The notes under the pieces are model-generated. The model was not told the DNA's origin. It did not search any database and was given only the letters and a program-made list of their open reading frames with translations. A stretch of 44,996 nt of DNA. Source: Pseudomonadota bacterium. Lineage in GTDB: Bacteria; Myxococcota_A; UBA9042. Position numbers and translations under genes: made by a program. Position 1 is the stretch's first letter. Every line of letters begins with the position of its first letter. The stretch lies in the NCBI GenBank assembly GCA_005792545.1, contig SXRM01000157.1, positions 1 to 44,996 of the forward strand, given 5' to 3'. Below are positions 1-44,996 of this stretch, piece by piece.

Positions 1-263
1 GACGCATCGTCCTTGGGCGACCGCTTCTCCGCACCCTTGGTCGCCAGCCAGTGGTCCGCGAGTTCTGCAAAGGTCTTGCGCGGCGGAGGCGGCGCCCGCT
101 CACCGCGCCGAACTTCGACTGCTTCGACCTGCCGCCGCGCCAGTTCCTGCCGCGCCTCATTGAACGTGGCGTACGTCGCCGACCGCCGCCGCCCCGTGGC
201 GTCGACCCAGCGAATCTGCCAGCTGCCGCTGGGAAGTTGAATGGGTGCCGCGCAGCGCGCCAT
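1..263 (-). CDS. Tyrosine site-specific recombinase (phage-type integrase), N-terminal part, runs off the left edge
   Basis: Only the first 87 residues are in the window. They match the arm-binding N-terminus and the start of the SAM-like core-binding domain of phage-type integrases: a short beta-rich stretch GSWQIRWVDATGRRR, then an EARQELARRQVE helix and the typical KTFAELADHWL start of the core-binding domain. The catalytic domain would lie outside the window, so activity cannot be judged. The ATG at 263 is supported by CGGAGG six bases upstream. The gene points left, away from the tRNA-like attachment fragment at 445-486, the usual arrangement of an integrase next to its att site. Family is fairly sure; specificity is unknown. 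Confidence 0.8.
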   Translation of the reverse strand, partial: MARCAAPIQLPSGSWQIRWVDATGRRRSATYATFNEARQELARRQVEAVEVRRGERAPPPPRKTFAELADHWLATKGAEKRSPKDDA

Positions 264-396
264 GCCTGCCTCCGGGCGGCAAGGTAGCGGCTGTCCACGG
301 ACCGTCTTCCAACACGAATCGCGGCAAACCCGTCGGAGGGTTCATGCCGAAAAAATGCGCCGGAAACCCGCAAAACAGGGGGGTGTCGACGCACCA

Positions 397-416
397 ATGG
401 CAACGCCATGGCAACG
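397..416 (+). repeat. Tandem direct repeat ATGGCAACG, 11-bp period, possible integrase arm sites
   Basis: ATGGCAACG occurs at 397-405 and again at 408-416, exactly one helical turn apart, between the integrase gene and the tRNA fragment. A further GGCAACG lies at 594-600 on the other side. Same-phase repeats beside an attachment site are typical of integrase or excisionase arm sites, but the assignment is inference. Confidence 0.35.
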
Positions 417-444
417 AAACACCCTTCGATTTCAAATTCCTGAG

Positions 445-486
445 CGGGCTCAGCAGGGTTCGAACCTGCAACCTTCGGTTCCGTAG
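445..486 (-). other. 3' half of a tRNA gene (probable attachment-site copy)
   Basis: On the minus strand this reads as a tRNA 3' half. The T arm is GCAGG-TTCGAAC-CCTGC (453-469). The 3' acceptor strand TGAGCCC is at 446-452, with G as discriminator at 445. A variable region AGGTT precedes the T arm, and anticodon-loop-like sequence comes before that. No matching 5' acceptor (GGGCTCA), D arm or paired 5' anticodon stem is found upstream, so this is not a complete tRNA. A fragment running from the anticodon loop to the 3' end is the classic att copy left by tRNA-targeting elements. Loop bases resemble an arginine tRNA, but the isoacceptor is uncertain. Confidence 0.6.
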
Positions 487-662
487 ATGCCTTTGACTAC
501 CTTGCCTTGCTTGTGTTGCTTGATAAAGCGTGATTTTCGCACGGGCCGCTCCTTGCGGACCGCACCCAAGCTTGCCAGTTGCCGCGGGTCTTTGGCAACG
601 GCGGTGGCAATCAATGGCAGGCTCTTTCGCCGCCGCAAATTGCGTCGCCCTAGCCACGCGGG

Positions 663-703
663 GGCTAATTTGCTAAATTAGCCGTATTGGCGGTTTTCGC
701 CAA
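663..703. promoter_or_regulatory. Two palindromes upstream of the toxin-antitoxin operon, likely operator
   Basis: A perfect 9-bp inverted repeat GGCTAATTT-GCT-AAATTAGCC spans 663-683. A second dyad TTGGCG-N5-CGCCAA spans 687-703. Both lie within 55 bp of the antitoxin ATG at 718, in an AT-rich pocket of GC-rich DNA. Phd/YefM antitoxins bind such palindromes to repress their own operon, so this is the probable autoregulatory operator. Confidence 0.6.
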
Positions 704-717
704 CCTGGACCCGCGCC

Positions 718-996
718 ATGCACACCGTGACTTCCGCCGAAGCCCAGAACCGATTTGGCGAGGTGCTCGACCGCGCCCAACGTGAACCGGTCGCCATCAC
801 CCGTCACGGCAGGCCGGTCGCCTATCTGGTCGGAGCGCTCCAGGCCGAAGATCCGCAGCTACTGGCGCAGCGGCGCGCCGAGGCGGCTCAGTGGTACGCC
901 GAGTACTGCCGCTCGATTGCGCCCGGGGCCAACGCTGAGGCTGCGCAGCGCCTGACCGACGCGGACGTCAACGCGCTGGTCCATGAACTCCGGTAG
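718..996 (+). CDS. Phd/YefM-type antitoxin
   Basis: This 92-residue protein begins with the Phd/YefM fold signature: TSAEAQNRFGEVLDRAQREP followed by ITRHGRPVAYLV. That is the DNA-binding, dimerising half. The C-terminal half is helical and acidic, as expected for the toxin-binding tail. It overlaps the downstream PIN toxin by 14 bases, so the two are translationally coupled. The palindromes at 663-703 are its likely operator. The family is clear. Pairing a Phd-type antitoxin with a PIN toxin is common. Confidence 0.85.
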   Translation: MHTVTSAEAQNRFGEVLDRAQREPVAITRHGRPVAYLVGALQAEDPQLLAQRRAEAAQWYAEYCRSIAPGANAEAAQRLTDADVNALVHELR

Positions 997-1399
997 CCGC
1001 GTCATTTTCGATACCGGGGTGTTGGTCAACGCCGCGTTGCGGCCGGGTTCGACGCCGGCGATGGCCTTGCACCGGGCGCTTTTGCACGACACGGTGTGTG
1101 CTTCGATCGAGACGCTGGCCGAACTGAATGCGGTGCTGGCGCGCGACAAGCTTGACAATTACCTGTCGCGCGAACAGCGGCTGGAGTTTGCCGCGCAGTT
1201 TGCAACGCGCGTCCAGATCGTTGTGGTCGGCGAAGTTGTGCACGACTGCCCAGACCCCAAGGACAACAAGTTCCTTGCGTTGGCGCTTGGATGTGGCGCT
1301 GTTTGCCTGGTGGCCAGCGACCCGCATTTGACCGGTATGAATCCGTGGCGCGGGATCCCAATCTTGCCGCCTGCGGCGTTTTTGGTGGCGTTGCCGTGA
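983..1399 (+). CDS. PIN-domain toxin (VapC-like ribonuclease)
   Basis: This 138-residue protein has a compact PIN domain: the first acidic residue in VIFDTGVLVNAAL, the second in ETLAELNAVL, and the third region in DPKDNKFLALALGCGA followed by LVASDPHL. This is the pattern of the 'PIN family toxin component' group. Such toxins are Mg-dependent endoribonucleases that cleave tRNA or other RNA and are held inactive by the cognate antitoxin. The upstream gene overlaps its start by 14 bases. It looks full length and intact. Confidence 0.85.
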   Translation: MNSGSRVIFDTGVLVNAALRPGSTPAMALHRALLHDTVCASIETLAELNAVLARDKLDNYLSREQRLEFAAQFATRVQIVVVGEVVHDCPDPKDNKFLALALGCGAVCLVASDPHLTGMNPWRGIPILPPAAFLVALP

Positions 1400-1569
1400 C
1401 CGCGGTGAGCGCTGGGCAGTGAGCTTCGAGGTCGCAGCGCACAGGCCAGGCCGCCCCAACTGGCCAAGGGCGAGCGCCGGTTCGTCAATTCCGGCTCCTT
1501 GCAACGCAATGTGGCCAGCGCGACCATGCTTGCTCGTGCGACGCGAAACGGCACGCATGCTAGGTTCAA

Positions 1570-3033
1570 ATGGCGAAAGACAGTGGGGCGAAACCGTGGA
1601 CTGAGGGTGAGGGGCCATCACGAGAAACGCTGGTTGCCGCCATTCGCACGCTGGTTTCCATGGCCTCGTGCTGGCTTGACCGCGACAGCGAGGCCCGAGG
1701 CATCGATAGCAAGCAACGCGAGCGGCTTGAGCAGGTAGTCGCCCTGCTGGCAGAGGCCGCAACTGTCCAGCGTGAAGACGCAGATGACCGATTGCTGATC
1801 TGCTTTCGCGACGATTTGGCCATGGCGCTCGGCGCCGCCCACAGGCCTGTCCCGGGCGGCCACGAACTGACGGAACGCGCTGCGAAGGCCGGGCAAGTTG
1901 CCACGGTGGTGCCGGGTGGACTCTCAACCGTAGGCGTCGTCTGGCGGCCAGCAGCGAGCACCCCAGCCGCAGTGGGGCGCTTGGCCCATGCAATCGCAGC
2001 TGGATTTGCAGATTTGCGTCTGAACGGGTACGCGGGCCCGCTGGCAATTCAATTCAACGATGGTGTTGCGCCCGAACAAGCGACAGCGTTGGCAAAGGCG
2101 GCCTTGGTGCAGCGAACGCCCAAGAAGTTCGATGATGCCTGGACGCCAGTGGCCGTGGCGAACGGGATTGTCGATCAGATCCTGGGCCGCGCGGTCAAGT
2201 TAGAAGCAGGCGGTCCGCGCGGCGACACAGCGGCCGAGGCACGGTACGGTCGCATTTTGGCACGCAGGCACGCCGATCGCCTGATCCCTACGCGCGTCGA
2301 CGTAGACCTTGGGGCTTACTTTGGTGCGCGTTTCGCGCGATCGGCGAAATCCGCAAAGGCGAGCGTGGCGCAAGTGCGAGCGTGGGCGGTAGCCAGGTTG
2401 ATCGCCGAAGTTTGCGATGCGGGGCTGGACCTGGCCGATGAGCTCTTCGAGGCCCAGCCGGACATGAGGACGCCCTGGCAGGTCTGGCACGGCAGCGCGA
2501 CTGGAACGCCGCTGCGGCCGCCGGGGCACTTCGATCCCGCCCAACTCCGACAGGCAATGGACGAATACTGGGTTGGGGGCGAGCCACGGCGGCCTGCTGA
2601 CCGCGAGCCGCCACTGGACGGTGGCGTAGACGGGTGCGATCTGCGAATACGACTTGCGTTGCAGAGTCCGGCTGCGCTTCGGCCGACCTGGAACTTGTTT
2701 TTTCGGGGCGAACTGGATTGGCCCGACGTCCTCAATACGCTTGACTCGGACGCCGAATTTGCCGCCACGATTGAACGGGCTGCGCTTCACATGATGCATT
2801 CACCGTGCGACAACCCACAGCAGTGGCTTCAGGCAGCAGCCGAGGTCATCGCGCCACAGCTTGGCGGGATCGCGTCCAGCAGCGGTCGTGATCAAGTCCT
2901 GAAGGCCGCTTGCGCTTGCGCGATTATTCTCGAAATAACAAGAAGTTGCCATCAAGGGAAAGGTCTGGCGGCCTGTCGATGGTTTCTAGCCGACCTTGCC
3001 CAGAAGCAGACCAAAGCATCAGCAACAAGCTGA
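1570..3033 (+). CDS. Hypothetical protein, 487 residues
   Basis: I do not recognise a family. The frame is long and open, with codon use like its neighbours. The protein is mostly helical, with no signal peptide, membrane segment or obvious catalytic motif. Its last 50 residues include a cysteine-containing helix (ACACAIILEI). The start ATG at 1570 has only a weak AGG upstream. It stands alone between the toxin-antitoxin pair and the small DNA-binding genes, so context gives no function. It could be an accessory-island passenger. Confidence 0.6.
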   Translation: MAKDSGAKPWTEGEGPSRETLVAAIRTLVSMASCWLDRDSEARGIDSKQRERLEQVVALLAEAATVQREDADDRLLICFRDDLAMALGAAHRPVPGGHELTERAAKAGQVATVVPGGLSTVGVVWRPAASTPAAVGRLAHAIAAGFADLRLNGYAGPLAIQFNDGVAPEQATALAKAALVQRTPKKFDDAWTPVAVANGIVDQILGRAVKLEAGGPRGDTAAEARYGRILARRHADRLIPTRVDVDLGAYFGARFARSAKSAKASVAQVRAWAVARLIAEVCDAGLDLADELFEAQPDMRTPWQVWHGSATGTPLRPPGHFDPAQLRQAMDEYWVGGEPRRPADREPPLDGGVDGCDLRIRLALQSPAALRPTWNLFFRGELDWPDVLNTLDSDAEFAATIERAALHMMHSPCDNPQQWLQAAAEVIAPQLGGIASSSGRDQVLKAACACAIILEITRSCHQGKGLAACRWFLADLAQKQTKASATS

Positions 3034-3139
3034 TATTCCTAGTTTCGACAGCCTTTCTCGTGTGTCTGTCGGAGGACTCTTCCGCTTATTGGCCTCAGTT
3101 TGTGCCCCAGTGCGGTCGTAGTGGCCGCCGGAGCACGTC

Positions 3140-3394
3140 ATGATCCTTGTCGATCCGAAACTCAATTCACCCGAGCACACGCACGCGGACACCATCGCAT
3201 ACGCCGAAGCGGCGGCATTGTTGGGGATTGCCGTTGGCACGCTGTACGCCTGGGTCCACCAGCGCCGCATTCCGCACTATCGCATCGGCCCTCGCTGCGT
3301 GCGATTCAGCCGTAGCGAGCTGCTGCACTTTCTACAAGATCATGCAATTGCAGCAGAGTTAGTATCGGCGGATAGCAGGACTGCTGCTGGGTAG
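3140..3394 (+). CDS. Excisionase-family helix-turn-helix protein
   Basis: This 84-residue protein carries one winged helix-turn-helix of the MerR/excisionase (HTH_17) type: YAEAAALLGIAVGTLYAWV, then the wing IPHYRIGPRCVRFSRSELLHFL. Proteins of this size and shape act as excisionases or small regulators on mobile elements. A GGAG motif lies seven bases before the ATG. With the integrase and attachment fragment to its left, it may be a recombination directionality factor, but a regulator of the next gene is equally possible. Confidence 0.7.
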   Translation: MILVDPKLNSPEHTHADTIAYAEAAALLGIAVGTLYAWVHQRRIPHYRIGPRCVRFSRSELLHFLQDHAIAAELVSADSRTAAG

Positions 3395-3531
3395 CACCCC
3401 ATTGTGCCGTCGAACCGGTACGCGGCCTCTGGGAGCTACCCGGAGCAATGGGTTCAACCCCTGGCCGCAACGAGGAACAACCATGGGCGCAATGCGGATC
3501 AAGCCGCAGGCGCAACAGGGAGCAATGTCAC

Positions 3532-4029
3532 ATGCCAGCATCCATTCCACCATTTCAACAGCGCCAGATCGCGGCGCTCCGTGAACAAGGGCTTCGCGTT
3601 CAAGACATCGCAAAGCAAGTGCGCGTCAGCCGCCACACGGTGTCGCGCTACGTCAAGCACCTCGACCAGGGCAAGGCGTTGCGGAAGTCGCCGGCGGCGT
3701 CTTTGACTGCGGACGAGATCCGGGCGTTGCGCGCGTTGCTTGCACGGGTCGACGACCTTGATCGCATCGGCGTGATCGCCCGGTCGCTGGCCGAGGCCCA
3801 TGACACGTACACTTGTGCCCGCTGTGGGATCCAGGTCACGTACTTGCAAGGACAGAGTACGGTTAACTGCCCGCGGTGCTATGAATCGCTGGGCGGGATT
3901 GCCGACGCGGTGGTCCAAGCCCTCACGAAGGCGCCGCCGCCGGCCTGGAAAGCCGCTATGGCGCAGGAGGGCAAGACTGCTGATCGCACGGCATCGGCGG
4001 ACGATGAGTGGTGGCCGGATTTGGAATGA
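3532..4029 (+). CDS. Helix-turn-helix protein with C-terminal zinc ribbon
   Basis: The 165-residue product starts with a resolvase/Hin-type helix-turn-helix, QQRQIAALREQGLRVQDIAK then VRVSRHTVSRYVKHL. A helical linker follows, then a zinc ribbon CARCGIQV-(about 10)-NCPRCYE around residues 97-115. I chose the ATG at 3532 because GGGAG precedes it and the helix-turn-helix begins right after. The frame is open back to 3448, but that stretch is low-complexity. It is probably a DNA-binding regulator of a mobile element; no enzymatic domain is visible. Confidence 0.6.
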   Translation: MPASIPPFQQRQIAALREQGLRVQDIAKQVRVSRHTVSRYVKHLDQGKALRKSPAASLTADEIRALRALLARVDDLDRIGVIARSLAEAHDTYTCARCGIQVTYLQGQSTVNCPRCYESLGGIADAVVQALTKAPPPAWKAAMAQEGKTADRTASADDEWWPDLE

Positions 4030-4897
4030 GCCGCCGAGGCAGTGCTGAGCACGTAGGGCTCCGCGGATGTGGCCGACCCGGCTGTCGCCGTTTGGATGAC
4101 GCAGAAAATTCCTACGCAAGATTATGACATTCCAACTTTGGCCGCGAGTGACGTGCCGTGCGCCAAGTAGTCGGCGGGCGGCAGCTTGTCATCCGGGCTG
4201 ACCGCGACAGACCTTCGCCCACATGCGCCAGCCGCACCGCGGGGGGCAGGTGGTCCCTAATTGTGGCGCGAGGTGGTCCCTATTGTGTGGCGCTTGGCAG
4301 CCGACGAACGGCTGCCTGCCTAGCGAACGCACAAAGTGGTGCGGCCGCCTCTGACATCCACGACATCGCGCTGACACGTACCGCCGACATCGGCCGCTTG
4401 GCTGCCGCGCCAGTTGAACCGGCCAGGTGTAGCTTGCATCGCTCAAGCACCCTTGACCTTGGTGCCAACAAAGTGACAGTCGTTAGTCTTGCAGCCCTAA
4501 ACCGCGCTACCTGAGGCATGAACACGAGTTCGCCCAGGCCATCGCTGGCATGGTCGCCGATGGACGCCAACTGCGTGCCCTCGTCGAAGGCAGACGCCCG
4601 GCCGCCGCCGTAGTCCCCGTTCATCTCAATGGGCGCCGTTCGCCAAATGCCCGCGCAGACCTTGGCACTGGGCTGCAAAGACGGTGAGCCAAATGTGCCC
4701 GAAGACGAGCACAGCGACGCCAGCCAATCCGAAGTACCGAATACGGCACGAATCGCTTGCTCGGCGTGCCGTATCAAAGGTCACGGTCTTGATCAACTGG
4801 CTGGAAGTTATTAACTGATTTCAGAGATCTGGTGAAATTACGCGTCGGCCTCACACGGTACAAAGTTGGCGAATTTCTAGTTTGGTAGGGCACTGTA
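4030..4897. other. Gene-poor 870-bp region with mobile-element debris
   Basis: No convincing intact gene is visible. Short open frames here lack ribosome sites and recognisable domains. A minus-strand reading (about 4280-4777) contains plausible protein-like stretches but no family I know, and could be a decayed gene. The region holds the paired repeat at 4248-4293 and ends at the left inverted repeat of the IS5-type element. Confidence 0.5.
4248..4293. repeat. Two near-identical 22-23 bp direct repeats, possible IS21-family end remnant
   Basis: AGGTGGTCCCTA begins at 4248 and AGGTGGTCCCTATTG at 4271. Each continues to a GTGGCGC ending, so two copies sit head to tail. On the minus strand they read GCGCCACA...AGGGACCACCT. 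Multiple subterminal repeats with GGGACCAC are a habit of IS21-family ends. No transposase remains, so this is a tentative scar. Confidence 0.3.
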
Positions 4898-6191
4898 AGA
4901 GGGTGTTGTTATTTGAACAGGCCTCAGGTAAAATACTCCTGAAAATGGGGGGTTCTGAGATGAGCGCTGTTGGGGAGACGAAAATTGCGGGGTCTGCGCC
5001 GGTCGGTTCGTCGCGCATCAAGAAGAAGCGCGCACCTGGCGGCGGGCGCAGGCCAAAATTCGATGCCACCATGCAAGGTCGGCTCGTTGCGCTGGTCGCC
5101 ACCCATCCTGGCCTTACGTTGGTGGAACTGTCCGCCTTGGCCAAGGCCGAACTCGGCATTTCGGCCGGCACCCTGACGCTAGCGAAAGCGTTGAAGCAAC
5201 AAGGGGTGTCGAGGCAGAAGGTCAAGAGGGAACAGGCAGCGCCAAACAGCAACGACACCGCGCCCAAGCCAGCAAAGCGCTATGGATACGCAGATCGGCA
5301 CCGCGAACTGACGGGGCACGGCAGCTACCTGAGCAACGTAACCGATGCGGAGTGGGAACTGGTGGCCGACCTGTTTGAAAACCACGGCAGTGGTAGGCGA
5401 CCGCAGGTCAGTCGGCGGCTGATGCTGGATGCGGTGCTGTACGCTGTTCGGGGTGGCGTTGCGTGGCGCATGCTGCCGGTGGAGTTTCCAGAGTGGTCTA
5501 ATGTTTACGCGACGTTTCGGCGTTGGGTCCGTGACGGCATCATGGAGACCATGTACGACCGGCTGCGCGAGATGATGCGGCAACGCGCCGACCGCCCTGT
5601 TGAACCGACAGCGGCCATTCTGGATTCGCAATCGGTCAAGACGTCGCCGCAGGGGGGACCCAAAGGCTACGATGGCGGCAAGAAGGTGACGGGTCGTAAG
5701 CGGCATTTGGTCGTTGACACGCTCGGGCTGCTGTTGACGGTCTGGATAACCACAGCCAACGTGCAGGACCGCGATGTCGCGGCTCCAGCGCTCGCCGCAG
5801 CCAAGGCGAAATACCCAAGCCTGAAGAAGACCTATGTGGATGCGGGTTACACCGGGGCCAAGACCGCCAGCGCTGCCGCTCAACACGGCATCGAGCTTGA
5901 AGTCGTCAAGCGGCCACAGTTCGGCAATCGGCAATGGGTATGCGGCGGCGACCTGCCGCTGTTTCCCGAGGCCGCCACCGCGGGCAAGCCGTTCCCGATA
6001 CTGCCCAAACGGTGGATTGTCGAACGGAACAACGCCTGGTCCGAGCGGCCCCGGCGCATGAACCGGGACCACGACCGGCTACCCGCCGTGTCGACTGCCT
6101 AGATTTGGCTCGTCCAAGGGCGTATGCCTCTTGCGAAATTGACGGAGACTGTGTGAAAGAGGCGGATGTTGATCTTATGTCAACGCCCTCT
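4898..6191 (+). mobile_element. IS5-type insertion sequence, about 1.3 kb
   Basis: The ends match as an imperfect inverted repeat: AGAGGGTGTTG at 4898-4908 and, on the minus strand from 6191, AGAGGGCGTTG. The element holds one transposase gene. Its right end overlaps the stop codon of the Lon-like gene (6191-6193), so insertion happened at or just inside the 3' end of that gene and may have changed its last residues. A target duplication was not identified with certainty. Confidence 0.7.
4960..6102 (+). CDS. IS5-family DDE transposase with extra N-terminal HTH and premature amber stop
   Basis: The catalytic core is IS5-like: TDAEWELVADLF and GVAWRMLP in the N-terminal part, first Asp in ILDSQSVKTS, second in YVDAGYTG, and the Glu region in RWIVERNNAWSERPRRMNRD. 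Before it, about 90 residues resemble the IS630/Tc1-type helix-turn-helix (GLTLVELSALAKAELGI, then LKQQGVSRQKVKREQ), an unusual addition. The frame ends at TAG 6100-6102, but in-frame sequence continues IWLVQGRMPLAKLTETV to a TGA at 6154-6156. That is the expected C-terminal helix, so a Trp codon has probably mutated to amber. ATG 4945 is an alternative start. Probably inactive or weakened. Confidence 0.8.
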   Translation: MSAVGETKIAGSAPVGSSRIKKKRAPGGGRRPKFDATMQGRLVALVATHPGLTLVELSALAKAELGISAGTLTLAKALKQQGVSRQKVKREQAAPNSNDTAPKPAKRYGYADRHRELTGHGSYLSNVTDAEWELVADLFENHGSGRRPQVSRRLMLDAVLYAVRGGVAWRMLPVEFPEWSNVYATFRRWVRDGIMETMYDRLREMMRQRADRPVEPTAAILDSQSVKTSPQGGPKGYDGGKKVTGRKRHLVVDTLGLLLTVWITTANVQDRDVAAPALAAAKAKYPSLKKTYVDAGYTGAKTASAAAQHGIELEVVKRPQFGNRQWVCGGDLPLFPEAATAGKPFPILPKRWIVERNNAWSERPRRMNRDHDRLPAVSTA

Positions 6192-7765
6192 CAGTACGGA
6201 TACCACCTGGCAATCGCGCCCAGGCGCTCCCCTTCGCCCCATTCGGCGAACGCGACCACAACCGTCGTCATCGGATACGCCTCTGTCGCCAGCACCGCTT
6301 CCAGCGACTGCTGCGCGCCAGCCTTGTCGTTACTCGCAAGCGCGCGGTCCAGCGCAGCGAGCGCTCGGTATTTCGGCGCTTCCGAGCCCAGGCGGTCGCC
6401 ATCGAGCCAGCTCTTTGCGACCTCAGACAGCTCGGCCTCGACGCCCGGCATCCCGAGCAAATGCCGGCAGGCCGACCCTCGCACGTGGCGAAACACGTCG
6501 TCGCCGCTCTCAACCACCGCCCGCAGGTGCTCACACGCTTTGTCATACCGGCCCAGGTGCTTGAACCCTACGCCCAAAGCCTCGTCCAGCCAGAATTTCT
6601 GCGGGCAGAACGGCTGCACCCGCTCCACAGCCAGCGCAAACGCGCGACTGAAGCTTGTGCCGTCCCCCTTCAGCGCCGAGACCTTGAGCCACACCGCAAG
6701 CGGTCGCGACGCCTCCCGCTCGTTCTCGCGCGCCAACCAGCCGTTCACCGCTTCTTCGGCCCAGGCCAGCGCAGGCTCGGCTTGGTGCAAAACCCATGCG
6801 GCGCGCGCCAACGCCCCCAAGACCTTGAGGTCGCTTGGGAACGCATCCCTGCCAGACCGGCTCCGCCGCGCCAGCGCCCACCGCATGGCGACATCAGGAA
6901 GAACGCGACCGGTGTCTGCCGCCTGTTGGACCGTATCGGCAATCAGGTCGGTGCGATCCGGCTCGCACAGCGCGGCGATGGCCTCGTCGCTGGGCAACTG
7001 CAGTTCACCGGCATTGGCGGCGTGGCGGCGTGCGATCTCGCGGCTGCGGCCAAGGGAAGACCGATCGGGGTGGTCGGCACCGGCCAGGTCGATGCCCCGC
7101 GCAGCCGTCGCGGCGACCGCGTGCCAGTTGCTGACGACGGCGTGGCCGGCGCGGTGTAGGTCGCGGAGATGGCGGGCCAGGCGCGACAAGGCCTGCGGCG
7201 AGCCCCAGGTCGCGGCAAACCAATTATCCATGTCCGGCCACAGCAACCCGACCGCATCCGCAAGGGTGGCCACCGGCACGCAGCGAACCTGCCCTACCGG
7301 GCAATCTGGCTGCACCGAGGCGACCAGTACGCGCTCGACTGCCACCAACTCGGCCGCACGCAGCTTGGCCGGCAGGCGCTCGACCTTGCCCAAATTGCCG
7401 TCCGCATCGACCGTTGCACTGCACGACCAACCGGCCGGAACGGGCAGCCCCCACGACAGCGACAGCTGCGCGAGCGCGAAGCCCAGGCCAAACGAAGCAC
7501 CGTCTACCGACCCAGGCACTTCTCCGCTCTGGTGGTCCTGATAGACCAGGCCAGCCGGCGTCTCAGGGTCGCCGATCGGGCGGAACTGCAGGGGCGCTAT
7601 GCGATTGGCTGCCTTGCATGCGGTGGGCCAAGCCTTGCTGGCCCGGTCGCCGAGCGGAGTCCACCGCAGTCCGGCCGGGTTATCGAGCGCGCACAGCCAG
7701 GCTGCGCCACTGGTTTCGCTGGCACTGAGCAGGATGATGCGCCCAACGGCACTTTGCGCGTCCAT
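6191..7765 (-). CDS. Lon-type (S16) protease domain protein with C-terminal helical repeats
   Basis: The 524-residue protein has a Lon proteolytic domain at about residues 60-155. The nucleophile segment is GASFGLGFALAQLS (GPSAG in Lon), with Ser91. Lys134 lies in VERLPAKLRAAELV. The Ser-Lys spacing of 43 equals that of E. coli Lon (S679/K722). No AAA+ ATPase domain is attached. The remaining roughly 340 residues are TPR-like helices. The ATG at 7765 has GGAGG six bases upstream. It is the last gene of a minus-strand operon with an unknown protein and a sigma-like protein. An IS5-type element abuts its stop. An ATP-independent protease acting on a specific partner is the likely role. Confidence 0.7.
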   Translation of the reverse strand: MDAQSAVGRIILLSASETSGAAWLCALDNPAGLRWTPLGDRASKAWPTACKAANRIAPLQFRPIGDPETPAGLVYQDHQSGEVPGSVDGASFGLGFALAQLSLSWGLPVPAGWSCSATVDADGNLGKVERLPAKLRAAELVAVERVLVASVQPDCPVGQVRCVPVATLADAVGLLWPDMDNWFAATWGSPQALSRLARHLRDLHRAGHAVVSNWHAVAATAARGIDLAGADHPDRSSLGRSREIARRHAANAGELQLPSDEAIAALCEPDRTDLIADTVQQAADTGRVLPDVAMRWALARRSRSGRDAFPSDLKVLGALARAAWVLHQAEPALAWAEEAVNGWLARENEREASRPLAVWLKVSALKGDGTSFSRAFALAVERVQPFCPQKFWLDEALGVGFKHLGRYDKACEHLRAVVESGDDVFRHVRGSACRHLLGMPGVEAELSEVAKSWLDGDRLGSEAPKYRALAALDRALASNDKAGAQQSLEAVLATEAYPMTTVVVAFAEWGEGERLGAIARWYPY

Positions 7766-7806
7766 TTGCACCTCCGCCTCGACTTGACCGTGCTGACGGC
7801 CATCGC

Positions 7807-8889
7807 TCAGTCGAGGTCGTCGTCGCTGTCGCCGACCTTGGCCCACCACGCGTCGGCTTGCACCGATGCTGCGCGCGCAAGCTGCTCGTCGGGCACCACG
7901 CAAGAAGCGTCGAAATGGGCGCACACGGGTCGAGCCAGGTCGTCCAAGTCTCGCAGCGCAAGGTCGGCGCGGCCGCGCACTGCTGTCGGGGCAAGCATCG
8001 CCCGCGCACTCTCGAGGTCGTCGCGCTGCCGCAGGCACACTGTCAGCGCCTTGGCAAACGCAGCCGCGGGCAGATCTTCGCTGTCGAGCAGGCGAGCAAG
8101 CTTCTCGCGCAGCCGCTCCGCACGTACGCACAGGAGCGTGACGGTGGTAGCGACGTCCTTGACGGACAGCCCCGACGCCCAGGCGACTTGCGGTGGAATC
8201 GTCGACAGCTGCGCGGTCAACTCTGCACTGGACGGAATGCGGTCGTCGCTGGCGAGGCGCAGGGTGTGGCCTGCAGCTGCCAACAGGTCCACGGGGTCGC
8301 CCGTCGCTGCCAGACGGTTCGTCTCCGCCGCCAGCCAAGCATCCCCAAGCGACCACTGGGCCAGCGGGGCGCTCAGGGTCGGCAATGAAAAAGCGACGGT
8401 CACGGACTTGTGGAAACACTGCAGCGCTACGGAACCGTCCAACTGCGGCACCACCCGCAATCGAAACAGTCCGTTGTTGTCGTCCGCAGCCTCGACATCC
8501 AGAGCCGCCGGCAGCCCGGCAACATCCGCGACGATGGCGTCGCCACAGGCTTGCACAGGCGCATCTGGCATCGGCGCAGCGACCCGACACGGCGCGGCCC
8601 GTTTTCGCGAGATATGCAACAGCTGCGGGTTATCCGCCGCGCGGAACACCTCCCAGCCAGCGGTGCGCACATCCCCGGCTGCGGCGCGATGCAGGTGGCC
8701 GGTTTGGCGCGCGTCGGCCGAATTGGCCGGCAAGAGTGCAACCAGCATCGGCAATGCGAGGCGCGAAGCGCCGACAAAACCCTCTTGGCGCGCGTCCACT
8801 GCCGGTGCCGGCAACACGGTGCTCGCCACGGCCAGCCATTCGTCCGGATCGGCGGCTGACAGCTGCTTGATGTCGTTTGGACTAGGCAT
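7807..8889 (-). CDS. Hypothetical protein upstream of the Lon-like protease
   Basis: A 360-residue protein I do not recognise. A central segment is beta-rich (NGLFRLRVVPQLDGSVALQCF), the C-terminal half is helical, and the tail is strongly acidic (GDSDDDLD). The ATG at 8889 follows GAGGG at good spacing. It sits 41 bp upstream of the Lon-like gene and 87 bp downstream of the sigma-like gene, so the three are probably co-transcribed. By position it could be the protease's substrate or an inhibitor of the sigma-like protein, but nothing in the sequence proves either. Confidence 0.65.
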   Translation of the reverse strand: MPSPNDIKQLSAADPDEWLAVASTVLPAPAVDARQEGFVGASRLALPMLVALLPANSADARQTGHLHRAAAGDVRTAGWEVFRAADNPQLLHISRKRAAPCRVAAPMPDAPVQACGDAIVADVAGLPAALDVEAADDNNGLFRLRVVPQLDGSVALQCFHKSVTVAFSLPTLSAPLAQWSLGDAWLAAETNRLAATGDPVDLLAAAGHTLRLASDDRIPSSAELTAQLSTIPPQVAWASGLSVKDVATTVTLLCVRAERLREKLARLLDSEDLPAAAFAKALTVCLRQRDDLESARAMLAPTAVRGRADLALRDLDDLARPVCAHFDASCVVPDEQLARAASVQADAWWAKVGDSDDDLD

Positions 8890-8976
8890 AGGATCCCTCG
8901 CAGCCAAAACGAGCTGCGTGGCAACGGGTGTAGACGTTGATACCCCGGATAATCTGACAGGCTTGCGCTGCAGTCA

Positions 8977-9747
8977 TCACCGCCGCCTTTTGAGCAGCAG
9001 CAGCCAGCGGTCGATGTCGGCGACCTCGTCCGGCGTCAGCATGTACTCTGGACGCAGCGGACTGCGCAGCATAGTCGCCATGCGATGGGCGGTGGCGCTG
9101 ATGCGCCCACGCAGGCGACAGTGCCGCTGGTACATCGAATCCCGGGCAGCTTTGAAACCCGGGTCAGAGCGATCGAGGTCGACAATGGCGGCTACGCTGG
9201 TGTGGCCGGTTTGCAGGCCAATCATCTCGGCAATGGCCAGTCGACCCTCTTGGGTCATGCGATCAGCGTGTTCCGGACCAGCCGCTTTGGCCAGCCGTGG
9301 GATGATGCTGTCAATCACGTTGCGCGCAATGTCACGCAAGAAGTCTTCATCTAGCGGTGGAGCGGCCGGTCCCGCGGGCGATACGGCCTCCAAATCACCA
9401 TCTGGCGCTGCTTTCTCGTTGTCCCGGCTCTGCAGCTTGCGAATCTGGTCTGCCTTGACGCTGCGGACGGTCAGCCGCAGGTATTCGCCGCATTGGCTGT
9501 CGGCAATCTTGGCCTGGGGACCGTCGGGCAACGCCTCAGCCGCGCAATCAGGTGCGACTGCTAGCAGTCTTCTGATGGAGGCATTGACGATGTCGTCGCT
9601 CGACATCTCCCGAATCGGGTTGCCACGGCGCACAAAGGGCAATAATGCCTCGCGGATTGTCGCCTCGGCCAGTTGCAGGGTTGCCTCGTCCGCGATGTCG
9701 CCGCGCAGGCGGCGAGTCAGCACATGCATGGCGTGGTGCAACCTCAT
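8977..9747 (-). CDS. Possible sigma-70/ECF-like factor
   Basis: The 256-residue product resembles a divergent sigma factor. SSDDIVNASIRRLLAV followed by EYLRLTVRSVKADQIRKL matches the region 2 layout of ECF factors (DDIVQE... then YLRTVARNLAIDLLR). A Pro/Ala linker leads to a C-terminal helical part that could be region 4 (EGRLAIAEMIGLQTG). Its ATG (9747) overlaps the stop of the DUF3800-like gene as ATGA, with GGAG upstream. The frame is open further upstream, but the overlap favours this start. The family call is tentative; it could be another helical DNA-binding protein. Confidence 0.45.
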   Translation of the reverse strand: MRLHHAMHVLTRRLRGDIADEATLQLAEATIREALLPFVRRGNPIREMSSDDIVNASIRRLLAVAPDCAAEALPDGPQAKIADSQCGEYLRLTVRSVKADQIRKLQSRDNEKAAPDGDLEAVSPAGPAAPPLDEDFLRDIARNVIDSIIPRLAKAAGPEHADRMTQEGRLAIAEMIGLQTGHTSVAAIVDLDRSDPGFKAARDSMYQRHCRLRGRISATAHRMATMLRSPLRPEYMLTPDEVADIDRWLLLLKRRR

Positions 9748-10844
9748 GCGAGCTCCGCGGCCCAGGCGCGGGCCTGGCTTGCGGCCCATGGGCGGCATGA
9801 TTTGAGGTCCGGTGCTCCTGGGCGCGGGTGCAGACCCTGGTCGCGGTGATGGTCGATGTATGCCTGCGCCGGACCGCCGGCGGCGACGCATGAGCGCTCA
9901 ACTTCGGGCCAGAAGGTAAGGCCGGTTTCCTGGGTTAGAGCGGCTGCCAGAGAGACATAGTCGGCGGTCGCGCCATTGCGCAAGACCCGGCCAGCCGCGT
10001 TCGCCAGGCGATCGGCGAGCACAAAGCTTGCGTGTGCATCGTCTGAGAACGTGGTGACTTCGACGGGAATGACCCTTACGAGTTGACCCGCGCGCCTGCG
10101 TTCGCGCTGCGGACTGCCGGTCGCCAGGGTCGCGGCGGCGTGTAGATGCCGTAAGTGGAGCCCGGTCTTGCCGATCGAGTTGTCAATAACGTCTCGGTCA
10201 AGCACGTGCAGGTGAAGCTCGGTGGATTCCAGCCCTTGAACCGGCTCGGTCAGCGCCAGGTCCACTGCCCGGCCGACGGTGACGGGAAGCAAAGCAAGGT
10301 AGCGGTCTCGTTGCGCGCCATCGAGTATGGCACTTTCGGCCGCAATGACCGCGGCAACCGACCGAGCGTGCACAGCAAACTGCGCCAACCAGGCTGTCAG
10401 GAACGACAGAACCTGACTCTGTCGCACCTCAAGCGGCTCAAGTCCTTCCGGGTCGTGTATCCAGGCCGCGCGCTCGATCTCCTGGACCCACTCCAGCTTG
10501 GGACGGCGACCGACGCGCAATGCCTCAAAGGACTGACGCCAAGCCTGTTGAGCGTGCGGTCGCACCTTCTCTGCCAGCTGGTCCGCGGGTTCGCGCCAAA
10601 ACGCCGCTGGGGCGTCCGAGCGCGGCTCTGCGGCATGCCATAGAGCCCACATCACGCCCCGGTTCAGGTGCGCGGCGTGCCACGGCCACGGCACTTCCGG
10701 CGCAAACTCAGCGGCCGCAGCGCGCAAGCGTGGGGCGACATGCGCATGCAACCGCTCGTCGCCGAATAGTCCGCAGACCGCGACATCGCGGGCACGTGCA
10801 TCGCTGAAGTCGCCGGTCTCGTCGATGTAGAGCGCAAGGGGCAT
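9744..10844 (-). CDS. DUF3800-like protein (RNase H-fold)
   Basis: The 366-residue protein opens with MPLALYIDETGDFSDARAR, the DUF3800 hallmark strand with the D-E-x-G-D motif of an RNase H-like fold. Further acidic/His segments (LHLHVLDRDVIDNSI, then HASFVLADRLANAAG) correspond to the later core where the family has 'LQLADLIAG'. DUF3800 proteins are frequent in defence islands and are predicted nucleases or nucleic-acid binders. It is the first gene of the Lon operon and overlaps the next gene by four bases. No clear ribosome site is seen. Confidence 0.6.
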   Translation of the reverse strand: MPLALYIDETGDFSDARARDVAVCGLFGDERLHAHVAPRLRAAAAEFAPEVPWPWHAAHLNRGVMWALWHAAEPRSDAPAAFWREPADQLAEKVRPHAQQAWRQSFEALRVGRRPKLEWVQEIERAAWIHDPEGLEPLEVRQSQVLSFLTAWLAQFAVHARSVAAVIAAESAILDGAQRDRYLALLPVTVGRAVDLALTEPVQGLESTELHLHVLDRDVIDNSIGKTGLHLRHLHAAATLATGSPQRERRRAGQLVRVIPVEVTTFSDDAHASFVLADRLANAAGRVLRNGATADYVSLAAALTQETGLTFWPEVERSCVAAGGPAQAYIDHHRDQGLHPRPGAPDLKSCRPWAASQARAWAAELA

Positions 10845-11042
10845 GGCCGGCAGCGTAGGCCGGCACTGCCCTGGCGTCAATCTACGCCGTCGCCGCCTCA
10901 GCACTGATCGCCAGCAACCGGCGCAAGCTTCTGCGCGGTGGTTTGTGGCCCCGGCACGGACCATTGACCTGTTTGCGAGTAGACCTTCGGCAATGCACGT
11001 CGCTGGCGCTGACGGGCCGAGTCCAGAAACAGGCCAATTTTA

Positions 11043-12489
11043 TTTCACTTCACCAAGCGGACGTGCAGTCGGGTGGCAGCCCGGCGCACATCAGCTTGTG
11101 GCGACGGTCCGACGGCGCACGCCGGCCATCGCCTCCTCGACCAAGTTCTTGAGCATGTCCGCGATGTCGCCGAGCAGCGACTTCCACGGCGTTTGCCGTT
11201 TCTCGTCCGAGCGTTGCGTCACGCTGCGAAACACGCTGAGCATGGTGTAGACCAGGCGGCGCAGCAGTTGCACGACCACCATTGCGCGGGGCTGTAGCAC
11301 CCAAGGCCGCTTGTCCTCTTCAAAAATGCGGTCGAAGGTGTTGTGGCACTCGTTCTCGACCGCCCACCGCCGACGAATCAAATCCAGCCACTGCTGGGCT
11401 GTCAGTGACTGTGGCTTCAAGCTGCTGATGTAGTAGCGGTTTTCTACCGTCCGCGTGCCGAGCAGGGCATCCTCGCGAACGCATTCGATCCGGACGACGG
11501 TCTGCAAGTGCGTCCAGTCGAGCCAACTTTTCATGTTGTCCGTCAGCCAGATCGAGCGCGTGACCCTTTCACTGCCGTCCCTGTCTACCGTCTGTGCCAG
11601 GCGCGTCTCGGTCGGCGCACGCCCAAGCAACCGCTCGGCCTCGGCGCGCAGGGTCGGTTGGCCGTCGGTCAGGCAGAAGACGTAGTCCAATTCGTTCGCC
11701 CTGAGGTAGTTGGCGTTCTCCAGGCTCGCAGCGCCGCTGTCGTACAAGACGACGTCGAACAAGGACCGGCCGTAGGCGGTGAGCAAACCGTCGACCGCGC
11801 CCTGAAAGACCCCGCATTCATTGGTTTCAGCGGGAATCGGGTGCGCGTCGATGCAGGGCACGCCGGACGCAAACGGCAGGCACGCGGTGATGGTGCGCAC
11901 GGTCGCGCGGCCAGTCTTGCTGTTGATTTGCCCGTAGTTCTCGGGATACGCATTGCCGTCCAGCAGCCAGCTTGACGTACCTTTGCCGTCGAGCGAGGCA
12001 ACGCGGAGCGGGAAGTGGTGGACAATCTGCTTGCTCCGCAGCGCAGTCTTGATCAACTGGCGAAGAAGTTTGCGGATTTCGGACGGCTCCAGGGCCAGGA
12101 GCAGGTCTCGCATGGTCGTGTCAGGCACGCGCCGCAGGATGCCCAGGCGTCGCCGCGTCGAACGGCTGAACTTCGACGACAGGGTCTCCGTCTCTGCCAG
12201 CGACTTGCAACCGGCGGCCATCCCTACCGCGACGGTGGTCAGCAACTTGCGAATTGGCCACATTGTCTTGCCCTTGCGCGGGTCGCGCAGGCCCTCGAAG
12301 TTGAGTTGGTCGAGCCGCGTCGCAAGCAGCCCAGCCAGGCGCTTGTTCAAACGGGAAATTGCTTCCTTCATGTAGACTTCCATGTTCACGGTTGCCGGTC
12401 GGCGAACTTTGCCCCATGCTCAGGCCGCCTGCCGGTGCTGCGGAGCGCCGGGCCTGCCAGCCCGTACGTCCGCTTGGTTACACCGTGAA
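11043..12489 (-). mobile_element. ISAs1-like insertion sequence, about 1.45 kb
   Basis: The two flanks of the transposase gene are inverted copies. ACCAAGCGGACGT reads forward at 11052-11064 and its complement is at 12466-12478; similarity extends inward to GCGCCGGGC (12446-12454) against CCCGGCGC (11080-11087). The outermost bases are less conserved, so the exact ends are approximate. A target duplication was not found. It lies between the DUF3800-like operon and the 12524-13150 gene. Confidence 0.6.
11091..12389 (-). CDS. ISAs1/IS4-type DDE transposase
   Basis: The 432-residue transposase shows a DDE core: first Asp in RVASLDGKGTSSW, second in DVVLYDSGAASLEN, and the Glu segment RRRWAVENECHNTFDRIFEED, close to the 'HW.VEN..H...D..F.ED' pattern of ISAs1 and related IS4-superfamily elements. 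An N-terminal segment (DPRKGKTMWPIRKLLTTVAVGMAAG) is also typical. GTG at 12389 is the longest start; ATG at 12383 and 12371 are alternatives. No frameshift or internal stop is seen, so it could be active. Confidence 0.8.
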   Translation of the reverse strand: MNMEVYMKEAISRLNKRLAGLLATRLDQLNFEGLRDPRKGKTMWPIRKLLTTVAVGMAAGCKSLAETETLSSKFSRSTRRRLGILRRVPDTTMRDLLLALEPSEIRKLLRQLIKTALRSKQIVHHFPLRVASLDGKGTSSWLLDGNAYPENYGQINSKTGRATVRTITACLPFASGVPCIDAHPIPAETNECGVFQGAVDGLLTAYGRSLFDVVLYDSGAASLENANYLRANELDYVFCLTDGQPTLRAEAERLLGRAPTETRLAQTVDRDGSERVTRSIWLTDNMKSWLDWTHLQTVVRIECVREDALLGTRTVENRYYISSLKPQSLTAQQWLDLIRRRWAVENECHNTFDRIFEEDKRPWVLQPRAMVVVQLLRRLVYTMLSVFRSVTQRSDEKRQTPWKSLLGDIADMLKNLVEEAMAGVRRRTVATS

Positions 12490-12498
12490 TTCTGCGCG

Positions 12499-12523
12499 AA
12501 GTGGCCCGGCAGGCCACTTTTTT
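12499..12523 (+). terminator. Hairpin with T-run at the right side of the IS
   Basis: AAGTGGCC-CGGCA-GGCCACTT is a perfect 8-bp hairpin (12499-12519) followed by a run of six T ending at 12523. In plus orientation it is a textbook intrinsic terminator. It lies between the IS end and the stop codon (TAG, 12524-12526) of the minus-strand gene to its right, so it could insulate that gene from the IS. Confidence 0.55.
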
Positions 12524-13150
12524 CTACATGCGAATTTGTGCATCGGCGCCGCTCAAGGGCCGACGCTTGCAAGGGATCTTGGCGACTCGGGATTTTTGCC
12601 GGCGTCGGCTGGGGCGGCAATCAGGGCTGGTCGCCGCCTGCGCCCACCCGCCGTCGCCACCGAGCCGGTCCAGGTCCAGTTCGGCCCGAGCCTCGACCAC
12701 CGCATCCATCGCGGCCCGCCAGGCGGTTGTCTCGCCTCGGGACCCGTAAACCGTCGGGAGCGGACGTCGCCGGAGCATGGGCGGTACGTTGCGCAGACTG
12801 TCCTCAAGCAGGACCAGCAACTCCGCGTGCTCTTCGCACAGCAGTGTCAGCGCCGGCGAGTGCTCGAAGGCCCCGGCGTGCAGGTTGCGCTCCATCGCTA
12901 TCGCCGCGGTGAGCAGTGGAACCATCGTAGTCCAGGCTTCGCTGTGGTCAGCCAGCAATTCTACCGTGCCGCCGCGCAAGCCAGCCAGCCATCGCGCTCT
13001 GCCTTCGCGGTAGTGGCGGATCGCATCGTCGAGAGCCGCCGGGCAGGCCGTGGCGCGCATCAAGCGGGCCGCCGAATCGCCAGCGTGCAGGGACTCGGTG
13101 GCGCGGGACCAGTGCAGCAGGTAGGCGAGCGGGGCGCGGTCGCGAGGCAT
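12524..13150 (-). CDS. Hypothetical helical protein, 208 residues
   Basis: Family not recognised. It is almost entirely helical, and the last 35 residues are basic and low-complexity (SRRRQKSRVAKIPCKRR). The ATG at 13150 has GGAG six bases upstream. It diverges from the CARF-deaminase gene across 199 bp, so the two may share a regulatory region. Its stop directly abuts the hairpin next to the ISAs1-like element. The odd basic tail could mean the original C-terminus was altered by that insertion. Confidence 0.5.
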   Translation of the reverse strand: MPRDRAPLAYLLHWSRATESLHAGDSAARLMRATACPAALDDAIRHYREGRARWLAGLRGGTVELLADHSEAWTTMVPLLTAAIAMERNLHAGAFEHSPALTLLCEEHAELLVLLEDSLRNVPPMLRRRPLPTVYGSRGETTAWRAAMDAVVEARAELDLDRLGGDGGWAQAATSPDCRPSRRRQKSRVAKIPCKRRPLSGADAQIRM

Positions 13151-13349
13151 AGGGACTCCGGGTGGCCGCAAGGGCCGGGGCTGTGGACGGTTGAGCGGCG
13201 GTTTATCTGACAGCTTGGGTCAAGGCAGGGCAGGTCAGGTATGCCCGCCCCTCGGCAGCCGCAGGCGTCGGCAACAGGTAACGCTTGCCAGCAGGACGCG
13301 ACGGCGCTTAGGCTCGCTGGCCCGCGAGGCGGCCAACGGAGGACCATCG

Positions 13350-14639
13350 ATGACCACCCAAACCGAGGCCCAGCCACGCCACGCCGTGCTGGTCCACCAC
13401 ATCGGCCACCACGACCTGTACCTCATCGCGAACAATGGGAGCGGTCGCAACTGGACCGTGGCCCTCAAAGGCCGCGCCATGCTGCGGCGTACCCGGCAGA
13501 TCGCGGAACTCCTGGCGAGTCGCGACCAACCGTCCACATGGGCCCAGCTTGAGCGCCAAACTGCGACCCTGCCGTTGCCCGCTGCGTTGCCGTGTAGCGT
13601 CGCCGACTTTCGGGAACCTCCAGGAAGCATGGAGGAACTGGAGCCGACCGACGCGGTCTCAGCCACCGCTGTGCGGTTTCCCTTGCTGCAGGCAGCGCTT
13701 GCCGCGTTTGATAGTAGGACTCAGGGCGACTGCGTCCGCACGCTCGTGCTGACGTGGTCGCCATCGCTGCCACCTCATTCGGACAGCGTCGTTGAAGTGG
13801 CGCACCTGCTTGAGCGCGCAGCCCCGCTGTTGTCGCCTGGCCTATCGGTCGTCGCTCTGGCGCCGCCGGTCGGTGATCCGTTCCGGGTTGGGCCGATGGA
13901 GGGGTATGTCAGCGAGAGCCTCGTGCCTTGGTTCGATCGGCAATTGGTCGAATTGCAACGCCAAGACGCCAAAAGCAGACTCGCCGTGTACCTATCGCAC
14001 AACACCGGCACCTCTGCGGCGATTTGGGTGCTGACCAATGCTCTGCGACACCTCAAGCCTGCGTTAGTGGCGATCCCAAAGTGCCGCGTTCGGCCGATTA
14101 CGGGCGAAGTGTTCACGGCAGAGGTGCACGAAGAGACCTGGGTCGACGCCGCTCCAGCGCGCGATGCGGCCAGTGTCGCCAGCCAGGAGTTCGCAATGGC
14201 CATCGACGAGCTTCAGCGCTGGAAGGCCGCCTACGTCGAGGCGATCAGGTCGCCGCACCATGAACTCGGCAGTTTCTGGCTGGCAAAGAGCAGTAAGCCG
14301 GTGCTGGCGGTCGTCGTGTGCCGTATCGCGGACGGGTCAATGCGAGCGTTTCGCGGTTGCAACATGGAGGTATCGCTGCCAACCGGGTCGCTGTGTGCCG
14401 AGCGCAACGCCATCAGTTCTGCGCTGGCAGCGTACCCGGCAATGCGCCGCCAGGATGTCGCCTGCGTGGCCGTCTACGGCGGACAGTTGGGTGACAAGCG
14501 CTTCGACAATCCGCTGGAGCCGTGCGGGGTTTGTCGCGAGTGGTTGCTCAAGATTGCAGAGATCAATCCGCACTTTCGGGTGATTACGTTTGCCGATGAT
14601 GAGGCAACACGGGTGCATGTGCGGCCGGTGGAGGGTTGA
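13350..14639 (+). CDS. CARF-like domain fused to a cytidine-deaminase domain
   Basis: The first about 250 residues look like a CARF sensor. They include an N-terminal strand-loop HAVLVHHIGHHDLYLIA, matching the LGxTDL signature of the other CARF proteins in this window, and a second motif YLSHNTGTSAAIWVLTNAL around 215-233. The C-terminal about 130 residues are a zinc deaminase: C349-A-E351 in GSLCAERNAIS and P391-C-G-V-C395 in EPCGVCREW, a complete Cys/Glu/Cys/Cys set as in tetrameric cytidine deaminases. ATG 13350 follows GGAGG. This suggests a nucleotide-modifying effector switched by a cyclic oligonucleotide. The deaminase call is firm; the CARF call is moderate. Confidence 0.7.
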   Translation: MTTQTEAQPRHAVLVHHIGHHDLYLIANNGSGRNWTVALKGRAMLRRTRQIAELLASRDQPSTWAQLERQTATLPLPAALPCSVADFREPPGSMEELEPTDAVSATAVRFPLLQAALAAFDSRTQGDCVRTLVLTWSPSLPPHSDSVVEVAHLLERAAPLLSPGLSVVALAPPVGDPFRVGPMEGYVSESLVPWFDRQLVELQRQDAKSRLAVYLSHNTGTSAAIWVLTNALRHLKPALVAIPKCRVRPITGEVFTAEVHEETWVDAAPARDAASVASQEFAMAIDELQRWKAAYVEAIRSPHHELGSFWLAKSSKPVLAVVVCRIADGSMRAFRGCNMEVSLPTGSLCAERNAISSALAAYPAMRRQDVACVAVYGGQLGDKRFDNPLEPCGVCREWLLKIAEINPHFRVITFADDEATRVHVRPVEG

Positions 14640-14790
14640 CACGAGCGCCGTTGGCGCCAGGCTTGCGCCGACCAGGGCCGCCGAAATCTGCCGCGCGGCG
14701 CGTTGTTGCGTCGCTTGACGCCGCCCTTGGGCCGGGCGATGGTTGGCCGCGGTGCTTCTGGGACGACAGCTTTGCCAAGGAGCGTGGGAG

Positions 14791-17469
14791 ATGGCGGCGG
14801 ACAAAGGTTGCGCTGAGTGTGGCGCGGAATTCGGCTTCTTTACGTGGAAGCATGCGTGCTTTCGTTGTGGCGAGTTTTACTGCGCCAAGCACTTCATCGA
14901 CGCGCCCGCAGAGGAAGCCACCCGCCGATTTGGCGCAACCTTGCGGGCCGCGGAAAATGGCGAGGGCGTTTGCTTACGTTGCGACAAACATCGCGTCACC
15001 GACGTCAAAGACGGCTGGCGCGACCCGATCGCCGTTGGCGACGAGCTGTGCTTGCTGCCACGGTCGGGAACGACTTCGGTCATGATGCCGCTGCTATTCC
15101 GCAAGGCCGCCGAGCGGCCGTTGGAAGAGAACGTCTGCCACATTCTGATCCCATTGCAGCCGTGGGACACTGCGATGTGGCTTCTGGTTGAGGACGCCGC
15201 ACGTGCGCGCAACTTGGTCGGCGGAGAAGCAGCCGTAGATGCGTGGGGCAAGTTGTTTGCGGCCGACATCGAGGGGCCGCCGCCCGGCGCCGCGGAAACG
15301 CAGTCCGAGGCCGTCGCACGCATGGCCAAGTTCGCTGAGATCGTGTTGGCATGGCAGCGCTCCAACTGGCGAAGCGCCGATATTGATGACCGCCTGGCCT
15401 GGTTGCAGACCCTACATGCGGGGGTTCCTCTTGCTTCGACGGCTGGGCAAATCGCGCAAATGAGCCGTGACGTCGTGGCGGCACAGGTCGAACCGGCGCC
15501 GGATGGCAGTGGCGCGGCGCTAGCGGCGGCGTTTGGAGCTGCTCGGTTGGTCGGGTCGACGCTATTGCGGACGGCGTTCCCGTTGCTCGGCGCTGCGCTG
15601 GGTGCCGCCAGCCTGCTGATGTGGCTGGCAGAAGAAGATCCGCCGATTCGCAAGCTTTTGGCCAAAATCGAGCGGGCTGGGCACGAAAAGGACCTTGAAG
15701 CGGCCCGCCAGGCTGTGCGCGCGGCTGCGCTTGAACTGGACCGGACAGCGAGGGACAAAGGTCTGAAATCGGGCAACCATCGGTCACTGTACCACGCAGC
15801 GTTAGCGGGCTTGCTGATGTGGCTAGCGGACGGTCGACGCGTCGCATTGGCCGACGCCGCGGACTGCGCCGACCCGGTGCCACTTGCGGTGGCAATTGCG
15901 GGCACCCAACTGAGGTCCACCGAACCGCTACAGCGCTTTTTGGCGACGAGACGAGGAGAACACACGGAATTTCCTTGGGACGAGTTGGTCCGGCGGTTGA
16001 CCCAAGCCGTCACCGACGCAGACCATTGGACGCGACGGCCAATTGGCAAGCTACAATGCGGGCAGCGCTTGAGCCGCGGCGCGACCAAAGAAGTCTTTAC
16101 CCTGGTCGATCGCGACGACGTGGTGGTCGCCATTCAATTGCCGCGCCAGGCCGCTTCGGTACGACGTGAAGTCGACCTGCTGTTGGACCTGGCCCGGCAG
16201 ACCGGTGAGGTCGGGGTGTACCTCGGCTTGCAACAAGTGATTCAGGCCGGTTTTTGGCAGGACGGCGACAAGAAGCGCATTGCGTTCTTGACGCCGCGTC
16301 TTTTCGATCGCCCGAAACAGCGCGCTTGGCCGGCCGCTGCCACCGCGGTCGAAGCAGGCGTGTCGGTCGGCCGGACTCTGCAAGTGCTCCACCGCTTGCG
16401 GTTCGTCCACGGTGACGTCAAGCCGGCCAATATCTTGTGGGCCGAGGCCGGCAACGCGGTGCTCATCGACTACGGCGGGGCCATCAAGCTGACGACCGAC
16501 GATTCGGCCATCGCGGTGTCCCGCACAGATGCATTTGCGGCACCCGAAGTCTGCGAGAGTGGCCGCATCACCGCAGCATCAGACGTGTTTGCCCTCGCAC
16601 GCACGGTTACGCAATGGCTGGCCGAATCCAAAGATGCGCCCACGCGGGTCGATGCGGCCGAGCACCACCGTGCGCTGCTGGACTGTCTGGAAAATGCCGA
16701 ACGGCGCGAACCCAAAGCCCGGCCGACACTGGACCGGTTTGTGGCTGTACTGGAAGACTGGCTTGTTCAGCAGCGTCAGCCCAAGACCCGCCTGACGACG
16801 GTGGAGGAGGCGGTTCGACTGCAGTCGCAAACCATCATCGCCCGGTGGCGGACCAGGCCCTGCGAGATTGCGGTTGCAGAGTTGCAACGCGCGATTCGGA
16901 CGGCCGTGTTGCCGCCAACCGGTCAAGCCGACGACCATTTCAAAGTCGTTGCGCAGCAATGGGCGGATTTTGCGCGTACCCTGGTGCGCGAAGAGCTTTG
17001 GTCGCCATGGGCAAGCGCGGCACGTCAATCGGCAAGCCACTCGCGTGTGATTGAATGCCTGCGCGCTGCCGACGGGGTTGGGCAAGAGGTTGCGGCGGTG
17101 GTGCGTGGTGTTGTGGACTTTTTAGAGGGGCAGTCCGAGGTCATGCCGCAGGTCTTGTTGACCCAGACGGCGGTGTTCCTGACGCACGCTGGCTATCGGC
17201 CGCTACAAGATTCGATACTGGTGTGGTTGAACGGCCGGGGGCCAGTCGCCGATCTGCGCGCATTGGCCAAGTTGCTTCGCAAGATTGGTGCCCTGCGCAA
17301 TGAGCTTCAACATGGGCCAAAAGGTCAGAAGTGCGCGTACGGACAGGTGGTTGGTGGGGTCGTGCTGTTGTCTGCGGCGGATGTCGATGAGGTAAGGGGC
17401 GACGTCACGGAGCTTGGTGCAGTGATCTTGGGCAAAGCCGAAGGCTTATCGTCGGCGGTCAACACCTGA
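14791..17469 (+). CDS. Hanks-type protein kinase with N-terminal FYVE-like zinc finger
   Basis: The 892-residue protein starts with a FYVE-like finger: CAECGAEFGFFTWKHACFRC, then GEFYCAKH and a last pair VCLRC (WKHAC corresponds to the RRHHC core). A middle region contains a hydrophobic segment (LLGAALGAASLLMW). The kinase domain lies at about 425-650 with catalytic H540-GDVKPAN and D560-YGG in place of DFG. The beta-3 Lys is replaced by Gln449 in VVAIQLP, so catalysis may be atypical or absent. The C-terminus is helical with LRNELQHG. ATG 14791 follows AAGGAG. It is 151 bp downstream of the CARF-deaminase gene in the same direction. Confidence 0.75.
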   Translation: MAADKGCAECGAEFGFFTWKHACFRCGEFYCAKHFIDAPAEEATRRFGATLRAAENGEGVCLRCDKHRVTDVKDGWRDPIAVGDELCLLPRSGTTSVMMPLLFRKAAERPLEENVCHILIPLQPWDTAMWLLVEDAARARNLVGGEAAVDAWGKLFAADIEGPPPGAAETQSEAVARMAKFAEIVLAWQRSNWRSADIDDRLAWLQTLHAGVPLASTAGQIAQMSRDVVAAQVEPAPDGSGAALAAAFGAARLVGSTLLRTAFPLLGAALGAASLLMWLAEEDPPIRKLLAKIERAGHEKDLEAARQAVRAAALELDRTARDKGLKSGNHRSLYHAALAGLLMWLADGRRVALADAADCADPVPLAVAIAGTQLRSTEPLQRFLATRRGEHTEFPWDELVRRLTQAVTDADHWTRRPIGKLQCGQRLSRGATKEVFTLVDRDDVVVAIQLPRQAASVRREVDLLLDLARQTGEVGVYLGLQQVIQAGFWQDGDKKRIAFLTPRLFDRPKQRAWPAAATAVEAGVSVGRTLQVLHRLRFVHGDVKPANILWAEAGNAVLIDYGGAIKLTTDDSAIAVSRTDAFAAPEVCESGRITAASDVFALARTVTQWLAESKDAPTRVDAAEHHRALLDCLENAERREPKARPTLDRFVAVLEDWLVQQRQPKTRLTTVEEAVRLQSQTIIARWRTRPCEIAVAELQRAIRTAVLPPTGQADDHFKVVAQQWADFARTLVREELWSPWASAARQSASHSRVIECLRAADGVGQEVAAVVRGVVDFLEGQSEVMPQVLLTQTAVFLTHAGYRPLQDSILVWLNGRGPVADLRALAKLLRKIGALRNELQHGPKGQKCAYGQVVGGVVLLSAADVDEVRGDVTELGAVILGKAEGLSSAVNT

Positions 17470-17668
17470 TTTCGCCGGTTGCGGGGCCGAAGTTGACTAA
17501 GTTTACCTCGACCGTCGAAACCGCATCGGCGCGAGCGATTGGTGATGACGACTGGCGCGACCGCCGCCAACCGCTTGCCGCAGACCCACGCGGAACGGCA
17601 AGCCGCAATTTTCGGAGGGCCACCGCAGTGGTGTCAGATAGCGCCGCCGACAAGCGTCCACGGGGCAA

Positions 17669-17682
17669 CCGCCATAAGGCGG
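17669..17682 (+). promoter_or_regulatory. Short hairpin in the leader of the TerY-P operon
   Basis: CCGCC-ATAA-GGCGG lies 23 bp before the vWA start codon in the 235-bp gap that precedes the seven-gene operon. A TTGACT at 17493-17498 could be a -35 element but lacks a convincing -10. The hairpin may affect translation of the first gene. Nothing else is evident in the gap. Confidence 0.25.
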
Positions 17683-17704
17683 AGGCCAACGCCAGGAGCA
17701 GTGT

Positions 17705-18358
17705 ATGAGCAACCTCAAAGAGTTCATCATCCAGTCCGCGCGCCCTCTGCCCGTCGTCGTCCTTGCGGACGTGTCCGGCAGCATGGGCGTGGACGGCAAA
17801 ATCCAGGCACTCAACCACGCTGTGCGCGAGATGATTGACGCGTTTCAAGACGAGTCCGACTTGCGGGCTGAGGTCCACGTGGCGGTCATCACCTTCGGCG
17901 GCCAGGCTGCAGTCCACCTGCCACTTCGTACGGCGAATGGCGCCGCGTGGTCGGACCTCGGGGCGAGCGGCGGGACACCCATGGGCGCGGCCTTTGAGCT
18001 TGCCCGCCGCATGGTGGAAGACCGCGATGCGCTGCCTGGGCGGGCGTACCGCCCTACGCTCGTGCTGGTCTCCGATGGCCAGCCCACGGACGACTGGCAG
18101 CAACCGCTTGTGGCCCTGCTGGGCAGCGAGCGGGGTGGAAAGGCCTTCCGCATGGCGCTCGCCATCGGTGCGGACGCCGACCACGGCGTGCTGCAGGCGT
18201 TCCTCGCCGACCCTGCGGCCCGTGTGTATCGCGCTGACGAGGCCCGCCAGATTCGCCAGTTCTTCCAACTCGTCACCATGAGCGTGTCGGCGCGCTCCCG
18301 CAGCGCAACGCCAAACAGCGCGCCGACGAACCTGCCGAACAACGGTTGGGACCTCTAA
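17705..18358 (+). CDS. TerY-like von Willebrand factor A protein
   Basis: The 217-residue protein is a single vWA domain with an intact metal-binding site: D22-V-S24-G-S26 (LADVSGSMG), the Thr in GASGGTPMGAAFE and the Asp in LVSDGQPTDDW. This is the TerY pattern, a cytoplasmic vWA that pairs with a PP2C phosphatase and a kinase. It is the first gene of a seven-gene operon, and its TAA overlaps the next ATG (TAATG). Family knowledge: TerY-P triads occur next to nucleic-acid processing enzymes. No signal peptide is present. Confidence 0.85.
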   Translation: MSNLKEFIIQSARPLPVVVLADVSGSMGVDGKIQALNHAVREMIDAFQDESDLRAEVHVAVITFGGQAAVHLPLRTANGAAWSDLGASGGTPMGAAFELARRMVEDRDALPGRAYRPTLVLVSDGQPTDDWQQPLVALLGSERGGKAFRMALAIGADADHGVLQAFLADPAARVYRADEARQIRQFFQLVTMSVSARSRSATPNSAPTNLPNNGWDL

Positions 18359-19053
18359 TGGTGCGGGTGGTTGCCAGCAGCGTGCGCGGCCCGGCGCATG
18401 TGCGGCACGGCCTGCCGGGCCAGGATGCCTGGCTTGCCGTCGCTGAGGACCGCGCGTCGCTGGCGGTAGTGTGTGACGGCGTTGGGAGTTGCCCTCACGC
18501 CGGGCAGGGCTCGCGTGCAGCAACTTTGGCCGTACGCGACGCCTGGCGGCTGTGGCGCCGTTCGCCTGTGGGTGCGGTCGAGGACTTGATCCGCCTCGTC
18601 GAGGTCGCATGGCGGCTTCGCCTTGGCCGAGTGCCCACTGACGGTGCGGCAACCACGTGCTTGTCGTATGCTGAAGACGGTCACGGCAGGGCGGTCTTGA
18701 TCCAACTTGGCGATGGCATCGCCGTACGGCGGAGGAACGATGGCGAAGTCGCGGTCCACCCAGCCCGCAGCTTGGCCTTTGGGCTCACTTACGCTCTTGG
18801 TGCGCCCCACGCCCTCACCGATTGGTCGTGGTCGGCGATAGAGCCACTTGCAGCGGGCGAGGTGCTTTTGCTAGCTACCGACGGCGTCGCTGAGGATATT
18901 GCACTGGACCGCATTGGCGACCTTGCGGCCTGGGTGGTAAGCGAACTCGGCCCTCTTCGGCGGCCAGGATTCGCCCTCGCCAAAGAACTGCGCGCCTGGC
19001 CCGTCCCTCACCACCGGGACGACAAGACGCTCCTGGTCATGTGGAAGCCATGA
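18358..19053 (+). CDS. PP2C-type serine/threonine phosphatase (TerY-P triad)
   Basis: The 231-residue phosphatase has the PP2C metal motifs: HGLPGQDAW, VVCDGVGSCPHAG with Asp40, LLLATDGVAED and HRDDKTLLV near the end. This set is expected to bind two metal ions and dephosphorylate Ser/Thr. It is short, being the domain alone. The start overlaps the vWA stop, and its own stop overlaps the kinase ATG (ATGA). It probably reverses the action of the kinase encoded next. Confidence 0.85.
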   Translation: MVRVVASSVRGPAHVRHGLPGQDAWLAVAEDRASLAVVCDGVGSCPHAGQGSRAATLAVRDAWRLWRRSPVGAVEDLIRLVEVAWRLRLGRVPTDGAATTCLSYAEDGHGRAVLIQLGDGIAVRRRNDGEVAVHPARSLAFGLTYALGAPHALTDWSWSAIEPLAAGEVLLLATDGVAEDIALDRIGDLAAWVVSELGPLRRPGFALAKELRAWPVPHHRDDKTLLVMWKP

Positions 19054-20378
19054 GCGCCATCCAGCAAGTCATCGACGAGTCCGGCGCGGTGCATGCGCTC
19101 GCCAAGAAAATCGGCGCCGGCGGCCAGGGCGAGGTCTGGCTGGCCGCAGGCGGCCGTCGCATCGTCAAGCTGCTCAACCGAGGCGGCGACGCCGAGGCGT
19201 TACGTCGCCAATTTGCCTTTGTGCGTCGCCTGGATCTCGCTGGGCTGCACGTTGCGCGTCCCATTGCCGTGCTCAAGCCGCCGCATGTCGGGTACGTGGC
19301 TGAGTTCCTTGGCGACATGATGCCGATCAAGGGGCTGTTGGATGCCCCGAAAGCAGACGTCCTGCGTTGGCACATCGACACCGGCGGCCTCCGAAGGCGA
19401 CTTCGCTTGCTGGCGCACGTTGGCGAGGCATTGCTGGGCCTGCACGCTCGGGGTGTCGTCTATTGCGACGTCTCGCACAACAACGTCTTTGTTTCCGAGC
19501 CGAGCCATGTGAACGAAGCCTGGCTGATCGACCTGGACAATTTGAGGCACGAGTCCGACCCCAAGCTCACGTTGTACACCCCGGGCTACGGCGCGCCCGA
19601 AGTTGTTGCAGGCTCACAGGGTTGCACCTCTCTGTCGGATGCCTGGGCATTTGCGGTCCTCGCCTGGCACACGCTCACGCTCACCCATCCCTTTGTTGGC
19701 GACCTCGTCAACGCCGGAGAGCCTGAGTTGGAGGACGCCGCGTTCGCCGGACGCCTTCCCTGGGTCGGCCACAAGACCGACGCCCGCAACCGATGCTCAA
19801 CTGGACTGCCGCCAGATGTGGTACTGGCCGGGCGCCTGACCGACCTCGCGCGCCGTACCTTCGAAGGGGGGCTCACCGACCGCAAGCAGCGCCCCGGCAT
19901 CGCACAATGGGTTGACCGGCTGCACGCGGCAGCGGATCAGACCGTCGGATGCGCGGGGTGCGGGGGTACCTTCTTTGTGACCGAGACGGCGTGCCCCTGG
20001 TGTGACGAGCCGCGCCAGGCCGTACTCCCCGTGCACATCGCACGCTGGCAACCCGAAAAGGGGCTCGTCGAGGGTGCGACGCGGCTCGGGCAACTCCCCC
20101 TGACGACTGAGGGGCTGGTCCTCACTCGGCGCGTGACGCAGGGGCTAACTGGCCTCTCCGCCCGCACTGCCCATGTCGAAATTGTGGCCGTCGATCGCGG
20201 CGTCTCTGTGCGCGCTCTGGCAGGCCGCAGTGTATGGGTCGCCCCGGTTGGCGGGGGCAACCAAGAGCGGCATGAAGTTGCTGACCGTGCGCGCATCATC
20301 CCAGCGAATGGCTGGATCGTGCTCTTTGAGACGCCGGACCAGCCGCAGCGCGTCGCTGTCATCGGGAGGACGGATTGA
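19050..20378 (+). CDS. TerY-P-type protein kinase with zinc ribbon
   Basis: The 442-residue protein has a kinase domain (about 15-290): Gly-rich loop IGAGGQGEVWLA, Lys40 in RIVKLL, catalytic loop VVYCDVSHNNVFV (Asp140, Asn145) and LIDLDNLRHE in the DFG position. The YCDxSxNN/D-x-DNL variant is characteristic of TerY-associated kinases. A zinc ribbon CAGCGGTFF-(about 6)-CPWCDE follows near 300-320, then a beta-rich C-terminus. ATG 19050 is chosen because it overlaps the PP2C stop; a GTG at 19041 is possible. Likely substrates are the vWA protein or the downstream enzymes (inference). Confidence 0.85.
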   Translation: MSAIQQVIDESGAVHALAKKIGAGGQGEVWLAAGGRRIVKLLNRGGDAEALRRQFAFVRRLDLAGLHVARPIAVLKPPHVGYVAEFLGDMMPIKGLLDAPKADVLRWHIDTGGLRRRLRLLAHVGEALLGLHARGVVYCDVSHNNVFVSEPSHVNEAWLIDLDNLRHESDPKLTLYTPGYGAPEVVAGSQGCTSLSDAWAFAVLAWHTLTLTHPFVGDLVNAGEPELEDAAFAGRLPWVGHKTDARNRCSTGLPPDVVLAGRLTDLARRTFEGGLTDRKQRPGIAQWVDRLHAAADQTVGCAGCGGTFFVTETACPWCDEPRQAVLPVHIARWQPEKGLVEGATRLGQLPLTTEGLVLTRRVTQGLTGLSARTAHVEIVAVDRGVSVRALAGRSVWVAPVGGGNQERHEVADRARIIPANGWIVLFETPDQPQRVAVIGRTD

Positions 20379-23300
20379 GGGTTGCCGAAATCAGCGGTGG
20401 CGTCGCCGTGACGCTGCGGGTGAAGTCGACGGGTGAGCCCTTTCGGCCAGTGCCATCACGAGAGGACGAGGTCGCGCTGGTCCGATCCGGTGACCAGACA
20501 TTGCTGCGGTGGGGGACCTCCGTTTGGTCGGTGCGAGGCGTCACGCCGCAGGACACGACTCAGTTGACCGATGTGGTATCGAGCGGCCTGCCGCTCGTTG
20601 CGTACCTGGTCCATGTTGTGCCCGACGCGCTGGTGATCGAGGCCCGGCGTTTCACTCAGGAACTGCGAATCGCAGAGGCAATGCAGATCGGGCTTGACGA
20701 CAAGGTCATGGACGACGTTCGGCGCGGGCACAAGGTCGGCGGTACGGGGGCGGACGTGGCTGGCTGGCTGGAGGATCGCCTGTTGATGCCGGCTGCCCCA
20801 GGAGATCCAAGGGAATTTGTACGCGTGCTCATCTCGGGAGACGGGCAAGGCCGGCTCGACGCCTTCCGCATCTACGGCCTCAAGGTTGCCGCGGACATTC
20901 GGCGCATCGACGACAAGTTGCGGATTGAGCGCGTCGTGCGCGGCGGAAAAAGCAATCAAGCCCGCCTGATGCTGCTCAGCGCGCAAATCTCCGTTGTCGA
21001 CGCGACCGTGGCGGCTGAACTGCACAGCGCGGTGCGAACGACGCTCTCGGAGGCAGTTGCTGGCCGCGATAGCTATCTGCGTATCTGGCAGGAGTACCAC
21101 GAAATAGAACGCCAAAGCGTTCTGCGGCGGGCGCGGACATTTGGCGCCCTGGCGTACGGGCGCTGCGAGCGTAGGCGAGACGGAGGTTGGTGCTTCCACC
21201 TGCAACGACTCGACGACCTGAGCGCGCGCCTTGCGCTGCTCGGAGAATGGGATCGATTCGAGTTGGAGGCCGGCGAGCACGCGCCCGAGCTCGACCAGAA
21301 CAGCGCGGCTGGGACCGCCAGCGCCGGCAAGAATTCGGGGCCCAAGGTCCAGCGCCTGACGGCGCAAATCATCGAGGCCAACGACCGCAACTGCATTATC
21401 GACCTCCGGGCACCTGACGAAGACGACGAGCAGCCCAAGCCCCCCATTTCCGGATTTCTGTACCTATCGACTGCCGGCGACGAGGCGCGCCTTAGGCGGC
21501 GTGAGCGCGCCGAGGAAGCGCTGCGGACAGGCAATTGCCCCCTGCCGCAACTCGGGCTGTTGATGGAAGGTCGCCCCGCGCCCGCGGCACGACGTGGCCG
21601 GATTGGCGTCGACGGGCCGAAGCTGAAGGCGGTAATCCGTGAGGTGTTCAGCGCCGAGCTGGGACTTCAGTTTGACATCCAAGTGGTTGGCAACGAGCAA
21701 CAACTGATGCTTCGAGCGCCCCCCGCCAAGTCTGCCGCATTTGGTCAACTGCTTGGCGGCGATGTCCTTGTCCGCGTCAATGGGGTACAAGTCGCTGGGC
21801 CAGGCGCCTTGCGTGCCGCGTTGGCTGGGAACCCGCAGCGAGCCAAAGTCGAGGTTCTGCGGGCCGCGCGACCGGTCACAGTCGAGTTCGCGCTCCAAAG
21901 GTCCGGCCCTACCCAGCGCCAACTCGAAGCGATCGAAATCGCACTGAATACCCCCGACGTGTGCCTCATCCAGGGACCACCCGGAACCGGCAAGACCAAG
22001 GTTATTGAGGCCATCCAGGCATGTATCGCTGTCTTGGTGGAGGAGGGTTCAGAGCCTTCCCACCGCATCCTGGCGACCTCGGCGCAGCACGACGCTGTGG
22101 AGAACCTGGTCAAGCGGACCAAGATCTTTGGCGTCCCAGGTCAAAAAGTCGGCAAACGGCGCAGGGGTGTGGATGCGGCTGTCGACCAGACCCTGGTCTT
22201 CGTGGAAGAAGTCGCTGAACAGCTGCGGGCGACGACGCGGGGGGTGCCAGAGGCCGAGCGCCTGTCCAAGGCCAGGAACATCGCGCTTGCCTGTATCCGA
22301 ACTCGATCGCTACCAAGCATACAGTCTGACTACATCCGCGAACTGGTGCGCGTGCTGGATGGTCTGCTGCCGCCGAAGCTGCGCGACAAGGCGCTCGAGC
22401 GCGCGACCGGTCTGGAACGCCCTACCGGCACTGGTGACCCCGAGGAGGCCGAGAAGCTGCTCAACGCGGCACGGGGTATCCGGGTGGAGCATGGAGCGTT
22501 CTCGGACGACGGGCCGGTCAAGGCGCGGATTGCGTTGCAGCGCCTCGCAGCAATCCTGACCGACGAGGAGCGTGCCTTCCTGGAGCGCTGCGCCGCCACC
22601 GATCAGCAGAGCTTACCGCCCAGACTAGATGAGGGGCGTCTGCTGCGAAACGCGCTCATCGATCGCTTGGCGCAGCAGCCCTGCGCTGCCGAACCCGGTC
22701 TGGCCGAGGCCACCCAACATCTCTTGCTGGAAATTGTTGATGGCGTGGAACTGCGCCTGGCTACTACCCGGGCAGGTGAAGAGGCGGCACTTGCGGCGTA
22801 CTTGAATGACCTGGAGTCCGACCCGGAGGGCGTGCACAAGGCGCTGGAGCACTACACTGTCGTACTCGCAGCGACCCTGCAGCAAGCCGCCGGCAACGAA
22901 ATGCGCCGCGTGCGCAGCATCGACGAAGGGCAGACGACCTTTGAATCGGTGATCGTGGACGAGGCCGCCCGTGCCCATCCGCTGGACCTGTTCATCCCGT
23001 TGAGCATGGCCAGCCGGCGGGTGGTGCTCGTCGGCGACCATCGGCAACTGCCCCACCTGCTCGAACCCGATGTGGAGCGGCAACTCAGCGAGGGCGTAGA
23101 CCAGGGTTCGGTCGACAAGCAAACCCTCGACGCGGTCAAGGCAAGCCTTTTTGAGCGTATGTGGGTGCTGTTGCGCGCCCTGGAGCAGAGGGACGGTATC
23201 CGGCGCACGGTCACGCTGAACGCGCAATACCGGATGCACCCAGTGTTGGGTGGGTTTGTCAGCCGCGCGTTCTATGAAATTCACGACGACGGCGAAATCG

Positions 23301-23944
23301 AAAGCCCCTTGTCTGCGGATCAATTCAGCCACGACCTGCCGGGATACGTCCAGAACGGCACGGCCCGTGTGGCCGCGTGGCTGGATGTGCCCTGTGAAAG
23401 CGGCAACGAGGTACGGGGCATCAGCAAGCGCCGTCCGGCCGAAGCGCGCGCTATCGCAAAGGAAGTCCGCCGCCTCATCGACCACGACCCGCGGCTCACG
23501 TTTGGGGTCATCTCGTTCTACAGTGACCAGGTCAACGAAATCGGCGAAGCGATGGTCAAAGAGGGCCTTACCGAACGCGCCAACAATGAGCGCGGTTGGC
23601 GGATCGCGGAGGCGTGGTCCACCACTTACAACCGCGAAGGCAAGAAAGTCGAGCGACTTCGGGTGGGCACAGTCGACGCATTTCAGGGCAAGGAGTTTGA
23701 CGTGGTGTTGCTGTCCGTCACGCGCAGCAATGACCTGGCCGGGCGAACCGATGAGGAGCAGCGCCGCAAGTACGGCCACCTGATGCTGGAAAACCGGCTG
23801 TGTGTCGCGATGAGCCGTCAGCAACGATTGCTGATCGCGGTCGGGGACCTCGCGTTTGTCCAGGCCGAGGAGGCCCGCAAGCCCCTGCGCGCACTGCGCG
23901 CGTTCAGCGACCTGTGCGGAGGTGAGCATGGCGTCGCGCGATAG
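20375..23944 (+). CDS. SF1 (UPF1/DNA2-like) helicase with embedded PDZ domain
   Basis: The 1189-residue protein starts at TTG 20375, overlapping the kinase stop, with GGGAGGA just upstream. The N-terminal about 430 residues have no known domain. A PDZ-like domain at about 430-505 contains GGDVLVRVNGVQVAGPGALR. SF1 motifs then follow: Q-type entry and Walker A QGPPGTGKTKV (about 530-542), motif II IVDEAARAHPLDL (about 862), LVGDHRQLPHLL, LNAQYRMHP, VDAFQGKEFDVVLL (about 1100) and VAMSRQQRLLI. This is a complete UPF1/DNA2-type motor for nucleic-acid unwinding. A PDZ inside such a helicase suggests recruitment of, or regulation by, a partner in this operon. Confidence 0.85.
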   Translation: MRVAEISGGVAVTLRVKSTGEPFRPVPSREDEVALVRSGDQTLLRWGTSVWSVRGVTPQDTTQLTDVVSSGLPLVAYLVHVVPDALVIEARRFTQELRIAEAMQIGLDDKVMDDVRRGHKVGGTGADVAGWLEDRLLMPAAPGDPREFVRVLISGDGQGRLDAFRIYGLKVAADIRRIDDKLRIERVVRGGKSNQARLMLLSAQISVVDATVAAELHSAVRTTLSEAVAGRDSYLRIWQEYHEIERQSVLRRARTFGALAYGRCERRRDGGWCFHLQRLDDLSARLALLGEWDRFELEAGEHAPELDQNSAAGTASAGKNSGPKVQRLTAQIIEANDRNCIIDLRAPDEDDEQPKPPISGFLYLSTAGDEARLRRRERAEEALRTGNCPLPQLGLLMEGRPAPAARRGRIGVDGPKLKAVIREVFSAELGLQFDIQVVGNEQQLMLRAPPAKSAAFGQLLGGDVLVRVNGVQVAGPGALRAALAGNPQRAKVEVLRAARPVTVEFALQRSGPTQRQLEAIEIALNTPDVCLIQGPPGTGKTKVIEAIQACIAVLVEEGSEPSHRILATSAQHDAVENLVKRTKIFGVPGQKVGKRRRGVDAAVDQTLVFVEEVAEQLRATTRGVPEAERLSKARNIALACIRTRSLPSIQSDYIRELVRVLDGLLPPKLRDKALERATGLERPTGTGDPEEAEKLLNAARGIRVEHGAFSDDGPVKARIALQRLAAILTDEERAFLERCAATDQQSLPPRLDEGRLLRNALIDRLAQQPCAAEPGLAEATQHLLLEIVDGVELRLATTRAGEEAALAAYLNDLESDPEGVHKALEHYTVVLAATLQQAAGNEMRRVRSIDEGQTTFESVIVDEAARAHPLDLFIPLSMASRRVVLVGDHRQLPHLLEPDVERQLSEGVDQGSVDKQTLDAVKASLFERMWVLLRALEQRDGIRRTVTLNAQYRMHPVLGGFVSRAFYEIHDDGEIESPLSADQFSHDLPGYVQNGTARVAAWLDVPCESGNEVRGISKRRPAEARAIAKEVRRLIDHDPRLTFGVISFYSDQVNEIGEAMVKEGLTERANNERGWRIAEAWSTTYNREGKKVERLRVGTVDAFQGKEFDVVLLSVTRSNDLAGRTDEEQRRKYGHLMLENRLCVAMSRQQRLLIAVGDLAFVQAEEARKPLRALRAFSDLCGGEHGVAR

Positions 23945-25406
23945 CCTCGGCTCTCCATTTGATAGGGACACTGCGGTTCTTCGCTTCAAGGCCGGCAAAG
24001 ACCCGAACGCCCGCTGGGTGCTGTGGCCCATATTCACGTGGCGCGTCGTCGCACCGGTCCCCAGAGAGCGCAAGATCAATTTGTTCCAACGGGCCGTACT
24101 TGGCCTCGCCCGCGCCAAAGTCACGGCCATCGTAGAATTGGCCGACCGCCTGCTGATTGCACCTGACCTGGCAGCGCTCGTCGTGACGGAACTGCAGACC
24201 ATGTCGCTGCTTGGCCATGCTGGCGACCTCACGCAGCGTGGCCTCAGGATGCTCGACGACATAGAGGACGACCCACCGGACGAGGCCCAAGTCGGACATA
24301 TCATTTCCGACGGCTTTACCGGCAAGCTGTGGCCGCGATTCCTGAGCGGCGATCTGCCTGTGGCCGACGTGGAGGCCAACGAGGACGGCTGGCCGGTCAT
24401 GTTGAGTGGCAGCGCCGGCGACCCGTGGCGGGACTGGGTATTTTGTGTGCTGCCCAGCGGTCGCGACACCCTGATCAGCACCCGCCCGAGCGCCACCGAA
24501 GTGCTCCGCGCTGCACGGCGACACCGACGGCAGCGCGACGTCGACGACATCGATGACGAGCGCGACGTGCCACGACTGCAGCGGGTGTCTTTTGTCGATG
24601 ACCAGCCGGCACCTTACCTTCTGGCCCTGCGCGTGCGCCGCCATGAGTCAGGCGACTGGATGGTCGACGATCCATTCGGTCACGGTGAGGCGATCGAGCT
24701 GCGCGCCCGCTTGGAGGAGCGCCTCGACACCCACAACGGCCTGCGTTCGTGGTTGGCGCCGCTGCTTGCGGCGGACTCCACAGCGCCGACCTTGGCAGAC
24801 CTGCAAGCTGAGGCGACTTGGAAGGTCGAAGAGCGCCTGACCCTGACCATCCGCCAGTACGACGACGTGCGCCAGCGCCTTGTCGCTATGCAGCGGGCGC
24901 TGCTCGAAGCGCAGAGTCAGGACGCTCCGCCCGACAAGTGGGACGACGTGCTCGTCAAAGCGCAGCGCGCTGTCGAGCGGGCGCTCTATATGGTGTACCG
25001 GCAGCACCGAAATGCCCGCGAGGCGCTGTTCAGCCAACTCGCGCAGTCTGACAAGGACTTCAATCGCGGCTTGCTGGATGCTGTGGCTGCCGACCTCGGT
25101 TTCCGCGCGCCCTTGCCGGTCACGCTTTCATCGGTGCGACGCGGCAAGGTCCAGAACGCCGAACAGGGCGGCGGCGGCAGCCTGCGTCCATGGCTGGTGC
25201 TCGGCTTGCTGTGCGCGGATCGGGACGAGGAGCACCCACTGCGGCGGGCTGGGCGCACGACGCCCGAGTTGTTGCACCGCCTGGACGAACTGGCCACGGC
25301 CCGCGACCGGGCGGCTCACGACGGTGCGGCTTCTTGGCCCCAGAAAGTTCAGCGACACGTCGACACCGCCTACACGGCCATCGAAGCCCTGCTCCTGTTG
25401 CAGTGA
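23928..25406 (+). CDS. Hypothetical operon protein with possible C-terminal HEPN-like domain
   Basis: This 492-residue protein is of unknown family. ATG 23928 has GGAGG upstream and overlaps the helicase gene by 17 bases. The N-terminal half is mixed alpha/beta and very acidic in places. Residues about 330-492 are helical and end with LDELATARDRAAHDG, where R459-x4-H464 fits the R-x4-6-H motif of HEPN ribonucleases. Sequence alone cannot tell an active HEPN from a chance match. It lies between helicase and McrB-like ATPase, so it may be the linker or effector of the system. Confidence 0.6.
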   Translation: MASRDSLGSPFDRDTAVLRFKAGKDPNARWVLWPIFTWRVVAPVPRERKINLFQRAVLGLARAKVTAIVELADRLLIAPDLAALVVTELQTMSLLGHAGDLTQRGLRMLDDIEDDPPDEAQVGHIISDGFTGKLWPRFLSGDLPVADVEANEDGWPVMLSGSAGDPWRDWVFCVLPSGRDTLISTRPSATEVLRAARRHRRQRDVDDIDDERDVPRLQRVSFVDDQPAPYLLALRVRRHESGDWMVDDPFGHGEAIELRARLEERLDTHNGLRSWLAPLLAADSTAPTLADLQAEATWKVEERLTLTIRQYDDVRQRLVAMQRALLEAQSQDAPPDKWDDVLVKAQRAVERALYMVYRQHRNAREALFSQLAQSDKDFNRGLLDAVAADLGFRAPLPVTLSSVRRGKVQNAEQGGGGSLRPWLVLGLLCADRDEEHPLRRAGRTTPELLHRLDELATARDRAAHDGAASWPQKVQRHVDTAYTAIEALLLLQ

Positions 25407-25422
25407 ACGAGGATCGCCACCC

Positions 25423-28098
25423 ATGGGAAAGAACAAGAACCACAACCAGAATCGAAACTCCACGCCAAACCACACCCAAAATCAGAATCGACCACCAGTC
25501 GCAGCGACGCCCACTGCGCGCGCCGAGCCCACGCCAGACCAAGCCAGGCGCCTTGGTACCGCGTCGTCCCAATTGGAGGCATTGAACACCAGGCACGGGC
25601 ACTCAGCCGCCGCTGGTGTCGTCGAACCGATGGGGCCGACCCTAGAACAGTGCCTCAGGCGGGTCGAGGAACTGCTCAACACCGCCCGCGCCCATTTCGA
25701 CCGCGCCTGCGAACTGGAAGCGCAGGGCAGGGTCGAAGAAAAGCGCCTGGCCGACCAGCGTCGGGACCAAGACGCAGCGCTGCTACAAAGGCGGAAAGAT
25801 GCCGAGGCTGAACTTGCCAACAAGAAGCGCGAAGGCGAGCAAGCCGAACTTGAGTTGCTCACCGGCATGGAGGACCTGGCCAAGAAAGCCACGGCGCTCG
25901 CGCAACGAGACGCGGCGTGCAGAGCCAAAGACGCCGAACTCAGCGCGCAAGCGGCGCGGTTCGCCGAGCGTGAGTTCAACGCTGAACAGGGATTCGTTGC
26001 CGAGAAAACGCGCATTCTCAAGCCAGTCGAGGATGAGGTGAAGCGGCTGCGCGACTTGCGAGACCGCCTTAGTGCCGAAATCGCGACCGCGACAGCGAGC
26101 GCCGAGGAGGCTGTCCGCGCCCATGCAAAGGAGCGCGCCGAAAAGTGGGCAAAGGACGACGCTACGCACGCGCAAGCTGAGGCTGAAGCGCGTCGCAGCT
26201 TCGACGAATCGATGGCGCGGGAGCGTGAAGAGAAGCTGGCGGCACTGCGAACCCAGCTCAGCTTGGAGCGCGAAAAGGCCGAGGCTGGTTGGCAGGAGGC
26301 ACTCGCCCGCCGCACCGCCGCACTCGATGGCCGCGAATCCGAGCTTGAGGCACGGCAGCAGGCACTAGGCGATCGCGACCGGGCGCTGCATGCCGCCTCT
26401 CTCGACCTGCGGGCAGACCAAGAGATGCTGGCCGAAGACCGCGCCGGTCTCGAACGCAAGGTGGAGCGGCTGGTCGCCGAGCGCACAGAGGTCCTCCGAC
26501 ACGAAGCAGCGGCGCTGCAGGCGCAGTTGGCGGACGCCCGGACCTCGCGGGACAACTACTTCCAAGAAATGGAAGCCAGGCGCGAACTGGACCGACGCTT
26601 TGGCAACCGGAGCCCCAAGGAGATCCTGGCCGCGCTGACGGCGGCCGAGCGCGAGCGCGACAAGTTGAGCCAGCAACTTCGCGAGCGGCCCGACGCGCGC
26701 GCCGGCGAACGTCTCAGCGAATTGGAGCGCGAACGGTCGGCGTGGTTGGAAGAACGGGCCGCGCTGCACGGCGACTTGGCGCGTGGCCAAGGCGAGCTCG
26801 CGACCCGGCGACTCGCGGCCATTGAGCTCGAGACGCTGCGGGGGCAGAAAGAGGCGCTGGAGGTCCACAAACAATTCCTCGATGGCGCAGTGGACGACCT
26901 GCGCGCGCGAGTCAATGAACTCACGCGACAGGAGGACCACCGCAACCCGATGACGGCGCTGACCAGCTTGGATGAAGAGGAGGAATTGCAAGCAGAAATT
27001 CGCACGACGGCCCCATTCGGAAAGGGCAGGCTCACGCTGCAGGACTTTGCAGCGGACCTGCGCCATCGCATTGCACAGGGCGTCCCCGATCGCACGCTCT
27101 ACTACACCGACCGCGACGTTCGCGCTTTCGTTGGCGGTCTCGCCATGACCCGACTGATGCTGTTGCAGGGCATCTCTGGCACCGGCAAGACCAGCCTGCC
27201 GCTCGCGTTTGCCAATGCTGTGGACGGCGGCATTGAGATTGTCGAAGTCCAGGCTGGCTGGCGCGACCGCCAGGACCTGATTGGGTACTTCAACGCGTTC
27301 CACCGCCACTATTACGCGACCAACTTTCTGCAAGCGCTGTACAAAGCGGGTACGCCAGCCTACCGCGACCGCCTTTTCATCGTGGTTCTCGACGAGATCA
27401 ACCTGTCGCGGCCCGAGCAGTTCTTCGCTGATTTCCTGTCCGCCCTGGAGCAGCCGATCGACCAGAGACGCCTGACGCTGGTCAACGATCCGATCCCGCA
27501 AGCCCCAAGACTGCTGCGCGAGGGCAAGCACCTGCCCATCCCGCCCAACGTCTGGTTCGTTGGAACGGCCAACCACGACGAGAGCACTACCGAGTTCGCC
27601 CCCAAGACCTACGACCGGGCGCACGTGATGGAGATGCCGCGCAAGACTGACGCTGCGCAGTTCAAGGTGGAAACGCGCGGCCAGCGCAACCCGCTGTCCT
27701 ACCGGGATTTAGAGGCGGCGTTTGAGCAAGCTGTCAAGGAACACGCCAAGGCGGCCAAAGAAGCCGACAACTGGCTGCGAAGGGCGCCGTTCGTGGGCGA
27801 CCTGCAAGGGCGCTTTGGCGTAGGCTGGGGCAACCGACTCGAACACCAGCTCAGCCGGTATCTGCCTGTGGTGGTGGCGAGCGGCGGCTCGGTTGGCGAG
27901 GCCATGGACCATCTTTTGGTCACCAAGGTCTTGCGCAAGCTCAAGGATCGCCACGATGTGCGCGCAACCAGCCTGCAAGATCTCTGCGACAAGCTACAGG
28001 ACGCCTGGGACAAGCTCGACAACAAGAACCTGCCGGAGCGATGCGTCGAGTTGCTGGAGTCCGAAATCGCCGCGAAGAACGGCGAGGAGTCACGGTGA
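25423..28098 (+). CDS. Coiled-coil McrB-like AAA+ ATPase
   Basis: The 891-residue protein has a polar Asn-rich N-terminus (HNQNRNSTPNHTQNQN) and a long coiled coil from about 75 to 510, rich in Glu/Arg/Ala. A McrB-type AAA+ domain follows, with Walker A GISGTGKTSL at about 583-592, Walker B FIVVLDEINLSRPEQFF at about 652 and WFVGTANHDES as sensor. DEINLSRPEQFFADFLSALE is the McrB hallmark. ATG 25423 follows GAGGA 16 bp after the previous stop; the longer open frame upstream lies inside the preceding gene. McrB proteins are GTPase or ATPase motors that drive an McrC nuclease. The coiled coil replaces the usual DNA-recognition domain. Confidence 0.85.
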   Translation: MGKNKNHNQNRNSTPNHTQNQNRPPVAATPTARAEPTPDQARRLGTASSQLEALNTRHGHSAAAGVVEPMGPTLEQCLRRVEELLNTARAHFDRACELEAQGRVEEKRLADQRRDQDAALLQRRKDAEAELANKKREGEQAELELLTGMEDLAKKATALAQRDAACRAKDAELSAQAARFAEREFNAEQGFVAEKTRILKPVEDEVKRLRDLRDRLSAEIATATASAEEAVRAHAKERAEKWAKDDATHAQAEAEARRSFDESMAREREEKLAALRTQLSLEREKAEAGWQEALARRTAALDGRESELEARQQALGDRDRALHAASLDLRADQEMLAEDRAGLERKVERLVAERTEVLRHEAAALQAQLADARTSRDNYFQEMEARRELDRRFGNRSPKEILAALTAAERERDKLSQQLRERPDARAGERLSELERERSAWLEERAALHGDLARGQGELATRRLAAIELETLRGQKEALEVHKQFLDGAVDDLRARVNELTRQEDHRNPMTALTSLDEEEELQAEIRTTAPFGKGRLTLQDFAADLRHRIAQGVPDRTLYYTDRDVRAFVGGLAMTRLMLLQGISGTGKTSLPLAFANAVDGGIEIVEVQAGWRDRQDLIGYFNAFHRHYYATNFLQALYKAGTPAYRDRLFIVVLDEINLSRPEQFFADFLSALEQPIDQRRLTLVNDPIPQAPRLLREGKHLPIPPNVWFVGTANHDESTTEFAPKTYDRAHVMEMPRKTDAAQFKVETRGQRNPLSYRDLEAAFEQAVKEHAKAAKEADNWLRRAPFVGDLQGRFGVGWGNRLEHQLSRYLPVVVASGGSVGEAMDHLLVTKVLRKLKDRHDVRATSLQDLCDKLQDAWDKLDNKNLPERCVELLESEIAAKNGEESR

Positions 28099-30095
28099 CG
28101 AGTTACAAGTCCCGTGTCGACGGCGCCACGGCTCGGGCCGTGCCCAAGGTTGCCGTCTGCGACGCGTGGCTCGTCAACGACACCAGAGTTGGTGAGGACA
28201 TCGCGGGCGCCGACTCCGACGCCGTGCTCGGGCGGTGGCCGGAGGAACTGGAGACAAATGCCGTAGGGCAGGTCGCGAAAGCCATCGGCGACGCGCCTGA
28301 TTGGGAGACTTACGCGCAGACACCGCCAGTTGCGCAAAAACTTGCGGAGCGCGCGCGCCCCCTCCCGCTCGACCTGGCCATCGAGCGTCACCTGCAGCAC
28401 CTGCAGGTGGTATGCGACCGACCGCGGCTGCATTTGCGCGTGGAAGAAGAGCGCCTGCCGGTGTCGCGGGCGCGACGCACTCCCGTCCGGGCAGTCGCCG
28501 ACCTTGTGTCCCATCCCGGTGACTGGGAGCACCGGACGCTGCGGAGCATCCAGCCCTCGCGCGTGCTAGCGCGCCAGACTGAAGATGAGTGGAACCTGTA
28601 CGAAAACCGCGTCGCGGTTCGGTTGGTCGACCACTTACTCGGCTATCTCGCGAAGCGGCTAGATGAACTAAACAAAATCAAGGAGATTCTGGAAGGCAGC
28701 CGCGATCACGGCGATGAACTGCAGCGCACATCGTTTCGGCGGGCCCAGCGCATTTCGAAGCTTTGGGCGGACACGCTGGCTTCGACATCGGACGAGGAGC
28801 TCAAGCGCACGATGAAGACACTGGAGCGCGCCCGCCGCAAGCTGCAGGTGCTACTGGGCTCCCGGTTGTACTTGCATGTGCCGCGCAAACAGGCCGTGGC
28901 GCTTGCTCTTACGCAGACCAACATCCTGATAAATGACCCGCACTATCGCAAAGTTGCCGCGCTTTGGCGTGCATGGTTGAACTGGGGACACAGGCACCAC
29001 GAGACCAAGCAGCAGCGCGCCGAGCGGCAGCAGCGTGAGGCCGCCGATTGGGACCGCTTCGTGCTGCATTTGATTGTGCGTGGCTTTTCGACGCTTGGCT
29101 GGTCCGCCAAGAGCAACGTCAGAGGGTGGACACTGGCGGCGCCCGGTTGGTCGCCGGTCGCGCTGACGGCCACGGCGACGGGCGTGGTCGAATTGACGGG
29201 CCACCGGACACTGCGCCTGTTGCCGATTTGCGCGAACCTCGCGGAGGCAGATCCACAGAGGTTGTCGAGCGCGATCGAGGAACTCGACACGGCCTCCGCC
29301 GAGATCGTGGTAGCCCATGTCGGCAGGTCAGTGGCACTCCGCGACCCCGATCGTGCGTCAGGGTGGAGCTTTGGCGGGCGCGCCGTTCTGTTCGACTGCT
29401 CGCCCTGGAGCATCGACTGTGAGGAGCGGATGGCGCGTCTGCTCAGCGGGTGGCTCTGTCGTGCCGCCGCGCCGCCTTACCCGCTGGCGACGACTGTGCG
29501 CGCGCTGCCCGAGTGGCCTGGCAGGCAGGACTGGCTGCGCCATCTGGGCGGTGACCTCGTGGTGCTTCGTGCGCCCACACCTGGCGAATGCACCGAGGCG
29601 CGCGCTTGGGCCGCGTCAAAGGCGCGGGAACAAGATGACCTCAAGCGACGGGCCAAGGCGGCCAAGCAGTCGTATGCAGTCGCGCCGGGCAAAGCCATAG
29701 CGGTATTTGGGCAGCTCGTCGACCGTGCCGTCGTCGAGCTTGCAGGCATGGACCACTGCCCTGTGTGTGGTGACAAGGGCCTCGTCGAGCCGCGGCCCGG
29801 CAAGCGGTCGGACGGATCAGACGCGACCTGGTGGGCGCGGTGCGGAGCCTGTGAAAGCGAATGGGGCTCTCGCCCTTGCAATGCATGTGGTGCCCGTTAT
29901 CGGGCGCTCTGGCCACAGATCGGGCTTGACCTAGAGGCTGTCGCGCAATCTGCGCGAACTGCCGACTGGCCCGACAAGGTACTTGGCCGCGATGTGTGGG
30001 CGCAGCCGTGCTGCAGGAAACCTGGCGAGCAGTTCAGGTGTCCGGACTGCGGCAAATGTGGCGATGCGTCGTGTGCGGGGTGCCGAAGCGCTTGA
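28095..30095 (+). CDS. DUF2357/McrC-like protein with C-terminal zinc ribbons
   Basis: This 666-residue protein starts at GTG 28095, overlapping the McrB-like stop (GTGA). The middle part (EWNLYENRVAVRLVDHLLG, later NDPHYRKVAALWRAWL) is like DUF2357 proteins, which accompany McrB-like ATPases in place of McrC. I could not find the PD-(D/E)xK nuclease motif that most McrC proteins carry. The last about 110 residues hold several Cys pairs (CPVCGDKG, CGACESEW, CNACGARY, CPDCGKCGD), several zinc ribbons likely to bind nucleic acid. It is the last gene of the operon. The partner role with McrB is a strong inference; nuclease activity is unproven. Confidence 0.65.
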   Translation: MTSYKSRVDGATARAVPKVAVCDAWLVNDTRVGEDIAGADSDAVLGRWPEELETNAVGQVAKAIGDAPDWETYAQTPPVAQKLAERARPLPLDLAIERHLQHLQVVCDRPRLHLRVEEERLPVSRARRTPVRAVADLVSHPGDWEHRTLRSIQPSRVLARQTEDEWNLYENRVAVRLVDHLLGYLAKRLDELNKIKEILEGSRDHGDELQRTSFRRAQRISKLWADTLASTSDEELKRTMKTLERARRKLQVLLGSRLYLHVPRKQAVALALTQTNILINDPHYRKVAALWRAWLNWGHRHHETKQQRAERQQREAADWDRFVLHLIVRGFSTLGWSAKSNVRGWTLAAPGWSPVALTATATGVVELTGHRTLRLLPICANLAEADPQRLSSAIEELDTASAEIVVAHVGRSVALRDPDRASGWSFGGRAVLFDCSPWSIDCEERMARLLSGWLCRAAAPPYPLATTVRALPEWPGRQDWLRHLGGDLVVLRAPTPGECTEARAWAASKAREQDDLKRRAKAAKQSYAVAPGKAIAVFGQLVDRAVVELAGMDHCPVCGDKGLVEPRPGKRSDGSDATWWARCGACESEWGSRPCNACGARYRALWPQIGLDLEAVAQSARTADWPDKVLGRDVWAQPCCRKPGEQFRCPDCGKCGDASCAGCRSA

Positions 30096-30147
30096 GCGAG
30101 CTGGCCGCCCGCCGTCGGCGTTGACAGACCCGCCCGCCCGGCACCCC
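30077..30147. terminator. Large inverted repeat between convergent operons
   Basis: GGGGTGCCG (30077-30085) and CGGCACCCC (30139-30147) are perfect 9-bp arms flanking a GC-rich loop. They bracket the 55-bp gap between the stops of the McrC-like gene (+) and the Csm6-like gene (-). There is no T-run, so any termination role would be structural or factor-dependent. Confidence 0.35.
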
Positions 30148-30150
30148 ACG

Positions 30151-31869
30151 TCAGGGCTCGCCCCATATGCTGAAATCGACGTCTTCAAGCTCAGTCAAGG
30201 TCGCGCGAACCAACGTGATGTAGGCCGTGGCCAGGTCAACGCCAAATCCAAGGCCAATCTTGTGGACTGCGCCGCCTTTCCTCACAACCCGCAAGCCGCC
30301 GCCGTTCAGGTCGATGCCGGCGCGCAGGAGGGCCGGGCGCAAGTCGACCACCGTGCGCCGCTGACGGCCCTCATGGACGAGTCCGTTGCGCAGGTCGCGC
30401 ACAGAGTCTTCACTTTTGGGCTGGGTGCGCATGTCGATGGCCTCGGCGAACGAAAACGCGGCGCGGGCAAGTCCCGCACCCCACCACTTGCGCTGTGACC
30501 AGGTCCACAGGTCGTCAAGTCTGGCTTCTCTAGCCGACGGCGCGCGCTGGCCAGTCATGCGCGGTGCGACGGCCACACGGGGAGCGACGGCCAACAGGAT
30601 GGGGTCGTGCACGGCATCGGCCATAGTGCACAACAATTGCGTAACCTCCACCGCGTCGCCAGCCCGCGCAGCCGCCTCAGCGCAGAGCGCGGTCGTCAGC
30701 CAACCGCGTACAGCGCTGTCCACCTTGGCGGCCAAATGCGGCGTCACCGACCAGGCACCGGCGACGACGTCCACCACGCCCGGGCGCTGGCCACGCAGCT
30801 TGGGGTCAGTCGGCACCGTTGCCACAGTCTCACCCTGCAACCAGGCGCTGCCGGCTTGCAGTTCGGTGACCCAGCGCTCAGGGTCGGGAATTTTGGCTTG
30901 CATGGCCCGTGCCAAGAGCGCAGCGTCGGCGAAGCGGCCGCACCCAATCAAGTCGCGTGCCGCGGCACGCTGGCGAATGCTCTCCGCGGGCCGCAAACCC
31001 GGGTACGGCCGTGTGGCGGCATCCGAGCCTCCGCGGTCGCGCCGCTGCACCAGAATTTCGGCTTCGGGCAAGCGAAACGAGAGTGCATCGGCTACGGCCT
31101 CGAACATGGCGGGAATGCCACCGTCGTGGTGAAAGTACACACGCCGCGGCGGTATTGGCCACGCGGACACGGCCCTGAGCGCCGCGTCGACGCGTTGCAA
31201 CATCGCGGGCCGAGTCAGGCTGACTTGCTTGGCGTCGCCATATCGCAGGTCGGCGTACTCGGCGCCTTGCAGCAGGTTCAGCCACATGCAGCGGCCTGGC
31301 TGCACTTCGCTGGGCTCACCAATCGCATTGTCAGCAGCCACAAGACCAGTCTGGTTCTCAAACCACATGGCGATGATCTCGCCTGCTGCGTGTGGTTCGC
31401 CAGCGACCATGCGCGACCAGTCGACGTCTGCTGCCCCAGTTGCGTCGCGCGACGTTTGGCAAAGCAGCGCGCCGACGAGCTGTTCCGTCGGGTTGGCTGC
31501 GGCCGGGTGAAAGCGCCCAGCAGCCTGGGCGAGTAGACGCGGGTACACGGCCAAGCGCCCACCGCTCGACCGGGCCAGAGTCGGCAGCGGACGCAAGTGA
31601 CCACCCGTTGGGGCGACCGCAATTGCCCCATCTTTGACTACGACTTCGCAGTCGCTGCGCTCCTGCATGGGGCCGGCGGCCGGTTCGAGACCGAGATCCG
31701 TGAACTCGCGCACCAGGCAATCATGAACGGCCCGCGTCGCCGGTTTGCGCACTGGTGCGCTGGCGAGCGATTGGGTCCCGTCGTCGCCGACGACCTCGAC
31801 GACCAATTGCAGGTCGGTCTGTCCAAGCGTTGCGACAAAAAGGACTGGAATCTTTGCATTGCCCGTCAT
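30151..31869 (-). CDS. Csm6/Csx1-like CARF-HEPN protein
   Basis: The 572-residue protein has an N-terminal CARF-type Rossmann start (VLFVATLGQTDLQLVVEVV) and a later strand-loop RRVYFHHDGGIPAMFEAVADAL that suits the CARF ligand-binding loop. The C-terminal half is helical with DSVRDLRNGLVHEG: R494-N-x3-H499 is the classic R-N-x3-H of HEPN ribonucleases. Csm6 and Csx1 are ring-oligoadenylate-activated RNases of type III CRISPR systems. ATG 31869 overlaps the Cas6 stop (ATGA), so it is the third gene of the Card1-like/Cas6 operon. Length suits the family. The specific name is not fixed because the CARF part is divergent. Confidence 0.75.
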   Translation of the reverse strand: MTGNAKIPVLFVATLGQTDLQLVVEVVGDDGTQSLASAPVRKPATRAVHDCLVREFTDLGLEPAAGPMQERSDCEVVVKDGAIAVAPTGGHLRPLPTLARSSGGRLAVYPRLLAQAAGRFHPAAANPTEQLVGALLCQTSRDATGAADVDWSRMVAGEPHAAGEIIAMWFENQTGLVAADNAIGEPSEVQPGRCMWLNLLQGAEYADLRYGDAKQVSLTRPAMLQRVDAALRAVSAWPIPPRRVYFHHDGGIPAMFEAVADALSFRLPEAEILVQRRDRGGSDAATRPYPGLRPAESIRQRAAARDLIGCGRFADAALLARAMQAKIPDPERWVTELQAGSAWLQGETVATVPTDPKLRGQRPGVVDVVAGAWSVTPHLAAKVDSAVRGWLTTALCAEAAARAGDAVEVTQLLCTMADAVHDPILLAVAPRVAVAPRMTGQRAPSAREARLDDLWTWSQRKWWGAGLARAAFSFAEAIDMRTQPKSEDSVRDLRNGLVHEGRQRRTVVDLRPALLRAGIDLNGGGLRVVRKGGAVHKIGLGFGVDLATAYITLVRATLTELEDVDFSIWGEP

Positions 31870-32990
31870 GTGCCCTCGGAGGTTGCCAAGTCGATTGGGG
31901 CAGCGTAGCGATGCAGAAGTTCAGTCGTGCGGGTGTGCAGGTCGACAATGCGGTCTCGCAATTCCACCTCCAGGGCGGCTTGCGGCTGCGCCACCGCCGC
32001 CTTCGGCACCGCCGGCAACACCTGGCAATGCCCAAGCCCATACGAAGTGTGTCGACCCAGGCCGCACAATTCGGCCAGGGCAAACAGCGGCGCCCACGGA
32101 CCTAACTCGCCGGACAGCATCAAGCTGCCGATCAACCCACCGCCGACGATGCGATCGCCACTGCGGGTGGAGCGCTGGGCGAGTTGCACGGGCACGGTAT
32201 TGATGGCGTCCACACGCAGCGGATGGCGCTCGGCCAGGTCACCGATTGCATCGTGGATGGCCGATTCCACGCAGCGCTCGGCCCCTACGCTGCGCAAGGC
32301 TGCCTCAGTGATGCCCACGCGCACCGCCATGGCCGCCAGCAAACCGACCGGGTCGAGATCGCCAGCGATGCGCGGGTGCAGGCCAGCGCCCGGCAACTCG
32401 GTGGCCGTCTGCATTACCAATGTTGCCCTGCGCACGCCAAACCAAGCTTGTGCAGCCTGGCTGCCGATCGCGGCCATGGTTGTCGGTGTCTCGGCCCGTA
32501 CCCCGGCAACCTCGAAGCGGACAGTCTGCGGGTGCAGGCCATCTGGTGTGCTCGCGTCCAAGCCGATCGCACCCATGTCGCCGATGGCACCGAGCAGGCC
32601 GGCCAGTTCAGCCACGGGCCGTTCGCCCCACACGGCCACCGGCAGCACAAACTCGCCTTGAACCAGCCGCGCGGTCAGTCCCCGGTGATCGAGTCGAAAC
32701 GCGGGCGGAATGTCCTCCCAGGTGCCAGACAGGCCGGGCTTGTACCATAGGGCGTAGCGACATGGATCGCGAAACTGGCAGCGCCGTTGCTTTTCGCACT
32801 GGCTGCCCGCGAACCCGCGCGGGCTGCAGGTCGCCTTGGCCAGAGCCATGCCGAGCGCGCCGCGCAAAACCATGCCGGCCGCGACCGTGGGCCGACCGCG
32901 CTCATCGAACGCAAATGGCGCACTGGCCCGACACAGCACGCGCGCCTGGACGACAGGCATCCGAAACAGCGGCAAGTCGAGCAAGGCCAT
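31866..32990 (-). CDS. cas6: Cas6-type CRISPR RNA-processing endoribonuclease
   Basis: This 374-residue RAMP-fold protein shows two Cas6 features: the cysteine-rich segment CSPRGFAGSQCEKQRRCQF followed by DPCRYALWY, and the C-terminal Gly-rich loop LAELCGLGRHTSYGLGHCQV. Cas6 cuts the CRISPR transcript within repeats to leave an 8-nt 5' handle. It lies between the Card1-like and Csm6-like genes and overlaps the latter. ATG 32990 is chosen; a TTG at 33026 overlapping the upstream stop is possible. The catalytic residue could not be assigned with confidence. It would process both nearby arrays, whose repeats differ only in a hairpin loop. Confidence 0.8.
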   Translation of the reverse strand: MALLDLPLFRMPVVQARVLCRASAPFAFDERGRPTVAAGMVLRGALGMALAKATCSPRGFAGSQCEKQRRCQFRDPCRYALWYKPGLSGTWEDIPPAFRLDHRGLTARLVQGEFVLPVAVWGERPVAELAGLLGAIGDMGAIGLDASTPDGLHPQTVRFEVAGVRAETPTTMAAIGSQAAQAWFGVRRATLVMQTATELPGAGLHPRIAGDLDPVGLLAAMAVRVGITEAALRSVGAERCVESAIHDAIGDLAERHPLRVDAINTVPVQLAQRSTRSGDRIVGGGLIGSLMLSGELGPWAPLFALAELCGLGRHTSYGLGHCQVLPAVPKAAVAQPQAALEVELRDRIVDLHTRTTELLHRYAAPIDLATSEGT

Positions 32991-33022
32991 GCGGCAGACA
33001 GTCGTCGGAATTGCGGCGGACG

Positions 33023-34681
33023 TCAAGCCGCGCGGCGGGCCAGCGTGTCGATGACGTTTGGCAACTGGTCCAGGCCGATGAGTTTCTGGTCGCGAGTTCG
33101 CCCCGCTTCAGCCGCATAGTTGAACCAGGTCGGCAGGTCGGAGATCCAACTGTCGTTCAGTTCGCTGACTCGCCTATTGTCGCCGGACTGCAGCACTTCG
33201 ATCTCGGACTGCAACATGGGGTAGACAATGTAGTACGCGCTACCGGCGCCACCGTGGTCACGCAGTTGCTTGATGCGCGATTCAATATCCTTGTGGGTGG
33301 CGGTGCTGTGGTGGGTCTTGGCTTCGACCACGGCCAAATCGCCGGTCCATGCCAGGGCCACTGCATCGAATTCGGCCAACTTCGCTCTGGCTTTGGTGCT
33401 ATGCAGATGCCCGTTTTGCCAGACACGGACGCTGCCACCGCTGCCGCCTGGCGCTGCGTCCAAGGCAGCGGCCACGCACAGTTCAAGAAGGACACTTGGC
33501 TCGTGCTGCGCCAGCACGCCGGCGATCTCCGGGTCGCCGCCAATCCCTACTTCCGCCAGAACCTCTGGCAGAATCCCAGCGTACAAGGCGGCCATTGTCA
33601 AGCCGGGCGCTCCCGATGGTGCTGGCCCTTTCAGCGCGGCATAGAGACGCTTGCTCATGGACTCTTGCAGGACTTTGCGTGCATGGACGATTCCCTTGGC
33701 CTGTTCGGGCGCTACGCGCACCGGCCCTGCACGTCGCGCTGCAGCGGCCGCCAAACTATGCAATTGGCCGTCTAAGCCGTTGAGCACAGTCCGCAGCCCT
33801 TTGAGGCCAGGGTCGCGGCTCACCGCAGCCAGCCAGAACGCGTTGCTGTCATCGCCGCAGTGGAACGCCGCCACAGCATCGCGAACCGCCTGCTCGATGA
33901 CGGCGCGGTCAAGCGCCAGGTTGGCGAGCAAGTCGGCGACGTGCGCGCCGAACTCCAGGATCGCGGTCTCGATTGCAGCAGCGGCCTGGCCCGCGACAAG
34001 TCGCCGACGGCAGTGCCACGCTTGATGGACAGCATACCGCGAATGAAATAGTGCCCTCAGGGGCGCATGCCGCACCATGGCGTGCAGGAGGTGCAAAAGC
34101 TGCGGCGCTAAACGGACAGCAGGATCTTGCGCTTGAATGGTCGCGGATCCGGACAGCGAAAAGCGCCGCTCAAGCGCCCGATCGTCCAACGCAAACCGAA
34201 TCGGCAATACCTTCGTCGGCCCCGCAGGCAGCAACGGCACTACCAGCACCTGAACTTTGTCTGGATCAGCGCAGGCCGCCGCCAGGTGGTGGCCGACCTC
34301 GTCGACGACGCGCTGCACTGCCGCCTGCGTCAGCATCCGGTGCAGGCCGAGGCCCCGCGTCGTGTCGACCACGACCCGCGCGGGAGGTTGGCATGCGGCG
34401 AGGGCCGCGCGCAGGCGCGCCTCAATCAAGGCGGAGACGTCGGCGCCGTTTGCGACCTCGCTCAAGCTGGGAAGGTCGCAGCGCGTGACCTCGCGCACGA
34501 TGTCCTCGCGCCGAAAGCGCTCCAGCACGCCGTCGTCGTTGCCCTTGCGCCTACCGTCGGGCGTGGTCAGATGCAGCACGCGCGGCGGGCGCAGGGCCTG
34601 CAAAAGCTTTGCAAGCACGATTGGCTCTGTAGCTGACTGCACGACGAGCAGGTCGCAGGCGGCTTTGGTGTTGTCGGACAT
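33023..34681 (-). CDS. CARF-nuclease of Card1/Can2 type
   Basis: The 552-residue protein has an N-terminal Rossmann/CARF-like part (about 1-160: DLLVVQSATEPIVLAKLLQA, then ARVVVDTTRGLGLHRMLTQA). A helical middle leads to a C-terminal PD-(D/E)xK nuclease at about 430-480: EFDAVALAWTGDLAVVEAK, where E, D and the E-x-K triad line up as in Card1/Can2 enzymes. Those are cA4-activated nucleases of type III systems that cut DNA and RNA. The start ATG 34681 has GGAG seven bases upstream; the open frame further upstream is CRISPR array. It lies 66 bp downstream of array 1 in the direction of array transcription, so read-through may express it. Confidence 0.75.
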   Translation of the reverse strand: MSDNTKAACDLLVVQSATEPIVLAKLLQALRPPRVLHLTTPDGRRKGNDDGVLERFRREDIVREVTRCDLPSLSEVANGADVSALIEARLRAALAACQPPARVVVDTTRGLGLHRMLTQAAVQRVVDEVGHHLAAACADPDKVQVLVVPLLPAGPTKVLPIRFALDDRALERRFSLSGSATIQAQDPAVRLAPQLLHLLHAMVRHAPLRALFHSRYAVHQAWHCRRRLVAGQAAAAIETAILEFGAHVADLLANLALDRAVIEQAVRDAVAAFHCGDDSNAFWLAAVSRDPGLKGLRTVLNGLDGQLHSLAAAAARRAGPVRVAPEQAKGIVHARKVLQESMSKRLYAALKGPAPSGAPGLTMAALYAGILPEVLAEVGIGGDPEIAGVLAQHEPSVLLELCVAAALDAAPGGSGGSVRVWQNGHLHSTKARAKLAEFDAVALAWTGDLAVVEAKTHHSTATHKDIESRIKQLRDHGGAGSAYYIVYPMLQSEIEVLQSGDNRRVSELNDSWISDLPTWFNYAAEAGRTRDQKLIGLDQLPNVIDTLARRAA

Positions 34682-34746
34682 CGTGCGCTCCGGGTGACCG
34701 CGGTCGATTGTGCGCGATGCGGGCGCTTGGCGGCAAATGGCCAGCC

Positions 34747-35203
34747 GTTGGCGAGCCGACCCCGAAACCGAGGCCAGGCGAACCTCGCTTCCGCAAGCGC
34801 CTCGTGACGGACGCGAAGTTTCGACCCGACCCCGAAACCGAGGCCAGGGCAACAACAAGTTGGACCTTCGCAAGTTGAAGGTTCAAGTTTCGACCCGACC
34901 CCGAAACCGAGGCCAGGGCAACTTTGACGGGGCAGTGGGTCCCGTCAAAATCCAGCCGTTTCGACCCGACCCCGAAACCGAGGCCAGGGCAACGAGACGA
35001 TCGGCGAAGTGTCGGAACACGTGTGTGGGTTTCGACCCGACCCCGAAACCGAGGCCAGGGCAACCAAAGACGGTGGCGCTGGCCGCCGCCGGCGGGGTTT
35101 CGACCCGACCCCGAAACCGAGGCCAGGGCAACCGGGGGACGAGGAAGGAAAGGGACGCTTCTATGCCGTTTCGACCCGACCCCGAAACCGAGGCCAGGGC
35201 AAC
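34747..35203 (-). CRISPR. CRISPR array 1: seven repeats, six spacers
   Basis: Repeats of 36 bp begin at 34818, 34887, 34958, 35029, 35097 and 35168; on the plus strand each starts GTTTCGACCCGACCCCG and ends CCAGGGCAAC. A degenerate 37-bp copy at 34747-34783 marks the trailer end. Spacers are 34, 33, 35, 35, 32 and 35 bp. The minus strand is the transcribed sense: the repeat then ends in GTCGAAAC, the usual 8-nt crRNA handle, and contains the hairpin CCTCG-GTTT-CGGGG. The leader is therefore on the right, and the array points towards the Card1-like/Cas6/Csm6-like operon. Confidence 0.97.
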
Positions 35204-35400
35204 CGTATACCCTGCAACCCCGTACTGGTCAACATCTTTTTCGCCCAAAATGTAAAACCCCCTCGCCGACGCCCGATGCCCGCCAAAAGCGCAAGACATG
35301 CCAGCATGCAACCATTTGGTATCACTACCAAAAATGCTCATGTAAAACCTCCCGGCATTATGTCAACTTCTTGCTCGTCCTGTTTTGCCCCGTTTTGCTG
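35204..35400 (-). promoter_or_regulatory. Leader of CRISPR array 1
   Basis: This AT-richer stretch lies at the leader side of array 1. It contains two direct copies of ATGTAAAACC, 90 bp apart (35250-35259 and 35340-35349), and a perfect dyad TTTGGTA-TCAC-TACCAAA (35315-35332). A TATAC-type sequence lies a few bases from the first repeat. These are plausible promoter and integration-factor elements; none is proven. Confidence 0.5.
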
Positions 35401-35577
35401 ATTTCATGCACTTACAACCAGACCTTGATGTCAGCCAGGTCGTCACGGCCGCAAACCTCCGCCGCGACAGCGAACCGCCCCAATCGCCCGAGCCACCGTC
35501 GACGTCAAGCGCGCCTGTGGCCTGTGCAATGCCCCCACTGGCGTCGCCCCACCGCACCGCCGCGCAACCGGAGCTAC
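35401..35577. other. Non-coding stretch between leader and CARF fragment
   Basis: No convincing gene or structure is seen. A short plus-strand reading starting at ATG 35406 is proline-rich and runs in another frame into the CARF fragment. It has no ribosome site and is probably not expressed. Confidence 0.3.
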
Positions 35578-35991
35578 ATGCCCGCCGAACCGACCCCGAC
35601 CCTTTTCGTTACGAACCTTGGCCAGACCGATGTGCAACTGGTCCTCGAAGACATCGATGGTCGACGTCAGGCGCGCAACATTCGCAAGGACAACCTACGC
35701 TGCGTCCACGACAGGCTTGTGCAGAAGCGCGCCGCCGACCAACTGCCTGTGGTGCTCGACCGCCGGAGTGAACCGCCAGCGCAGGGTGTGCAGCGACCAG
35801 CCGCCGACGACCCAGGCGCGGTGTCGCCCGACTAGATGCTGGCGGACTCGGGCGACGCTTGGCTATGGCAGCCAGGCGCGATCCTGAGAGTCAGCCGCGC
35901 GTTGGGCGTGCGCGTGGACGAAGTCTGGTGGGCAATTGTCGACCTGTGCACGAGCACGCGGCTTGATCCCGATACACCGGGATGGCGCTGA
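35578..35991 (+). pseudogene. Truncated CARF paralogue of the Csm6-like protein, interrupted by an amber stop
   Basis: The frame from ATG 35578 (GGAG upstream) encodes TLFVTNLGQTDVQLVLEDID, then LRCVHDRLVQKR. This closely parallels LFVATLGQTDLQLVVEVV and RAVHDCLVRE in the Csm6-like protein at 30151-31869. TAG at 35833-35835 ends an 85-residue product, and ATG follows immediately in the same frame. The next 51 codons (EVWWAIVDLCTSTRLDPDTP) still resemble the paralogue (QLVGALLCQTSRDATGAAD). The remaining two thirds, including HEPN, are absent. It may be a decaying duplicate, or a small CARF-only protein that binds the signal. Confidence 0.6.
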
Positions 35992-35998
35992 AGCCGCG
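35957..35998. terminator. Strong nested hairpin between convergent genes
   Basis: Outer arms CGCGGCTT (35957-35964) and AAGCCGCG (35991-35998) enclose an inner hairpin ATCCCG-ATACAC-CGGGAT (35966-35983). It lies just before the convergent stop of the CARF-AAA+ gene (36010). It lacks a long T-run but could act as a bidirectional terminator or RNA-stability element. Confidence 0.45.
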
Positions 35999-36009
35999 GT
36001 GCGAGGGCC

Positions 36010-37614
36010 CTACTTGCCCTTGCGCCAGTTGGCGATTGCGTGCCCCGTGACACCCAGTTGCCGGCCGACCTCGGCGTCGGCCTTGATGGCCGCACAGCGG
36101 TCCAGGTAGTGGGTCTGCACCAATTCACGCGCGGTAGCCTTGAGCTCCTCAACGGTGGTGCCTTGCAGCGGCAGCGGCCGGTCGAAAAGCGCCAGGACCG
36201 CCAGCGTCTGCGGATCTGGGTGGAGCGCGACACCGGCCGAGGCCGCCGGCAAACTCGGTGGCGGCGCTGTTGGCAGGGAACCAAAGGACGCAAGAGCCGC
36301 GCTAACGTCTTCGGCCTGGATGATGCGGTCGCCACAGGCAAAGCGTAGGCGACGAACGACGAGCTTGAGTTGGCGCACGTTGCCTGGCCAATGGTAGGCG
36401 GTGAGCACTGACCACGCCGCAGCGGTCAGGTCCGCCTTCGCCGGTTGGGCCGCCTTGTCCAGCCTTTGCTTCCACAAGAACTTGAACAGCAGTTCGACGT
36501 CATCGCGCCCGCGCTCGCGCAGCGGTGGCAACACCAATTCGTGGGTGGCGATGCGGTAGTAGAGATCCTCGCGAAAAGTCCCCGCAGCGACCATGTCGAT
36601 GAGCGGCCGATGGGTGGCCGTGACGAGGCGGAAATTGGCAGGCACCCGGTGGCTAGCCCCAACCGGAGTCACCGCCTTGTCTTCCACTGCGCGCAACAGC
36701 TTGACTTGCAGACCGAGTGGCAAGTCGGCGATCTCGTCCAAGAACAGGGTGCCGTTGTGCGCAAGCGCGAGCTTGCCTGGCCGCGCGGCGACACCGGTGC
36801 CAGCACCTGCCACGGTGCCGAACAACTCGGCCTCGGCGAGTTCTGCCGGGATGGCACCACAGTTGACCGGCACAAACTGGCCGGCCCGACCGCTGGCGTA
36901 GTGAATCAGCTCAGCTACCGTTTCCTTGCCTGACCCGGACGGCCCCAGGATGACCACTTCGTCCATCAGCGGAGCCAGCCGCTCGGCCAAATCGTACACA
37001 CGTCGTGTCGCGGCATCGCGGGTCACCACACCGGCGGACTTGGTCTTCGTTGCGGTTTCGGCCTGGTACTTTGCGGCTTCTTCTGCGGAAATGACGCTGA
37101 GCGTCGCCTCCCTGCCAGTCGGCATCCAGCTGAGGCCCTTCGGTGCTGGCAAACGCTCGACGGCCTGCCGCGGCGTATCAGCGAGCCGGCCGACCCACAG
37201 CGGAAACGACCGGGCGAACCGCGTGCACGCCAGCAGCATCGCTGAGGTCATCGTCCACATGCCGCTCGACAGCCCCAACTCGACGCTGTCGTCGCGCCCC
37301 AAGCCGGTACAGACCTCGTCGAGAACGGTACACACCGCGGCAGCCAGGCTGTCGACTTCAAGGCGTGGCACATCGCTCACATCGCGCCAATCGAGCTGTC
37401 TGCCGCTGCCGGCCAAACGCTGCTTGAGCGTCTCACGGTTCTGCGCATCCAGTGGTTGCTTGTTGGGGGCACCATCATCGAGCACGACGACCTTGGTGAA
37501 CGGGCTGCCGTCGTCGCGCGCCACGGTCACGATATCTTGGATGGCACCGCGGCCTTCACTCGCCCGGTTCAGGTCGGTGCTGCCGAGCCAGGTCACCAGA
37601 ATTCGTCGTGGCAT
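36010..37614 (-). CDS. RtcR-like CARF-AAA+ sigma-54 activator
   Basis: The 534-residue protein has an N-terminal CARF domain (RRILVTWLGSTDLNRAS; ligand loop VELGLSSGMWTMTSAMLLA near 112-130) and a sigma-54 activator AAA+ domain. The latter shows Walker A ILGPSGSGKETVAEL (about 222), ELFGTVAGAGTGVAARPG (about 262), LFLDEIADLPLGLQVKLLRA (about 285) and FREDLYYRI. A Fis-like helix-turn-helix sits at the end (EVGRQLGVTGHAIANWRKGK). The layout is that of RtcR, whose CARF controls RNA-repair genes. The GAFTGA loop, which contacts sigma-54, reads GAGTGV here. ATG 37614 follows GAGGAG. It is the second gene after a membrane protein and faces two sigma-54 promoters at 38747-38979. Confidence 0.8.
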   Translation of the reverse strand: MPRRILVTWLGSTDLNRASEGRGAIQDIVTVARDDGSPFTKVVVLDDGAPNKQPLDAQNRETLKQRLAGSGRQLDWRDVSDVPRLEVDSLAAAVCTVLDEVCTGLGRDDSVELGLSSGMWTMTSAMLLACTRFARSFPLWVGRLADTPRQAVERLPAPKGLSWMPTGREATLSVISAEEAAKYQAETATKTKSAGVVTRDAATRRVYDLAERLAPLMDEVVILGPSGSGKETVAELIHYASGRAGQFVPVNCGAIPAELAEAELFGTVAGAGTGVAARPGKLALAHNGTLFLDEIADLPLGLQVKLLRAVEDKAVTPVGASHRVPANFRLVTATHRPLIDMVAAGTFREDLYYRIATHELVLPPLRERGRDDVELLFKFLWKQRLDKAAQPAKADLTAAAWSVLTAYHWPGNVRQLKLVVRRLRFACGDRIIQAEDVSAALASFGSLPTAPPPSLPAASAGVALHPDPQTLAVLALFDRPLPLQGTTVEELKATARELVQTHYLDRCAAIKADAEVGRQLGVTGHAIANWRKGK

Positions 37615-37668
37615 TTTGGGCTCCTCGCTGATGGGGACTGCTGAACTTGCACCGCTAGTGGGCGCAGG

Positions 37669-38670
37669 TTACCGCGATGCGGCGCGGAGGCCAACCTGAC
37701 GCAACCGGTCGGGCCGGCGCGGCACCCATCGGCACAGCGGTGCATTGTTGTCCATTGGTTGGAGCGTCAACTCGGTCGTTTTGCAACCAGGGCCCGCGTG
37801 CGCGCCAGCAAGGATGGATTGCGCAACGCGCGGCGACGAACACTGCCAGCTTACGCGCCACAATCCCTCGCCGCCGCTGCAATCAGGGGCGCCCGGCACG
37901 GCCTTGTCCACCAAGCGCCACCCCTGCAGGCTGGTGCTACCGAGCAAGTCTCGTCGTGCGGCCGCGGCAGACCCGCCGTGTGCCCCACTGACTTGCACCT
38001 GAATGCGACAGTGTTTGTCGAGAAGCCACTGCGAATCCCGGCGCAACCCCGGTTGGTTGCCGGACGCCTGACTGAGCGAACGCGTGATGAACGCCCGCCC
38101 CCTGCCACCAGCAAGCCGGGGCGCCGACACCAACACCACGCGCTCGCGCAGATGGGTATCACCATCAGCGGATAGATCGTACCAGCGAATTGCGGCGATC
38201 TCTCGGCCCTGGCAGCGCCGCGGGCCCAGGAGTTGCAAATCGCTGATATCGCTGTAAATCCGCCACTGAAGCGTGCGCTGGCCGTCGCGTACGCTGATGC
38301 GCATGCGTGGTAGCGCCGGGTCCAATTGCGCTTTGAGATCATGGGAACTCGGCGTAACAAGGACCGTCAGTCGCGCGCGCCCCAACGCTATCATATGCTT
38401 GGCCCTGACCTGCGTTGCAGCCCTGTCGTCGTCGGCGGCCCACGGCACCAGCACGGCAGGCGCGAGTTGGGCGAGGCGGACAGCCACACCGCTGGCCACG
38501 GGTTGAGGCAGAGGCTGTGGGCGGGGTTGAGCGGCCGCCTCGTCCGCGAAGACCGCGACCAGCAACGCCAGCAGGGCACAGCCGAGCGCCAGCAGCACGG
38601 CGCGACCGATGAGGTCCAGAAGGTCCGCAAGCGAAAACGCGGCACGTCGAGTTGGCTGCTGGCTGTTCAT
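37669..38670 (-). CDS. Hypothetical membrane-anchored or exported protein
   Basis: The 333-residue protein has one hydrophobic segment near the start (LLDLIGRAVLLALGCALLALL, about 14-36), then AAAQPRPQPLPQP, like a signal anchor followed by a proline linker. The rest is hydrophilic with at least six cysteines (RRCQGR, KHCRIQ, APDCSGG, VSWQCSS, GPGCKT, APLCRW), suggesting a disulphide-bonded periplasmic domain. ATG 38670 has GAGGAG upstream; an upstream frame extension is unlikely. It starts the operon that includes the CARF-AAA+ activator 54 bp downstream. A sigma-54 promoter (38747-38763) faces it. Family unknown. Confidence 0.65.
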   Translation of the reverse strand: MNSQQPTRRAAFSLADLLDLIGRAVLLALGCALLALLVAVFADEAAAQPRPQPLPQPVASGVAVRLAQLAPAVLVPWAADDDRAATQVRAKHMIALGRARLTVLVTPSSHDLKAQLDPALPRMRISVRDGQRTLQWRIYSDISDLQLLGPRRCQGREIAAIRWYDLSADGDTHLRERVVLVSAPRLAGGRGRAFITRSLSQASGNQPGLRRDSQWLLDKHCRIQVQVSGAHGGSAAAARRDLLGSTSLQGWRLVDKAVPGAPDCSGGEGLWRVSWQCSSPRVAQSILAGAHAGPGCKTTELTLQPMDNNAPLCRWVPRRPDRLRQVGLRAASR

Positions 38671-38746
38671 GGCTGGGCTCCTCGGCTTGCGGGTGTGGTT
38701 CGGCGTGGTCGGCCGGTATCCACGACCGGCGGCACCAGCAGAGCTG

Positions 38747-38763
38747 TGCAAGGGCCATGCCAG
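38747..38763 (-). promoter_or_regulatory. Sigma-54 promoter facing the membrane protein/CARF-AAA+ operon
   Basis: On the minus strand this reads CTGGCATGGCCCTTGCA. Against the sigma-54 consensus YTGGCACGrNNNTTGCW it has one mismatch (CACG to CATG), with the GG and GC doublets exactly 10 bp apart. Transcription would start near 38736, about 65 bases before ATG 38670. Confidence 0.7.
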
Positions 38764-38831
38764 CAAGCAGCGGCAATACCGGCAGCAGTTGCTGTCGCTG
38801 TTTGCGGCGGAAAGCCCGGCGAAGCCTCACT

Positions 38832-38899
38832 CGGTGCGAGGCCGAGGCTAGCGAACAGCTATTCCAATACGGAAGCAGCGTGCGGCATGGGTCGCACCG
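38832..38899. promoter_or_regulatory. Inverted CGGTGCGA pair between divergent sigma-54 promoters (candidate enhancer)
   Basis: CGGTGCGA at 38832-38839 recurs as its complement TCGCACCG at 38892-38899. Each copy is also part of a local dyad (CTCGG-N7-CCGAG, 38830-38846; GTGCG-N8-CGCAC, 38880-38897). The copies lie 64-69 bp from their nearer promoter, symmetrically. That is where upstream activator sites of sigma-54 promoters usually are. The CARF-AAA+ protein is the obvious candidate binder (inference). Confidence 0.5.
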
Positions 38900-38962
38900 T
38901 TTGCGTTGATCCGGCTAAGGTGTTTCGTATTTATTTCAATGTATTGACCTTCGTCATCTACC

Positions 38963-38979
38963 TTGGCACGGGGCTTGCA
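38963..38979 (+). promoter_or_regulatory. Sigma-54 promoter of the vWA/tubulin-like/SEDS-PBP operon
   Basis: TTGGCACGGGGCTTGCA is a full match to the sigma-54 consensus YTGGCACGrNNNTTGCW, with correct 10-bp GG-GC spacing. The expected start is near 38990, giving about 35 bases of leader before ATG 39025. Confidence 0.85.
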
Positions 38980-39024
38980 CGGTTCAGGGCGTAGCCGGCA
39001 CTTCCCGCTGGCGGTGGCCTGACT

Positions 39025-40095
39025 ATGCAAGCCCTTTCGACCCAAATCGCTGGCGCATGTGTGTCAGCCGGCCTGCTGCTCGCGCCGCACAATGTTGCCC
39101 ATGCGCAATTGGCGGTCGGCGTAGCAGACCCCGCGACGCCCGTTGCGGGCGACATCTTGGTGGGTATCGATGCATCTGTCAGCGCCAAGGCGGAGGTTCG
39201 CGCGTTCGCCAAAGCGGTGCGGCAACCTGGCAGCCTGGGCGACTGGCCCGTGACCGTTGTGCTGTTCGGCGTACGGACTCGCGTCTTGCACCGCGTGCCT
39301 GCGGGCGCTGGCAAAGCTGCCTTCGACCTGCTGGGCAAGCAGATTGCGAGCCACGCAGGCAAGGACCGTCGGTCTGACTTTGGCGAGCTTGCGGCCTGGC
39401 TGCGGCTGGCCCCGACGCCGCAGTTGGTGGTCCTGGTGAGCGACGGCGAGCCCAGCGTGCAGGCGGGGGCGACGCTCTTGGATGGTGCCGGCGTTGTGGC
39501 TGAACTGCTCAAGCGCGGTGTTCCACACTGCATCATTTCTGGGCCTACGACACCAGTTGTCCTACGCCGATGTGTTGCCCAAGCGCGCGGTTTAGCCAAG
39601 GCGCCGGCGCTTGCAGCACCGGCGACAGCCACGCCAACCGTGGCAGTCCAGCCTGCGGCCGCTGCAATGGCACTGCCGTCGTCGCCCACCGTCGTCGCTG
39701 CATCTGCGCCGTCTGCGCGACCGCAACCGCGCACGGTCGGCGCCGCCCGCGACTACACCGCCGCGGGCGGGGTCATTGCTGCAATCGTCCTGTTGATAGC
39801 AGGTCGGCTTGGGCAACTGCGCTGGCGTCGACAACGCCGCAAGCCGGTAGCCATTGTGGTCTGGAAGGGCGTGGAGCTTGCATTGTCGCCCGCCAACCCG
39901 CTGCTGGAACTCGGAGGCAACCGCCGCATCGAGGCGCGTGACGGCAAAGTGCTCGCCATCAACGCCTTGACGCCTGATGGCGCAGCGACATGTCCAACGC
40001 AGCAAGTCACGGTGCCCGGCGTGGTTCGGGTCGACGCCACCCGCACTGTGCTCGTGCGTGCGCCGCGCGCGCCGATGGAGGCCAACAATGTCTAG
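39025..40095 (+). CDS. Exported, membrane-anchored vWA protein
   Basis: The 356-residue protein has a signal peptide with likely cleavage after HNVAHA. A vWA domain (about 40-180) has DASVS as MIDAS start (VGIDASVSAKAEV) and VLVSDGEPSVQ as the later Asp motif. An Ala/Pro-rich linker (about 195-240) precedes a transmembrane helix (GGVIAAIVLLIAGRLG, about 250-270), a basic stop-transfer RWRRQRRK and a cytoplasmic domain of about 85 residues. So the vWA faces the periplasm and the tail faces the cytoplasm, where the tubulin-like protein would be. No strong ribosome site is visible. The stop overlaps the next gene by eight bases. Confidence 0.75.
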   Translation: MQALSTQIAGACVSAGLLLAPHNVAHAQLAVGVADPATPVAGDILVGIDASVSAKAEVRAFAKAVRQPGSLGDWPVTVVLFGVRTRVLHRVPAGAGKAAFDLLGKQIASHAGKDRRSDFGELAAWLRLAPTPQLVVLVSDGEPSVQAGATLLDGAGVVAELLKRGVPHCIISGPTTPVVLRRCVAQARGLAKAPALAAPATATPTVAVQPAAAAMALPSSPTVVAASAPSARPQPRTVGAARDYTAAGGVIAAIVLLIAGRLGQLRWRRQRRKPVAIVVWKGVELALSPANPLLELGGNRRIEARDGKVLAINALTPDGAATCPTQQVTVPGVVRVDATRTVLVRAPRAPMEANNV

Positions 40096-41839
40096 CGGCC
40101 ATACCCTGTTCCTCACCCTGGGCACCAGCGCCATCACGGCGTCGCAAACCATGCGTCGCGACGCAGTCATCCGCGTGGACAGCGTTGCCGGTCGCGCGGA
40201 CGTTGTGGTGGGCGGCGGCTCGACCGGTCCAGCGGGCAGCGTTGGCCTGGGCGGCATGGCGACAGCGGTCGACACGGCAGCATGGCATCGCGCAGCACCT
40301 GCCCTGCGTACGCGCATTGGGCGTCTGCTGCACACGACTTCAGCGCGCGAGCTATGGCTGATGTGTGGCACGGGCGCGACCGCCGGCAGCGGAGTCGGGC
40401 CGGTGGCCAACGCGGCAGCCGAGGTGATCGCGCTGCGCGGGCAGCCGACTGCGCTCAATCTGCTGGTTGTCGCTCCAATCTGGACAGGTCTGTCCGAGGC
40501 GGCCGACGCTGCCCGCTTTGAGAATTTTGCAGTCATCATGCAAGAAATCAAGTGGTTTCGCAGCGTGGTCGTGCTGTGCAGTGCGGACTCTGACTGCGTT
40601 GCCGGGGACCTGCAGGTGATGGCCCAGTTGTTGGCAGCCAAGTCTGGCGCGATTCAGCAGGCGCTGGTCGACGCCGAAGTCGCCGCCGCACTGCGCACCC
40701 CAAAGGCTGGACCGTTTGTGCACGTTGCCAAGGTCGGTCTGACCACGACCAGCGCGGGCCTTGAGGCCGCGGCCGAAAAACAGGCCCGTGCTGCTTGTCA
40801 GTCGGCTGTCGCAGGTGCTGGCGTTTTGGATGCGCAGGCCGAACTGGATCTGCTGCTGACAGAAAACCTCGGCGACGCTGCCGAGGCGCTGTTGCAGTTG
40901 CCGGACGACCCACGTTTCGCCCGCGAAGCTGCACGGGCTTTGCGCGCTGGCGGCCAGGTGACAGCAAGCGTGGTCGCAGAGGCGGCCCGGCGCGTCATCG
41001 AAGCACTCGACCAGGACGCGCTGACCATGGGCGCGGCGGCAGTGGCGGTGCGCTTGGACGCATTGGCGTTGGCGTGTGTTGCGCTAGTCGGCCGCCAACC
41101 GAGCGCGCCGGTTGCCGCAGCGCCCGTGGCATCCGGTTCCGTCAAGCGCTTGCTTCGCACGCTTTTCACCGCGCTTGAAGATGTGGATGGTCGCGCGGAG
41201 GACCAGACGTCGGCCGGCGGCGACGACGATCTGCGCGCAGCGCTGGCTTGCCTACACCCGCGCCTCGCCCGCGCACTCGAGCCGCAAGTTCGGCGACTGG
41301 CTAGCCGCGCGGCGAGCACGGCACAGGGCGACCGCGGCAGTCGCATGGCCCCCCTGCCGGCGTCAACCGCGCTGTCGGTGGCGGAGCTTGAGCCTGCGGA
41401 CGAGCCTTGCCTGATGCTACCAGACGGATTTGCGGCCCTCGACCTGGTGCAACGCCGGCGCGTCGTGCGTTCGGCCCTGGCTGAAGCGCGGGCAATTCGG
41501 ATGCCAGCACCGGCCCCCAATGCGCTTCATCGCGTCCTCCGTGGCGTCGATCTGGCCACTTACCTGGTGCGTGGCGCCAGCACAATGGGTTCGCTGGTCG
41601 CCGTCCACGCCGACCCAGACGGAATCGCCCGCGTGCAGGGGCGGCTGCGCAACCAGCCAGTGAAATTGGTGGGGCTGCGCGCGACCGATCGGACGACCGT
41701 GCGGGTGGCCAGAATCGAGATGTCCGTGCCGTTGCGGGATGTGCCGGCGTGCACCGCTGCCGCTGCAGCGCTTGCAGCGCTCAAGACGTCGCATGGAACA
41801 ACCACAACTGAACCGGCGAGGCAATCGCAATCATGTTGA
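40088..41839 (+). CDS. Tubulin/FtsZ-like protein
   Basis: The 583-residue protein has N-terminal features of the tubulin/FtsZ GTPase fold. The first strand is TLFLTLGTSAI. A T4-type glycine loop LWLMCGTGATAGSGVGPVA (about 89-107) parallels FtsZ 'GGGTGTGAAPVVA'. Then come LLVVAPIWTGLSEAADAARF (as in 'VVTMPFSFEG...A') and VVVLCSADSDCV (as in 'LIVIPN'). The T4 loop is not canonical, so GTP binding is uncertain. The C-terminal about 330 residues are helical and unknown. ATG 40088 has GGAGG upstream. It is encoded between a membrane vWA protein and a SEDS-PBP fusion, a setting that supports a cytoskeletal or division role. Confidence 0.5.
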   Translation: MSSGHTLFLTLGTSAITASQTMRRDAVIRVDSVAGRADVVVGGGSTGPAGSVGLGGMATAVDTAAWHRAAPALRTRIGRLLHTTSARELWLMCGTGATAGSGVGPVANAAAEVIALRGQPTALNLLVVAPIWTGLSEAADAARFENFAVIMQEIKWFRSVVVLCSADSDCVAGDLQVMAQLLAAKSGAIQQALVDAEVAAALRTPKAGPFVHVAKVGLTTTSAGLEAAAEKQARAACQSAVAGAGVLDAQAELDLLLTENLGDAAEALLQLPDDPRFAREAARALRAGGQVTASVVAEAARRVIEALDQDALTMGAAAVAVRLDALALACVALVGRQPSAPVAAAPVASGSVKRLLRTLFTALEDVDGRAEDQTSAGGDDDLRAALACLHPRLARALEPQVRRLASRAASTAQGDRGSRMAPLPASTALSVAELEPADEPCLMLPDGFAALDLVQRRRVVRSALAEARAIRMPAPAPNALHRVLRGVDLATYLVRGASTMGSLVAVHADPDGIARVQGRLRNQPVKLVGLRATDRTTVRVARIEMSVPLRDVPACTAAAAALAALKTSHGTTTTEPARQSQSC

Positions 41840-44172
41840 TTCTCTTCGCCGTGACCTCAGCGGCGCTGCTGGCTGCATCGGTGGTGCCGGGCACAGCGCC
41901 ATCCTGGGAATTCGCACTGACCTTGGTGGCGACCGCCGCATTCGCACACCAGGCGCTTGCGGGTCCGCTGGTCGGTCGATCCGTTGCCGCCGGGTGGTTG
42001 GTCATGCCAGCCGCGTCGCTGCTGGTGCACCGGCTTGCTGGCGTCCCGATGGGAATGCAAGCGGCGGCGTTCGTCGGCGCGGCAGCGCTGCTTTCGGCCA
42101 CGGCGTCAGCCAAGCTCACTTGGCCGAGTGACGCGGCGTTACAACCACCCTGGGTGGCCTGGGCGCTGGTCGCAATTGCGACGGCCCTTGCTGCGGCGGG
42201 TCTCCAAAAGTTCGGAATGGGCCTGCGGCCTGCGGAAGGACTGCGCCTCTGTGCGCCGTTGCTGGCGGTGGCGCTGACCTGGCAACGGATCGGCTGGCCT
42301 GCGCCACTTGCGTGCATTGCGGTCTTCGGTGCCTCCGCCAAATGGGGCGCCGGTCTTGGCGAGGGTGCTGTGTTTTCCGCAAGTTTAGTGGCGGCGCTGT
42401 GGGTGCTGGGCCGCAACGGGCGCAATGCGCTGCTGTGGTTGGCGGCGGGGCTTGTGGTGTTCGCTGCGTGCGCGGCGCTTGCCAGAGGCGACAAGGACTT
42501 GCGCCGGTTTTCTGCGTGGGCAACACCAGTACCTACGGCGTGCGATGACGCAAGCGCCGGAATCCACGTCAGGACCGACCAGACCCTGGTACGCGAAATG
42601 CTCCTGCACGGCGCAGTGGCAGCGCGCTGGAAACCCCAGGCGGCTGAAAAACTCAAGGTTCGGCAAGTCGACGACGAAGTGCCGGTGACCCTCATCGCTT
42701 GCCTTGGTGTGGTGCCGACAGTATTGCTGCTGTTGGCGCTCGCCCGGCTGCCAGCAGGGCTGCTGCGGTCGAAGCGCGCGGTTGGCCGAGCGGCCGGTGC
42801 GGCTTTGGCGGTGCACTGGCTTTTGGGTTTGCTGACCGACGTCGGCGTGCTGCCGTTTACCGGGAGCGGAATGCCAATCTTGGGTCACGGCACGCTGGCC
42901 CTGTCGGCCATGGCTGTGCTGTCGGCCATCGCCGTGGCGCCAGTGCGCGAGGATGCGCCCGAGCTGCTGCCTGACTTGCAGCGGCCGGCCGTCTTGCGGT
43001 GGCTTCTGCCGGCTACGGTGGTCGTGGCCTTCGCGCTGGTCGCCCACCGCGCCATCGGCGTCGACCCACATGATCGGGTCTTGGTGTGCGAGTTGATGAT
43101 GCCAAATCGGCGCATTGGTAAGTTAGCCGGTGCCGTACCCGGCCCGCTCCTCAACACAGCAGGGCAACAAACGACGAGCGAATTGGCCACCTGGGCGGGC
43201 AGTCAACGCCAACATCGGGCTGACAGGTTCGACCTTGCCGGCGCAATTGCCCATCCATGGCGGCGATTCTTGCGGGCTGAGCCCATCGCGCCACGACCCC
43301 TGCAAACCACCGAAGTGCCATCGTTTCAGCAGGCGGCGGTGGCAGTGGTCGCTGGGCTACCAGACCTCGCCGCCGCACTGGCGCTTGACGCAACAACCGC
43401 CACCGTCCTTGGCGCAGCCTCGAACCGCCATGGCGATCTGTCGAACGCCATTCGCGGCAGCTTCGACATCGGTTCCGCAGGCAAGGTGATGGCGGTCGCG
43501 GGCGCTGCGGGCGTAGGGGGCGTGTGTAATTGTTCGGGAAGGCTGTCGACGCCTGCGGGCGTGGTGCACTGCCACCACCACGGACCCATGACGGTTGAGA
43601 CGACTCTGGCGCGGTCATGTAACGTCTGTGCTGTGCAAATGGCGACGCAGCACGCGGCCGCGACCGCGCGTGTGGCCGACGCGATTGGCCTTACGTTCAA
43701 TCCGGCGAACCCGCAGCGGCTCGTGCTGGGCGCGGCGACGGCGCTGCCGGAACTCGCGCGACTGTATGCGGCCATCGCAGTGGGGGATGGCCGGGTCCGC
43801 AAGGCGCGCTATGTGACAACCGACCCGGTGGACGAGGGGCGGATTGCGTTTTTGCCCAGCGAAGTCCCGGCAATCGCCAAAGGGTTGCGGATGGCGCTTG
43901 CGCCTGGTGGCACTTGCAGCGCCTTGCCAACGGCGATTGCAGGCACGACGCTGGAAGGGGCGAAAAGCGGAACCGCCATGCTGGCGGGTCGGGATCGGGG
44001 TACATTGGTCGTGCTGGCGCGTATGGCCGGCGGGCGCAAGGTCCTGTTTTTGCTGACCGCACCTGTGGACAGCACGGCAGGCCGTGAACTGAGCGCACAG
44101 ATGCGGCGGTTCATCGCCTGCGCCAGTGGCGGCGTGGTCGGCAAGGCCACGGCCAAGGTCGCCGGACCGTAA
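41833..44172 (+). CDS. SEDS glycosyltransferase fused to a penicillin-binding transpeptidase
   Basis: The 779-residue protein joins two halves of a peptidoglycan synthase. Residues about 1-400 are polytopic like FtsW/RodA: VDDEVPVTLIACLG (Asp280/281) parallels the conserved 'TDFIFAVIGEE' stretch, and LLTDVGVLPFTGSGMPILGHG parallels 'GLLPvTGLPLPFLSYGGSS'. After one more membrane helix, a periplasmic transpeptidase follows with all three motifs: S548-A-G-K551 (DIGSAGKVMAV), S595-C-N597 (ARSCNVCAVQMA) and K711-S-G-T714. Normally FtsW and FtsI are separate proteins. The start overlaps the tubulin-like gene by seven bases, so expression is coupled. Confidence 0.8.
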   Translation: MLILFAVTSAALLAASVVPGTAPSWEFALTLVATAAFAHQALAGPLVGRSVAAGWLVMPAASLLVHRLAGVPMGMQAAAFVGAAALLSATASAKLTWPSDAALQPPWVAWALVAIATALAAAGLQKFGMGLRPAEGLRLCAPLLAVALTWQRIGWPAPLACIAVFGASAKWGAGLGEGAVFSASLVAALWVLGRNGRNALLWLAAGLVVFAACAALARGDKDLRRFSAWATPVPTACDDASAGIHVRTDQTLVREMLLHGAVAARWKPQAAEKLKVRQVDDEVPVTLIACLGVVPTVLLLLALARLPAGLLRSKRAVGRAAGAALAVHWLLGLLTDVGVLPFTGSGMPILGHGTLALSAMAVLSAIAVAPVREDAPELLPDLQRPAVLRWLLPATVVVAFALVAHRAIGVDPHDRVLVCELMMPNRRIGKLAGAVPGPLLNTAGQQTTSELATWAGSQRQHRADRFDLAGAIAHPWRRFLRAEPIAPRPLQTTEVPSFQQAAVAVVAGLPDLAAALALDATTATVLGAASNRHGDLSNAIRGSFDIGSAGKVMAVAGAAGVGGVCNCSGRLSTPAGVVHCHHHGPMTVETTLARSCNVCAVQMATQHAAATARVADAIGLTFNPANPQRLVLGAATALPELARLYAAIAVGDGRVRKARYVTTDPVDEGRIAFLPSEVPAIAKGLRMALAPGGTCSALPTAIAGTTLEGAKSGTAMLAGRDRGTLVVLARMAGGRKVLFLLTAPVDSTAGRELSAQMRRFIACASGGVVGKATAKVAGP

Positions 44173-44183
44173 CGGGAGGCCGC

Positions 44184-44450
44184 ATGGTGTTCAAGGTCGT
44201 CATTGCTGTGGCCGCGCTGGCGGCGATCGCCGTGCTCGCCCTGGTTGCTGAGGCGCTGCGCAAGGCAATGGTGGCCTGGTTGACGGCATCCAAGGCGTCG
44301 CGGCAGACAGCCTTTTCAGGCCCCGGCACGACGGACCGGTTTGGTCGTGGTGGGCGGGGCAAGGTGTTGCCGTTCCGCGGTCGGGGTACCCAGGCACCGC
44401 GGGGCAGCAGGACGGGTGGCGAAGGGCAAGGGTCCAAAGCACGACGATAG
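44184..44450 (+). CDS. Small membrane protein
   Basis: An 88-residue protein with one N-terminal transmembrane helix (VVIAVAALAAIAVLALVAEAL) and a basic, glycine-rich tail (GRGGRGKVLPFRGRGTQAPR). GGGAGG lies six bases before the ATG, 11 bp after the SEDS-PBP stop, so it ends the operon. The tail is low-complexity and could bind nucleic acid or acidic lipids. It has no family assignment. Confidence 0.55.
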   Translation: MVFKVVIAVAALAAIAVLALVAEALRKAMVAWLTASKASRQTAFSGPGTTDRFGRGGRGKVLPFRGRGTQAPRGSRTGGEGQGSKARR

Positions 44451-44681
44451 TGCCGAACACCCACAGCGCAGGCGGATTGCGGCCCGGGCGGTCGATGGCG
44501 TCCCCAACAAGCTGAACAGCCAAACAGCCGATGGGGTTGCCGGCGTCGACGATGATTCGACCCGAACCACAGTCGCTGGGCCCGGGCGGGCAAGAAAAAC
44601 TGCAACTTTGTGATGCTTCGAATTGGCCCGACAGCCTGGGCCATTCAACGCGTCGTGGGCGTCAGGGGCATCGTGTGCGTC

Positions 44682-44996
44682 GTTTCGACCCGACCCCGAA
44701 AACGAGGCCAGGGCAACTTAACCGGATTTTCCAGAATGGTCGCGGTCGCCGTTTCGACCCGACCCCGAAAACGAGGCCAGGGCAACCAGCAAATCTTAAA
44801 GTTGGCGGAGATTTGCAAGTTTCGACCCGACCCCGAAAACGAGGCCAGGGCAACCTTCGCAAGTGGAAGTTTGAGATCAAGATGAATGAGTTTCGACCCG
44901 ACCCCGAAAACGAGGCCAGGGCAACCTCGACGGCGCGACGATCGAGTTCCTCCCGGCGGAGTTTCGACCCGACCCCGAAAACGAGGCCAGGGCAAC
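44682..44996 (-). CRISPR. CRISPR array 2: at least five repeats, runs off the right edge
   Basis: Repeats begin at 44682, 44751, 44819, 44890 and 44961. Spacers are 33, 32, 35 and 35 bp. The repeat equals that of array 1 except plus-strand position 21 (C to A), so GAAACCGAGG becomes GAAAACGAGG in every copy. In the transcribed (minus) sense only the hairpin loop changes (GTTT to TTTT) and the stem is kept, so one Cas6 could process both. The sense is inferred from the GTCGAAAC end; the leader would lie beyond the window. The 231 bp before the array (44451-44681) show no convincing gene. Confidence 0.97.

Follow-up and report, generated by a model that had tools for sequence, protein, structure and literature searches.

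A CARF-AAA+ sigma-54 regulator adjoining a candidate wall-synthesis defense operon between two CRISPR arrays

Most known outputs triggered by infection act by cutting nucleic acids, depleting metabolites, degrading proteins, or breaching membranes. SEDS-class B PBP pairs, such as FtsW-FtsI and RodA-PBP2, are wall synthases. Among the described systems closest to the locus reported here are RtcR and the RtcR-like activators (PMC4012209, PMC9650030, PMC11090510); some RtcR homologs head defense superoperons (PMC11090510), and the payloads named in the available portions of these sources are R-M, CoCoNuT, Druantia III, and Shield. In the FtsZl1/Tubulin_2 systems, as far as the available part of the source goes (PMC2875224), a vWA-type membrane protein likewise stands next to a divergent tubulin-like protein.

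The window, i.e., the whole stretch of 44,996 nucleotides that was analyzed, contains a CARF regulator of the RtcR type and, divergent from it, a four-gene operon that is none of the payloads named above. The features are as follows.

30151..31869, minus strand: P0001, CARF-HEPN protein of type CARF_m10 (PADLOC 2.6e-28)
31866..33026, minus strand: P0002, Cas6 (Pfam 4.9e-6, PADLOC 2.7e-20)
33023..34681, minus strand: P0003, CARF_PDDEXK-type protein, start taken as ATG at 34681 (PADLOC 1.8e-5, a match limited to residues 494-573 of the longer ORF)
34748..35203, minus strand: CRISPR array 1, 6 exact repeats and 1 degenerate left-end repeat (repeat comparison)
36010..37614, minus strand: P0004, CARF-AAA+-HTH sigma-54 activator of the RtcR_PspF2 type (PADLOC, Pfam, ortholog)
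37669..38670, minus strand: P0005, probable single-pass membrane protein (ORF, one strong hydrophobic segment, SD-like GAGGAG before the ATG)
38747..38763, minus strand: putative sigma-54 (-24/-12) promoter CTGGCATGGCCCTTGCA, facing P0005 and the regulator, exact to YTGGCAYGN4TTGCW
38963..38979, plus strand: putative sigma-54 (-24/-12) promoter TTGGCACGGGGCTTGCA, facing the four-gene operon, exact to both patterns used
39025..40095, plus strand: P0006, likely vWA-type protein (motifs, hydropathy)
40088..41839, plus strand: P0007/P0010, likely tubulin/FtsZ-like protein of 583 aa (motifs, hydropathy, weak fold search)
41833..44172, plus strand: P0008, transpeptidase behind a multi-TM part, the latter likely a SEDS glycosyltransferase (PF00905, motifs, hydropathy)
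44184..44450, plus strand: P0009, small protein with one N-terminal TM segment (ORF, hydropathy)
44682..44996, minus strand: CRISPR array 2, 5 repeats, running to the contig end (repeat comparison)

Judged by its sequence, P0004 is an RtcR-type CARF-AAA+-HTH sigma-54 activator; the first-pass annotation had called it a CARF regulator. Residues 4-443 matched the PADLOC family RtcR_PspF2 CARF_AAA_HTH (PDLC01995) at 5e-91, Pfam assigned both the AAA+ domain (Sigma54_activat, 1.5e-51) and its lid, and the C-terminal segment aligned with the HTH region of relatives (read by eye). The source genome has an RpoN gene (PF04552, 1.5e-47). P0004 resembles the RtcR-like activators in domain order, family score, defense-island setting, and adjoining sigma-54 sites, but differs from them in that its promoter matches are divergent, so that the regulator gene lies inside one of the predicted units, and in its sigma-54 contact loop. 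This loop reads GAGTGV, compared with GAGTQT in the ortholog from the sister genome G002 and GAFTGA in 9 of 14 aligned relatives (the other variants among these 14 being GSFTGA, GAATGV, GAFSGA, GVATGT, and GAYTGS), and with it P0004 may be a weak or altered activator, although relatives with GAATGV or GVATGT loops still adjoin sigma-54-like sites. Within the RtcR_PspF2 family, P0004 is divergent (304 bits versus 534-654 for the loci of the 16 top-ranked relatives, the best of which shows 37% identity to it), so its association with defense by family is indirect. The sole close ortholog found was that of G002, with 69% identity and no sigma-54-like site just upstream; a protein search with the CARF part returned only the window's own protein.

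P0005, with its start taken as the ATG at 38670, lies just upstream of P0004 in the same direction and had no Pfam, NCBIfam, or PADLOC match. The intergenic region that P0005 shares with the operon carries two sigma-54 matches pointing outward, which are the two best of the window; one promoter had been annotated earlier, corresponding to the plus-strand match, and the minus-strand match had been missed. The plus-strand site (38963-38979) is the sole zero-mismatch match of TTGGCACN5TTGCW, from which the minus-strand site differs by two mismatches; at this tolerance (≤2 mismatches) the pattern gave 12 matches versus 8.93 expected, so such loose matches are uninformative. YTGGCAYGN4TTGCW had two exact matches in 45 kb, both intergenic (0.03 expected; two matches in 0 of 100 shuffles), a statistic that flatters the second site, 38747-38763 on the minus strand, since this pattern was chosen after the result for TTGGCACN5TTGCW was known. 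Inverted repeats between the two promoter matches were considered as an enhancer site, and none is claimed, the repeats having no common center.

To place this arrangement within the regulator family, we surveyed the neighborhoods of 36 relatives of P0004. The first tier consisted of the 16 best-scoring RtcR_PspF2 regulators in the phylum sample, and the second of 20 further regulators from the same table, with at least G267, G295, and G193, which are CARF-spanning too, left out; four candidates were scored per genome, so family counts are lower bounds. Known defense genes, classified for the first tier, were found beside or within about 3.5 kb of the regulator in 14 of its 16 loci: type I R-M (L034, L035, L036, L037, L040, L043, L047, and L048), MkoA (L039, L044, and L045), an oligonucleotide cyclase with E1-E2 of the CBASS type (L046), DruH (L038), and HmaA/B (L042). 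The matched family names are MkoA, Cyclase, E1-E2, HmaA, and HmaB, which we take to stand for the systems Mokosh, CBASS, and Hma.

An outward-facing sigma-54 site was located ≤134 bp away in 10 of the 16 first-tier loci. At a score threshold of 7.5 of 9.5, 12 of the 16 sigma-54-like sites in the 270 kb of the first tier fell ≤400 bp from a regulator end (0.73 expected), as did 8 of 20 sites in the 20 second-tier loci (0.88 expected), distances being approximate because regulator ends came from ORF calls or profile matches. All 20 near sites of both tiers point away from the regulator, and 18 of the 36 regulators have one close. Among the 10 first-tier loci with a site, 9 have one directed toward the defense-gene side, and that of L042 is directed toward the opposite side. 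Four thresholds were tried in the first tier (8.5, 8.0, 7.5, and 7.0), giving 7, 10, 12, and 13 near sites versus 0.46, 0.64, 0.73, and 1.15 expected, respectively, and 7.5 was the one used for the second tier; stricter sigma-54 patterns placed sites near fewer regulators. A short-flank locus count overlaps the second tier and was hence kept separate. Weighing against the association is that bEBP genes generally lie near sigma-54 sites: the 67 kb flanking 18 bEBP matches held 10 sites. These matches include a second regulator of the same family in the source genome (G000:C6), where an exact sigma-54 site stands just before an HsdR-HsdM-HsdS operon.

These neighborhoods suggest that where an RtcR_PspF2 gene has a sigma-54 site facing outward, the adjacent operon is likely a defense cassette, a search rule that can be used now. 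Because the regulator family adjoins or lies near defense genes in 14 of 16 loci, the four-gene operon is a candidate defense payload, and the two outward matches in its intergenic region, together with the sigma-54 sites and defense neighbors of the relatives, indicate that P0004 probably controls it.

The operon itself is, as far as these searches reach, an orphan known from one genome. The first-pass annotation had proposed looking for co-occurrence of the CARF-AAA+ gene with the operon, and no second copy turned up: 0 of the 36 neighborhoods had a match to the four genes. Protein searches with P0007 and P0008, in which the roughly 8,000 candidates sharing the most words were scored, returned the window's own protein alone. 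P0008 gave its own copy and two short matches in 89 genomes (E 4.6e-4 and 8.9e-4) and no relative in genome contigs and viral contigs; P0007 gave its own copy and nine short matches in 282 genomes (E 3.8e-4 to 0.004), the nine being taken as chance and the two of P0008 likewise being at chance level. P0006, P0008, and P0010 were all without a match in a plasmid search, and PDB sequences offered nothing relevant to P0006, P0007/P0010, or P0008.

We favor, at a probability of roughly 0.4, the reading that a CARF-AAA+ sigma-54 switch with two outward promoter matches turns on an inducible defense payload of vWA-type, tubulin-like, and SEDS-transpeptidase proteins. The Cas6, CARF-HEPN, and CARF-PDDEXK genes of the window, along with a Mokosh-like module that it also contains, count in favor of this reading. 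The best surviving alternative, which we regard as somewhat unlikely, is an ordinary envelope-stress or developmental operon in which a sigma-54 activator governs wall synthesis and the place in a defense island is incidental. Wall synthesis is often the target of stress, and sigma-54 activators abound in the phylum, where many genomes gave tens of candidates at a first look; the source genome also has two further PF01098 (FtsW/RodA/SpoVE) genes, so that the SEDS-like copy in P0008 would be accessory. However, the defense genes beside or near the regulator family in 14 of 16 loci speak against an incidental place, and P0008 was not found in the five other members of the genus, unlike what is expected of a conserved developmental operon.

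The genes annotated earlier are real, and their coupling is borne out by overlaps of ATGTCTAG between the vWA-like and tubulin-like genes and ATGTTGA between the tubulin-like and SEDS-PBP genes. As to the domains, the transpeptidase stands on statistical grounds, whereas the vWA, tubulin/FtsZ, and SEDS assignments lack such support and retain ordered motifs. P0006 has MIDAS-like DASVS (residue 49) and VSDGEPS (138), a signal-like N-terminus (by eye), and one TM segment near 240-263; it had no Pfam match at a limit of E 10, although in practice the filters of the search removed most matches weaker than about 0.1. From the ordered motifs it is likely a vWA-type membrane protein.

P0007, whose start was set at 40088 rather than 39977, has GLGGMATA at 53, CGTGATAGSGVGP at 93, and a hydrophobic segment at 316-334. 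It had no Pfam tubulin/FtsZ match at the same limit, and its FtsZ-type profile alignments failed to beat block shuffles: hhalign put GATAGSGVGP, the candidate T4 GTP-binding loop, in register with GGGTGTGAAP of the profile, with 79 of 100 shuffles as good. Structure prediction, another check proposed earlier, gave a hint for this protein. With a model of pLDDT 43, the first 14 Foldseek rows were tubulin-sized chains from microtubule/gamma-tubulin-complex entries (E 0.08-0.22), rows that are not independent since the library is rich in tubulin chains; in a second look at the model, CetZ was present and tubulin was mixed with TIM barrels. The ordered motifs and this weak fold hint make P0007 likely a tubulin/FtsZ-like protein. 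FtsZl1 genes also occur in the source genome (G000:C311 and C114), but P0007 differs from them: at 583 aa it is far from the 1057-1313 aa of 14 of 16 FtsZl1 ORFs, and it had no PF13809 match at the limit of E 10 (hhalign gave E 0.13-0.16, equaled by 19 of 100 shuffles). None of 18 FtsZl1 neighborhoods had a SEDS match, and some had FHA, DEAD/MZB, or transglutaminase-type partners.

The transpeptidase domain of P0008 is solid by profile and motifs (PF00905, 3e-6), with SAGK (S548), SCN (S595), and KSG (K711) intact and in order. About nine hydrophobic segments precede it, with the SEDS-like motifs RPAEGLRL (132), GLGEGAV (174), QVDDEVP (278), and LPFTGSGMPILGHG (340), from which this multi-TM part is likely a SEDS glycosyltransferase. 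It had no PF01098 match at the limit of E 10, 347 of 998, 80 of 300, and 15 of 100 shuffles did as well in the SEDS profile tests, and a low-confidence model of this part found no fold match. P0008 shares with the SEDS-class B PBP synthases a polytopic membrane part ahead of a transpeptidase in which all three motifs are present, but it is one fused polypeptide, has a SEDS part below detection, and is linked to a defense-type regulator. P0009 had no Pfam family at its cutoff, and none of P0005 to P0009 had a PADLOC match at E<=0.1.

That the domain reading is wrong, and the operon instead specifies an effector or sensor complex in the membrane, centered on a transpeptidase-like domain and with neither a filament-forming tubulin nor a SEDS enzyme, seems decidedly unlikely to us. 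PF00905 is the sole significant domain of the operon, and the failed shuffle controls, the SEDS-part model, and the hydrophobic segment of P0007 fit this alternative. On the other hand, the motifs of P0007 and P0008 follow the order that we presume for their families, and the Foldseek rows, nonindependent as they are, the CetZ entry, and the hydrophobic segments ahead of the transpeptidase all argue for the original assignment.

In the inducible-payload reading, an infection-linked ligand would relieve CARF repression of P0004, and cyclic-phosphate RNA ends, proposed for RtcR, are a more likely ligand than cyclic oligoadenylate. The AAA+ ring would then open sigma-54 polymerase at both promoters, raising the levels of P0004 and P0005 and switching on the operon. 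A tubulin-like filament may be linked through the vWA-type protein to the SEDS-PBP enzyme, and this enzyme may lay septal or patch peptidoglycan, resulting in growth arrest or in a wall hardened against phage-driven lysis. If true, a regulator family that in relatives adjoins restriction, MkoA, CBASS-type, Druantia, and Hma genes would here switch a wall-synthesis/cytoskeleton-like operon, which would suggest that envelope building serves as a defense output. A bolder form, unlikely in our estimate, would be an antiphage system new in kind, in which infection leads the CARF-sigma-54 switch to build a private divisome, with the vWA-type protein as its anchor, the tubulin-like protein as its filament, and the fused SEDS-PBP as its synthase, that seals, septates, or armors the wall, leaving nucleic acid intact and forming no pore.

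The two flanking CRISPR arrays are real and share one repeat family, all 6 exact repeats of array 1 being one base off the 5 of array 2. Their strand is a reading from the degenerate end of array 1 and the GTCGAAAC end of the repeat, and likewise for array 2. We take them as separate arrays; insertion of the operon into a single array was considered and dropped, as the two carry different fixed repeat variants. The locus resembles type III CRISPR systems with CARF effectors or regulators in its CARF domain, one-family arrays, and nearby CARF-HEPN and CARF-PDDEXK genes, but differs in having an RtcR-type CARF, no Cas10 found, and a predicted output of sigma-54 transcription of a wall operon. 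Neither Cas10-palm (PF22335) nor RAMP (PF03787) was matched in the source genome, which is 77.75% complete, with the contig ending inside array 2, and searches of this kind can overlook divergent proteins (PF09455, for one, did not detect P0001). The P0004 segment after CARF strand 4 (by eye) reads SSGMWTM, with SPGTPAM or similar in relatives, and has no K/R, whereas a basic residue is usual there (PMC4012209, available part). Escherichia coli RtcR is not activated by cyclic oligoadenylate, according to the available part of PMC9650030, and by a simple scan none of the 16 top-ranked relatives and 2 of the 20 further ones have a CRISPR-like array nearby. Of the CRISPR control claimed in the first-pass annotation, the cyclic oligoadenylate part is not supported by these results; some CRISPR link is favored by G002, where two degenerate repeats of the family in these arrays stand close to the P0004 ortholog and the genome has 8 RAMP matches. 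That cyclic oligoadenylate, which a type III complex makes upon recognizing its target, binds the P0004 CARF, making the operon a slow envelope effector beside the CARF-HEPN and CARF-PDDEXK nucleases, is quite improbable and the least probable reading, despite the position between the arrays, the nearby Cas6 and two CARF effectors, and the G002 repeats and RAMP genes.

The source genome (7.03 Mb in 435 contigs, 77.75% complete) carries the regulator, the operon and the two CRISPR arrays much as the first-pass annotation had placed them. The many candidate sigma-54 activators found across its phylum point to Myxococcota as the likely affiliation. The features are as follows, with the genes left of array 1 assigned by PADLOC.

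Left of array 1: CARF-PDDEXK, Cas6 and CARF-HEPN genes
34748-35203: array 1, left of the regulator
36010-37614 (-): P0004, CARF-AAA+-HTH sigma-54 activator
Leftward from 38670 (-): P0005, a probable single-pass membrane protein, followed by P0004
Rightward from 39025 (+): P0006 (vWA-like), P0007 (tubulin-like), P0008 (SEDS-transpeptidase-like) and P0009 (small TM protein)
44682-44996: array 2, to the right of the operon, reaching the contig end

Neighboring genes of the four-gene operon overlap or are almost in contact. The regulator P0004 matched the PADLOC family RtcR_PspF2 (CARF_AAA_HTH) at 5e-91 and the Pfam family Sigma54_activat at 1.5e-51, and an RpoN gene was found elsewhere in the genome. 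The sigma-54 promoter pattern YTGGCAYGN4TTGCW had only two exact matches in 45 kb, both between the divergent units and one in each direction, against 0.03 expected, and none of 100 shuffles yielded two. This pattern was chosen after an earlier scan with TTGGCACN5TTGCW, so the rightward match is firm and the leftward one somewhat less so; the earlier pattern gave a single exact match in the window, the rightward site, and 12 matches with up to two mismatches (8.93 expected).

The 16 best-scoring RtcR_PspF2 genes from a sample of 377 genomes of the phylum were taken with flanks of up to about 10 kb per side. A recognized defense gene lay beside the regulator or within about 3.5 kb in 14 of these loci: type I R-M in eight (L034, L035, L036, L037, L040, L043, L047 and L048), MkoA plus a kinase gene in three (L039, L044 and L045, with a PP2C match in L039 and L044), an oligonucleotide cyclase with E1-E2 in L046, DruH in L038, and HmaA/HmaB in L042. 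No defense-gene match was found in L041, where the regulator is at the contig end, or in L049, where a 2,623-aa ORF without a PADLOC match (10831-18702) adjoins the regulator and is possibly another unknown payload. Two earlier papers describe defense superoperons that are headed by RtcR homologs and contain type I R-M and Druantia III (PMC11090510), and RtcR-like CARF genes adjoining R-M systems (PMC4012209).

Across these loci (270 kb), 12 of 16 sigma-54-like sites fell <400 bp from a regulator end (0.73 expected), all 12 actually within 134 bp, and they were distributed over 10 of the 16 loci. A site faced the defense-gene side in nine of those 10, the exception being L042, where it faced the opposite side. 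In 20 further loci, 8 of 20 sites were near the regulator (0.88 expected), in eight loci, and all 20 near sites of both tiers pointed away from it. Since bEBP genes generally also have such sites nearby, the pattern shows that RtcR_PspF2 regulators use sigma-54 next door, not that they do so uniquely. One of the 16, L040 (G000:C6), comes from the source genome itself and is its second CARF sigma-54 activator; an exact sigma-54 site precedes an HsdR-HsdM-HsdS operon there. The proposed control of the operon by the CARF activator was a good guess, its support now being comparative, from the relatives' loci. P0004 itself is divergent (304 bits versus 534 to 654 for the 16 relatives; best identity to them, 37%), so the inference from them to P0004 is by family. 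The sigma-54 contact loop, GAGTGV in P0004 and GAGTQT in its ortholog from a sister genome of the genus, compared with GAFTGA in 9 of 14 aligned relatives, may be a weak point of the proposed switch. The change need not abolish function, however, because relatives with GAATGV (L009) and GVATGT (L013) adjoin sigma-54-like sites (in L039 and L044).

The operon payload is best read as an uncharacterized defense cassette with a wall synthase. Of the domains originally proposed for it, the transpeptidase of P0008 stood, with a significant match (PF00905, 3e-6) and its three catalytic motifs, S548AGK, S595CN and K711SG, all present and in order. About nine hydrophobic segments precede this part, together with ordered motifs that we take to be SEDS-like (RPAEGLRL at 132, GLGEGAV at 174, QVDDEVP at 278 and LPFTGSGMPILGHG at 340); QVDDEVP precedes the next hydrophobic segment, and hhalign placed LPFTGSGMPILGHG in register with FtsW-type sequences. 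P0007 carries GLGGMATA and CGTGATAGSGVGP, which hhalign put in register with an FtsZ segment containing GGGTGTGAAP, and the first 14 Foldseek rows for its low-confidence model were chains of tubulin-complex entries. P0006 has vWA MIDAS-like motifs. The SEDS and tubulin readings did not stand out from shuffle controls, shuffles scoring as well in 347/998, 80/300 and 15/100 cases for SEDS, and in 223/300 and 79/100 (FtsZ) and 19/100 (FtsZl1) for P0007, and no Pfam match up to E 10 supported a vWA, tubulin/FtsZ or SEDS assignment for P0006 to P0008. The three assignments, and with them a cytoskeletal and SEDS nature of the payload, are likely. The genome also has two FtsZl1 (PF13809) genes, L161 (G000:C311) and L162 (G000:C114); neighbors at the FtsZl1 loci examined include FHA, weak vWA, DEAD/MZB and transglutaminase-type proteins.

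Searches of proteins, genomes, plasmids and viral contigs found the four-gene operon in the source genome alone. Among the five other members of the genus, P0004 has one close ortholog (G002:C57, 69% identical over residues 3 to 383, cut by the contig end), and counterparts of P0007 and P0008 were not found in that genome.

A CRISPR signal, cyclic oligoadenylate, had been proposed to trigger P0004 and the operon. Their position between two arrays of one repeat family, the nearby CARF effector genes, and two degenerate repeats of that family about 0.8 kb upstream of the sister-genome ortholog are consistent with this. However, Cas10-palm and RAMP matches are absent from the genome at its 77.75% completeness, no basic residue was seen after strand 4 in the RtcR-type CARF segment of P0004, cyclic oligoadenylate does not activate Escherichia coli RtcR according to PMC9650030, and CRISPR-like arrays occurred near none of the 16 top-ranked relatives and two of the 20 further ones, leaving such a trigger as an unlikely rival reading. 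Those two candidate arrays, from a simple 22-mer spacing scan, lie near 14000 in L218 and 12000 in L234, about 3 kb and 1.5 kb, respectively, away from the RtcR_PspF2 regulators.

Among the papers listed by a literature search on anti-phage CRISPR, tubulin-like, peptidoglycan and SEDS components, none concerns such a system, as judged by titles and the start of abstracts; one paper joining CARF, RtcR, CRISPR and FtsZ mentions FtsZ for rare effectors of other systems.

Several other features of the window were observed. A short ORF part at 35578-35835 (+) resembles by eye the N terminus of the CARF-HEPN protein P0001 (FVTNLGQTDVQLVLE versus FVATLGQTDLQLVVE) and is possibly a remnant of a second copy. 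Two DDE transposase genes (4882-6102 [+] and 11091-12389 [-]) may mark a mobile island. A module at 18346-23944 (+), made up of PP2C, protein kinase and MkoA-like helicase genes (MkoA, 9.4e-81), shares 35 to 49% identity with modules close to the RtcR_PspF2 regulators of L039 and L044; in the window it has no exact sigma-54 match or adjoining CARF regulator. Further genes encode a deaminase-like protein (13191-14639 [+]; PF14421, 2.8e-42), a protein kinase domain preceded at the N terminus by a match to a FYVE-type zinc finger slightly under the model cutoff (14743-17469 [+]), and a 1,072-aa protein matching PADLOC PDC-M26A at 5.8e-36 (24880-28098 [+]).
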